DNA from: Meiothermus luteus
GTDB taxonomy: Bacteria > Deinococcota > Deinococci > Deinococcales > Thermaceae
Assembly (NCBI RefSeq): GCF_003574085.1
Contig: NZ_QWKZ01000006.1
Coordinates: forward strand, 1-45,396
Direction of reading: 5' to 3'
Length of the DNA stretch: 45,396 nt
The notes under the pieces are model-generated. The model saw nothing but the letters and a program-made list of their open reading frames with translations, searched no databases and was not told the origin of the DNA. The position numbers were made by a program, and so were the translations under genes. Shown piece after piece: positions 1 through 45,396 of the stretch (its first letter is position 1; every line of letters starts with the position of its first letter).

Positions 1-246
1 GTGGTGGAGGGGGACCAGGTGCGGGCGGCCGTCACCGGGGCGGGCGAGCACGCTATGCGTCTCAGCAAGCTCGAGCAGGCCCTCTCCGGAAAACCCTTAA
101 CCGCCGAGAACATCTCCGCGGCCTGCCAAAACCTTCTCTCCCCTGAAGGCCTCAACCACGACTTGGTGGCCTCCCGCGAGTATCGGGCCCACCTGGTGGA
201 TGTGATGGCCAAACGGGCCCTCCTGCAGGCCCTGGGCCTCTCTTGA
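1..246 (+). CDS. C-terminal fragment of a CoxM/xanthine-dehydrogenase-type FAD-binding subunit
   Basis: Only the last roughly 81 codons are present; the 5' end lies outside the window. The peptide has the look of the CO-dehydrogenase flavoprotein C-terminal domain: an ITGAG-like VTGAGEHAMRLSKLEQAL stretch, then the typical helix ending in EYRAHLVDVMAKRAL. In this family the subunit passes electrons from a molybdenum centre through FAD. The two downstream genes are coxD-like and coxE-like, which usually help mature such molybdo-hydroxylases, so the context supports the call. The substrate (CO, xanthine, aldehyde) cannot be told from this fragment. Confidence 0.75.
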   Translation: MVEGDQVRAAVTGAGEHAMRLSKLEQALSGKPLTAENISAACQNLLSPEGLNHDLVASREYRAHLVDVMAKRALLQALGLS

Positions 247-263
247 AGGAACCCTGAAATTGT

Positions 264-289
264 GAGGGGCCGCAACCCCAGGGCCCCTC
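264..289 (+). terminator. Possible Rho-independent terminator between coxM-like and coxD-like genes
   Basis: An 8-bp perfect stem GAGGGGCC/GGCCCCTC (264-271 with 282-289) is followed by TTCTCTATG. It lies 18 bp after the preceding stop codon. The T tract is weak, so it may be an attenuator or mRNA-processing hairpin and not a full terminator. Confidence 0.4.
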
Positions 290-311
290 TTCTCTATGTG
301 AAGATAGAGCC

Positions 312-1211
312 ATGCTTCCGTCGTCGGTAGAGGAAACCCAAAAGGCCCTCGAGCGGTACCACTACATCGCCGACAGGGGCCTTTCGGTAGCGGTCTTTCT
401 GGCCCTCAGGCTGGGCCGCCCTCTCCTGCTGGAGGGCGAGCCTGGGGTGGGCAAGACCGAGATCGTCAAGGTGCTGGCCCAGGTGCTCTCCACCCGGCTC
501 ATCCGGCTGCAGTGCTACGAGGGGTTGGACATCAACAGCGCGGTCTATGAGTGGGACTACGCCCGGCAGATGCTCCAGATTCGCCTGCTCGAGGCCGTCG
601 GAGAGCGGGCCCAGGAGAGGATACGCCAGGAAGTCTTCGGCCCAGATTTCCTGCTAAAGCGCCCCCTGCTGCAGGCCCTGGAGAGCCAGAATGGAAAACC
701 TCCGGTGCTGCTCATTGACGAGCTGGACCGGGCCGACGAGGAGTTTGAGGCTTTCCTGCTGGAGTTTCTCTCTGACTGGCAGATCACCGTGCCCGAGGTG
801 GGCACCCTCAAGGCCGAACACCCCCCGGTGGTGGTCATCACCAGCAACCGCACCCGTGAAATCCACGACGCCCTCAAGCGCCGATGCATGTACTACTGGA
901 TTGACTACCCCAGCTTTGAAAAGGAGTACCGAATTGTGCGGGAAAAGGTTCCGGGCGTACCGGAAAAGCTGGCCCAGCAAACCGTAGCCTTTGTCCAGGA
1001 GCTTCGCAAACAAGACCTTTACAAGGCCCCCGGAGTGGCGGAAACGCTAGACTGGGCAGCCTCGCTGCTGGCCCTGGGCCAGACCGAGCTCACCCTAGAG
1101 GCGGTGGAGGAAACCCTGGGGGCGTTGCTCAAGTACCAGGACGACGTGCTTAAGGCCAGGAATCAGGCGCGCGACCTCCTGGCCCGCGCCCAAGCGCCCA
1201 CCCCCCTATGA
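312..1211 (+). CDS. coxD: MoxR-family AAA+ ATPase, CoxD-like
   Basis: AAA+ ATPase of 299 aa. Walker A GEPGVGKT is at residues 42-49, Walker B LLIDELDR near 132-139, and a sensor-type stretch VITSNRTREI near 176. In carboxydotrophs CoxD is a chaperone-like ATPase needed to assemble the Cu-S-Mo active site of CO dehydrogenase, and related proteins mature other molybdo-enzymes. Its stop codon overlaps the next start in an ATGA, so it is translationally coupled to the VWA partner gene. The cox-type subunit just upstream supports the maturation role. A general MoxR chaperone for another metalloenzyme is the alternative. Confidence 0.85.
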   Translation: MLPSSVEETQKALERYHYIADRGLSVAVFLALRLGRPLLLEGEPGVGKTEIVKVLAQVLSTRLIRLQCYEGLDINSAVYEWDYARQMLQIRLLEAVGERAQERIRQEVFGPDFLLKRPLLQALESQNGKPPVLLIDELDRADEEFEAFLLEFLSDWQITVPEVGTLKAEHPPVVVITSNRTREIHDALKRRCMYYWIDYPSFEKEYRIVREKVPGVPEKLAQQTVAFVQELRKQDLYKAPGVAETLDWAASLLALGQTELTLEAVEETLGALLKYQDDVLKARNQARDLLARAQAPTPL

Positions 1212-2365
1212 CCGAAAACCTGCTCAGTCATGTGGTCGGCTTTGCCCGGGTCCTTCGCCGGGAAGGCATCCGGGTCACCCCAGGCCAGACTGCCGCTTTT
1301 GCTAGGGCACTGGGAGAAATTTCTATCTTTGACCCAGCGAGCTTCTACTACGCCGCCCAAACCACTCTGGTCAACCGCCACGAGGACCTACCCCGGTTCT
1401 CCCTGGTGTTCCAGCGTTACTGGAAGGAGCTAGGCATGGAGCGCTTTCCCGGCGAGCTGCTGCAGCAAGCCCCCGCGCCCCCCAAAAAAGATCCTCGAGC
1501 CAAGCCAGGAGAGGTAGGGCGGGAACCCCAACCCAAGGGCCCAGGCGAAGCTCCTCCCCAGCCCCTTGTGGATCGGGCCCTAACCTACGCGCCTACCGAG
1601 GTGCTCCGGCAAAAGCGCTTTGACCAGATGAGCGAGGCTGAGCTCGAGGCCGCCCGCAAGCTCCTCTACCACATGGCCTGGAGCCCTCCCCTCCGACGCA
1701 CCCGCCGGCTTGGGGCGCACGGGCGGGAAAAAATAGACTTGCGCAAAAGCCTGCGCCAGGCTCTTCGGTACCAGGGCGAAATGGTTCGGCTGGCCTGGCA
1801 GGCCCGTAAGAGGAAGCCCCGGCCCATCGTGGCCCTGGCCGATGTATCGGGCTCCATGGAGCGCTACGCCCGGATGCTCCTGCACTTCCTCTACGCCTTC
1901 TCCCTGGCCCAGGCCCGCCGAGGGGCCCGGCGGGTAGAAACCTTCACCTTCGGCACCCGCCTGACCCGAATCACCCGCACGTTCCAGAAAAAAAGCGTAG
2001 ACGCCGCCCTGGCCGAGGTGGGCCGGGAGGTTAAGGACTGGTCCGGCGGCACCCGCATCGGGGCCTGCCTTCACAGCTTCAACCACACCTGGGCCAAGCG
2101 GGTGCTGGGGCAAGGGGCCGTCGTCCTCATCATTTCCGACGGCTGGGACCAAGGAGAACCCGAGTTGCTGGCTTTTGAGATGGAACGGCTACAAAAATCC
2201 TGCCACCGCCTAATCTGGCTCAACCCCCTGCTGGGCACGCCCAGCTATCAACCCCTCACCAGAGGCCTGGTGGCGGCGCTGCCCTACGTGGACGATTTTC
2301 TACCCGTACACAACATCACCAGCCTGGAAAAGCTGGTGAAAACCCTGGAGCAGCTCGAGGTCTAA
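1208..2365 (+). CDS. coxE: VWA-domain protein, CoxE-like
   Basis: 385 aa protein of the CoxE family (VWA containing). A MIDAS metal site DVSGSM sits near residues 211-216, with the second and third MIDAS elements in SGGTRIG and ISDGWDQG further on. The region around residues 90-120 is Pro/Lys rich and probably a flexible linker. CoxE partners with the CoxD ATPase in inserting the metal into CO-dehydrogenase-like enzymes, and here the two genes overlap by four bases. Its stop codon overlaps the stop of the convergent minus-strand gene by three bases, so nothing separates the two units. Confidence 0.85.
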   Translation: MTENLLSHVVGFARVLRREGIRVTPGQTAAFARALGEISIFDPASFYYAAQTTLVNRHEDLPRFSLVFQRYWKELGMERFPGELLQQAPAPPKKDPRAKPGEVGREPQPKGPGEAPPQPLVDRALTYAPTEVLRQKRFDQMSEAELEAARKLLYHMAWSPPLRRTRRLGAHGREKIDLRKSLRQALRYQGEMVRLAWQARKRKPRPIVALADVSGSMERYARMLLHFLYAFSLAQARRGARRVETFTFGTRLTRITRTFQKKSVDAALAEVGREVKDWSGGTRIGACLHSFNHTWAKRVLGQGAVVLIISDGWDQGEPELLAFEMERLQKSCHRLIWLNPLLGTPSYQPLTRGLVAALPYVDDFLPVHNITSLEKLVKTLEQLEV

Positions 2366-2685
2366 ACCGCCTCTGCCGCCTTGCGTACCTCCTGGGCAAA
2401 GGCCCGGGTCTTCTCGTTTTGCTCGCGCACCACCCAAGGCGTGGCCTTGGCTGTGGGCCAGCGGTCAAACAGGGTCTCCAGCCACTGGAGCAGCAGGTCT
2501 GGGGTCATGGGCCCCGAGGACTGGTAGTGTACGCTCCCCTCCCTCAGGGTAACCTTCCCCAGGGCCTCGTAATGGCTGGGGGAGGTGTGCTGCACCAGGA
2601 TGCGGAAGGTATCGCCCGAGTCCTCCCCCACGCACTCCAACACCTGCCCTTCGGCCAGGGCATTGATTTTATGCAGTGTAAGCAT
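2362..2685 (-). CDS. Small protein of unknown function downstream of leuS
   Basis: Not recognised. About 107 aa, mixed alpha/beta by eye, no signal peptide, no cysteine cluster. The C-terminal third (LLQWLETLFDRWPTAKATPW...) looks helical. I chose the ATG at 2685, preceded by AAGG. An upstream TTG at 2733 would overlap the leuS stop as TTGA and add 16 residues, so either start is possible. It follows leuS directly on the same strand and is probably cotranscribed with it. The stop overlaps the coxE-like stop from the other strand. Confidence 0.6.
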   Translation of the reverse strand: MLTLHKINALAEGQVLECVGEDSGDTFRILVQHTSPSHYEALGKVTLREGSVHYQSSGPMTPDLLLQWLETLFDRWPTAKATPWVVREQNEKTRAFAQEVRKAAEAV

Positions 2686-2729
2686 ACCTTGATGGTACGC
2701 CACGGCGCTTTGGGTTTCCAGGGTCCGGC

Positions 2730-5354
2730 TCAACCCTTGACCACGATGTTCAGCAGCTTCCCCGGCACATAGATTTCCCGAACCACCTCTTTACCCAAAA
2801 GGTGCTGGGCCACGTTGGGTATCTGGCGGGCAATGGCTTTGACCTCTTCCTCGCTGGCGCCCACCGCTACTTGGGCCTTGCCCCGCAGCTTACCGTTGAC
2901 CTGCACCACCAGCTCAAAGGTATCGGCCACCAGCGCCGCGGGGTCGGCCACCGGCCAGGGGTAGCTGAAGACAGAACCCTGGTAAAACTCATGCCAAAGC
3001 TCCTCCGCCAGGTGTGGGGCAAAGGGGGCCAGCATTTGGATGTAGCGCAGCACGGCTTCTCGGAAAACCGGGGTTACCCCCTCTTGCTTCCGGTAGTCGG
3101 AGAGGGCGTTCAAAAGCTCCATCAGCGCAGCAATGGCGGTATTGAAGCGAAGGCTCTCCAGGTCTTCAGTGACCTTTTGGATGGTCTGGTGCAGCTTCTG
3201 GTAAAGGGCCTTGTGAGGGCCCTCCAGGGCAGTCGCTTCAAGGGCCCCCTGGGCCTTCAGCTCTACCCGGTTTTCAGCCACCAACCGGTAGACCCGGTTC
3301 AAGTAGCGCCAAGCCCCCTGCACCCCCTCCTCTGTCCAAACCATCTCGTTCTCAGGGGGAGCGGCGAAAAGGATGGTTATCCGAGCGATGTCGGCACCCT
3401 GTTCTTTCACGAAAGGCCCCACCATCACCCCATTGCCCAGACTTTTGCTCATCACGGCAGGCTTCCAGAAGTAAGTCTTTCCCCCCTCCTGCCGCAGCTC
3501 AGCCCCGCTCTTCTGGGCCTCTTCCAGGAAGATGCCCTGGGGAATCTCGAGCTTGCTCCGCCGAGCATCGTCCTTGAAGTAGATGCGCCCTTCCCGCAGT
3601 TCCACCTCCCCCACATTGGTCCAGCCCATCACCATCCCCTGGGTAAAGAGCCCCTCAAAAGGCTCCCCCGCTTCTACCATCCCCAAGTCGTGCAGAAACT
3701 TGGTGAAAAAGCGGGCGTACAAAAGGTGCAAGATGGCGTGCTCTATCCCACCGATGTACTGGTCCACCGGCATCCAAAAGTTGGCCTTCTCCGGGCTGAA
3801 GGGCTGCTCGGTGTTGTGGGCATCGGTATAGCGCAAGAAGTACCAGGACGAGTCAAAAAAGGTGTCCATGGTATCAGTGTCGCGCCGGGCAGGCCCTTTA
3901 CAGCGCGGACAGGTACACTCGTAGAACTCAGGATGGGCCGCCAGGGGGCTCTTCCCCTTGGGGCGAATATCCTCCACATCCTTCAGGGTAGGCAGCACCA
4001 CCGGTAGGTCCTCGTAGGGGACCGGAACAATACCGCACCTGTCGCAGTGAATCATGGGGATAGGGGTACCCCAGTAGCGCTGGCGGCTGATGAGCCAGTC
4101 CCGCAGGCGGTAGTTAACCTTGGCCTGCCCAATTCCCTTTTCCTCCATCCAGGCGATGATCTTCTTTTTGGCCTCCTCCACATAGAGGCCGTTCAGGAAA
4201 CCAGAGTTGATGGCCGGGCCATCCCCAGTGTAGGCCTTGCCCTGCCATCCTGGGGGTGGCTCTACCGTGCGAACGATTTCCAGACCAAACCGCTCGGCGA
4301 ACTCCCAATCGCGCTCATCCTGGCCTGGTACGGCCATAATGGCGCCCGTGCCGTAACCGGCAAGAACGTAGTCAGCAACCCAAATGGGAATCTCCTTGCC
4401 GTTTGCGGGGTTGATGGCATAGGCCCCGGTGAAAACCCCGGTCTTCTCCCGGTCTTCCCGCTGGCGTTCCACCTCGCTTTTCATCCTGGCAGCAGCCACG
4501 TAGGCATCCACCTGGGCCCTTTGCTCTGGGGTAGTGATCCTTCCCACCAGCTCATGCTCAGGGGCCAAAACCATAAAGGTAGCCCCGAATATGGTGTCAG
4601 GCCGAGTGGAAAAAACCCGGATTTTGAGGTCGTGCCCCTTCACCGGAAAGTCAAATTCAGCCCCCACGCTCTTACCAATCCAGGCCCGCTGCATGGCCTT
4701 GACCTTTTCGGGCCAACGGGGCAGCTTATCCAAATCGTTCAAAAGCCGCTCGGCGTAGTCGGTGATCTTGAGGTACCACTGCTCGAGCTCCCGCTTTTCC
4801 ACCAAAGCCCCACTGCGCCAACCCCGCCCGTCAATCACCTGCTCATTGGCAAGCACGCTCTGCTCTACCGGGTCCCAGTTGACCAGGCTCTTCTTCCGGT
4901 AAACCAAGCCTCTTTCGTACATCTTGAGGAAAATCCACTGATTCCACTTGTAATACTCGGGCAAGCAGGTGGTTACCTCACGGCTCCAGTCGTACTGAAT
5001 GCCCATTAATGCCAAAGACTCTTTGGACTGCTGGATGTTGCCAAAGGTCCACTCAGCAGGGCTTACGCCAAACTTGAGGGCAGCGTTCTCGGCAGGCAAA
5101 CCAAAAGCGTCCCAACCAAAAGGGTGAAGAACACTATAGCCCTGCTGAGTACGGAACCGGGCCAAGGCATCACCCATGGTGTAGTTCTTTAAATGGCCCA
5201 TGTGCAGGTCGCCGGAAGGATAGGGAAACATTACCAAAACATAGGCCTTTTTCTTCCCCTTGTTCTCCCTTGCTCTAAGAAGGCCTATCTCCTCCCAGTA
5301 CCTCTGCCATTTGGGCTCAATCTCGTGTGGGTTGTATTTGTCGGTCGTAACCAT
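2730..5354 (-). CDS. leuS: Leucyl-tRNA synthetase
   Basis: Class Ia synthetase of 874 aa that charges tRNA-Leu. The HIGH-type signature is HMGH at residues 51-54, and the KMSKS-type loop reads VMSKS near 634-638, with Val in place of the first Lys. Between them lies the CP1 editing domain (motifs around the [11 protein letters not shown] and [15 protein letters not shown] stretches). Two zinc-ligand pairs, CDRC and CTCPRC, are visible in the ZN-1 insertion. Length matches bacterial LeuRS. The gene lies 162 bp downstream of a tRNA-Leu gene on the same strand, with a strong stem-loop between them. The start ATG at 5354 matches the family's N terminus. Confidence 0.98.
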
Positions 5355-5403
5355 GGCTCGCCTCGCGATTGGTAGGGCTCGTTGTATCGGCTACCAGAGC
5401 CAA

Positions 5404-5428
5404 CCCCCCTTCAAAGACTGAAGGGGGG
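5404..5428 (-). promoter_or_regulatory. Strong stem-loop in the leuS leader
   Basis: A perfect 10-bp stem, CCCCCCTTCA at 5404-5413 with TGAAGGGGGG at 5419-5428, has a 5-nt loop. It lies between tRNA-Leu(UAA) and leuS, both on the minus strand. In the transcript it is followed by UUGGCUCUGG, not a U tract. It may terminate or process the tRNA transcript, or act as a leader hairpin for leuS. No T-box core (AGGGUGGNACC) is present. Confidence 0.5.
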
Positions 5429-5516
5429 AGCCTCGTAAAACTCCCCTACCGGCCCGTTAGAAGGGCGCTAAACATAGCTATTACGTTAGCACAGAAGTGG
5501 GTTTTATTCAAAAGAT

Positions 5517-5602
5517 TGGTGCCGGGGATGGGACTCGAACCCACACGCCCTTGCGGGCAACGGATTTTAAGTCCGTAGCGTCTACCATTCCGCCACCCCG
5601 GC
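5517..5602 (-). tRNA. tRNA-Leu (anticodon UAA)
   Basis: Class II tRNA read on the minus strand from 5602. The acceptor stem GCCGGGG/CCCCGGC is perfect, and the anticodon loop CTTAAAA gives UAA. There is a long variable arm (TGCCCGCAAGGGCGT) and a TTCGAGTCC T loop. The discriminator A plus CCA is encoded at 5520-5517. It decodes UUA and lies directly upstream of leuS, the gene for its own synthetase. Confidence 0.97.
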
Positions 5603-5675
5603 AAATTCAAACCCCCTAGGCCTCAGTTCAAGCCCCGCCCCAAGGGCAGCCTCAGCATAAATCCCAGAGTAATGT

Positions 5676-5712
5676 GTTTCAATCCTCACTCGAGCTTTCG
5701 CCCGAGTGCAAC
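5676..5712 (-). CRISPR. Isolated, perfectly conserved CRISPR repeat
   Basis: A single 37-nt repeat, identical to the array consensus, lies 525 bp beyond the trailer-end repeat at 6238-6274. No repeat follows it on the tRNA side (5603-5675 holds nothing I recognise). It is more intact than the degenerate repeat that closes the main array. This suggests the array once extended this far and was split by the segment between. Confidence 0.9.
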
Positions 5713-6161
5713 AAACCCCCTGCGAGTCCCACCAGTGGACGGCGGCCGGTAACGGGGGCTATTACACGGCCATCACCCAAAACCCGGCCCCCAAACAGGT
5801 GACCGACCGGTTCGGGGGTGTATCTCACCCGGTTGTTCTACCGTCTAACTGGGGTGAGATATTGGGGCGCTGGGATGAGGGCCGCTCGTTTGCTGATAAC
5901 GGTGTTATGATGGACGGTATGGGTGAGATAAATCTTAGCGGATACTTTGTAGCCCGATTGACGGGGGCCTCCCCGGAGGAGGCCAAAGAATACCTGGAGG
6001 ACCCCAGCTACTTCCCGGAGGCCCTAGGTCAGTGGAATCTGGGTCATCTCAAAACGGTAGAGGATGTGGAGCGGGTGCTACCCCAGCTCACCCGTCCCCA
6101 GAGCCGCCAGGTTGAGGAGGCCCCGCTTTCAGAGCTGGATAATCTCTACAGGGGGTTGTAA
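5706..6161 (+). CDS. Possible ORF in the segment splitting the CRISPR array
   Basis: Open frame of 151 codons beginning with a GTG inside the stray repeat. More likely starts are the tandem ATGs at 5907 and 5910 (about 84 aa, starting MMDGMGEINLSGYF). I do not recognise the product. The C-terminal half looks like a normal acidic helical protein (ASPEEAKEYLEDPSYFPEAL). No clear Shine-Dalgarno or promoter is visible. It may be a real small gene brought in by a mobile element, a fragment of a phage gene, or chance. It reads opposite to the crRNA precursor. Confidence 0.3.
   Translation: MQQTPCESHQWTAAGNGGYYTAITQNPAPKQVTDRFGGVSHPVVLPSNWGEILGRWDEGRSFADNGVMMDGMGEINLSGYFVARLTGASPEEAKEYLEDPSYFPEALGQWNLGHLKTVEDVERVLPQLTRPQSRQVEEAPLSELDNLYRGL
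5821..5930. repeat. Three copies of the decamer GGGTGAGATA (one inverted)
   Basis: TATCTCACCC at 5821-5830 is the perfect reverse complement of GGGTGAGATA at 5852-5861 (21-nt loop), and the decamer recurs at 5921-5930. The arrangement resembles an operator or iteron set just upstream of and across the 5907/5910 start codons. Two copies overlap coding sequence if the long frame is used. Confidence 0.6.
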
Positions 6162-6237
6162 TGGTCGTAAGAAACACTAGCAAATATCCCCCGTGGCCAT
6201 TGGCGACGAGCAGTATCTCCTTCCGCCGGAGTGGGAG

Positions 6238-7361
6238 GTTTTAATCCTCACTCGAGCTTTCGCCCGAGTGCAACGCGGGGGCTGGCCCGCCTGCGGGGGC
6301 GGGGCACCCTGTTTCAATCCTCACTCGAGCTTTCGCCCGAGTGCAACACGAGCGGATTGACGGCAGCGTCTCCGACTTTACCGTTTCAATCCTCACTCGA
6401 GCTTTCGCCCGAGTGCAACATATCCGGCGAGCCGAGGGGGGCCGGGACTGGTTCGTTTCAATCCTCACTCGAGCTTTCGCCCGAGTGCAACCTACTTGCA
6501 GGTCGAGGGCCAACAAGTGTTGGCAAGTTTCAATCCTCACTCGAGCTTTCGCCCGAGTGCAACCCAGAGGTGGCCACAAAGCTCCTGGAGGAGGCCTAGT
6601 TTCAATCCTCACTCGAGCTTTCGCCCGAGTGCAACATATCCAACGCCTGAACGATTTTTGTCAGCGTCGCCGTTTCAATCCTCACTCGAGCTTTCGCCCG
6701 AGTGCAACCGGGAGGTGCGCAAGGCGGTGGCGAAGCATCCCAAGTTTCAATCCTCACTCGAGCTTTCGCCCGAGTGCAACTCGCCAACCTCCCTGTCCAG
6801 CTCTAGAGTCGGCCAGTTTCAATCCTCACTCGAGCTTTCGCCCGAGTGCAACGAGGTTGAGCTGGGAGAGTTGCTCGAGGTGGCCAGGTTTCAATCCTCA
6901 CTCGAGCTTTCGCCCGAGTGCAACGGGGGTGCGCTCCAGAGTGGTGTAGAAGTTGTAGCGGTTTCAATCCTCACTCGAGCTTTCGCCCGAGTGCAACCCG
7001 CAAATAGGCGCGCGCGTCCAATCACAACACCTAGTTTCAATCCTCACTCGAGCTTTCGCCCGAGTGCAACGATCCACCGGAAAGCCGAAGCCCTGCAGCT
7101 CCTGGCAGTTTCAATCCTCACTCGAGCTTTCGCCCGAGTGCAACTTTGGGCGGCACTGGCCCGTAGCTCTTCCAAAGCGTTTCAATCCTCACTCGAGCTT
7201 TCGCCCGAGTGCAACCTGCTGAGGGAAACGGTGGAAGGGGGGGAATCCCCCGTTTCAATCCTCACTCGAGCTTTCGCCCGAGTGCAACCGGTGGTGCCCC
7301 ACGCGCAGCTCGTAGGTATGGCAGGTTTCAATCCTCACTCGAGCTTTCGCCCGAGTGCAAC
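6238..7361 (-). CRISPR. CRISPR array, 16 repeats of 37 nt, 15 spacers of 34-37 nt
   Basis: Repeats start at 6238, 6311, 6383, 6455, 6527, 6599, 6672, 6744, 6816, 6888, 6961, 7034, 7108, 7179, 7252 and 7325. All look identical except the first, which has T for C at its fifth base. Read on the minus strand the repeat begins GTTGCA and ends ATTGAAAC. Inside it is a 9-bp stem, CACTCGGGC/GCTCGAGTG with one G-U pair, closed by a GAAA loop. Cleavage at the stem base would leave an 11-nt handle AGGATTGAAAC, as Cas5c makes in type I-C, and the last 8 nt match the tag used by type III complexes. The degenerate repeat marks the trailer end; the leader lies beyond 7361 next to cas2. Confidence 0.99.
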
Positions 7362-7367
7362 GGCCCC

Positions 7368-7397
7368 ATTTTAGCGCGCGTGCTGGACAGGGTTCAA
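7368..7397 (-). promoter_or_regulatory. Predicted promoter of the CRISPR array
   Basis: On the minus strand TTGAAC (7397-7392) and TAAAAT (7373-7368) are separated by 18 nt. This would start transcription at about the first base of the leader-proximal repeat. It is the best sigma-A-like match in the leader. Confidence 0.6.
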
Positions 7398-7400
7398 GGG

Positions 7401-7430
7401 AGCCTTTGCGCGAACCCCCCAAAAAAGGCT
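7401..7430 (-). repeat. Leader stem-loop holding a copy of the GGGGTTCGCGCA motif
   Basis: AGCCTTT at 7401-7407 pairs with AAAGGCT at 7424-7430. The loop contains the 15-mer TTGCGCGAACCCCCC (7406-7420, partly in the stem), an exact copy of 7498-7512. Confidence 0.55.
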
Positions 7431-7466
7431 TCCGACGCAGGGTGGGGGAAGGTGAGGGAAAAACGA

Positions 7467-7507
7467 GTTTTCAATGTCCCCTAGCCGATTTCTCGGCTTG
7501 CGCGAAC
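7467..7507 (-). other. Repeat-like element (pseudo-repeat) in the CRISPR leader
   Basis: Read on the minus strand this 41-nt stretch starts GTT, has GCA, a 6-bp stem AGCCGA/TCGGCT (7498-7483) closed by a GAAA loop, then AGGGG and ATTGAAAAC. The true repeat has the same order: GTTGCA, a stem with a GAAA loop, AGG, ATTGAAAC. It sits 105 nt upstream of the first real repeat. The resemblance is in layout and ends, not in overall identity. Confidence 0.45.
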
Positions 7508-7558
7508 CCCCCTAGGTTTTGGCGCTTGCTTGGGGTTCGCGCAGCTAAGCAAGCGCCA
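7499..7558 (-). repeat. Two interlocked 12-bp inverted repeats between cas2 and the array
   Basis: TGCGCGAACCCC (7499-7510) is complementary to GGGGTTCGCGCA (7532-7543). TGGCGCTTGCTT (7520-7531) is complementary to AAGCAAGCGCCA (7547-7558). The order A-B-A'-B' means the two stems are mutually exclusive or form a pseudoknot. There is no U tract, so this is not a standard terminator. Confidence 0.8.
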
Positions 7559-7560
7559 GC

Positions 7561-7601
7561 AGGTTACCGGCATCGCCGGTATGGCCTACGGCCACCCCCT
7601 C
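7561..7601 (-). repeat. Short palindromic element, copy 2, just after cas2
   Basis: 41 bp beginning 5 bp after the cas2 stop codon, matching 9286-9326 inside cas4 at 39 of 41 positions. The core is ACCGGC-loop-GCCGGT, with the loop bases being the only differences. This is typical of a mobile or dispersed hairpin element. Confidence 0.8.
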
Positions 7602-7606
7602 GTGGC

Positions 7607-7906
7607 CTAGACCACCAAGGGGTCGTCGAAGTCCGTGTACTTGTCCTGGCCGTGGACGCGCAGGCACTTTTCGCGGCCACCCACAAGGGTGTAGATGCGC
7701 AGGCTGTCCTTGTCGGGTTCCATAATTCTGAGCAGCTTGGCCTCCATTTCCTCGAGCTGGGCCCGCGTCACCCGACACTCAAACACCGACATCTGTACCC
7801 GCTGGCCGTAGTTCTTGCACACCTTGGCCACCCGGGCCAGCCGGGCCTGGCCGTCTTCCGAGGTGACGTTTACGTCGTAGGTGACTAGAATATCCATCCG
7901 CTCCAT
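7607..7906 (-). CDS. cas2: CRISPR adaptation protein Cas2
   Basis: 99 aa, the usual Cas2 size. The ferredoxin-like fold starts MDILVTYDV, with the metal-binding Asp in the first strand, and ends FDDPLVV as many I-C Cas2 proteins do. Cas2 dimers bridge two Cas1 dimers in the spacer integrase. GGGGAGG precedes the ATG at 7906; a second ATG three codons later is possible. It lies two bases after the cas1 stop and is the last gene of the operon, next to the CRISPR leader. Confidence 0.97.
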   Translation of the reverse strand: MERMDILVTYDVNVTSEDGQARLARVAKVCKNYGQRVQMSVFECRVTRAQLEEMEAKLLRIMEPDKDSLRIYTLVGGREKCLRVHGQDKYTDFDDPLVV

Positions 7907-7908
7907 GC

Positions 7909-8928
7909 CTACCTCCCCACAAAGGGCGAGTACTCGGGCAGGTCGCCCCGCAGATACCGTGCCAAAAGCCTAGCCTGGATGTGTGGTAAAAGCCCCACCG
8001 GTACGGGTTCCTTGAACAGGGGGTGCTGCACCGTTTCCTGGCGGCGGCCCTGGAAGGCCGTGATCACCACCTTGCGGCCTTCCTCGTTCAGCAGCACCGC
8101 GCCGCCGGGGCGCTCCTCAAAGTGCTTGGGGGAGAGCTGTTTGCGGTTCAGCAGCGAAAGCGCTAGGCGGTCGGCCCACCAGGCCCGGAACTCCTCGAGC
8201 AAGTCCAGCGCCAGGGCATTACGCCCAGGCCGCAGGGCGTGCAGGAAACCCGCCTGAGGGTCGAGGCCCACCCCTTCCAAAGCAGCGGTGCACTGGGTGG
8301 TGAGTAGGGCGTATATGAAACCCAGCAGCGCGTTTACAGGGTCGCGCGGGGGGCGTTTGTTGCGCCCATCAAAGCGGAACTCACCCGAAAGCAAAAGGTC
8401 GCCAAAGGCGGCAAAGTAGGCGCTGGCGGCCTGGCCTTCCAAGCCCCGTACCTCGTCTACCGTGCGGGCCTGGGGCAGCATTCGCAAAGCAGCCTCGTGC
8501 TCGGCCAGCGCGGCGCTCAGGGCCTCGGTTTCGCCCCGCTCGCGTACCGCCCGCTGGAGCACCAGGCGGCTGTTTTTGAGCTTGCTCTCTACAAAGCGCA
8601 GGGCCAGGTACAAAGCGCTCGAGGGGTGGTCAAGCGCACGGTACTGCGCCCGCCGCAGCAACACATTGCCCGAAACCGGCCCCGAAAGCCGCCCCTGAAA
8701 GCGGCCCGACTCCGTGAACCAGGCAACCTCGAGGCCCTCCTCGGCACAGCGGTGAAGCAAAAAAGGCGAGATGAGCACGTTGCCAAACATCACCAATCCG
8801 CCCAAGTGATGCAGGGGCACGTTCCTGAGCGTTACCTCCTCGTGCTGGATGCGCAGGGTGTCGCCCTCGAGGCGCAGATACACCCCTTGGGTCTGCACGT
8901 AGAGGGTGTTCAGAAGCTCGGTGGTCAT
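7909..8928 (-). CDS. cas1: CRISPR integrase Cas1
   Basis: 339 aa spacer integrase. The N-terminal beta domain begins [14 protein letters not shown]. The catalytic helical domain has the expected metal ligands: Glu164 in LEGQ, His230 in GFLHAL and Asp242/Glu245 in ALDLLEEF. I use the ATG at 8928, which overlaps the cas4 stop as ATGA; an upstream in-frame start would run far into cas4 and is not needed. It is followed by cas2 and then the array, the normal adaptation module of type I-C. Confidence 0.98.
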   Translation of the reverse strand: MTTELLNTLYVQTQGVYLRLEGDTLRIQHEEVTLRNVPLHHLGGLVMFGNVLISPFLLHRCAEEGLEVAWFTESGRFQGRLSGPVSGNVLLRRAQYRALDHPSSALYLALRFVESKLKNSRLVLQRAVRERGETEALSAALAEHEAALRMLPQARTVDEVRGLEGQAASAYFAAFGDLLLSGEFRFDGRNKRPPRDPVNALLGFIYALLTTQCTAALEGVGLDPQAGFLHALRPGRNALALDLLEEFRAWWADRLALSLLNRKQLSPKHFEERPGGAVLLNEEGRKVVITAFQGRRQETVQHPLFKEPVPVGLLPHIQARLLARYLRGDLPEYSPFVGR

Positions 8929-9620
8929 GGTTGCTGGGCCTGCCACTCTAGCAGCGCTTGGGGCACGTGGGGCATGCAAACAGAGATGAGCGAGCAGTGC
9001 CGGCAGCGCTCATCGGCGGCAGGTGGGGGCAGGCGGTCTTGCTGCAACAGCTTGCGCAGCGCGCTGATGGTGGCCAGCGTAGCGGCGCGCAGCTCGAGGG
9101 TAAAGCGCACCTCGCGGCGGCGCTGGCTGGTTCTGCTGAAAAGGGCCCCCTCCGGCACGCTCAGGCCAAACATCTCCTCCAGACACAAAGCCTGGGCGCA
9201 AAGCTGCACCTCGGCGGCCTGGCGGGCCAGCTCCTTGGGCCAGCGCCTGCCCACCTTGTACTCCACCGGATAGGGCACCCCCTCTAGGTTACCGGCAAAG
9301 CCGGTATGGCCTACGGCCACCCCCTCCACAAACTCCACCACGTCGGCTCGGCCCACTAGCCCCAGCCGCTCCGACCACAGGGGCAAAGCCCGCTCAATCC
9401 GAACCCCCTCGCGCAACAGCCCTTCGGGGATGTCGGCCTGCTCGTGGGCGCGCGCGCCGCGCAGGGTGTACTCGTTGTCCTCCCACTCGCCTTCCAGCAG
9501 AATCAGCGCGGCCCGGCGGGGGCAGTAGGTGTACTGGGCCAGGGCGCTGATGGGCAGGGGCTCGCCCTCGGCGGGGGCCGTGAGGGCTGTTTGGGGCAGA
9601 AGGCCGTCCAGGTCGTCCAT
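8925..9620 (-). CDS. cas4: Cas4 nuclease with an in-frame palindromic insertion
   Basis: 231 aa RecB-like nuclease that trims prespacers and helps set PAM orientation during adaptation. Fe-S ligands are Cys33 (YTYCPRR) and the C-terminal cluster Cys206, Cys209, Cys215. Nuclease motifs are GRAD (Asp93) and VEYK (Glu120, Lys122). Residues 102-115 ([14 protein letters not shown]) are a 14-aa insertion between those two motifs, encoded by a 42-bp element with a 9-bp duplicated flank. The same element recurs after cas2. The frame is kept, but the insert lies close to the active site, so activity may be altered. The ATG at 9620 has GGGAGG upstream and follows the RelE-effector stop with no gap. Confidence 0.95.
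9276..9326 (-). repeat. Palindromic element inserted in the cas4 reading frame, copy 1
   Basis: CACCCCCTC occurs at 9276-9284 and again at 9318-9326, flanking ACCGGC-AAA-GCCGGT in an imperfect palindrome with outer TAGG/CCTA. The unit is 42 bp, so the frame is preserved. Removing it restores a contiguous [13 protein letters not shown] in Cas4. Confidence 0.8.
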
Positions 9621-10676
9621 CTAACCCTCCCAGGGGGTGAAGTCTTTTTCGTTGTAATCACGCCAATAAAAGCCTTCCCGGCACAGCCGGTCGTACACCG
9701 GGCCGTGGCGGGTGAGGGCGAAGACGTAGAGCCCCCCGTCCTTTTCGGCGTAAAAAACCCGCTCGTCGGTCTTGCCCTTGGGAAAGCCCAGCGCATCGCC
9801 CCCGCCGCTTTTGAGCTCGCTGTTGGCGGCGCGGTTGGGCAGGCGCAGGCGCTGCAAGAGTTTGCGGTAGCGCTCCTGGGCGGTGGGCTCCAGCTTCTGC
9901 CAGGTTTCTAAGGCCTTTGGGGCCAGGTAAATGGGCACGCTTTGGGCTTGCTCGAGCTCGCCCCGGAAAGCCTCGAGGTAGGCGTCTCCCAGAGGGGATA
10001 GCCCCACATACACCTGCCCGTCTAGCTCGAAGTCCTCGAGTAAAACCTGGGCATCTTCCGGCAGCAGCGCGGCCCGGGGGGCTACCTCGGCCTTGGGGCG
10101 AACACCCTCGCCCTCGGTCAGCCAGTCAAAAAAGTCGGCGTACCAGACAAACAGGCTACTATCCCAACCAAAAGGCGAAGGCGGCAAGGTCACGATCTCG
10201 CCAAACTTCTCGTGGATGTAGCAGACCGGCACCTTGAACACCAAGCCCAGGGCGGTGGCGTAGGCAATCTCGGCCTTGAAGCCCCCGGTGGCATTGATGA
10301 TCACCTCTTTTTGCGCCCGCGCGGCCTTGCGTATCTCGCCAGCCAGGGTGCGCACAAAGTTTTTCAGGCCGTAGTCCACAAAGCCCTGGGCCTCGTAGGC
10401 CAGCCCAGGAATGCGAACCCGGCGGCAAGGCACCCCCTGCTGCTGCCAGTACTGCTCCAGAAGCTCCGCCGCCCGCGCTCCCTCGAAGGTATCGCTGTGC
10501 AGCAACACGATTTCGTCGCCCGCTTGCAAAACGCACAAAAGCGAGTTGGTCTCGGCGCTGGCCTTTTTGGGGTCGTGCTTCAGGTACTCTAAAATCTCCC
10601 CGTCCTGCACCAGGCCATCGCGGCGGGCGTTCAAAAGCAGGCTGGTGCCTACGGTAGTGAGGATGACGGTGCTTAT
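9621..10676 (-). CDS. CARF-wHTH-RelE effector (Cami1-like mRNA interferase), apparent ATA start
   Basis: Predicted cyclic-oligoadenylate-activated ribosome-dependent RNase. The CARF domain shows the first strand and TVGTSLL loop (residues 8-14) and the second ligand motif NATGGFKAE (128-136), as in APE2256-type CARFs. A winged-helix-like stretch follows (LPEDAQVLLEDF...VYVGLSPLG). The last 105 residues resemble RelE: IYLAPKALETWQKL, then the strands RVFYAEKDGGLYVFALTRHGPVYDRL. Cami1 (CARF-RelE) is the known precedent. The conserved N terminus is encoded only if translation starts at ATA 10676, which overlaps the preceding stop (ATAA) and follows a perfect GGAGGT. The first standard start is TTG 10634, which would remove the CARF ligand loop. 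An unrelated C-terminal domain is the alternative. Confidence 0.75.
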   Translation of the reverse strand: MSTVILTTVGTSLLLNARRDGLVQDGEILEYLKHDPKKASAETNSLLCVLQAGDEIVLLHSDTFEGARAAELLEQYWQQQGVPCRRVRIPGLAYEAQGFVDYGLKNFVRTLAGEIRKAARAQKEVIINATGGFKAEIAYATALGLVFKVPVCYIHEKFGEIVTLPPSPFGWDSSLFVWYADFFDWLTEGEGVRPKAEVAPRAALLPEDAQVLLEDFELDGQVYVGLSPLGDAYLEAFRGELEQAQSVPIYLAPKALETWQKLEPTAQERYRKLLQRLRLPNRAANSELKSGGGDALGFPKGKTDERVFYAEKDGGLYVFALTRHGPVYDRLCREGFYWRDYNEKDFTPWEG

Positions 10677-11848
10677 AAGACCTCCGGAAGCTCGAGGCCC
10701 ATCTGAGCCACGGTAGTACTAAGCTGTTTTAGTGCATCTCGAACCTTTGCAGTTACGGTTTCAAAGCTGCTGTTATCTGGGGTGAATTCGCCTTCCTCTG
10801 AAGGGAAACCACGCCAGTGCATCATCTGGTCACGCAGTGACTTCAGTTGGTCATAGCTAATTTTCAGTGGCTCGTTTTCTTGTTGCTTCAAGAAGCTATT
10901 TAGTGAGAACTTGCATTCTACAGAATCGGGCCAGATTTTCATGTTAGACTTCCATCGAGCGAAAAGATATATCCACTCTTTTGCAAGCCCAACTGCCTTT
11001 TCGTAATGCTGATGCTGAATGTACCAGTCTATTTGGGCATAGATTGCTTGAAGCTGTTTTTTATCAGGGTCTCCCTTTGTGAAGGCCAGGGGGGTAAGCT
11101 GATTAACGATTTGGTCACCAAGAATTTCCATTGGCCCGTTGAGACGCAAGCGTAATGCTTCCAATGCTTCTATAGCATTTTTGGCCTCATTACCAGCTCT
11201 AACAGGATCGTGGAGTTGCATAGAGAGCGAGAAGTTACTCAGCGGTTGGAAAAAAGTTCCGTAGCTTGAATCTAACCGTGCAAGTTCCGCCAGCTTTTGC
11301 GGATAACCTGTTTCCAGAAAGCGATTGGTAGCACTTGCCCAGTCCAGCATAGTTACGAATGGAGTAAGGTCGAATATCGGCGTGGTACCGTCTGCACCCT
11401 TTGCCTCCTGAGCACCGTATAGCACATGCAGCAGTTTCACTCGCTTCGCAGCCTGCAAAAAAATTATCGCCAGAAAAGCCAACATGCCTAGCGAGCGAAA
11501 ACCGTGTGTTATGTCCAAAATTACTTCCGAGTCAGGTTGCAGGTTATTCGTAAGAGCGTTGTAAATATCCCAAAACTCATCGGCGCTCTTTCCATCCGGT
11601 ATGGAAACCAACTCCTGGTCTCTTCCGCTTAGTACATTTCTAATTCCATCACTGCGTTCTTGTTGGGCTTTTTCTGTAGCAAGAAGCAAAAACTTTGCAT
11701 CGGGAAACCATTTTGCAAACGCTTCTTGTATCAGGGTGGTTTTTACCTGATCCTTATCGCCCCAGCCATACTGGGTCTCTTCGTAGATGTATTTTCTCTC
11801 GTCCTTGTCCCACCGGCCTAATCCAAGGATAGACACAACTACCTTCAT
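10673..11848 (-). CDS. CARF-HEPN RNase, DxTHG-motif Csx1/Csx2-type effector
   Basis: 391 aa. The CARF domain (about residues 1-170) carries the DITHGF motif at 112-117 that defines the DxTHG/TM1812 group. The C-terminal HEPN domain has R338-x4-H343 (RDQMMH), the RNase catalytic motif. Cas10-made cyclic oligoadenylate would bind CARF and switch on collateral RNA cleavage. The ATG at 11848 overlaps the cmr6 stop as ATGA; a GTG two codons upstream is less likely. Base composition is clearly lower in GC than in the flanking cas genes, and the change runs into the 3' part of cmr6. This suggests recent replacement by recombination. Confidence 0.88.
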   Translation of the reverse strand: MKVVVSILGLGRWDKDERKYIYEETQYGWGDKDQVKTTLIQEAFAKWFPDAKFLLLATEKAQQERSDGIRNVLSGRDQELVSIPDGKSADEFWDIYNALTNNLQPDSEVILDITHGFRSLGMLAFLAIIFLQAAKRVKLLHVLYGAQEAKGADGTTPIFDLTPFVTMLDWASATNRFLETGYPQKLAELARLDSSYGTFFQPLSNFSLSMQLHDPVRAGNEAKNAIEALEALRLRLNGPMEILGDQIVNQLTPLAFTKGDPDKKQLQAIYAQIDWYIQHQHYEKAVGLAKEWIYLFARWKSNMKIWPDSVECKFSLNSFLKQQENEPLKISYDQLKSLRDQMMHWRGFPSEEGEFTPDNSSFETVTAKVRDALKQLSTTVAQMGLELPEVL

Positions 11849-12852
11849 TTGCACCCACCTTTTATATCTTTCAGCAGCTTATCGATTAGTTTTGTGTACT
11901 CCTTGTCCTCTTTCCACAAATTTTTTGACACGAGTTGTTGCTTTAGACGCTCGAGTGTAGGTTTCCGTATGCCTGGAGGCACATCCCCGAGCTGCCTGGC
12001 AATCTGAATAGCTTTATTTGCAGAGCCTGAGTTTTGAATTTTTTCAATCTCTGAGGTTAGGCTTTCCAGTAGTTTTGCTGATTCTTCTCTTTCTCGTGCT
12101 TCCTCCTCCGCCGACTTCCCAAACTCGCATGCAAAATACCCATACCCCGCATTGGTCTTTCCTCCCAAGCCCAGGTGCTCCAGCGCCCAGGCCAGCACCT
12201 CGGCAGCCTTGTAGGGCCAGCCCTGGGCGTCTTGGGCGGGGCAGGTGATGGGAAGATAGAACTTCACCCCAGGCCGCACCGAAAGGAAGGCCACTGGGTT
12301 GGGGTCGTCGAAGTCGGTGGGCCAGACCGCGCCCTTTTTGCCGTAGTACTCGGGGTGGTGTACGGTAATCACATCCAGTTGGAAGGGCTGGGCGCTGTTT
12401 GGATCCAACCAGCCGTCCCAGTAGACCAGGTAGGCCGCGTTGCCCGGGGTTTTGCCTTTGGGGTCTGGCCCCTCGCCCAGCAATACGGCTTTTTCCTTTT
12501 CGGACAGGCCAAAGTGCTCGGCGGCCCGGCGCAGTAGCCCCTTGAGGGCGCTGCCCGGCAGGTAGGGCACCCCGTAGGTGTGGTGGATGGCCAGGCCGTT
12601 TTCGATGGGGCTGGCATTCCCTAGGCCAATGGCCAGGGGGGTTTTGGTGGTGGCCTCGAGCCAAACCGCGTCTTTCAGGCTCTCCCGCCAGCGCTCAAAG
12701 GCCTTCTGGTACATCTCGGGCACCTGGCTCTGGGCGATGTGATTCAGCAACTCCTTGGCCGCAGAATGGTCGTCGTCATGCTGCCTCAGGTAGCGCTGCA
12801 AGGCCAGCCCGGCGTGGGCGGGTGGGGGAAGATCAAGTCTACTGGCCCGCAT
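11845..12852 (-). CDS. cmr6: Type III-B RAMP protein Cmr6
   Basis: 335 aa Cas7-like RAMP subunit of the Cmr complex. Family motifs are GLGNASPIENGLAIHHTYG, PYLPGSALKGLLR and the glycine-rich loop GLGGKTNAGYG. In the complex Cmr6 caps the backbone near the crRNA 3' end together with Cmr1. The C-terminal about 90 residues are Lys/Glu rich, helical, and encoded by noticeably AT-richer DNA than the first 240 residues. They extend past the usual RAMP fold. The start overlaps the cmr5 end by 14 bp. Confidence 0.95.
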   Translation of the reverse strand: MRASRLDLPPPAHAGLALQRYLRQHDDDHSAAKELLNHIAQSQVPEMYQKAFERWRESLKDAVWLEATTKTPLAIGLGNASPIENGLAIHHTYGVPYLPGSALKGLLRRAAEHFGLSEKEKAVLLGEGPDPKGKTPGNAAYLVYWDGWLDPNSAQPFQLDVITVHHPEYYGKKGAVWPTDFDDPNPVAFLSVRPGVKFYLPITCPAQDAQGWPYKAAEVLAWALEHLGLGGKTNAGYGYFACEFGKSAEEEAREREESAKLLESLTSEIEKIQNSGSANKAIQIARQLGDVPPGIRKPTLERLKQQLVSKNLWKEDKEYTKLIDKLLKDIKGGCK

Positions 12853-13231
12853 CGCGGCCCCCCGTGTGTACGCCTAGCACGCTGGCGGCGAAGCGCTTGA
12901 AGTAGACCCAGGCCGAAAGCACGCGGCGGGTATGGTGCATGTAGCCGATGGCGTCGGCCCCTTGCACGGTCTCAAGGGCATTTTTAGCTCCCAGGATTGC
13001 CGCCACGTGCTCGAGCAGCTTCTGATGCGCCCTAGCCCGGTGGCCCTCTCCCGAGGCCTTGTCAGCGCTAAACGCCAACGCCTGGCACAGCCCGCTCTGC
13101 CGCACCAGGATGGGGAAGTTGTGGCAGAGGCCGCCGTAGATGTTCTTGACCTCGGCATCTTCGTTCTCGAGGCTCCGCACGAGCTCGAGGGCCTTTTTCA
13201 TATCCTGCTGAGCACGGGTCACAAGGCTCAT
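12839..13231 (-). CDS. cmr5: Type III-B small subunit Cmr5
   Basis: 130 aa all-helical protein, the size and position expected for Cmr5. The N terminus MSLVTRAQQDMKKALELV and the central GLCHNFPILVRQSGLCQALAF stretch are typical of the family. Cmr5 forms the minor filament of the Cmr complex and contacts the target RNA. It overlaps cmr4 by an ATGA and cmr6 by 14 bp, so the Cmr subunits are tightly coupled. Confidence 0.93.
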   Translation of the reverse strand: MSLVTRAQQDMKKALELVRSLENEDAEVKNIYGGLCHNFPILVRQSGLCQALAFSADKASGEGHRARAHQKLLEHVAAILGAKNALETVQGADAIGYMHHTRRVLSAWVYFKRFAASVLGVHTGGRDAGQ

Positions 13232-14022
13232 GCTCCACCCCCCAGCCGCCGCAACAAGCCCCGCCCCACGCTGGCCTGCCCGCCGAGCTGGAGGTAGGGC
13301 CGGTTGAGTTCCTCAAAGCCGCTTGTGCCGATGGCGAAGCTCGAGAACACGGTCTCCGCCGGGATGGCCTCCTCGTACCAAAGCCCGCCCCTAACCACGG
13401 TTTTGGAATCCGAATCCAGCTTGACCCGGGCAATAATCTCCATGCCCATCTCGCAGAAATAGCTGAACACATCGTTGGAAACCAGAGCGAAGCGGGACTG
13501 GAAGTAGCTGACCTCGTCCCCAAAGACCAGGCGGCCCAGCTCTTCGGCCAGGTTGTTGGCCGCATCCGGCTTGGCGGTGAGGTCGATATCCTCGAGGATG
13601 ACCTGATTGTTGTGGACAATCTGGGAGTTCTGCGGAAGTAGGGCAGTGTTCTGCTCTGGCGTGGGAAAGGGCGATTGCAAGCCAAAGAGCCCCAGGGCCT
13701 TTAGGTCGCGATTAAGGCGTTCCAGCACCAGCGGACACGTAATAAAGGCAAAGGTGCCCGCATACGAGCGCACCGGCAGGAAGAGCACCCGGGCATCGGT
13801 GAGGGTAAGCTCGGCAGCGTTTTCCAGCGAGCCAAAGACCTTGTTGGCTTCTTGATCCTCGCGCCCATCGCGTAGCACCCCCTTCAGGCTGCTGGCCGGA
13901 ATCACCGGGAAGCCCGTAGCCGCCTCGCGGGCTACCGGAAGGTCAATCACGCTGCTAGAGTCCTGCCCCGTGCCCGGGTGCACGGGTGTAAGGGCCTGCC
14001 AGAAAATCAGTTTTGCTTGCAT
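13228..14022 (-). CDS. cmr4: Type III-B backbone subunit Cmr4
   Basis: 264 aa Cas7-family RAMP. The N terminus FWQALTPVHPGTGQ and the motif PVIPASSLKGVLRD are diagnostic of Cmr4. Repeated Cmr4 subunits hold the crRNA and cut target RNA at 6-nt intervals. The conserved Asp expected in the thumb/loop region for RNA cleavage is probably in the SVIDLPVAREAATG stretch near residue 30. I start at ATG 14022; a GTG six codons upstream is possible. The cmr3 end overlaps by 16 bp. Confidence 0.96.
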   Translation of the reverse strand: MQAKLIFWQALTPVHPGTGQDSSSVIDLPVAREAATGFPVIPASSLKGVLRDGREDQEANKVFGSLENAAELTLTDARVLFLPVRSYAGTFAFITCPLVLERLNRDLKALGLFGLQSPFPTPEQNTALLPQNSQIVHNNQVILEDIDLTAKPDAANNLAEELGRLVFGDEVSYFQSRFALVSNDVFSYFCEMGMEIIARVKLDSDSKTVVRGGLWYEEAIPAETVFSSFAIGTSGFEELNRPYLQLGGQASVGRGLLRRLGGGA

Positions 14023-15155
14023 GGTTGCCACACCCCCCACAGTGCAAGGCCAAAGCCGTCCTTGCGGTCTTGTTCGTTGTCGCTTACGGGCCTAAGCCAG
14101 CTTTTCAAAAGGTCGGCGGGGTTGCCGTCCTCTACCTCGAAAAAGTACACGCTGCCCGCCGGCACCATCCAGCGCACCGCCTTGGGCCGGTTTTCCCGCA
14201 GATTCCAGCCGCTCACCGGCTCGCGCCGCCCCACGGCTGCGGACACCAGCTTTAGCTTCACCTTGCTCAGGCCGCGGGGCAGGTGAAGCTCGCCCGAGCC
14301 CGACTTCTCAATCCAGCCGGGTTTCCAGCCGCCTTCGAACAGGGCCGGAGTAGCCAGCACCAGCCGCACCCTGGCGCCCTTGCCTAAACTGGCAAATCGC
14401 TTCTTGATGGATTCTGGGCAGTCGAACCAGTAATCCGATAGGCTCTCCTTCACCTCCACCGCCACCGGACGCCGCTCGCCCCCCAGGTGGCCAATGGGGG
14501 CCGGTGTTTCACCGTTGGGCAACGAAAGGCGCACCCGCAGGCTGGCAGGCCGGTAGTCCTCGGGGCTTTTGCCCATCTCCAAGGGCCGATAGGCCACGCT
14601 AAAGAGTTGCCCTTCCCGGGCCTTGCCCTTTTGCGGGTCCATGGCCACGTGCACCCGGGTCTCGGTGGGGAGGCCCTGGATTTTTTCGGGCTCGAGGGTC
14701 TCTCCCAAAAGCCAGCGCTCCATGTCCCGCGTCGTCCAAAAGTTGTAGCCGCTCTCAGGCTTGATGTCTTGGGTGACCTCGAGGGGCAATATTCCTTCCG
14801 GTAGGTCGCAGCCCGCGCCCTCGGGCGGGGTGCAGGGCTGGAGCTTCATCACCCGTAGCTTATCGCCATCCTTGTAAATCACCGCGTCCCGCGGGGCCGG
14901 CAGCAGAACCTCGTTTCCTCTGGCTAAAAGAGGCCCACAAATCTGTAGCCCATGAAGGTTCTTAAGCTGCTCGTGGCCAAAACCCTTGCCCGTGGCCAGG
15001 CCAATCTGGGTACGCACAAAGCCGGCCAGGGTGCTGGGCAGGGGCAAGGGCAGGCTGCGGGCAGCGGTCTCGCTGCCGTCGGCGGCGCTGAAGGGCCGGC
15101 CATCGCGGAAGAGCAGGGGGCTCAGGGCGTGGATTTCAAGCACCCGTTCCGGCAT
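14007..15155 (-). CDS. cmr3: Type III-B Cas5-family subunit Cmr3
   Basis: 382 aa. The Cmr3 hallmark PLLFRDGRPF is at residues 13-22, followed by LPLPLPSTLAGFVRTQIG. A glycine-rich C-terminal motif (RKDGFGLALWGVW) fits the RAMP fold. Cmr3 is the Cas5-like subunit that, with Cas10, grips the 8-nt 5' tag of the crRNA. GGAGGAAG lies before the ATG at 15155, which overlaps the cas10 end by 20 bp. Confidence 0.96.
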   Translation of the reverse strand: MPERVLEIHALSPLLFRDGRPFSAADGSETAARSLPLPLPSTLAGFVRTQIGLATGKGFGHEQLKNLHGLQICGPLLARGNEVLLPAPRDAVIYKDGDKLRVMKLQPCTPPEGAGCDLPEGILPLEVTQDIKPESGYNFWTTRDMERWLLGETLEPEKIQGLPTETRVHVAMDPQKGKAREGQLFSVAYRPLEMGKSPEDYRPASLRVRLSLPNGETPAPIGHLGGERRPVAVEVKESLSDYWFDCPESIKKRFASLGKGARVRLVLATPALFEGGWKPGWIEKSGSGELHLPRGLSKVKLKLVSAAVGRREPVSGWNLRENRPKAVRWMVPAGSVYFFEVEDGNPADLLKSWLRPVSDNEQDRKDGFGLALWGVWQPCKQN

Positions 15156-16611
15156 GGGCTTCCTCCTTTATGCCGCTCAGGAAGCGGGCGATGATGAGCT
15201 GCTCCACAAAGGTCAGCAGTTGTTTGCGGTAGGTAGGCGTGTCGCTGGTGGGGGCGGGGATTTTCAGGTCGCGGGCTTCCTTGCGGGCCAAGACCCGTTG
15301 GGCCTCCTTGTAGAGGTAGTCGGCCCGCATGTCGTCTTGCCACTCCTGCACCAGCTTGTGTAGCTCGTGGGCTAGGCCGCGGGTAATCTTGCGGTTTTGG
15401 TAGGCCTCGAGGAGTTCGTTCCAAGATAGCTTGTCCCAGCGCTGCACGGTGACGATAGGTGCGCCGCCCCGGGTATGCAGGGCTACGGCCAGGGCATTCC
15501 GGCCCCCGTTCTTGGCGGCTTTTTCAGCTTCCCGCGCATTTTCCAAGGAGATAGAAAGCGGTTCCCGATAGTGCACAATGGCTATTCCCGCAGAGAGGGT
15601 TCCCTTCACCTGGTGCCGGAACGCTTCGGAAAGCTCTTTGGCGCACGCCACCGCCTGGTTCACCGGCAAAAAGGCCAATACATCATCGCCGCCGGAGTAG
15701 ACCATAAAGCCGCGGTACTTGGGGACAATTTTCCGGGCCTCTTGGGCAAACTCGTCTAGGCTTTTGGAAAGCCGGCGGTGGGCCTCGGGGTCGTCCTGGC
15801 GGCTGATTAGCTCACCCATGCGGTCGCCATCGGCTACCAGGATGGCCAAGTAGGGCTGGGGCTCTGGGATGCGGTCTTCTTCCTCATAGCGCTCATCAGG
15901 CTCCGCTTCCGGTTTCCAGGAGCGCCTGGCCATGGTACGGGTGTCCACCACCTTGGCCGACTTCAGCGCGCCGTAGCAGCGCTTGAGCAGCGAGATGGCG
16001 TCCAGGTATTCGGTGGGCTTGATGCGCAAGGGCCGATACGTACCATCCTCCAGCCGGATGTTGGCCTCGCCCCAGTCGCGCGGGTCTATGACGGCAGCTC
16101 GAGCGGGGTCTAGGGGCGACTTGGGCACGCCCTCGTCCCCCTGATTTGTGGGGCCAAAGTCGCGTAGCGCCTTGCGCCCGGCCAACAGGCGCTCCACCGC
16201 CAGGCGGGCCTCGGGGTAGCTGCCCCTTAGGGGAACCCAGGCGGCATAGAACTCGAGAAAGTGGTCTAGCTGCTCTTTGGCCCGGTCTTGGTCTATCTGG
16301 TTCTGGTACGCCTGGGGAAGCTTGCCGATGGTGTCTTTCCAGAGCTGCTCGAGCTTCTTTTGAACCGCCTTTTTCGCGCCTTCGGCCAACCCCTTGGGGT
16401 CGCCCTCTACCTGGGCCAGAATCTTGTTGGCCCCGTCGGCGTCCTGGTCTGCGGGAAAAATGAGCTTGGCGTCATTAGAGTGCAGATACCGCGCGGCTTC
16501 CTTGCTAAGCTCCTGCAAAATCTGCGAACCCGCATACAGGTCGGCGGTGCGGCGGGCGGCGGCGATGAAGTCCTGCACCGGGCCGATGGAGATGGAGAGG
16601 AGGTGGGTCAT
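15136..16611 (-). CDS. cmr2: Cas10/Cmr2, cyclase-type, without HD nuclease domain
   Basis: 491 aa large subunit of the Cmr complex. It begins directly with the first palm (ISIGPVQDFIAAARRTADLYAGS), which in longer Cmr2 proteins comes only after about 200 residues. The HD DNase domain is therefore absent. Palm motifs are DGDRMGE near residues 261-267 and the cyclase motif GGDD at 307-310, both intact. It should make cyclic oligoadenylate when target RNA is bound, feeding the two CARF effectors encoded downstream. A linker rich in Glu/Asp/Arg (about 235-250) precedes the second palm. Confidence 0.97.
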   Translation of the reverse strand: MTHLLSISIGPVQDFIAAARRTADLYAGSQILQELSKEAARYLHSNDAKLIFPADQDADGANKILAQVEGDPKGLAEGAKKAVQKKLEQLWKDTIGKLPQAYQNQIDQDRAKEQLDHFLEFYAAWVPLRGSYPEARLAVERLLAGRKALRDFGPTNQGDEGVPKSPLDPARAAVIDPRDWGEANIRLEDGTYRPLRIKPTEYLDAISLLKRCYGALKSAKVVDTRTMARRSWKPEAEPDERYEEEDRIPEPQPYLAILVADGDRMGELISRQDDPEAHRRLSKSLDEFAQEARKIVPKYRGFMVYSGGDDVLAFLPVNQAVACAKELSEAFRHQVKGTLSAGIAIVHYREPLSISLENAREAEKAAKNGGRNALAVALHTRGGAPIVTVQRWDKLSWNELLEAYQNRKITRGLAHELHKLVQEWQDDMRADYLYKEAQRVLARKEARDLKIPAPTSDTPTYRKQLLTFVEQLIIARFLSGIKEEAHAGTGA

Positions 16612-16613
16612 GG

Positions 16614-17993
16614 TTACACCTGCCTGTAACCTTTTGATTTCACAAACTCCACTAAAGCTTCTCGGATGGACTTAGAGCCAAACTGTTTGAGTGGGAGTAC
16701 CTTCTCCCTCTCTTGAGGAGAAAGATTGACGAGTTCCTCTGTTACCCGCTGCCCATGCTCTTCAAACCTCAGCGTCAGCTTGCCCGCTTGCCAAACATGA
16801 GGAGAATCAAGAAGAACTATTGCAGGCAGATAGCCTTCCTCGGTTTTTATTGCTTTTGTGATAACTGGAGAGGCAAACCGAGAACCCAACTCATGTTCTG
16901 ACTCTGAGGAAGGTGTGTAGTTGGACTCCAGAACAAAGTTCTCATCTTCAGGGCCCTCTTCCTGAAAGTGAAAAACAATGGGCAGTCCCAGATCGGCCCT
17001 AGGAAAGCCCCTTGCTGGGTGCTCTGGCTTATGCTTCCAGCCCATATCCGGAAACCATTCGCGAATAGTATCCGGCTCTGGCCACCTCGACCGACCGAGT
17101 TTTGCAGGGTTCTTTGGATCCGAGCCCGGGTTTCTAGCAAAAGCCTTGCCTTGTCGGAACTCCTTATACGTTTCCACCGCATCTTTCCACGCCTTGACGG
17201 CCTTACCTTTTGGTTTGCCTACAAGGCACACTATTGGTGCCTTTGTAAGAAGGCTATTTTCACGCTGGGCCACTACATCCTCAATATGCAAAGACCCTTC
17301 TATTAGCTCGAGGCTCCCGCAGCCCCTCCTGGTGCGCGCACCTATTCCTCCAAATCGCACCCACATCGCTACAGCTAGTTCAACATCGTGCTTAACCTCG
17401 TTCGGAAATAAGAGGCAGAGGGTAAACCTTACGCTCCCTTCCTTGAAACAGTTGGATGGCGGTTCAATAATGGTGATCTCCCGAGTTTTCTTATCCCTTT
17501 TCGCCTTTCCTTGAAATCTGTCTTGGCCCTTTCTCAGCTTTCCCGCAACCTGGCGAGTTTTCTTATCCCTTTTCGCCTTTCCTTGAAATGGGAACAACGC
17601 ATACCCGGGGTAATCACTGAAATATGGGTACGTCTTTAGTTCTGTTCCTCCATCTTTGCGTCGGTGGTAGTAAGTGCAGCACGGGATTGGGTCTGAAGCA
17701 GCTACTTCCAGTATCCTTATGCAAACCTTGCCAGGCACGTTATCGCTCCCCCAAATCGCCTCCTCCGCCTTGAAAAGCTCTTCCGCAGATGTGTACTGCG
17801 CCCCCGCCGTAGCCCGCCACCAAAACCGCAGATGCCCCCGCACGCTCGCCGCCCGCACCGGGTTGGCGGGGTCTACCTCGCGGGGGGTGGCGCTGCCGCC
17901 GAACATGGGGGTAATGGTTTTGAGCTTCAGCGTCCAGGTGGTCAGCTCGGGCTTTTTTAGCTCCGGCGGCGGGTGAGGAACCGTCCTAGGCAT
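16614..17993 (-). CDS. cmr1: Type III-B RAMP protein Cmr1
   Basis: 459 aa Cmr1, which binds the crRNA 3' region. N-terminal family motifs are [12 protein letters not shown] and [19 protein letters not shown]; later [14 protein letters not shown] is the glycine-rich loop. The ATG at 17993 overlaps the cas7c stop by 8 bp; a TTG further upstream is less likely. Two 36-bp identical segments 72 bp apart encode [12 protein letters not shown] twice (around residues 135-175), a recent tandem duplication. From about base 17780 to the 3' end the DNA is AT-richer than its surroundings, while the first 70 codons match the GC-rich cas7c. The gene is probably a recombinant. Confidence 0.95.
17482..17589 (-). 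repeat. In-frame tandem duplication inside cmr1
   Basis: The 36 bases at 17482-17517 are repeated exactly at 17554-17589, a period of 72 bp (24 codons). The duplicated peptide is [12 protein letters not shown], strongly basic. Confidence 0.85.
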
Positions 17994-18984
17994 GGGCCCC
18001 TCCCATCCAGGCGTCAAACCGGGCCTCGTCCCAGGTGTCCATTTCCAGCATCCGCACCCCTTTGGGTAGCCGGGCCGGGTCGGCCTTTACCTCGTAGTCG
18101 GCAAAGCGGCGGGGGGGCTTCCTCTCGTCCAGGAGCCGCGCCGAGACCACCTCGCCAAGGTCCAGCAGGCGGTGCGCGGGGGCGCAGCCCAGCATGGCCT
18201 GGCGCTTGTTCTGTTCAGCGTTATTGGGGTCGGTGCCCACGTGCTGGAAGAGGTAGAGCCTTCGGGTGGCCATATGCCCCTTGCTGGCGCTGCGGTCGTG
18301 CTCAAACATGTTCAAAAGGGCCTCCACCAATAGCTTCAGGTCGGCCTCGCTGAAGCCGGTGCCCTGGGCCAGGTGGGCGCTGATGAAGCCCTTGGCTAAG
18401 TAGAGGCCGTAGGGCACCTGGCTCTTGCGGCCCATGGTGCGGAGCTTGTCCTCGGGCTGTTCTTTTTCCCACTTCAGGTAGTCTTCCAGGGTCTTGGCGT
18501 TCTTGACGTCCTCGGCCACCGCCCCCCGGGTGATGCTGAACTCGGCGGGGAAGATGGGGTCTAGGCTTCTGGCAAAGGTAAGCTGCACCGGCCCCCGCAC
18601 CTGGCCGGCGTTGGCCCCGGTGCTCATCACCGCGCCAAAGGTGCGCACATCGAAGAAGTTCTGGCACATCCAACGGCGGGCGGCTTCCACCTTGTCCTTG
18701 GTCTTGGTGCCGGTAAAGCCCCCGGTGCGCTCGTGGGCCTCGAAGATGGGCCGGTTGAGGTTGATGCCGTGCTGCACAAAGATGGCGAAGCCAGGCACCC
18801 CCTGGCGGGCCGCCTGAACATAGTTGCGAATACGGCGCTTTAAGGCCACATCGCTCACCAGGCCGTGGCCGTCCTCGGGGTCAATGCGCGGGGCGTTGCC
18901 CGAGTCGGGGTCGCCGTTGGGGTTGCCATCTTGAACATCAAAGAAAAGCAGGAACTCGTAGCGGTTTTGGATGGGCTGGGACAT
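17986..18984 (-). CDS. cas7c: Type I-C Cascade backbone Cas7c (Csd2)
   Basis: 332 aa. The start [23 protein letters not shown] and the internal [14 protein letters not shown]...[18 protein letters not shown] are diagnostic of Csd2. Six or seven copies coat the crRNA in I-C Cascade. A good AGGAG lies upstream of the ATG at 18984. In a standard I-C operon cas4 would follow directly. Here cmr1 starts within the last codons of cas7c, and cas4 is found 8.4 kb further on. Confidence 0.97.
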
Positions 18985-19004
18985 GGGGTATCTCCTTTCG
19001 GGCC

Positions 19005-20855
19005 TTAGGCGGTTTCGGGGCCGGATGGTTTGTCGTCCTTCTTAACGCGGCTGGCCGCGAGCTGCTGGTAGTAGCCCAGGGCAAAAAGGCTCTGCTCCTC
19101 CAGGCTCAGGGTGCGGGGCAGGGTGGGGCCCAGGACCTTCCAGACCTCAGCGAGCTGGGTGTGGAACCAGTAGGCCAGGCCGGGGGAGTCCTTGACCAGC
19201 TTGCTCAGGTGGTGCTGAGAGAGCCGCGTGAGGCGGCTCAGCACCATGGCCGGGGTGCTGCTGGCCGCGCCGTAGTAGCGCTGCACCACGCCGGCGTTGA
19301 TATCGGATTCGGCGGAGGCCTCCTGAATCTGGGCCAGCAGGCACATCAAGCGGCCACAGTGGTAGGCCGGGCTGGGGTGGTTGGGGTCTAGCGCCATCCC
19401 TATCGTTCCTCCTTTGCGGATGTGGTAAGCCTTCAGAAGCCCCATGCGGGCGTAGATGCGCCCCAGGGCGGCGGCGTCGGCTTTTTGTGCGCTGAGGGCC
19501 TCGCTAAAGGCCCCGGTCATCACCTCGGCGATGTGGGACTCCATGATGCGGGCAAGGGCCCCATAGGGAATGGGTAGGCTGGGGTTCAAGGCCGCGCGCC
19601 AGAGGGGGACTTGCAGGGTCTTGATGGGTTTGAGGTAGTCGTCGAAGTTTTGCTCGGGGGTCTTGGGGCGTTGAAGGCTCAGGAAAAGGCGGTTCAGGCC
19701 CGGCAGGCCAGCGGCCCGGTCGCCGCTTTTGCGCACGATGGCCAGGTGCTCAAACCAGGTCTTCACGGCGTTAATGAACTCTTCCAGCGAACCCGTCTGC
19801 CAGTCGCGCACCATCACCCGCCCTGAGGCCGGGCTCAGGGCTGCGGCGAAAAAGCGGGCGCCCTGCAGGCTGGGGGGGGCCTCGCCGGTTTTGAGGGCCT
19901 GGAGCACCTTGCGGGCGCGCTCCAAGGCCTGCAGTTCCTCAACCTCACCGCTGCTGGGGGCGAAGAGGTCGCGGAAGAAGTCGTCCTCCTCGGGGATGGC
20001 CCGGTCGTACCAGACCACCACCTTCATCTCGCCCAGGGTCTGGGCCCCTTCCAAAAGGGCGTCTAGCCCGGCCCGGTAGGCGGTGGCGGCTTCCTCCTCC
20101 ACCGCGGCGTTTTCACCCTGGGAAAGGCCATAAGACTCAAAGGCTTCCTTGTCGTAGGTGACCAGGGCGTGCCCGAAGGCACCGCCGCCCAGCTTGGTCA
20201 CCTTGGGGTGGGTGGAAGCGGGGGAAACCAGCTTCCCGGTGGCAAACGAGCGCATCCTGCCGCTGGCGCTCGAGGTCGGGAAAGCTTGGGCGCGAAACTG
20301 CCGCCACCAGTCGTGCCAGTCGGGGAAGTCCAGCACGCACTTCTCCTGCACGAAAAAGGAGATTTTGTCGGTGGGCTTGAGTTTGTCCGAGCCCTTTTGC
20401 TGAGTCTGGGCCTCGAGCTTCTTGGCAAACCCTGCCATCTGCGCCGGGTCGGAGAGGGCCTGGGCGATGGGCGAGAGCAAAGGCACCTCTTTTGCGGCAA
20501 GCTCAACCAGCAACCGGAAGGTCTGCTGCTTTTGCAGGTTCTTGGCATGCTCCTTGGGGTTTTTGATGTTTCCTTCCCTATCCCGCTCGGCCATCCCAAA
20601 CACCACTGCACAGGTATCGGCCAGGAAGTGGGCGGCCTGCTCGGCGGGGTACCCCTGGGCCCGTAGGTAGCCGGGCATGGCGATCATCTCGGGCTGGGAG
20701 AGGTCGGGGGCCGGTCTGGCCTGACCTAGGGGAATCAACTCGGTAAACTGCCCGCCCGCGCTCACCCCCACCAGCCAGCGAATTTCCTTTTGGGTAAAGC
20801 CGGGCTCCGTGCCCAGGCCCTTCTGCCGGGCGTACTCCACCAGCGGCGTAAGCAT
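19005..20855 (-). CDS. cas8c: Type I-C large subunit Cas8c (Csd1)
   Basis: 616 aa, the usual Csd1 size. The N terminus [14 protein letters not shown] and the [22 protein letters not shown] region are typical, as is the C-terminal helical part with [13 protein letters not shown]. Cas8c recognises the PAM and supplies an internal small-subunit-like fragment in I-C Cascade. The start overlaps the cas5c stop as TGATG. There is a 20-bp gap to cas7c. Confidence 0.96.
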
Positions 20856-21601
20856 CAGCCCACCCCCTTCCGCACCCGCTCGCTTTCGTAGGGGGGCACC
20901 TCGAGCACCCCCTCCACCACCTCGGCCTCAAAGAGGCTCACGCTGGGCTTCTCGCCCTTGTCGGGGCGCAACGGGGCCCCCGGCCTAGAAAGGTCAAAGA
21001 CGTCGTAGAGCATCCAGCCGATTTTTTCGCTGTAGGGCACGGGCTTGGCCTCCTCGCCCGGCTCCACCAGCCGGAAATACCCGCTAAACTCGCGGCAGCC
21101 CAAATAGGGCTGGTAGATGCACTGCCCGGATCGAGCCCGGCGCTCAAAGCTGTGTTCGATCTTCTGGCGCAGGGCATAATCTTCGCGGTAGAGCACCGCG
21201 TGGGCGGTCAGGCGGTAGCGCACGTCCTTGAGGGCCATGGTCTGGCGTTGGGTGCGGCCCTTAGTGTCCTGGCCGGTGTCGTCCTTGGTGGCATCGGCAA
21301 AAAGGGGCTCAAAGGTGCTGGGGTCCCTCATCCAGCTCTGGACGCTGCGCACACTCACCTTTTCCTTCACCTCGTTGCGCATCAGGGCGATGTAGCGCAC
21401 CGGACGCAGCACCTCAATGCGCTCAATCTGCCAGTACATGAGGGGTTTTTTGCTTTGGGGGTCAAAGTCTAGGTAGATGGCGTCGAAGATGCCCCGGGCG
21501 GCGCTGGGGGTGATGATGGGGTAGCTGAAGCGCTCCACCTTGAACTCGGGCCGGGTAAAGCAGGCCAGCTCGCCCCAAACTTCCAGGCGAAAACGTCGCA
21601 T
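20855..21601 (-). CDS. cas5c: Cas5c (Cas5d) crRNA-processing endonuclease
   Basis: 248 aa RAMP. The N terminus [38 protein letters not shown] is the Cas5d signature (with the catalytic-region Tyr/Lys area near KVERFSY). In type I-C, which lacks Cas6, Cas5c cuts the repeat at the 3' base of its stem and stays bound to the 11-nt handle. No cas6 is seen in this locus, so Cas5c is the likely source of crRNAs for the Cmr complex too. GGAGGTGCC precedes the ATG. Confidence 0.96.
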
Positions 21602-21652
21602 GGCACCTCCTTTTCTGGCCTCAGCAAATCCAATCGCCGAAGAACCGCTGGC

Positions 21653-24196
21653 TTATAGGACCAGTCCTGAGCCACCCCCTTCCTCCGGCGTGAAGCCCAG
21701 TCTTGAATCGTAGAGAGCCTCGTCCGGACACAGGTACCAGTCCGGGGCCTCACCCCGCCCGTAGCGCAGAAAGACGCTCTCGAGGAAAGCAGGGGGTCCT
21801 CCTTTGGGCAGGAAGAAGGGCACGGTGTAGGGCCTAGCGCGGTGAACCCAGTCGGCGGCGATGCCCCGGTCGCGCGCCTCCTGCATGAGCGCTTTGGCCT
21901 CGTCGTTGTAGGGCACCACCACGTTCACCGCGGGCGACTCGATGATGCGGTAGCGGCGGGCGAGCTCGGCGTAGTTTTGGGTCAGGATGCAGCGTTCAAT
22001 CTCCGGGTCGCTCACGGCCTGCAGGCTGTAGAGGCTTTGGTAGTAGCGGCGGAAGGTGGCGGGGGTGAGCTCGAGCGGCCCCTCGGCCTGCAAGGCCCGG
22101 GTGAGCTTGGCGGCCTTTTCGTAGGCTTTATCGGGGTACCCCTCGTCTTCGGGCAGGAAGACCACCAGCCGCCCCTCCTTGTGCAGGCCATGCCGGTTGA
22201 CCCGGCCTGCGGTCTGGGCGATGGCCTCCAGGGGCCCCAAGGCCCGGTAGCCCAGGGGAAAGTCCAGCTCCACCCCGGCCTCCACCACCTGGGTGGCAAT
22301 CAGGCGGCAGGGTGCCCCCGCGTCAAGCCGGGCCTGCACCTCCCCCAGCACCTGTAGCCGGTGGGCCGGGCACAGCGCGGTGGAGAGGTGGTAAAGCCCC
22401 TCTAAGCTCCGCGCCTCGGCCAGGCGGAAGAGGGTGTGGGCCTGCCGCTTGAGGTTGAGCACCACCAGGGCCTGGGGGTCGGCTGCCAACAGGGCCGCCA
22501 GGTGCGACCAGGGCAACGGGCTTTTGAGCCACCAGTCCACCCCCACCCGCCGGCTCTGCTGGAAGAGCACCTCGGGCTCGGGGGCCATCTCCACCGGCCG
22601 CCAACCCTGAGGCTCACCCTGACGCACCTTCTCGTCCAGCACCTCAAAGGCGGGCTGGGTGGCGGTGGCGAAGACCACCACCGCGCCGTACTTCTCGCTG
22701 GCCAGGTGAGAGAGGGTCTTGAGGGTGGGCACGGCCAGGTGGGTGGGCAGGGTCTGCACCTCATCGAACAAAAGCACGCTCCCGGCCAGGTTGTGCAGCT
22801 TGCGGCAGGCCCCGGGGCGGCTCGCGTGCAGGCTTTCCAGAAGCTGCACATGGGTGGTGAGAACGATGGGGGCCTCCCAGTTCTCGCTTAGGAGGCGGCG
22901 CTCACGCTCTTGCAGGTCTTGCTCGTCGGAGGGCTCCTGACCCAGGGGTCGGTAGGCCAGGCTGTGGTCCTCCAGGATGTAGTGGGGGCCAAAGTCTGAG
23001 AACAGCGAGCGGTAGATTTTAGCGGTCTGGTCAAGGATGGAAAGGTACGGGAGCACCACCACGATGCGCCGAATGCGGGGGTCGCGCAGGGCCCGGCGCA
23101 GGGCGAAGCGGAGCATGGCCAGGGTCTTGCCCAGGCCCGTAGGGGCGGTGAGGGTAAAGAGTCGTCCGGAGTGCTTGGAGGCCTCTGCGGCTGCGTCGGA
23201 CAGGGCCTTGCGCAGGGCCCGGGTCTTGGCGGGAATCCGCTCGTCCTGGCCCAAGGCCTCCAGGTACGCCTCCAGGCGGGCCAAAGCCTGGCCCACCTGC
23301 AGCAAAGGTGGGGTGGGGCGGTGGTCCTGACCCCGCAGGTGGGCCTCGGTGTCCAAAAAGTCGGCATCCACCAGGGCTGAGAAGAGCATCCGGGTATCCA
23401 GCATGGCTGCGGCACTGCTGGGGGCCTCTATAGGGGCCTCGCTGGGGGGGGGCAGCTCGAGGCCGTCTTCCTGAAGGCGGCGCTTGAGCAGGTCTAAGTC
23501 TAGTTCGCTAAGCCGCAGCTCCTCTGGAAAACCCCGTCCATCCGAACGCAGCCACATGCCCTTGAGGCTCTCCTTAGCCCCGCTTTGCAACCCCAGGTGG
23601 TGGCCCTGCACGGCCAAAGCCACCGCCGGGGCGCGATACTCAAAGAGCGCCACATGCGCCCCTGCCGACCAGTGGTCCAGGCCGGAAAGCTTACCCTGCA
23701 GCCGGAGCTGGAACCGGTCGCCGTACTTACCCAGATCATGCAGCAGACCGGCCAGGTGGGCGCTTCCCTCCTCGCCGAAGGGCTGGGCCTTGGCCGCGGC
23801 AAGGGCGGCCACCTGGGCCAGGTGCGCCCTCAAAGGCTGCCAGCGGGAAGGGTCGGGGTGAGAGTGGCCCCAGAATGTAAAGGGGCTGGGTATCACGGAC
23901 GTTGAGGCGTAGCGCTCAACTATCGTCCTGGCCTCTTCCAACCAGGCCCGCCGCAAAGCCAAAGGCTCCAGCACCTCCACCCGCGCGCCCCAGCTCAGTA
24001 TCCAGGAGAGCAGCTCGAGGGGGAATCCGAAGGGATGGTTGCCGGGGTCTAGTTCAATTTCAACGAGAGTGTGGCCACCCTCGAGCTGCTCCAACAGGCG
24101 CAGGTTGGGATAGGCGTTTTCCAGACGGTGCCTTGCCACCTCGGGAGCAAAGCGCAGCCGCGCATGAACCACATAGTTTGGAAGCTCCCTTCGCAT
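21653..24196 (-). CDS. cas3: Cas3 helicase-nuclease with an N-terminal WCX-like domain
   Basis: 847 aa. From about residue 108 (FWGHSHPDPSRWQPLRAHL) it is a normal I-C Cas3. The HD nuclease shows AGLLHDLGKYGDRF near 150, Walker A TAPTGLGKT near 350, the DEAH-like box LLFDEVQTLP near 475 and motif VI QTAGRVNRHG near 660. It unwinds and degrades DNA marked by Cascade. Residues 10-100 are extra: VHARLRFAPEVARHRLEN, a beta pair with VEIELDPGNHPF, LLSWILSWGARVEVLEPLALR. This matches the C-terminal (WCX) domain of WYL regulators. The ATG at 24196 has an in-frame stop five codons upstream and no Shine-Dalgarno; a -10-like TAAAGT lies 14 bp before it. A GTG at codon 102 could give the bare Cas3 but lacks a ribosome site. 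Confidence 0.95.
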   Translation of the reverse strand: MRRELPNYVVHARLRFAPEVARHRLENAYPNLRLLEQLEGGHTLVEIELDPGNHPFGFPLELLSWILSWGARVEVLEPLALRRAWLEEARTIVERYASTSVIPSPFTFWGHSHPDPSRWQPLRAHLAQVAALAAAKAQPFGEEGSAHLAGLLHDLGKYGDRFQLRLQGKLSGLDHWSAGAHVALFEYRAPAVALAVQGHHLGLQSGAKESLKGMWLRSDGRGFPEELRLSELDLDLLKRRLQEDGLELPPPSEAPIEAPSSAAAMLDTRMLFSALVDADFLDTEAHLRGQDHRPTPPLLQVGQALARLEAYLEALGQDERIPAKTRALRKALSDAAAEASKHSGRLFTLTAPTGLGKTLAMLRFALRRALRDPRIRRIVVVLPYLSILDQTAKIYRSLFSDFGPHYILEDHSLAYRPLGQEPSDEQDLQERERRLLSENWEAPIVLTTHVQLLESLHASRPGACRKLHNLAGSVLLFDEVQTLPTHLAVPTLKTLSHLASEKYGAVVVFATATQPAFEVLDEKVRQGEPQGWRPVEMAPEPEVLFQQSRRVGVDWWLKSPLPWSHLAALLAADPQALVVLNLKRQAHTLFRLAEARSLEGLYHLSTALCPAHRLQVLGEVQARLDAGAPCRLIATQVVEAGVELDFPLGYRALGPLEAIAQTAGRVNRHGLHKEGRLVVFLPEDEGYPDKAYEKAAKLTRALQAEGPLELTPATFRRYYQSLYSLQAVSDPEIERCILTQNYAELARRYRIIESPAVNVVVPYNDEAKALMQEARDRGIAADWVHRARPYTVPFFLPKGGPPAFLESVFLRYGRGEAPDWYLCPDEALYDSRLGFTPEEGGGSGLVL

Positions 24197-24210
24197 AATC
24201 GTTCGTGTTT

Positions 24211-24216
24211 ACTTTA
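24211..24216 (-). promoter_or_regulatory. Candidate -10 box of the cas operon
   Basis: TGCTAAAGT (extended -10 form, hexamer TAAAGT at 24216-24211) ends 14 bp before the cas3 ATG. This would give a leader of about 8 nt. A convincing -35 at 16-18 bp is not visible, and no perfect CRP site was found upstream. Confidence 0.4.
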
Positions 24217-24312
24217 GCAGTCCCAGGTCTACAGGTCATCCAAATCTGCACATTCCAAACGGACATATTCATAAACTTTAGTCTCCTACGCGCAACTTCG
24301 GCGCTCCTCAAC

Positions 24313-24334
24313 AAAAAAGCCGCCCGACGGCGGC
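24313..24334 (-). terminator. Rho-independent terminator of lysS
   Basis: On the minus strand GCCGCC-GTCG-GGCGGC (24334-24319) is followed by TTTTTT (24318-24313). It lies 22 bp beyond the lysS stop and separates lysS from the cas operon. Confidence 0.85.
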
Positions 24335-24355
24335 CGGCTCACCTGAGACCTAGGC

Positions 24356-25849
24356 CTAGCTTTCCTCCGGCTGTCCTTCCTTACGGGGCTTGAGCAGGGG
24401 AAAGAGAATCACGTCCCGGATGCTCTCCTGGCCCGTGAGGACCATCGCCAGGCGGTCAATGCCCAACCCCATCCCCGCCGCGGGCGGCATCCCGTACTCC
24501 AGAGCCAGGAGAAAGTCCTCGTCAATCTCAGGCTCCTCGTCGTCACCGGCCTCGCGCCGCCGGGCCTGCTCCTCAAAACGGGCCCGCTGGTCCAAGGCAT
24601 CGTTGAGCTCAGAGTAGATAGGAGCAATCTCAAAGCCCGCCACGAACAGGTCGGCCCGCTCGGTGAGGTTGGGCTTGGCAGGGTCGCGGTGCCGCTTGAC
24701 CAGGGGGCTGATGGCCAGAGGAACGTCCACCACGAAGGTAGGCTGTATGAGGCTGGGCTCCACGTAGTGGCTGAAGAGCTTGTCCAAAAGCTTGTAGCTT
24801 GGCACACCCCTCAGCTCAGGGTGCTTCTGGTCGGTCCAAGCACGCAGGCGCTCCAGGTCGGTAGGGTCAAAGTCCAGGCCGGATTTTTCTTTGAGAGTGG
24901 ACACAAAGTCAAGGCGCCGGAAGGGCTTAGCAAAGTCAATCTGGTGCCCGCCGTAGTGAATCTGGGTGGTGCCAAAAAGGTGCTGCACCAGGCCCGAAAG
25001 CAGGTCTTCCACCAGGCCCATCATGTCCTGGTAGTCCGCATAGGCCCAGTAGGCCTCGAGCATGGTGAACTCGGGGTTGTGCTTGGGAGAGATGCCCTCG
25101 TTGCGGTAGTTGCGGCCAATCTCAAAAACCTTCTCAAACCCCCCTACCAGCAGGCGCTTGAGGTGCAGTTCCAGGGCAATCCGCAGGTTGAACTCGTGCC
25201 CCAGCGCGTTGTGGAAGGTCTTGAAGGGCCTGGCCTCGGTGCCTCCGGCGATGGCCTGCAGGGTGGGGCCCTCCACCTCCAAGAAGCCCCGCTCTTCAAA
25301 GAAATTACGGATGTAGCGCACCATCCGGCTGCGAATCCGGAAGACCTCCCGCACCTCTGGGTTCTGGATAAGGTCCAAATAGCGCTGCCGATAGCGGGTT
25401 TCCAAATCGCGGATGCCGTGCCACTTATCGGGCAAAGGGTGGAGCGACTTCACCAAGGGGGTGAACCTGCGCACTTTTACGGTAATCTCACCGGTCTTGG
25501 TGGTGAAGACCGTTCCTTCCACACCGATGATGTCGCCAATATCAAGCTTCTTGATAAGGTCGTAGCGCTCTGTAACATCGCGGGCCAGGTAGATCTGAAT
25601 CCGGCCGCTTTGGTCTTGCAGGTGGGCAAAGCTGGCCTTGCCCATGTGGCGAAAGGTCATCAGGCGACCGGCCAGGCGCACCTCTTCCTCGGGCCACTCC
25701 TCCTGGGGACCAGCCCCCGCGTGGGCGGAAAGAATCTGGGCGGCGTCGTGGGTCTTTGGGAAGCGGTAGGGGAAGCGCTCAAAGCCCGCCTCTACCAGGG
25801 CCTCGAGGTTGGCCAAACGCTGCTGGGTCTGTTCGCTGTACTCTGGCAT
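24356..25849 (-). CDS. lysS: Lysyl-tRNA synthetase, class II
   Basis: 497 aa. The N-terminal OB-fold anticodon domain ([30 protein letters not shown]) is followed by class II motif 1 ([21 protein letters not shown]), motif 2 ([29 protein letters not shown]) and motif 3 ([15 protein letters not shown]). It charges tRNA-Lys in the cytoplasm. The ATG at 25849 is preceded by GGAGGG, and a TATAAT -10 box lies at 25874-25869. A terminator follows the gene. Confidence 0.98.
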
Positions 25850-25868
25850 ACCCCTCCAAAGCTGCTTG

Positions 25869-25874
25869 ATTATA
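25869..25874 (-). promoter_or_regulatory. -10 box of lysS
   Basis: Perfect TATAAT on the minus strand, 19 bp upstream of the lysS ATG, with GGAGGG in between. It is divergent from the promoter at 25908-25913. No clear -35 is visible. Confidence 0.6.
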
Positions 25875-25907
25875 GTGCAGCCCGGCCTATGCCACCCCAG
25901 AGGCCAA

Positions 25908-25913
25908 TATAAT
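25908..25913 (+). promoter_or_regulatory. -10 box giving a leaderless GTG start at 25920
   Basis: Perfect TATAAT followed by six bases (TTGACT) and then GTG. The spacing is the same as at the other leaderless genes in this window. Confidence 0.6.
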
Positions 25914-25919
25914 TTGACT

Positions 25920-26353
25920 GTGCACCGGGGGTTTCTGGCGCTTTTTTGGCAGGGTGCGCTCCCCTTTTCCCGGGCAGCCAGACCCTATCGGTCTCCGAGC
26001 GCTACGGCCTGGTGGTGCCGGACGCCCGTCTTTTGGCCCGAATTCAGGAAGGACCGGTGGAAATTACCGAGTTCTACTACGAGCCCCAAAACGGATACCG
26101 GCCCAGGACCCTGGACGAGCTGCAGCAGATAGGCGAGCTGCTCCAAGGCCAGCTTCAGGCCCAGGGTTTCACCTTCCGCTGTGCCCGGGAGAGCCTCTCC
26201 TTGCTGGGCGAGGCCTACTGGGTACTCCGCATGGCCCGGGGCGGCGAGGGGGTGGGGCTGCTCCTGCGCCCCCTGGCGGCGCCCGACCATTACCGGCTCG
26301 AGGTGGCCGCCACCCTGCCGGAACCACCCCCCTTTCGGTGCCCGGCCCGGTAA
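25920..26353 (+). CDS. Putative lipoprotein, out of frame by one base in a T6 run
   Basis: The leaderless GTG at 25920 opens a frame reading [10 protein letters not shown], but the protein-like sequence continues in another frame from 25946 ([23 protein letters not shown] ... [11 protein letters not shown]). If the T6 run at 25942-25947 had one more T, the two would join as [17 protein letters not shown]: a short signal peptide with a perfect LAGC lipobox. The mature part of about 130 aa is soluble looking and not recognised. The frame break may be a real mutation, phase variation, transcriptional slippage (known for Thermus RNA polymerase on homopolymer runs) or a sequencing error. As it stands, an uninterrupted frame exists only from TTG 25946. 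Confidence 0.6.
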
Positions 26354-26357
26354 TGCC

Positions 26358-26831
26358 TCAGTGCTGGATGGACTCTATCCGGAACTCCCTCTTCCCCTTA
26401 GGGGTCTCCAGCATCACCTTAGCCCCCACCTTCTGGCCCAAGAGGGCCTTGCCCAAGGGGCTTTCATCGGAGATTTTCATGGGGCGCTCCAAAACGCTGG
26501 CCTCGGCCGGAGAAACTACCTGCACCTCCATCAGGTCCCCCTCCTTGGACTTGAGCTGGACCACCGCCCCCAGGGTCACCACGCTTACCTCATGCCCCTC
26601 CTCCTCAATAATTTGGGCACGGGAAAGGGTGTCGGTAAGGGACTCTATCCGGGCCTCTATGCGGGCCTTTTCCCGCTTGGCGTCCTCCAAGCCCGAGTCG
26701 TCGTAGTCATCGGAGGACTCCATTAGCTCCTGCAGTATCCGGGTGGCCTCTTGCAAACGAGCCCGCTCCTGCTCGAGCTCGGCCACCAACCGCTCATACC
26801 CCGACTTGGTGAGTTTTACTTCACGTGCCAT
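26358..26831 (-). CDS. gfh1: Gfh1, Gre-factor homolog that inhibits RNA polymerase
   Basis: 157 aa. The coiled-coil N-terminal domain carries ESSDDYDDSGLE at residues 38-49; the acidic DDYDD tip (41-45) is that of Thermus Gfh1, not the DLSENAEY loop of GreA. The C-terminal domain (VVSPAEASVLERPMKISDESPLGKALLG) is the Gre FKBP-like fold. Gfh1 enters the secondary channel and blocks substrate entry and transcript cleavage. I start at ATG 26831 after GGAGG. A start eight codons upstream is possible but lacks support. Confidence 0.88.
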   Translation of the reverse strand: MAREVKLTKSGYERLVAELEQERARLQEATRILQELMESSDDYDDSGLEDAKREKARIEARIESLTDTLSRAQIIEEEGHEVSVVTLGAVVQLKSKEGDLMEVQVVSPAEASVLERPMKISDESPLGKALLGQKVGAKVMLETPKGKREFRIESIQH

Positions 26832-26949
26832 CCGGCCTCCTGGTAAGACGCTCACGATGCTGCGTCAATCGGCTGAAAATTGCATGAGAGCCCCCTTGGC
26901 CCAACGAAGAGGCCCGGCCTTCCCCCGCCGAGCCCGGTTCACAGCGCGC

Positions 26950-27315
26950 TCAGGGTAGTATACCCCTGAGAAGGATTTCCCTCAAACGTCCAGGCCGGGC
27001 CGAGCCCGAGCAGCGCTCGGTATCCCGGCAGAGGGCCACGTAGCGGAAGTGGCGGCCGCTGCTCCCTACCCCAAAGCGGAAAAACTGCCCCGAAGAGCGG
27101 GAAATATGCCGCAAGCAGGCCTCACAAACCAAGGGGGTAATGCTTGGGGCAGCGTCCAAAGGCTCCAGCACCAGGTGGAGCGGGTTTTCCTGGATGTGCA
27201 CCCGCCCTTCCCCATCGCGGTAGTAAAGCACCTCCCCCGGAGGCAGAAGCTCCGGGGAGGTTCCAGGGAACAGCTCCAGAATCAGTTCCCGCTCTTCAAA
27301 GGTTTTTTCCCCCAT
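26950..27315 (-). CDS. Putative zinc-binding protein with a FusB/FBP-like treble clef
   Basis: 121 aa. The C-terminal half holds CEAC (residues 70s), then SSGQFFRFGVGSSGRHFRYVALCRDTERC. The spacing CxxC ... CxxxxxC and the phrase CRDTERC resemble the treble-clef zinc finger of elongation-factor-G-binding proteins (FusB/FBP). The N-terminal half is acidic and shows EVLYYRDGEGRVHIQENPLHL. It may bind EF-G or the ribosome, but this is inferred from the cysteine pattern only. It has its own short upstream region and lies between gfh1 and rsmD, all on the minus strand. Confidence 0.65.
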   Translation of the reverse strand: MGEKTFEERELILELFPGTSPELLPPGEVLYYRDGEGRVHIQENPLHLVLEPLDAAPSITPLVCEACLRHISRSSGQFFRFGVGSSGRHFRYVALCRDTERCSGSARPGRLREILLRGILP

Positions 27316-27352
27316 CTTGCCAGTAGCTTACCACGCCAAAACACCGGGCGTC

Positions 27353-27874
27353 TCACTCACCGACCTCCACGATGGTTAGAGCGTTGTGGCCGTACACCCG
27401 GCGCTCACCCAACAGCAGCGCAAGCTCGGCAGGGTGCTGAAGGATGCAAAGCCCCCCAGGCTCAACCACCGAGGCCTGGCGCAGGCGCTCAAAGTCCTGC
27501 ACCAGGTCGTGGGGGTAAGGGGGGGCCATAAAGGCCACCGTGAAGCGTAAGCCCCTCTGCTGGGCTTCTAGCAGGTAGCGCTCCACCGGCTTGCCCTCTA
27601 TGCGCACGGAAAGCCTAGCCCTACGCGCATTCTCCCGCAGACAACGGATGGCCTCGGGGTCCTTCTCCACCAGCACCACCTCAAAGCCCTCCGAGGCCGC
27701 CTCGAGCCCCACCGCCCCGCTGCCTGCGTAGAGGTCCAAAAAGCGGCCTCGGTTCGGGTAGCGGTAGCGCAGGTAGTCAAAAAGGGCCTTGCGGAGACGG
27801 ACCGGGCTGGGCCGAGCCGAGGCCGGCACCTTGAGGGGTACCCCCCGGGCAGTACCGCCTAAAATCCGCAGCAT
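27353..27874 (-). CDS. rsmD: RsmD-like rRNA (guanine-N2) methyltransferase
   Basis: 173 aa Rossmann-fold methyltransferase. The N terminus LRILGGTARGVPLKVP is the RsmD signature, FLDLYAGSGAVGLEA is the SAM-binding motif I, and MAPPY near residue 115 stands where the (D/N)PPY catalytic motif normally is, with Ala in place of the acidic residue. Thermus RsmD-like proteins share this feature. RsmD methylates G966 of 16S rRNA before subunit assembly. It starts right after the stop of the upstream secreted protein gene, with no gap. Confidence 0.85.
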   Translation of the reverse strand: MLRILGGTARGVPLKVPASARPSPVRLRKALFDYLRYRYPNRGRFLDLYAGSGAVGLEAASEGFEVVLVEKDPEAIRCLRENARRARLSVRIEGKPVERYLLEAQQRGLRFTVAFMAPPYPHDLVQDFERLRQASVVEPGGLCILQHPAELALLLGERRVYGHNALTIVEVGE

Positions 27875-28270
27875 CTAGAGCCTGGGCACCTGGGTGGGAA
27901 TCTGTACCACGCTCGGGTTGCGGAACCAGAGCTGACAGGCTAGGTCACGGCGGCTGGTGGGTACCCGGACCGAGAAGGGGCTGGTCTCCCCCGGGGCCAG
28001 GCTGGACCTGGCGACGGGGGCCGAATTGGTGCCGTGCGTCCGGCTGCTGGGAACCCCTTCCACCCCCTGAAGCCCCTTCTCCACCAGCCGGAAATGGACC
28101 CGGAGCCCCTGAATGCGGCTTTTGGAGATGTTCTCCACCACCCCCTGGGCGACCATGGCCCCCCCGGCGTAGGTGCAGCTCCAGCTCCTGACCCGCAGCT
28201 TGTAGACCTCCTGAGCAGAGGCCAGGCCAAAGCCAAAAACCAGCGAAATTACCAAAAGAATCCGCACCAT
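27875..28270 (-). CDS. Small secreted protein, possible FxLYD-like domain
   Basis: 131 aa starting MVRILLVISLVFGFGLASAQ, a clear Sec signal peptide with an ASA-Q cleavage site. The mature part is beta-rich: VYKLRVRSWSCTYAGGAMVAQGVVENISKSRIQGLRVHFRLVEKG ... LAPGETSPFSVRVPTS. That pattern (strand, VENxSxxxIxxLxVxFxL, LxPGExxPFxV) resembles FxLYD-type periplasmic domains. Two Cys residues could form a disulfide. A TATACT box lies seven bases before the ATG, so the mRNA is probably leaderless. Function unknown. Confidence 0.75.
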   Translation of the reverse strand: MVRILLVISLVFGFGLASAQEVYKLRVRSWSCTYAGGAMVAQGVVENISKSRIQGLRVHFRLVEKGLQGVEGVPSSRTHGTNSAPVARSSLAPGETSPFSVRVPTSRRDLACQLWFRNPSVVQIPTQVPRL

Positions 28271-28277
28271 GGCCAGG

Positions 28278-28283
28278 AGTATA
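28278..28283 (-). promoter_or_regulatory. -10 box of the secreted-protein gene (leaderless)
   Basis: TATACT on the minus strand, seven bases before the ATG at 28270. It is divergent from the box at 28322-28327. Confidence 0.55.
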
Positions 28284-28321
28284 CCCCAAGGCCGGTTTGA
28301 CAAGCCGTCCTGGGGGTCGCT

Positions 28322-28327
28322 TAGCAT
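28322..28327 (+). promoter_or_regulatory. -10-like box of the NSAR/OSBS gene (leaderless)
   Basis: TAGCAT, then six bases (ACGGGC), then the ATG at 28334. The hexamer is weaker than the others but the spacing is the same. Confidence 0.4.
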
Positions 28328-28333
28328 ACGGGC

Positions 28334-29443
28334 ATGAGAATAGAAGCCGCCGAGCTCCGGCTCATCTCCTTGCCCCTTAAGTTCCGCTTTGAGACCTCGT
28401 TTGGGGTGCAGACCGAGCGGCACATCATCGTGCTCACCCTCTACGGCGAGGGCTTAGAGGGCTACGCCGAAACGGTGATGGAGTACACCCCGCACTACCG
28501 CGAGGAGACCCTTCCGGGGGCTTGGGCCCTTCTGGAAGGGCTCCTGCTGCCTAGGGTGCTGGGCAGGGAGTTCGCCAACCCCGAGCTGCTCTGGAGCGAG
28601 ATAGCCGGCTACCGCGGCAACAGGATGACCAAAGCGGCCCTGGAGATGGCCTTCTGGGACCTGTGGTGCAAAGGCCTGGGGCAGCCCCTTTGGAAGGTGC
28701 TGGGTGGGGTGCGCCAGGAGATACCGGTGGGCATAAGCCTGGGAATAGAGCCCAGCCTCGAGGCCACCTTGGATAAGGTGGCCAAAGGGCTTTCCGATGG
28801 GTACAAGCGAATCAAGCTCAAGATTAAACCGGGCTGGGATGTAAAATTAGCCTTGGCGGTTCGCGAGGCATTCCCCGAGGCCAACCTTACGGTGGACGCC
28901 AATTCGGCCTACAGCCTAAACGACATCGCCACCTTCCGGGCTTTAGACGCCGCACGGCTTGACTACATTGAGCAGCCCCTGGCCTACGACGACCTCCTGG
29001 ACCACGCCAAGCTGCAGTCGGCCATCGCCACCTCCATCTGCCTGGACGAGTCCATCACCTCCCCTGAGGACGCCCGCAAAGCCCTGGAAATCGGGGCGGG
29101 ACGGGTCATCAACCTGAAGCCCGCCCGGGTAGGCGGCATCCTGCAAAGCCGGAAGGTCCACGACATCGTCCAAAGCTACGGCTTGCCGGTCTGGATGGGG
29201 GGGATGCTGGAAGCGGGCATCGGCCGCGCGGCGAACATCCACGTGGCCACCCTGCCCATGTTCGTCAAGCCGGGGGATACCTCCAGCGCCAGCCGCTACT
29301 GGCAGGAGGACATCATTGAGGAGGCCCTAGAGGCCCGCGAAGGGATGATGCCGGTGCCCCAAGGGCCCGGTCTGGGCATCACCCTGAAGCGGGACTTCGT
29401 GGAGAAAATCACCGAGAAAACCGCCTACCTCACCGCCCGCTGA
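28334..29443 (+). CDS. menC: N-succinylamino-acid racemase / o-succinylbenzoate synthase (enolase superfamily)
   Basis: 369 aa. Catalytic residues of the muconate-lactonizing-enzyme subgroup are visible: KLK at 161-163, metal ligands Asp188, Glu213 and Asp238, and Lys262 in NLKPARVGG. Family members from Deinococcus-Thermus and Geobacillus have both OSBS activity (menaquinone pathway) and N-succinylamino-acid racemase activity. The next gene is a GNAT transferase of the type that succinylates D-amino acids, which points to the racemase role in turning D- into L-amino acids. The menaquinone role alone is less likely if this organism uses the futalosine route, as I recall for Thermus. Confidence 0.85.
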
Positions 29444-29456
29444 GGCGAAAACCGCC

Positions 29457-30260
29457 ATGCTAGAGATTCTTATCCGCGAGGTAAGACTGCCCGAGGAGGC
29501 TTTGGAAATCCCCAGGCTCGAGCGGGCCATCTGGAACGACCCCGACGAGGGCATCCGCCCAGGCACCCTCATCGCCCTGGTGCACGAAGGGGCCCTGCTG
29601 GCCGGGGCCTATGCCCGGGAAGAGGGAAGCGGAGAAAAGCTGGTGGGCTTCATCTTCAGCTTCCCCACCAACCGACCCACCGACCACCACTCGCACATGG
29701 CCGGGGTCCTGCCCGCTTACCAAGACAAGGGCGTCGGGTTTTTGCTCAAGCGCTACCAGCGCGACTGGGCGCTGGCCCGGGGCTACGAGCGGGTGGTCTG
29801 GACCTTTGACCCGCTGCGGGGGGCAAACGCCCACTTCAACCTACAGAAACTGGGGGCCACCTTTGACCGCTACATCCCCAACTGCTATGGCCCTATGGGG
29901 GGCATCAACGCCGGGGCACCTTCGGACCGGGTCTACGCCACCTGGGAGCTGAGAAGCCCTCAGGTGTTGCAGCGGCTGTACGCTCCCCCGCCTCCCCCGG
30001 AGACCGCCGGGTTGCCCCTGGCCAACCGGGTGGAGGGGGAGGTGCCTATAGGGGCCCGGCTGGACCTTTCCGAGCCCCGCATTCTGGTCCAGATTCCCGA
30101 GGACTGGGGGGCCATCCTGCGAACCGACCCCGGACTGGCCCTGGCCTGGCGGGAGCACAGCCGGCTGGTCTTCGGGCACTACCTGGGCCGGGGCTACCGG
30201 GCCGTAGGGTTCGCGAGGGGGCCCAACCGTTACGTCCTGGAGCGCCGGCCCACCCCCTAA
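29457..30260 (+). CDS. GNAT-family N-acyltransferase paired with the racemase
   Basis: 267 aa COG3375-type acyltransferase. The acyl-CoA loop is seen around VGFIFSFPTN...SHMAGVLPAYQDKGVGFLLKRYQRDWAL (Q/R-x-x-G-x-G/A type, here QDKGVG), followed by the conserved VVWTFDPLRGANAHFNLQKLGA. In Geobacillus and relatives this family succinylates D-amino acids, giving the substrate for N-succinylamino-acid racemase. The gene lies 13 bp after the racemase. The last 60 residues form a separate C-terminal part. A succinyl-CoA donor is inferred from context. Confidence 0.8.
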   Translation: MLEILIREVRLPEEALEIPRLERAIWNDPDEGIRPGTLIALVHEGALLAGAYAREEGSGEKLVGFIFSFPTNRPTDHHSHMAGVLPAYQDKGVGFLLKRYQRDWALARGYERVVWTFDPLRGANAHFNLQKLGATFDRYIPNCYGPMGGINAGAPSDRVYATWELRSPQVLQRLYAPPPPPETAGLPLANRVEGEVPIGARLDLSEPRILVQIPEDWGAILRTDPGLALAWREHSRLVFGHYLGRGYRAVGFARGPNRYVLERRPTP

Positions 30261-30277
30261 GCAAGGAGAAGAGTACC

Positions 30278-31384
30278 TTGAGCCCGCCGCAGATATGGAC
30301 CGCCGAAGTGGTCTACACCGGGTTTGGAACCCCCATGCGCCGTGGAGGGCTTCTAGTCCAAGGGGACTACGTGGTGGCGACAGGGCCGCTGGATGAGCTA
30401 CGGCAGGGTTACCCCCAAGCCGAGGTGGTCCACAAGGGAAAGGCCCTCACCCCCCCGGTGGTCAACGCTCACACCCACCTGGACCTCTCCAGTACCCCCC
30501 GCTTCCAAGGCCCCTACCCCGGCTTCATCCGCCATGTCATTGCGCATCGCTCCAGGCGCACCCCAGAGGCGGTGCAAAAAGGCCTCGCTGAGCTCCAAAG
30601 GCATGGGGTGGGAGCTTTTGGCGACATCGCCCACAGCCTCGAGGGAGCCGCCTGGCTTGTGGAACACAGCCCCTTGCCGGGGGTGGTCTACCTGGAGGTA
30701 ATCCACCGCAACCCCCAGGAGGCCGAAGCGATGGCCAGCCGCCTGGCCCGCCTGGTCGCCCAACTCCAGGAGAGGAGCCCCAGGCTGCGGGTGGGCCTCT
30801 CGCCCCATACCCCCTTCAACGTGAGCCCCCCCCTGCTCAAAAGGCTATCCGAGCTGGCCCAAAAGGAGGGGTTCCCCCTTCAGATGCACGTGGCGGAGAG
30901 CCCCGAGGAAACCGAGCTGATGACCCAGGGTACAGGGGCCCTCCAGGCCATTCCCCAAAGCCTGGGCCTTCCCCCCTACCAGGACCTCCCTGGGCTTACC
31001 CCGGTGCGCTACCTGGCGGAGCTGGGGGTGCTGGGGCCCCACCTGACCCTGGTGCACGGGGTGCAGGTGGACGAGGAAGAGGTGCGCATCCTCGCCCAAA
31101 GCGGCAGCCGCGTGGTATCCTGCCCGCGCAGCAACGCCAACCTGGGCTGCGGTGTGTTTCCCTGGGGGCTTTACCTGAAACACGGCCTAGAGGTGGCCCT
31201 GGGCACCGACTCCCTGGCCAGCAGCCCCGACCTGGACGTGCGCAACGAGGCCCTGTGGCTTTGGGGCCGGGTGGACCCCAGGGCGCTGGTGCGGGCCGCC
31301 ACCCGCGGCGGCTACCGGGTGCTGGGCCTGGAAACCCCTCGCATCACGCGCGGCACCCCAGTCTCCCAGGTACAATCCTGGTAG
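30278..31384 (+). CDS. Amidohydrolase-superfamily deaminase (COG0402 type)
   Basis: 368 aa metal-dependent hydrolase. Metal ligands are in HTHLDLS (His65, His67), a later His in HVAESPEE, HG in LVHGVQ, and the Asp in GTDSLAS. This is the ATZ/TRZ subgroup, which includes MTA/SAH deaminase, 8-oxoguanine deaminase and aminofutalosine deaminase (menaquinone synthesis). The last would fit a Thermaceae genome, but the sequence alone does not decide. The TTG start at 30278 has AAGGAG upstream and lies 17 bp after the GNAT gene, so it is likely cotranscribed. Confidence 0.8.
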   Translation: MSPPQIWTAEVVYTGFGTPMRRGGLLVQGDYVVATGPLDELRQGYPQAEVVHKGKALTPPVVNAHTHLDLSSTPRFQGPYPGFIRHVIAHRSRRTPEAVQKGLAELQRHGVGAFGDIAHSLEGAAWLVEHSPLPGVVYLEVIHRNPQEAEAMASRLARLVAQLQERSPRLRVGLSPHTPFNVSPPLLKRLSELAQKEGFPLQMHVAESPEETELMTQGTGALQAIPQSLGLPPYQDLPGLTPVRYLAELGVLGPHLTLVHGVQVDEEEVRILAQSGSRVVSCPRSNANLGCGVFPWGLYLKHGLEVALGTDSLASSPDLDVRNEALWLWGRVDPRALVRAATRGGYRVLGLETPRITRGTPVSQVQSW

Positions 31385-31406
31385 CCGGAAGACCTCCGGC
31401 CCCTTT

Positions 31407-32738
31407 ATGCAGATTGGCGCGCTCATCCTGTACAGCGCTTTTGTGGGTGCCCTCACCGGAGCTTTCGCTGCGGGGTTTGTATTCTTGCTGAGGCTCATAG
31501 AGCGCTATCTGCTGGGCGAAACCCTAGGGTACCTGCCCCCAGGCCTGCCCGGGGAAGGGGGGCTGACCCAGGTTTTCCGGGGGCCCAGCCCCGCCTGGCT
31601 GGCCCTGCTCCTCCCGCTGGTTTTCGCCGCCTCGAGCTACCTAGGCTCGGGCCGGGGGCTGGGCTGGCTCTTGGCCGCCTACCGCTCGAGCCAGCCGGTG
31701 CGGGCGATGGAATACCTGCGGGGCATCCTGGGGGCCCTGGTGCAGCTCGGGGCAGGCTCCCCTATGGGGCGAGAGGGACCCATGGCCGCGCTGGGTCTTT
31801 GGGTAGGGAGTGCCCTGGGCCGACGCATCCCTTTGGGAGAGTCAAGCCGCTTTCTCCCCTTCGCTGGGATGGCCGCAGGCTTCGCCTCGGCCTTCCACGC
31901 CCCGATGGCCGGGGCCCTGCTGGCCAGCGAAATCGTCTACCGCGGGCTGGCCCTCGAGGTAGGCGCACTGGCCCCGGCCCTCATCGGGGCCCTATCCGGG
32001 TTCACCCTATACGGCCTCTTCCACGGCTACAGCCCCCTGCTGGAGCTGACCCCAGGCCCCTTCACCTGGCCCCAGCTACTCTTCGGCCTCATCACCGGCT
32101 TGGTCTGCGCCGGGGTGGGCACCCTGTGGCTGGAAAGCGAGCGTCTACTGCAGCGCCTTCTAAGGCGGCTGAGCTTCGGGATGCGGCACGCCCTCTTTGG
32201 GGCCATGCTGGCCCTGGCCCTGCTGCTGCTGCCCGAGGCTCTAGGCAACGGGCTGCCCTGGGTTCAGCTCGGCACCTCGCCCATCCTGACCCTCCCCTTC
32301 CTGGGGGCGCTCCTTCTGGTCCAGCTTGCCCTCCTCATCCTGGCCGGAGGGGTGCGGGCCTACGGCGGCCAGCTCACCCCAGCCTTGGCCCTGGGGGGGC
32401 TGAGCGGGCTGGTGCTGGCCGAGCTTTTGGGGCAGGCCGCTCCCTCCATCGTTCCCTCCTCCCCCACCGCGGCCCTAGTGGGCATCACCGCGCTGCTGGC
32501 CGGGTTGGCTCGAGCCCCCTTCGCCGCGGTCGTACTGGCTGGGGAGATAGGGGGGTACGGCCTCTTGCCCCTGAGCCTTACAGCGGCCTTCGCCGCCTAC
32601 ACCTTCACCAGCCCCAAGGGCAGCCTCGAGCTAGAAGGCGCTAACCCAGATAGGAATGGGGCAGCGGAGCCTCTGCCTGAAAGCGCTCGGCAAACTTTAC
32701 AGAAGCCTCCGCCCCCCACCTCAAGCGGCTCGCCCTGA
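31407..32738 (+). CDS. ClC-family chloride channel/transporter
   Basis: 443 aa with about ten hydrophobic segments. ClC signatures are GAGSPMGREGP (ion-binding loop and the gating Glu in GREGP) and GAFAAG-type helix starts. A second re-entrant motif is GGQLTPALALGGLSG near residue 320. There is no CBS domain. The last 32 residues (from ANPDRNG) are hydrophilic and Pro rich, and are encoded by DNA that is also the antisense of the end of the deacetylase gene. The original stop may have been lost, giving a 98-bp convergent overlap. Chloride/proton exchange or fluoride export are both possible roles. Confidence 0.9.
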   Translation: MQIGALILYSAFVGALTGAFAAGFVFLLRLIERYLLGETLGYLPPGLPGEGGLTQVFRGPSPAWLALLLPLVFAASSYLGSGRGLGWLLAAYRSSQPVRAMEYLRGILGALVQLGAGSPMGREGPMAALGLWVGSALGRRIPLGESSRFLPFAGMAAGFASAFHAPMAGALLASEIVYRGLALEVGALAPALIGALSGFTLYGLFHGYSPLLELTPGPFTWPQLLFGLITGLVCAGVGTLWLESERLLQRLLRRLSFGMRHALFGAMLALALLLLPEALGNGLPWVQLGTSPILTLPFLGALLLVQLALLILAGGVRAYGGQLTPALALGGLSGLVLAELLGQAAPSIVPSSPTAALVGITALLAGLARAPFAAVVLAGEIGGYGLLPLSLTAAFAAYTFTSPKGSLELEGANPDRNGAAEPLPESARQTLQKPPPPTSSGSP

Positions 32739-33306
32739 AGGCCTCCAGGCTGTAGTCCCAGCGGTAGAAGCCTTGGTAAAAGCCGAACACCTGCTCGGCC
32801 ACGGCCTGGCCCTCCTCGCCGATGTCCACGTATACCGCGGGCCGGGGAATGTCGCTGCGGTAGTAGTGCAGCAGCCGAACGGGCTCGCGGTGGGGTCGGC
32901 CCACCAGCTTGGGGATGCGGCAGAACTTAAGAGCCGAAAGGGTGGCCCAGTAGGTCGCGCGGTGGTCCGGGTGAACGTCGTGGGGGTTCCAGGTGATGAC
33001 CACATCAGGCTTCCAATCCGCTACCACCCGGGCAATGGCCAACGCCTCCTCCCTTCCACCGGTGAGCCCGCTGTCGGGAAAGCCGAGAAAGCCATACTCG
33101 GCTCCGATCATCTCCGCAACCTGCCGTCCGTGTCCCTCCCGAACGCGGCCCACTTCCTCAGGAGGGGTATCGCCAAACTGGCTGGCCAGCTCGCCCCGGG
33201 TGAGCCACAGGAGCATGGCCGCATCTCCCCGCCGCACGTGCTTCGCCAAGGTACCGGCTACCCCGATTTCGTCGTCTGGATGGGAGAAAACAGCGAGTAG
33301 ACGCAC
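32641..33306 (-). CDS. LmbE/PIG-L family deacetylase (BshB-like)
   Basis: 221 aa zinc deacetylase. Metal motifs are HPDDE at residues 9-13 and HPDHR near 113 (HDVHPDHRATY). The family removes acetyl groups from GlcNAc-type substrates; BshB makes bacillithiol, and Deinococcus-Thermus species contain bacillithiol, so that is one candidate role. The GTG start at 33306 is six bases after a TATACT -10 box, so the mRNA is leaderless. The 3' end overlaps the ClC gene by 98 bp. Confidence 0.85.
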   Translation of the reverse strand: MRLLAVFSHPDDEIGVAGTLAKHVRRGDAAMLLWLTRGELASQFGDTPPEEVGRVREGHGRQVAEMIGAEYGFLGFPDSGLTGGREEALAIARVVADWKPDVVITWNPHDVHPDHRATYWATLSALKFCRIPKLVGRPHREPVRLLHYYRSDIPRPAVYVDIGEEGQAVAEQVFGFYQGFYRWDYSLEAFRASRLRWGAEASVKFAERFQAEAPLPHSYLG

Positions 33307-33312
33307 CCCTCA

Positions 33313-33318
33313 AGTATA
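33313..33318 (-). promoter_or_regulatory. -10 box of the LmbE deacetylase gene (leaderless)
   Basis: TATACT on the minus strand, then TGAGGG, then the GTG start at 33306. It lies between the aldehyde dehydrogenase stop and the deacetylase start, making the deacetylase a separate unit. Confidence 0.55.
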
Positions 33319-33328
33319 CGCCTAAAGC

Positions 33329-35686
33329 TCAGGCCCCATAGGGCACCCAGATGTTCTTGACCTGGGTGGCCTGGCGCAGCACCTCCTCCACCTCGGGCAG
33401 CGGGCCAGTCTGGGGCAGGGTCCAGGTGCGCTTCATGTTCCCGGCGCTGGACCGCTCCACCATGGCCTGACCCTCCTGGGGCCCGGCATACCAGACCGCA
33501 TCCACATCGTCGTGTTCAGCCAGGGTCTGGGCCAGCTCATCGCGCTCCCCGGTGATGAGGTTGAACACCCCCGCGGGCACATCGGAGGTCTCCAGGACCT
33601 GATAGAAGTCGGTGGCGGTGAGGGGGGCCTGCGGGGAGGGCACTACCACCAAGGCATTGCCCAGGGCAAGGGCCGTCCCCGCCAGCCGGGCTAGGGCCAA
33701 AAGGGGCCAGTCGTCGGGGCAGAGGATACCCAGCACGCCCACCGGCTCAGGGATGGCCAGGGTCACGTTCCGGTACGGGGTGGGGTGCACCACCCCTTCG
33801 TACTTGTCGGCCCAAGCAGCGGCAGAAAAGAGAGCTTCTATGGCCGCTTCAACCTCCTCACGCCCCTCCTGGCCGGTTTGCTGAGCGATGCGATAGGCGA
33901 ACTCGGCGGCCCTCTCGGAAAGGTTCTCGGCCAAAAAGTAGAGGATTTGGGCGCGATGATGAGCAGAAGCCCTACGCCAAGCTTCAAAGCCCCCGCGGGC
34001 TGCCTCCACCGCGTTGCGGATGTCCTTGCGGTTGCCCAGGGCCACCTCGCCCAGAAGGCCGCCGTCCGGCCCATAGACCAACCGGCTATAGCCGGAGTCG
34101 GGGCGAACCTGTCTGCCCCCAATAAAGAGCTTGGCGGTGCGGTCTATCGGGGGGAGGGCCTCTGGGCGCTGAGGCCGGGCCGGCGAGGCCTTTTTCCTGG
34201 CCAAAGGCGTTCTAGGCCGCACCCTCCTCACGTACTCCCAAAGCCCCTCCTTCCCTCCCTCTCGGCCAAAGCCGCTCTCCCGGTACCCCCCAAAACCGCT
34301 GGCCGCATCAAACAGGTTGGTGCTGTTTATCCAGACGGTGCCGGCCTTAATCTGGGTGGCCACATCCAGGGCCAGGTTGATGTCCTCGCTCCAGACGCTG
34401 GCCGCAAGGCCATAGCGGGTGTTGTTGGCCAGGCGCACCGCCTCCTCGGGGGTGCGGAAGGTAAGGGCGGCAAGCACCGGACCAAATATCTCCTCCTGGG
34501 CGATGGTGGCGCTGGGAGCCACGTTGGTAAAAAGCGTGGGGGGATAGAAACACCCCTCCTTGGGCACCGCCCAGGAAGGTTGCCAGAGCTCAGCGCCTTC
34601 CTCCAAGCCTCTCTGAACCAGTCGCTTTATCTTTTCTAGCTGCACCGGGGCAATGATGGCCCCGATGTCCACCGCCTTGTCCAGGGGATTGCCCACGCGC
34701 AGCTTCTCCATGCGGGCCTTGAGCTTCTGGTAGAACCCATCGGCGATCCCCTCCTGGACCAGGAGCCTCGAGCCGGCGCAGCAGACCTGGCCTTGGTTGA
34801 ACCAGATGGCGTCCACCACCCCCTCTACCGCGCTGTCCAGGTCGGCATCTTCAAAAACAATGAACGGGGATTTACCCCCCAGCTCCAGGGAAAGCCGCTT
34901 CCCGCTTCCCGCGGTGGCCCGGCGGATGAGACGGCCCACCTCGGTGGAGCCAGTAAAGGCGATTTTGTCTACGCCGGGGTGCTCAACCAGGGCCGCCCCG
35001 GTGCGGCCATCCCCGGTGAGGATGTTCACCACCCCAGCCGGCAGCCCCACCCGAACACAGATTTCCGCGAACAGCAGGGCAGTAAGCGGCGTAAACTCGG
35101 CGGGCTTTAGGACCACCGTGTTGCCCATGGCCAAAGCCGGGGCGACCTTCCAGGCCAGCATGAGCAGGGGAAAGTTCCACGGAATGATCTGCCCCACCAC
35201 GCCCAGGGGTTCATACCCTGAAAGCTCCGAGTCCATGAGCTGGGCCCAGCCCGCGTGGTAGTAGAAGTGCCGCACCACCAAAGGGATGTCAATGTCGCGG
35301 GTCTCACGGATGGGCTTGCCGTTGTCCAGGGTCTCCAAAACCGCGAAGAGCCGGGCGTGCTTTTGTATCTGCCGCGCCAACGCGTAAAGGTAGCGGGCCC
35401 GCAAGTGCCCAGGGGTCTTTCCCCAAGCTGCAAAGGCCCGGCGGGCCGCCCGTACAGCCAGCTCCACATCCTCGCGGCCTGCTTGGGCTACCTGGGCCAG
35501 CTCCCGACCATCGGCAGGGTTCAGGGTGGCAAACCAGGTGCCGCTCTTGGGTGCACGCCACCTACCCCCTATGAAGAGGCCAAAGCGGTTGCGGTGCGAC
35601 CTAAGCCAGTCCAAAGCAGGCTCGGCGGCCTCGGGCGCGGGGCCGTACTCCAGGGTCTGCATAATCTCAGCAACGGTCATTCTCAC
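33329..35686 (-). CDS. Two-domain aldehyde dehydrogenase, ALDH16-like
   Basis: 785 aa. Residues 30-485 are a complete ALDH: the NAD-site stretch IIPWNFPLLMLAWKVAPALAMGN, general base Glu in LELGGKSP, catalytic Cys302 in GQVCCAGSR, and EEIFGPVL. After a Lys/Pro/Arg linker (485-515) a second ALDH-like part follows (LFIGGRQVRPDSGYSRLV ... GVLGILCPDDWPLLALARLAGTALALGN ... GVFNLITG). It stops before a catalytic Cys region and is about 260 residues. This full-plus-partial layout is that of the ALDH16 family. The start overlaps the deoC stop by four bases, so it probably oxidises the acetaldehyde made by DeoC. Confidence 0.9.
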   Translation of the reverse strand: MRMTVAEIMQTLEYGPAPEAAEPALDWLRSHRNRFGLFIGGRWRAPKSGTWFATLNPADGRELAQVAQAGREDVELAVRAARRAFAAWGKTPGHLRARYLYALARQIQKHARLFAVLETLDNGKPIRETRDIDIPLVVRHFYYHAGWAQLMDSELSGYEPLGVVGQIIPWNFPLLMLAWKVAPALAMGNTVVLKPAEFTPLTALLFAEICVRVGLPAGVVNILTGDGRTGAALVEHPGVDKIAFTGSTEVGRLIRRATAGSGKRLSLELGGKSPFIVFEDADLDSAVEGVVDAIWFNQGQVCCAGSRLLVQEGIADGFYQKLKARMEKLRVGNPLDKAVDIGAIIAPVQLEKIKRLVQRGLEEGAELWQPSWAVPKEGCFYPPTLFTNVAPSATIAQEEIFGPVLAALTFRTPEEAVRLANNTRYGLAASVWSEDINLALDVATQIKAGTVWINSTNLFDAASGFGGYRESGFGREGGKEGLWEYVRRVRPRTPLARKKASPARPQRPEALPPIDRTAKLFIGGRQVRPDSGYSRLVYGPDGGLLGEVALGNRKDIRNAVEAARGGFEAWRRASAHHRAQILYFLAENLSERAAEFAYRIAQQTGQEGREEVEAAIEALFSAAAWADKYEGVVHPTPYRNVTLAIPEPVGVLGILCPDDWPLLALARLAGTALALGNALVVVPSPQAPLTATDFYQVLETSDVPAGVFNLITGERDELAQTLAEHDDVDAVWYAGPQEGQAMVERSSAGNMKRTWTLPQTGPLPEVEEVLRQATQVKNIWVPYGA

Positions 35687-36660
35687 CCCAGGGGCTGGTA
35701 CTGCATGGAGGCGTAACGGCCGTAGGCCAGGTGGGTCAGCTGCCGCTCAATATCGTTCAGGAGGGCGCTGGCCCCTATGCGGAAAAGACGCGGCTGCATC
35801 CAGTCCACCCCCAGCTCCTCCCTCACCAGAATCAGCCAGTCCAGGGCCTGCTTGGCGCTGCGGATACCCCCGGCCGGCTTGAAGCCCACCTGGTAGCCGG
35901 TAGCCTGGTGGTAGGCCCGGATGGCCCGCAGCATGACCAGGCTGCTCTCCAAAGTGGCGTTGAGCGCCTCTTTGCCGGTGGAGGTCTTGATGAAGTCGGC
36001 CCCGGCCTGCATAGCCACCACGCTGGCCTTGTAAACGTTCTTGAGGGTGCCCAGCTCGCCCACCGCCAGGATGACCTTCATGTGGGCCTCCCCGCAGGCC
36101 TCGCGAAACTCCCGCACCTCCTGGTAAAGGGCCGGCCAGTTGCCGGTCAGCACGTGGCGGCGCGAAATTACCACGTCAATCTCGCGGGCCCCAGCCGCCA
36201 CCGAGGCTTCAATTTCCTGCAGCTTGAGCCGGTGGGGGTTGAGCCCGGCAGGAAAGCCCGCGGAAACCGCAGCAACCGGGATGTCCGTGCCGGCCAGGGC
36301 TTCTACCGCCGTGGGCACCATCTCGTGGTAGACGCACACCGCGCCAACCGTGAGCCGAAGCCCCTCTACCCCCAAAGCCGCCAAGAGGTCAGGCTGAACC
36401 GGTCGGCGGGCTTTGGCGCAAAGACGGCGCACCGTACCCGGGGTATCATCACCAGAGAGGGTGGTGAGATCCAGGGTCTTCACCGCGTGCAAGAGCCAGG
36501 CTGCCTGCCATGCCTTTTTCACCGTCCGGCGTGCGGGCAAAGTGGCTGCCCGACGCTCAACCGCGCTGCGGTTGACCCGAGCCTCCTCCACCATGCCTAG
36601 GTCAAGGGGCATGCCAGGGTTACGTGGCAGGGAATGGGCTTGGGAAAAGGTCAGGGCCAT
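35683..36660 (-). CDS. deoC: Deoxyribose-phosphate aldolase, long (eukaryote-like) type
   Basis: 325 aa, longer than the 220-250 aa common bacterial form and close to animal DERA. Schiff-base Lys is in DFIKTSTGKEALNATLES, and the second Lys in VGFKPAGGIRSAKQALDWL. The N-terminal extension (about 75 residues) includes TLDLTTLSGDDTPGTVRRL, the family's first strand. It cleaves deoxyribose-5-phosphate to glyceraldehyde-3-phosphate and acetaldehyde. The next gene, overlapping by 4 bp, is an aldehyde dehydrogenase suited to the acetaldehyde. Confidence 0.95.
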   Translation of the reverse strand: MALTFSQAHSLPRNPGMPLDLGMVEEARVNRSAVERRAATLPARRTVKKAWQAAWLLHAVKTLDLTTLSGDDTPGTVRRLCAKARRPVQPDLLAALGVEGLRLTVGAVCVYHEMVPTAVEALAGTDIPVAAVSAGFPAGLNPHRLKLQEIEASVAAGAREIDVVISRRHVLTGNWPALYQEVREFREACGEAHMKVILAVGELGTLKNVYKASVVAMQAGADFIKTSTGKEALNATLESSLVMLRAIRAYHQATGYQVGFKPAGGIRSAKQALDWLILVREELGVDWMQPRLFRIGASALLNDIERQLTHLAYGRYASMQYQPLG

Positions 36661-36806
36661 GGAACGCCTCGAGCCAGGCCGATTATAACCTGCCTAAGCT
36701 AAGACGACTTCAGTCTGGGGTCTGGAAGTAGGAGCCAACAAAACCTCACCCCGCCCCAGCAATCAACCAGGCAGCCTTGCCCAAAGAAAAGCTAGCTTGA
36801 AAAATG

Positions 36807-36812
36807 TATACT
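36807..36812 (+). promoter_or_regulatory. Extended -10 box of tatA
   Basis: TGTATACT, with the hexamer TATACT at 36807-36812, followed by AAGGAGGA about 8 bp later and the ATG at 36832. Confidence 0.5.
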
Positions 36813-36831
36813 CTAAGCCAAGGAGGAAGCC

Positions 36832-37011
36832 ATGCCTTTAGGCCCAACTGAACTCTTGATCATCCTGCTCATCGTAGTGCTCCTTTTTGGGGCGCGCAAG
36901 CTGCCCGAGCTGGCCCGGGGACTGGGCCAATCGGCCCGCGAGTTCCGCAGGGCCATCAGCGAGGAGGAGAAAAAACCCGAGGAGGCCAAGCCCGAGCAGA
37001 AGCAGTCCTAG
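36832..37011 (+). CDS. tatA: Twin-arginine translocase subunit TatA/E
   Basis: 59 aa: [20 protein letters not shown], then [13 protein letters not shown], an amphipathic helix, and an acidic/basic tail ([16 protein letters not shown]). One N-terminal membrane helix followed by the [14 protein letters not shown] hinge is diagnostic of TatA. Many copies form the Tat export pore for folded proteins such as molybdo-enzymes. A strong AAGGAGGA lies before the ATG. The stop codon overlaps the modC stop from the other strand by three bases. No tatC is in the window. Confidence 0.95.
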
Positions 37012-38012
37012 TGTGGCATCAGGTGTAGGAAGCGAGGCTCGAGCCGCACCCCTACCTCTTCTCCCTCCTTTAGCCCCAGCTCTTCCAGTCGGTAGCGGGG
37101 GAGCAGGAATTCCAGCTCCGCTTGGCCTACTCTAAGCCGTCCCCGCCACCGCAACCCTTGTGGCCAAAAGGCCAGCAACCTTCCTCGCAGCCGGTTTTCT
37201 TCTCCTTCTAGGGTAAAAACCTCCTCGGAGCGCATCCCCAGCCAGACCCGCTGGCCCAGCCGGGCCCAAGCTGGGCGCAGCGCTTTCAACCGGCCCAAGG
37301 GGGATTCCACCCAAACCCATCCCTCCTCCACGGCCCCCACGCTGGCCTGGAAAAGGTTGCGGAACCCCACCAGCCGGGCCACCTCAAGGCTGGCCGGACG
37401 GGCGAAGACCTCCTCCGGGGGGCCCTGCTGGGCCAGCCCCTCTCGGGTCAGCACCCCCACCCAGTCGGCCCGCTGGGCCAGCCAGGGGTCGTGCGAAGCG
37501 GCCAGGGTTGGGATGCCCAAGGCCCTCAAGCGCTCCAACACCCCTGAGAAAACCTCCTCCCGGGTGCCTATATCCAAGGCGCTGGTGGGCTCGTCCAGCA
37601 AAAGCAGAACCGGCTCACGGGCCAGCGCCCGGGCCAGGGCCACCCGTTGCTGCTGTCCGCCGGACAGCTCGCGGGGAAAGCGCTCCGCCAGCTCAGCAAT
37701 GCCCATCTGGGCCAGGTACCCCAAGGCCCGCTCCTTCCGCTGGGCCCGGGGCCAGTGGACCAGCGGAAAGGCCACGTTCTGCCAGGCCCTCAGATGGGGA
37801 AAGAGCGCGAAGTGCTGGGGCAGGTAGCCCACCGGCCGCCGCTCCGCGGGCAAGCCGCCAAAGGGCTCCCCTTCGGCCGGCAGCAGCCCGGCCACCGCCT
37901 TGAGCAGGCTGGTCTTCCCCACCCCGCTCTCCCCCAACAGCACCGTGAACCCCCGGATGTAAAGCCGAAGGCTAAGCCTCACCGGACGCTTGAGGGCGTA
38001 CGCGATCTCCAC
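37008..38012 (-). CDS. modC: Molybdate/tungstate ABC transporter ATPase ModC
   Basis: 334 aa. Walker A GESGVGKT near residue 32, Q-loop [12 protein letters not shown], signature [15 protein letters not shown], Walker [14 protein letters not shown] and the switch His in AASHD. The last 120 residues carry a TOBE/molybdate-binding-like domain ([22 protein letters not shown] ... [18 protein letters not shown]). The GTG start at 38012 overlaps modB by 34 bp. It powers uptake through ModB of oxyanion caught by ModA. Confidence 0.9.
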
Positions 38013-38659
38013 CTCTCCTCCAAGCTGCGCACCAGATAGACCAGGGCAAAGCTCACCAAAAGCAGCACGCCGGCCGCCTGGTTGGCCCGATCAAAGCGCA
38101 GGGCCTGCACCTGATCGTAGATGTAGATGCTCACCATCTGGGTCTTGCCAGGAATGCTGCCCCCCACCATCAGCACCACCCCAAACTCCCCAAGGGTATG
38201 GGCAAAGGCCAGGATGGAGCCAGAAAGAATGCCAGGCCAGGTAAGGGGAAGGATGACCTCGAGCCACACCCGCCGCCAGCCCGCCCCTAGGGTGCGGGCA
38301 GTCTGGATGAGGTCCAAATCCAGGCCACGGAAGGCCTCGCGGTAGCCGTTTAGGGCAAGGGGCAGGCTGAACAGCACCGAACCCACCACCAGGCCCTCAA
38401 AGCGAAAGGCCCAGCTAAAGCCCAGCGTCTGGGCTATGGGCCCGTTTTGGCCCAGGAGCAAAAGCAGGTAAAAGCCCAGCACCGTAGGGGGCAGGGTAAG
38501 GGGCAGCAGCACCACCGACTCCACCACCCGCTTCCCCCAAAAGCGCTTGTGGGCCAGCACCCATGCCAAGGGAAGGCCCATCAGCAAAAGGATAAGGGTG
38601 CTGACCAGGCTCACCCGCAGGGTGAGGGCTAGGGTTTCCCAGAAGACTGGGTCGCTCAT
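37979..38659 (-). CDS. modB: Molybdate ABC transporter permease ModB
   Basis: 226 aa inner-membrane permease with about five or six hydrophobic helices. The EAA loop is [40 protein letters not shown] and [26 protein letters not shown] are typical ModB sequences. It overlaps modA by 4 bp (ATGA) and modC by 34 bp. Confidence 0.95.
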
Positions 38660-39510
38660 TCCTCCGGCTTTTCCCCGGGCAAAAGGAAGCCGTATTTGCG
38701 CAGCACACGGTGGGCCTCGGGGGTGGCGATGTACTCGTAGAAGCGCCGCACCTCGGGCCGGTCCTGCCCCCGCAGGATGGTGTAGGTCTGCTCGAGGCGC
38801 AGGTGGCTGCTCAGGGGGGCCAGCCAGTAAACCCCGGCCCGCTGCATGGCTTCGCTGCGGGCGATGGAGAAGGCCAGGATGCCCACATTGGTGCTGGAGA
38901 GGGCAAGCTGGGCGGCCTGGGAGATATTCTCCCCGTAGACAAACTCAAAGCCAGGCTTACCCTGTCGCAGCACGGAGAGGTTGTAGTAAGCCGCCACGCC
39001 CTCGGTCATCTCCTCCCAGGCCACCTCGCGAACTGGCCGGATGAGGCCAAAGCGCTCCAGCAGGCTGACCGCGGCCCGGCCATAGGGTGCGTGCACCGGA
39101 TTGGCGATGGCCACCCGGGTCACCCGGCCATCCAGCAGGACCCGGGGCCCCATCCGGCGAGGGTCAAGGCCCTGCTGCGCCCAGGCGTTGGCCACCCAGA
39201 CCACCACCCGCCCCACCGCGTAAAGCCGCAAGGCTCCTGGGGTAGTGCGCCCGGCCTCCTCGAGCCGCTTAGGGAAGGCCGCATCGGCGGAGAAGAAAAT
39301 GTCCGCCGGTAAGCCCTGCATAATCTGGGTGTAGAACTTGCCGGAGGAACCGAAGCTGAGCTCCACCCGCACCCCAGGGTTCTGCCGCTCAAAGGCCTGA
39401 ACAATCTCAGGCAGCGCATACTGCAGGTCGGAAGCCGCCACCACCCGCACGCTTTGGGCCTGGGCCCAGAAGAGGCCCACCCAGCCCAGCACCATCCACC
39501 AACGCCCCAT
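38656..39510 (-). CDS. modA: Molybdate-binding periplasmic protein ModA
   Basis: 284 aa. Signal peptide MGRWWMVLGWVGLFWAQAQS. The mature protein starts VRVVAASDLQYALPEIVQAFERQNPGVRVELSFGSSGKFYTQI, and DIFFSADAAFPKRLEEAG follows: the SDL, GSSG and SAD oxyanion-binding loops of ModA. I use ATG 39510 (GGAGGAAG upstream), not the in-frame start 14 codons earlier, which would lie in the operator. With molybdate enzymes (cox-like cluster) and Tat nearby, it supplies molybdenum or tungsten. Confidence 0.95.
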   Translation of the reverse strand: MGRWWMVLGWVGLFWAQAQSVRVVAASDLQYALPEIVQAFERQNPGVRVELSFGSSGKFYTQIMQGLPADIFFSADAAFPKRLEEAGRTTPGALRLYAVGRVVVWVANAWAQQGLDPRRMGPRVLLDGRVTRVAIANPVHAPYGRAAVSLLERFGLIRPVREVAWEEMTEGVAAYYNLSVLRQGKPGFEFVYGENISQAAQLALSSTNVGILAFSIARSEAMQRAGVYWLAPLSSHLRLEQTYTILRGQDRPEVRRFYEYIATPEAHRVLRKYGFLLPGEKPEE

Positions 39511-39524
39511 CGCTTCCTCCCATT

Positions 39525-39541
39525 TAGTTACAGTGTAACTA
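39525..39541 (-). promoter_or_regulatory. 17-bp palindromic operator before modA
   Basis: TAGTTACAGTGTAACTA, perfect 7-bp arms around a 3-bp centre, 15 bp upstream of the modA ATG and overlapping its likely -10 (TAACTA). It is not a ModE-type site. The PadR regulator gene ends 27 bp further upstream. Confidence 0.65.
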
Positions 39542-39567
39542 CATGGGAGCATTATAGGCCCAAGGGG

Positions 39568-40110
39568 CTATTGCCGCAAGGGGGAGCGGGTCTCCTCGGC
39601 CATCATCTGCTGGATGAATTCCAGGCTGGCTCGAGCCATCTGCAGGCGCCAAAGGGTGGAGACCCGCTCGAGGCCCTGGGCCTTTGGAAGGCGGACCTCG
39701 AGCCCGGTCAGAATCTGGGCGAAAACCTCCCGCTGGGCTTGCAAAAGGGGCCCGGGGTCCAAGGAGAGCCGTAGGAGAAAAGCGAGCTTCAGCCGAAGGT
39801 CGGAGCGGCCGTAGCGCAGCCGCTCCACTGGGGTGTAAAGCCACTTCAAAGCCGCCCGCCGCCCCTCCTCGGTGAGGTCAAAGAGCGTCCTGGGCGGCCC
39901 CGCTTCCCCCTCTTCCTGCCCCACCTGCCGCACCAGCCCCCGCGCGCGCAGGTGCTCCAGGGCCCGATAGACCTGGGGCCGCTGAATGCGCCATATATCC
40001 CCGAGTTCCCCGGCTGGGGAGAACAAAGCCGCAAGCCGGAAGCCGTGAGAAACCCCTTCTAAAAGGGCCACCAACACCGCCCAGTCGGTAGTGGAAAGCC
40101 GGTAGGCCAC
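39568..40110 (-). CDS. PadR-family transcriptional regulator upstream of modABC
   Basis: 180 aa. The N-terminal winged helix (LSTTDWAVLVALLEGVSHGFRLAALF ... IQRPQVYRALEHLRARGLVRQVGQEEGEAGPPRTLFDLTEEGRRAALKWL) is PadR-like, and the C-terminal half is a helical dimerisation domain (LAFLLRLSLDPGPLLQAQREVFAQIL). It reads in the same direction as modABC, and the 17-bp palindrome lies between it and modA, so it is a candidate regulator of molybdate uptake. The GTG start at 40110 has GAGGGG upstream. Whether it senses molybdate is unknown; no Mop/TOBE domain is present. Confidence 0.8.
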   Translation of the reverse strand: MAYRLSTTDWAVLVALLEGVSHGFRLAALFSPAGELGDIWRIQRPQVYRALEHLRARGLVRQVGQEEGEAGPPRTLFDLTEEGRRAALKWLYTPVERLRYGRSDLRLKLAFLLRLSLDPGPLLQAQREVFAQILTGLEVRLPKAQGLERVSTLWRLQMARASLEFIQQMMAEETRSPLRQ

Positions 40111-40132
40111 GGACCCCTCGAGGCTGAAGAAC

Positions 40133-40585
40133 CTAGGGCACCTGGAGGCGCGCCCGGGCCTCCCCTACCTGCTGGGGGGACAGCCGGTTCCCCGAGGCCC
40201 GCAAGGCGGCCACTTCGGCTGCGGTGAAGGGACGGTGGTCACGGGGGAGCAGCCGGTCGTTGCCCCAGGCCGTGAGAATATAGTTGAGCACTGAGGCAAT
40301 CTGCTCATCGCTGAGCTGGGGAAAGGCCGGCATCACCCCATCGTAGACCTGGCCCCGCACCCGCACCGGACCTTGCATCCCGTAGAGCATGACCCTCAGG
40401 AGGTGGGCCCGGCCCTCTGGGGTCTTGACCAGCTCCGGGGTGTGCTGGGCCAAAGGAGGGTAGGCCCCCGCCCGCCCTTGCCCGGCCTCTCCGTGGCAGA
40501 AGCCGCAGTTCTGCTGGTAAAGCTGGGCCCCGCTTTGGGCCAGGACCAGCCCCACCAGCACGGTTAGGCCCAAAAGGCGTCTCAT
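40133..40585 (-). CDS. Secreted or anchored c-type cytochrome
   Basis: 150 aa starting MRRLLGLTVLVGLVLAQS, a Sec signal sequence. Heme motif CGFCH is followed by GEAGQGRAGAYPPLAQHTPELV, and the axial Met is likely in YDGVMPAFPQLSDEQIASVLNYI, the usual mono-heme class I pattern. The last 40 residues (FTAAEVAALRASGNRLSPQQVGEARARLQ) are a helical tail. It probably carries electrons in the periplasm. TATACT lies exactly six bases before the ATG, so the mRNA is leaderless. Confidence 0.9.
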   Translation of the reverse strand: MRRLLGLTVLVGLVLAQSGAQLYQQNCGFCHGEAGQGRAGAYPPLAQHTPELVKTPEGRAHLLRVMLYGMQGPVRVRGQVYDGVMPAFPQLSDEQIASVLNYILTAWGNDRLLPRDHRPFTAAEVAALRASGNRLSPQQVGEARARLQVP

Positions 40586-40591
40586 ACCAGC

Positions 40592-40597
40592 AGTATA
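40592..40597 (-). promoter_or_regulatory. -10 box of the cytochrome c gene (leaderless)
   Basis: TATACT on the minus strand, then GCTGGT, then the ATG at 40585. Confidence 0.6.
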
Positions 40598-40700
40598 GGC
40601 AGGCCTTGGAGAACAAAGATAAGAGCCTGGCAAAAGCTGGTTTAGAAACCCAAAACGGGCTTGGGGCCTCAGAAGGTTGGCAAACCGGAGGCCGCCTCCT

Positions 40701-40706
40701 TAACCT
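40701..40706 (+). promoter_or_regulatory. -10-like box of the Lon-N-domain gene (leaderless)
   Basis: TAACCT, then AAGGGC, then the GTG at 40713. It has the same six-base spacing as the divergent cytochrome promoter. Confidence 0.45.
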
Positions 40707-40712
40707 AAGGGC

Positions 40713-41321
40713 GTGAGGCGACTGCCCCTCTTCCCGCTGCCCGAGACGGTGGTCTTCCCAGGGCTGCTCATCCCGCTTTACATCTTTGAGGAGCGCTACA
40801 AGCAGATGGTTCGCCATCTACTGGCCCAAAGCGAGGGCCCCAGGCGCTTTGTAATCGCCCTGACCACCCCCGCAGGCCTCCGGGAGGTGGGGGGCTACGT
40901 AGACCTGCTGGCCGCCTCGGAGAATCCCGACGGTACTTTCAACATCGTCTGCCGCGGGGGAGAGCGCTGCCGGGTAGGGGGGGTGGGGACGCTGGAGAAC
41001 ACCCTCTACCAGACCACCCTAGACCTCCCCTATCCGCTCGAGCGCGCCACCCGCAGCGAGGAGATTGTGGCGGCCTGGGACGCTCTGGAGACCTTCCGCA
41101 GCTATATGGCCGGGGTGGCCGACCCTAAGGCGTTGGAGGAGGCCATCGCCAACCTGCCCGATGACCCCCTCTACCAAGCCTCCTTCCTGTGCGTCAACCT
41201 GCGGGTCCCTGCGCTGGACAAGCAGGCCCTGCTGGAAGCGCCTTCCCTGCTGGCGCGGCTCGAGCTGGCCCAGGCCCTCATGCGCCAAGGCTCGTTCGCT
41301 GGCCACCCCGCTGAGGCCTAG
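40713..41321 (+). CDS. Lon N-terminal (LonN/PUA-like) domain protein
   Basis: 202 aa. RRLPLFPLPETVVFPGLLIPLYIFEERYKQMV is the start of the Lon substrate-binding domain, and the protein ends after its helical bundle. There is no ATPase or protease part, so it is a stand-alone LonN protein as found in many bacteria (YcaP/COG2802 type). The role is unknown; substrate or ligand binding is inferred from Lon. The stop overlaps the convergent VWA gene by 4 bp. Confidence 0.88.
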   Translation: MRRLPLFPLPETVVFPGLLIPLYIFEERYKQMVRHLLAQSEGPRRFVIALTTPAGLREVGGYVDLLAASENPDGTFNIVCRGGERCRVGGVGTLENTLYQTTLDLPYPLERATRSEEIVAAWDALETFRSYMAGVADPKALEEAIANLPDDPLYQASFLCVNLRVPALDKQALLEAPSLLARLELAQALMRQGSFAGHPAEA

Positions 41322-42277
41322 ACCACACGCCGCCTGAACTCTGCCAAGGCCAGGCTCAAGAGCAGAAAAACTCCTGCCAGCAGGGCCAACCAGCCGGTCG
41401 CCTCCGCCCGTTCCAGCCGAACCTCCACCCCCAGCTCCAAAGCGCGGTAGGCCTCCTCGAGTTCCTTTGCCGAGTCCACAAAACGGTACTCCCCACCGGT
41501 CAGGCGGGCCACCTCACGCAAGGTTTCCTCGTCAAAACGGGCAGCCAGCGCGTACTCGTCGGGCAGCCCCGGCACCGGCCCCTTGCTAGGCCGACCAATC
41601 CCGATGGTGTGCACCCGCACCTTCTGGCGGGCCGCCTCCAAGGCGGCCTCAACAGGGTCTACCCCGCTCAGGCTGCGGCCATCGGTGAGGAGAACGATGG
41701 TGGCCAGGCTCCAAGGGTCCTTGGCCGAGGCCCGCTCGGAAAGAGGGGGCAAGGCCGAGAGGCTCTCCAGAATCGCCTCCCCTATGGCGGTGCCAAAGGT
41801 GAGCTGCAGGTGGTCCACCGCCTCTAAAAGCTGCTCTCGGCGAACGGTGGGCGGAACCAGCAGGTGGGCATCCCGGGCAAAGGCCACCAACCCCACCCGC
41901 AGCCCCTCGGGCAGTCCCCTTATAAAGGCCCGCAAGGCCTCCCGAGCGGCTTCAAACCGGTTGGGCGCCACATCGGTGGCCCCCATAGAGAGGCTCACGT
42001 CCACCGCCAGCACCACCGCCGCCTTGGGGTCAGCCCGTGGCGCGGGCAGGACAGGCCGGGCCAGGGCCAAAAGAGCCAGGGCCAGGGCCAAAAGGTACAG
42101 CAAAGGGGGCAGGCGCTGCCCCAGGTTGGGCTGCTCGGCAGGCCCCCGAAGGGCGCGGGTCGCATCGGGGTAGAGCACCGCCGCCCCTCCCGGAAAACGC
42201 CGAGCCCACCGGTACAGGGCCACCAACAGCGGCAGCAGCAGCAACAACCCCAGGGCCCAGGGCCACAAAAACGCCAT
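41318..42277 (-). CDS. VWA-domain membrane protein, Bat-like (second copy)
   Basis: 319 aa. Two N-terminal membrane helices (residues 3-25 and about 57-78), a VWA domain with MIDAS DVSLSM near 94-99, the Thr/Asp elements FGTAIGEAI and LLTDGRS, and a C-terminal helix (ATGWLALLAGVFLLLSLAL). This is the Aerotolerance/Bat layout. With the upstream MoxR ATPase, DUF58 and the first VWA protein it forms a standard four-gene set, thought to act as a metal-dependent chaperone at the membrane. Only 9 bp separate it from the upstream VWA gene. Confidence 0.85.
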   Translation of the reverse strand: MAFLWPWALGLLLLLPLLVALYRWARRFPGGAAVLYPDATRALRGPAEQPNLGQRLPPLLYLLALALALLALARPVLPAPRADPKAAVVLAVDVSLSMGATDVAPNRFEAAREALRAFIRGLPEGLRVGLVAFARDAHLLVPPTVRREQLLEAVDHLQLTFGTAIGEAILESLSALPPLSERASAKDPWSLATIVLLTDGRSLSGVDPVEAALEAARQKVRVHTIGIGRPSKGPVPGLPDEYALAARFDEETLREVARLTGGEYRFVDSAKELEEAYRALELGVEVRLERAEATGWLALLAGVFLLLSLALAEFRRRVV

Positions 42278-42286
42278 CCCTACCCC

Positions 42287-43348
42287 CTATGGAACGCGCC
42301 GCTGCCAGCGCAGGCTTAACCCCGCCCCCAGCACCATCAGCAGAGCCGCCAGCCCCGAGAACAAGAAGCCAACCTCGGTCCTAGTAGCCTCCCAGCGGAT
42401 AAGGACACCCAGCTCCTGGACCACCTGGCGCAAGGCCTCCTCGGTGGGCGGGTAGGTGTTCTTACCCCCACTAAGCTGGGCCAACAGCTCGAGGTTGCGC
42501 GGCTCAAAGGGCACGTAGTAGTTCCGCCCCTCGAGCTGCATGACCGTCCCCCCCGGCTGGCCCATGGGGAAGGTGTAAAGCCGAACATTGCTCTCCTTGG
42601 CAAAACGGGCCGCGGCCTCCAGGCTGGCCCGGGTAGACAGGCTGAAGTCGCTGCGCACGTTGGAAACCCCATCGGAGAGGATCACCACGCTGCCCGGGGG
42701 AAGGTCCTGGGGGGAGGAGGACGGGGAGGCCGGCAGCTCCGGAACCCCCTGCAGCGGGTCGGGAGAATTCGGCCCCGAAGGGGCCAGCTCGGCCGGAGGC
42801 TTAAGGTCGCGCCTTCCAGGAAGCAGCCTCACGCTGGTCACAATGGCGTTTTCCAGCGAGGTGTTCTGGGCCGGCTTGAGCCGGTCAATGGCCTCCAAGA
42901 GCCGCTGCCGGTCGGTGGTGGGGGGCACCAGGGCCGCCGTAGCATCGGAGAAGCTCACTAGGCCAATCTGGGTGGTGGGCGGGGCCAGCTCCACGAACTT
43001 CCGGGCGGTAGCCTTGGCCGCCTCGAGGCGGCTCGGGTTCAGGTCAGAGGCCAGCATGGAGCGGGAAACGTCTATGGCCAGCACCACCGCGGCCTTGTTG
43101 GTGGGTAAAGGAGGGCTGGCCACCGGACGGGCCGCAGCGAGGAGCAGGAGCAACAGGGCCAGAAGCTGCAGCCCCAAGGGCCAGCGCACGTGGGCCCGGG
43201 GCGGCTTTTGCACCACCAAAGCCCGCAGGCGCGCCTCGGCAAAGGTCTCGGCGGTGCGCTGGCGCCTCTGGCGTGTCCAGAGCAAGAAGCCCAAGAACAG
43301 CGGTATCAAGAGGAGAAACCAAAGGAATCCGGGCCAGGTGAAGCTCAT
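42287..43348 (-). CDS. VWA-domain membrane protein, BatA-like
   Basis: 353 aa. An N-terminal membrane helix (FLWFLLLIPLFLGFLLW), a second at about 56-76, MIDAS DVSRSM near 95-100, NTSLENAIVTS and VILSDGVSN as further MIDAS elements, and a C-terminal helix (VGFLFSGLAALLMVLGAGL). A Pro/Ser-rich insert (about 180-205) lies inside the VWA domain. It is paralogous to the next gene; the pair probably arose by duplication. The start overlaps the DUF58 gene end by 4 bp. Confidence 0.85.
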   Translation of the reverse strand: MSFTWPGFLWFLLLIPLFLGFLLWTRQRRQRTAETFAEARLRALVVQKPPRAHVRWPLGLQLLALLLLLLAAARPVASPPLPTNKAAVVLAIDVSRSMLASDLNPSRLEAAKATARKFVELAPPTTQIGLVSFSDATAALVPPTTDRQRLLEAIDRLKPAQNTSLENAIVTSVRLLPGRRDLKPPAELAPSGPNSPDPLQGVPELPASPSSSPQDLPPGSVVILSDGVSNVRSDFSLSTRASLEAAARFAKESNVRLYTFPMGQPGGTVMQLEGRNYYVPFEPRNLELLAQLSGGKNTYPPTEEALRQVVQELGVLIRWEATRTEVGFLFSGLAALLMVLGAGLSLRWQRRVP

Positions 43349-44298
43349 CTTTGCCCCCTTCGGCGCAGGGTGAACTTAAGCAGGGGTTCTACGATCTCCT
43401 GGGCGGTCAGAAGGGTGAGGGCATCCACCCGGGACGCCCGCAGGGCCCGCTCGAGCCGGGCCTCCCGAGCCTTTACGAAAGCAGCGTGGGCCCGGCGCAC
43501 CCTGGGGTCGCTGGTATCCACCCAGACCTCCTCCCCAGTCTCAGGGTCGCGCAAGCGCAGCTCCCCCGCGTTGGGCAGCTCGAGCTCGGCTGGGTCCAAG
43601 ACCCGCACCGCCACCACGTCATGCCGGTAGGAAAGCCGCCTCAGCAAAGGCACCCACGCCGGCTCCTCCGAGGCCAAGGGAAAATCCGAGACCACGAACA
43701 AAAGCCCCCGGCGCTTCAGGGTCCGCGCCGCGTACTCCAGGGCCGGCTCGAGCCCCCCTCCTCCCCGGCCTGGCCGCTCCAGGTGCCGCTGCATCTCGTG
43801 CAACACCCGCAAGGCCTGCTTGCGCCCGGTTCCGGGCGGCACCACCCTCAGCCCGGCCTCCGAAAAACCGATGGCCCCCACCTTATCGCCGTGCCGGGCC
43901 GCGATGGCCGCGGCAACCCCGGCGAACTCCAAGGCCTCCTCCACCTTGAGCACCCGCCGCGTCCCAAAGCGCATGGAGGCCGATAGGTCAAGGAGCAACC
44001 AAACCGTAACCTCTTTCTCCTCGCGGTACTGGCGGATGTGAATCCGGCCGGTGCGGGCGGTCACATTCCAGTCAATCCGCCGCACCTCATCGCCCGGCTG
44101 GTACTCCCGCACCTCGGCCAAATCCAGGCTGGGGCCGTAGAAGAAGCCCGTATAATCGCCAAACAGGAAACCATCCAGCCGCTTGAGCACACGAAACTCG
44201 AGCCGCCTGAGCAGCTCCGCGGGCAGCTCCTTCGGCCTCAGCCCCGCGGGCTCCGGGGGCAGGGCAACCTCAATCTTGCTCTTGCGGCGCCAAAGCAT
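43345..44298 (-). CDS. DUF58 protein of the MoxR-VWA set
   Basis: 317 aa. The DUF58 core YQPGDEVRRIDWNVTARTGRIHIRQYREEKEVTVWLLLDLSASMRFG is present, where the last part is a VWA-like fold with DLSASM. It is normally encoded between a MoxR ATPase and VWA membrane proteins, exactly as here. The proposed role is as an adaptor between the ATPase and the membrane VWA partners. No membrane helices are seen in this copy. Confidence 0.9.
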   Translation of the reverse strand: MLWRRKSKIEVALPPEPAGLRPKELPAELLRRLEFRVLKRLDGFLFGDYTGFFYGPSLDLAEVREYQPGDEVRRIDWNVTARTGRIHIRQYREEKEVTVWLLLDLSASMRFGTRRVLKVEEALEFAGVAAAIAARHGDKVGAIGFSEAGLRVVPPGTGRKQALRVLHEMQRHLERPGRGGGGLEPALEYAARTLKRRGLLFVVSDFPLASEEPAWVPLLRRLSYRHDVVAVRVLDPAELELPNAGELRLRDPETGEEVWVDTSDPRVRRAHAAFVKAREARLERALRASRVDALTLLTAQEIVEPLLKFTLRRRGQR

Positions 44299-44310
44299 GG
44301 TGTTCCAGGC

Positions 44311-45360
44311 TCAAGCCGAGGGGTTCTCTGCGGACGGGCGGGCATCGCGGTAGGGGTCGCCCAGGTGCACCTTGGGAAGAGGGGTAGCGGCGATGATTTT
44401 CTGCACCACCTCCTCCAGCCGCACCTCGTCGGCCAGGGCCTCGTAGGAGAGGATGACCCGGTGGCGCAGCACCTCCGGGGCCAGGTCGCGCACATCCTCG
44501 GGCAGGGCGTACTCCCGGCCCCGCACGATGGCCAGGGCCTTGGCCCCCAGAATCAGGTTGACGCTGGCCCTGGGGCTGCCTCCGTAGCTGATGTACTTCT
44601 TGAGCTGGGCCAGCCCCACCTCTCCAGGGTCCCGGGTGGCCCGGGTCAGGCGCACGGCGTACTCCGTAACCGCCGGATGAACGTGCACCCGGTCGGCCAT
44701 GGCCTGAAGCGCCCGCAGCTCGTCGCCGCTCAGCACCACCTCAACCGGCTCAAACTTGGAGGAGACCCGCTCCACCACGGTCATCTCCTCGTAGAAGGCT
44801 GGGTAGTCCAGCCAGACCTTGAACATGAAGCGGTCCACCTGGGCCTCAGGCAGGAAGTAGGTGCCTTCCGACTCAATGGGGTTCTGCGTGGCCAGCACCA
44901 AGAAAGGGTCGGGCAGCTTATAGGTCTGGTGGCCGATGGTCACCTGGCGCTCCTGCATGGCCTCCAGTAGGGCAGACTGAATTTTGGCCGGGGCGCGGTT
45001 AATCTCGTCGGCCAGAATCAGGTTGGCGAAGATGGGCCCCAACTCCACCTCAAAGCTGGCCTCCTTGGGGTTGTAGATGCGGGTGCCCACCAGGTCGGCG
45101 GGCACCAGGTCAGGGGTGAACTGGATGCGCTTGAAGCTGGCCCCAATGGCCTCGGCCAGGGTCTTGATGGCCAGGGTCTTGGCCAGACCAGGCACCCCTT
45201 CAATGAGGATATGCCCCCGGGCCAGGAGGGCCACCAGCATCCTCTCCAGCATCAGGTCCTGCCCTACAATGACCTTCTTGACCTCCAAAATTAGGGTGCG
45301 CAGCTTCGCGGCGGCCTCCATCACCGCCTGGGGCTCGAGGGGGGACTTTTGGGCTTCCAT
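44311..45360 (-). CDS. MoxR-family AAA+ ATPase
   Basis: 349 aa. Walker A GVPGLAKT near residue 58, Walker B LILADEINRAPAKIQSALLEAMQE, sensor 1 FLVLATQNPIESEGTYFLPEAQVDRF and Arg finger in that helix. I start at ATG 45360 with GAGGTG upstream; a GTG two codons earlier is possible. It is the first gene of the DUF58-VWA-VWA operon. It is a different subgroup from the CoxD-like MoxR at the other end of the window. Confidence 0.93.
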   Translation of the reverse strand: MEAQKSPLEPQAVMEAAAKLRTLILEVKKVIVGQDLMLERMLVALLARGHILIEGVPGLAKTLAIKTLAEAIGASFKRIQFTPDLVPADLVGTRIYNPKEASFEVELGPIFANLILADEINRAPAKIQSALLEAMQERQVTIGHQTYKLPDPFLVLATQNPIESEGTYFLPEAQVDRFMFKVWLDYPAFYEEMTVVERVSSKFEPVEVVLSGDELRALQAMADRVHVHPAVTEYAVRLTRATRDPGEVGLAQLKKYISYGGSPRASVNLILGAKALAIVRGREYALPEDVRDLAPEVLRHRVILSYEALADEVRLEEVVQKIIAATPLPKVHLGDPYRDARPSAENPSA

Positions 45361-45396
45361 GGTCACCTCACTAGATGCTGGGGCTGGGCTCCTGCC

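Follow-up and report, generated by a model that had tools for sequence, protein, structure and literature searches.

The type I-C Cas3 protein encoded in a stretch of 45,396 nucleotides of Meiothermus luteus DNA (called the window for simplicity) begins with a WCX domain, the C-terminal domain of WYL-family regulators. Sequence comparisons identify this protein as a reduced descendant of a fusion between Cas3 and a complete wHTH-WYL-WCX regulator, whose gene has lost wHTH and WYL but retains promoter, start codon and WCX. The retained domain is, by codon comparisons, still under purifying selection and probably still does something. Fusion of a WYL protein to Cas3 as such is already known and is mentioned in one sentence of the main text of Makarova et al., 2014 (PMC4012209). 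The preliminary description of this DNA, which knew of no described WCX-Cas3 fusion, thus overlooked the WYL-Cas3 fusions, and holds for the WCX-only form: a literature search that covered few subscription journals and the main text of PMC4012209 turned up no description of a Cas3 with WCX only, of the repeated origin of this form or of the promoter repeat. The same search yielded no functional study of WYL-Cas3 fusions.

Architecture of the Cas3 protein

The cas3 open reading frame (21653-24196, minus strand) is uninterrupted from the ATG at 24196 and encodes 847 amino acids, which are divided as follows:

24173-24196, minus strand: start codon ATG (24196, aligned in three species) and variable residues 1-8 in front of WCX, not conserved
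23906-24172, minus strand: WCX domain, residues 9-97 (Pfam PF25583, 46.1 bits; AlphaFold topology; purifying selection)
23876-23905, minus strand: flexible linker between WCX and Cas3, residues 98-107 (pLDDT below 50 at 98-103)
21653-23875, minus strand: type I-C Cas3 body with HD nuclease, helicase and C-terminal part, residues 108-847 and stop codon (motifs; NCBIfam and Pfam; folds 8zns and 8g9u)

Residues 1-112 matched the Pfam WCX model PF25583 above its cut-off of 23.9 bits (E 6.6e-12) over profile positions 2-75 of 76, and a separate 332-residue WYL regulator of the same genome has a WCX domain 49% identical to that of the Cas3 protein over 85 residues (E 1.4e-19). The WCX-like N terminus proposed from the sequence alone is hereby borne out; its suggested extent of roughly 105 residues fits the N-terminal extension, which is real, but exceeds the WCX domain proper. 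The Pfam profile search of the window Cas3 returned no WYL match, and a PDB sequence search with the WCX part alone gave nothing beyond weak chance matches.

An AlphaFold model, proposed beforehand as a check of the N-terminal residues, was computed from a 60-sequence alignment (mean pLDDT 89.3) and predicts the strands and helices of a WCX domain (strands 10-16, 32-37, 43-49 and 73-77; helices 18-21, 60-67 and 79-97). Their order matches the ferredoxin-like topology with an extra C-terminal helix described for PafBC (PMC6789036), as judged from secondary structure against that description. The last helix ends directly at the short linker, whose residues 98-103 are predicted with low confidence, and the HD domain of Cas3 follows.

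The Cas3 part starts near residue 108 (FWGHSHPDPSRWQPL), at the place originally claimed, and contains the motifs HDLGK (153), GHH (198), Walker A (350), DEVQ (478) and QTAGRVNR (661). It passes the model TIGR01596 with 63.6 bits (cut-off 43.45) and falls below the cut-off of the general Cas3 helicase model TIGR01587 (86.7 versus 102.45 bits); since one full-length relative also scores slightly below this cut-off (99.0), the shortfall looks like a limit of the model. The nearest solved structures, the type I-C Cas3 proteins 8zns and 8g9u, align only from residues 106-111 of the window Cas3 onward. They resemble it in the HD nuclease, the helicase and the operon with cas5c, cas8c and cas7, but have no WCX in front. 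Both were also the best matches in a PDB fold search with the whole model, in which the listed matches were Cas3 and other helicases; such matches are expected from the larger Cas3 part and are therefore uninformative on WCX.

Full fusions and their reduction in Thermaceae

A search for the same fusion in other Thermaceae revealed 16 genomes in which the whole wHTH-WYL-WCX regulator is joined in frame to Cas3, giving a protein of about 1080 amino acids, and four with a WCX-only Cas3, namely the window, the Meiothermus MAG SKYB64 (L008), L009 and Meiothermus granaticius (L011). The full fusions are co-linear with the window protein in WCX and highly similar to it in Cas3, except for the divergent L039. 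Their WYL domain was matched with 36.5 bits in L039 and with 21.4 bits in L089, marginally below the cut-off of 21.8. On plasmid pMESIL01 of Allomeiothermus silvanus the full fusion is annotated as a single 3255-nt CDS under the name Cas3 only; WP_013159711.1 is a full-length fusion of A. silvanus. These proteins fit the WYL-Cas3 fusions mentioned in the main text of PMC4012209, in that a WYL-family regulator part sits on an HD-helicase Cas3; the window Cas3 differs by having WCX only, without wHTH and WYL. The domain order of the full-length relatives is also identical to that of PafBC, CapW and BrxR, with which the window protein shares the WCX domain; these are transcription factors, whereas in the window WCX precedes a nuclease-helicase and lacks wHTH and WYL.

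The co-linear alignment and the nesting of reduced proteins in the Cas3 tree both argue for descent from a WYL-Cas3 fusion. A first tree included the very divergent L039 and was rerun without it. M. granaticius sits inside a clade with 100/100 support that also contains two full-length relatives, from which it follows that reduction to WCX happened at least twice by this phylogeny, in the window clade and independently in M. granaticius. The window, L008 and L009 all have two inserted residues in WCX, lysS as the next gene upstream and an ATG that aligns, which points to a single loss event in this clade; L009 is not resolved as sister of the window and L008 in the Cas3 tree. The Cas3 tree alone cannot separate loss from gain of wHTH-WYL. 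We infer loss because wHTH-WYL-WCX is the normal form of the regulator and separate full-length regulators adjoin cas3 in relatives. All four reduced genes begin just after a promoter region alignable with that of the full-length genes, and the alignments are most simply read as the result of an internal deletion that removed about 230 codons in frame. An assembly artefact as the source of the short form is out, as it occurs in four genomes with different upstream DNA.

The WCX domain is absent from a Thermus Cas3 (L025) that is 75% identical to the window protein over residues 103-842, and all other type I-C Cas3 proteins examined also begin without it. The Thermus cas3 gene (L025 1492-4500, genome G023) starts right after a CRISPR array of at least 10 repeats and looks as if its front end had been lost via recombination at the array. 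In L039 (1951-5190, G003:C5) the regulator part is nearly the same as that of L021 (genome G004) but sits on a much more divergent Cas3, an arrangement that is, on sequence grounds, a module swap at the WCX/HD junction.

Separate WYL genes are found next to cas3 as well. Within type I-E loci, Thermus, Meiothermus and their relatives usually have such a gene a few bases ahead of cas3, often in frame with it and with its TAG beside a ribosome-site-like sequence; another family has two type I-C-like loci (L069, L070) with a WYL gene that overlaps cas3 in a different frame. Across the phylum, such touching genes in operons of types I-E and I-C represent the pre-fusion state. We considered programmed stop readthrough of the type I-E WYL-TAG-Cas3 arrangement, in frame in many genomes, and rejected it in favor of ordinary neighbouring genes, since an ATG follows the stop within a few bases and a ribosome-site-like GGTGGG lies beside it, since the stop is TAA or TGA at other loci, and since at some the two genes are not in frame. 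Among the best 80 matches in about 85,000 species genomes, a scan covering Cas3 sequences close to the window Cas3 only, fusions occurred only in Thermaceae, and a few others had separate WYL/WCX genes near cas3. In the history that these comparisons show, a wHTH-WYL-WCX regulator gene directly upstream of cas3 was joined in frame to the type I-C Cas3 of Meiothermus and related genera; at least two lineages then shed wHTH and WYL, sparing promoter, start codon and WCX.

All four reduced genomes also encode a separate WYL regulator, in the M. luteus genome by an ORF near 3611-4600 of G000:C165. Many genomes with the full fusion do too, and a second regulator as the cause of the losses is thus non-discriminating. 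The M. luteus genome contains a further WYL regulator (L003 776-2472, G000:C221) directly before and overlapping a gene that we take, from its translation, to encode an SbcD/Mre11-like nuclease, another WYL-nuclease neighbourhood.

Promoter region and operon

The cas3 gene is the first of an operon with cas5c, cas8c and cas7. The elements upstream of it and the downstream genes are:

24318-24335, minus strand: terminator-like hairpin after lysS, separating lysS from the cas operon
24226-24243, minus strand: remnant of the direct repeat TGGAYGAnnnnTGGAYG (here TTGGATGACCTGTAGACC), candidate operator (promoter alignments; single match in its own genome)
24211-24216, minus strand: putative -10-like hexamer TAAAGT (TANNNT), 14 nt before the ATG (aligned in relatives)
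20855-21601, minus strand: cas5c (TIGR01876, 124.4 bits)
19005-20855, minus strand: cas8c (TIGR01863, 253.9 bits)
17986-18984, minus strand: cas7 (csd2) (TIGR02589, 321.2 bits)

The hairpin after lysS fits a cas operon with its own promoter. The direct repeat, with a step of 11 nt, lies upstream of many full fusions (L012, L014-L019, L022 and L024), with variants in others, and the window clade retains TTGGATGACCnGTAGA of it. It was not seen upstream of the WCX-less Thermus cas3 (L025). Genome-wide the repeat is not over-represented, the bare pattern is no rarity in these genomes and the exact pattern is less common than a reversed control, so that only position and conservation of the repeat count. 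From these, we infer a candidate operator of the WYL regulator. The repeat also precedes separate type I-E WYL genes (L038 and L040; imperfect in L037 and in L068 of the same genome as the window), and its occurrence before both type I-E and I-C regulator genes raises the possibility of a common operator for two CRISPR systems of one cell.

The region 7909-24196 of the window contains the type I-C genes, a complete type III-B (cmr) module, two CARF-type genes, cas4 and cas1 in one direction with the WCX-cas3 gene first, and one promoter may serve two interference systems. The gene order from cas3 to cas10 on pMESIL01 is that of the window. A CRISPR array with 16 repeats of about 37 nt at 71-74 nt spacing lies at 6237-7381, and a perfect 36-nt direct repeat with a 72-nt step at 17482-17589, inside cmr1, duplicates a basic stretch.

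Selection on WCX and its proposed role

Ratios of dN/dS were determined according to Nei-Gojobori with codon bootstrap (limits in parentheses). For WCX they were 0.21 (0.10-0.42) between the window and L008, 0.28 (0.15-0.47) between the window and L009 and 0.27 (0.16-0.42) between L008 and L009, somewhat above the values for HD (0.12-0.13) and helicase (0.13-0.18) in the same clade. M. granaticius compared with its full-length sister L013 gave 0.16 (0.04-0.42), on a path that is partly pre-loss, and four bootstrapped full-length pairs gave 0.16-0.27. Three separate late losses in the window clade would place part of the divergence before the loss; the features common to its members favor one early event. 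WCX positions 23, 27, 28, 67 and 71 are invariant in the full-length proteins and changed in the window clade while core residues are kept, and our guess is that they formed the surface that formerly faced WYL. All four reduced proteins have an intact FPLELLxWxxSWGxRVEVLEP motif. Purifying selection after the loss of wHTH-WYL argues that WCX is translated and no free relic, and that it probably retains a function.

In our analysis, the role that WCX most likely still plays on Cas3 is protein contact. This is proposed because PafBC has WCX as its dimer module (PMC6789036) and because WCX touches the other protomer in CapW (PMC9122588). Of the functions suggested in the preliminary description, tethering is still a possible one. 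In the full fusion, wHTH-WYL would most likely control the cas operon from the direct repeat that shortly precedes its own start codon, and it may read single-stranded DNA like other WYL proteins. In the reduced Cas3 only the protein-contact job would be left, and WCX would act as a flexible dimerisation or docking module that lets Cas3 pair either with a second Cas3 or with the separate WYL regulator belonging to the co-resident type I-E system. The joint explanation, that is, this history together with a WCX flexibly tethered to Cas3 as a dimerisation or docking module, has in our view about an even chance of being right. The highly similar Thermus Cas3 lacking WCX bears against a general need for the domain.

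WCX might instead merely stabilise or cap the HD domain in a thermophile, with neither partner nor sensing. The constraint on WCX after wHTH-WYL loss and its last helix, which runs directly into the short linker to HD, agree with this, but the low-confidence linker 98-103 suggests, by its pLDDT, no rigid packing, and neither the Thermus relative nor any other type I-C Cas3 protein examined starts with WCX, so that we regard such a cap as possible but unlikely. A bolder form of the docking idea, for which we hold out only a slim hope, takes WCX alone as a portable handle: the regulator was fused whole, its DNA-binding and sensor parts were repeatedly shed, and a WYL regulator in trans would hold or recruit the nuclease.

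The WCX of the reduced protein could also still help to hold nucleic acid, for example single-stranded DNA unwound by Cas3. WYL binds single-stranded DNA in PafBC and DriD, and in PafBC the DNA tunnel lies between WYL and WCX, where changing three aromatic residues lowered binding (PMC11804915). WYL-bearing Pif1 helicases of thermophiles likewise join a helicase to a WYL-family-derived domain, which in Thermotoga elfii Pif1 is crucial for helicase activity; there, however, WYL itself is present, at the C terminus, and WCX is not mentioned (PMC9964779). The main ligands of single-stranded DNA in PafBC are WYL arginines (PMC11804915) and the window Cas3 has no WYL, which makes this role decidedly unlikely.

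The preliminary description had suggested the relic of a regulator without HTH and WYL, which is right for descent, given the full fusion in 16 Thermaceae genomes, but not for function. A slowly decaying relic, kept only since start codon and promoter precede WCX, would account for the slightly higher dN/dS of WCX in the window clade and for the altered, formerly invariant positions; we consider it very doubtful, as the upper limits stay below 0.5, WCX evolves at an equal rate in full-length pairs and the core motif is intact.

That WCX is untranslated and the protein begins at an internal GTG, which is codon 101 and not 102 as first described, is extremely improbable: unfused type I-C Cas3 proteins do begin near this point, but the GTG has no Shine-Dalgarno-like sequence before it and is unconserved (P or S in the two closest relatives), the WCX frame is under purifying selection and the aligned ATG follows the -10-like hexamer. 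Short or absent leaders are common in Deinococcota. In full-length genes a GTG near the WCX/Cas3 boundary is common (GTA in L026, TTG in L012) and has no evident ribosome site; an internal start yielding a WCX-Cas3 isoform is not supported by these sequences.

The Thermaceae family displays all stages, from separate touching genes through full fusion and two independent WCX reductions to complete absence, and in one case this regulator part sits on a very different Cas3. That WCX was retained repeatedly leads to a clear, testable claim on its role without a WYL partner. If WCX is a docking handle, CRISPR interference would be physically joined to a transcription factor from the cell's second CRISPR type. 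Should the promoter repeat prove to be the operator, the full fusion would be a CRISPR nuclease in control of its own operon, and target destruction would be directly coupled to immune-gene expression.
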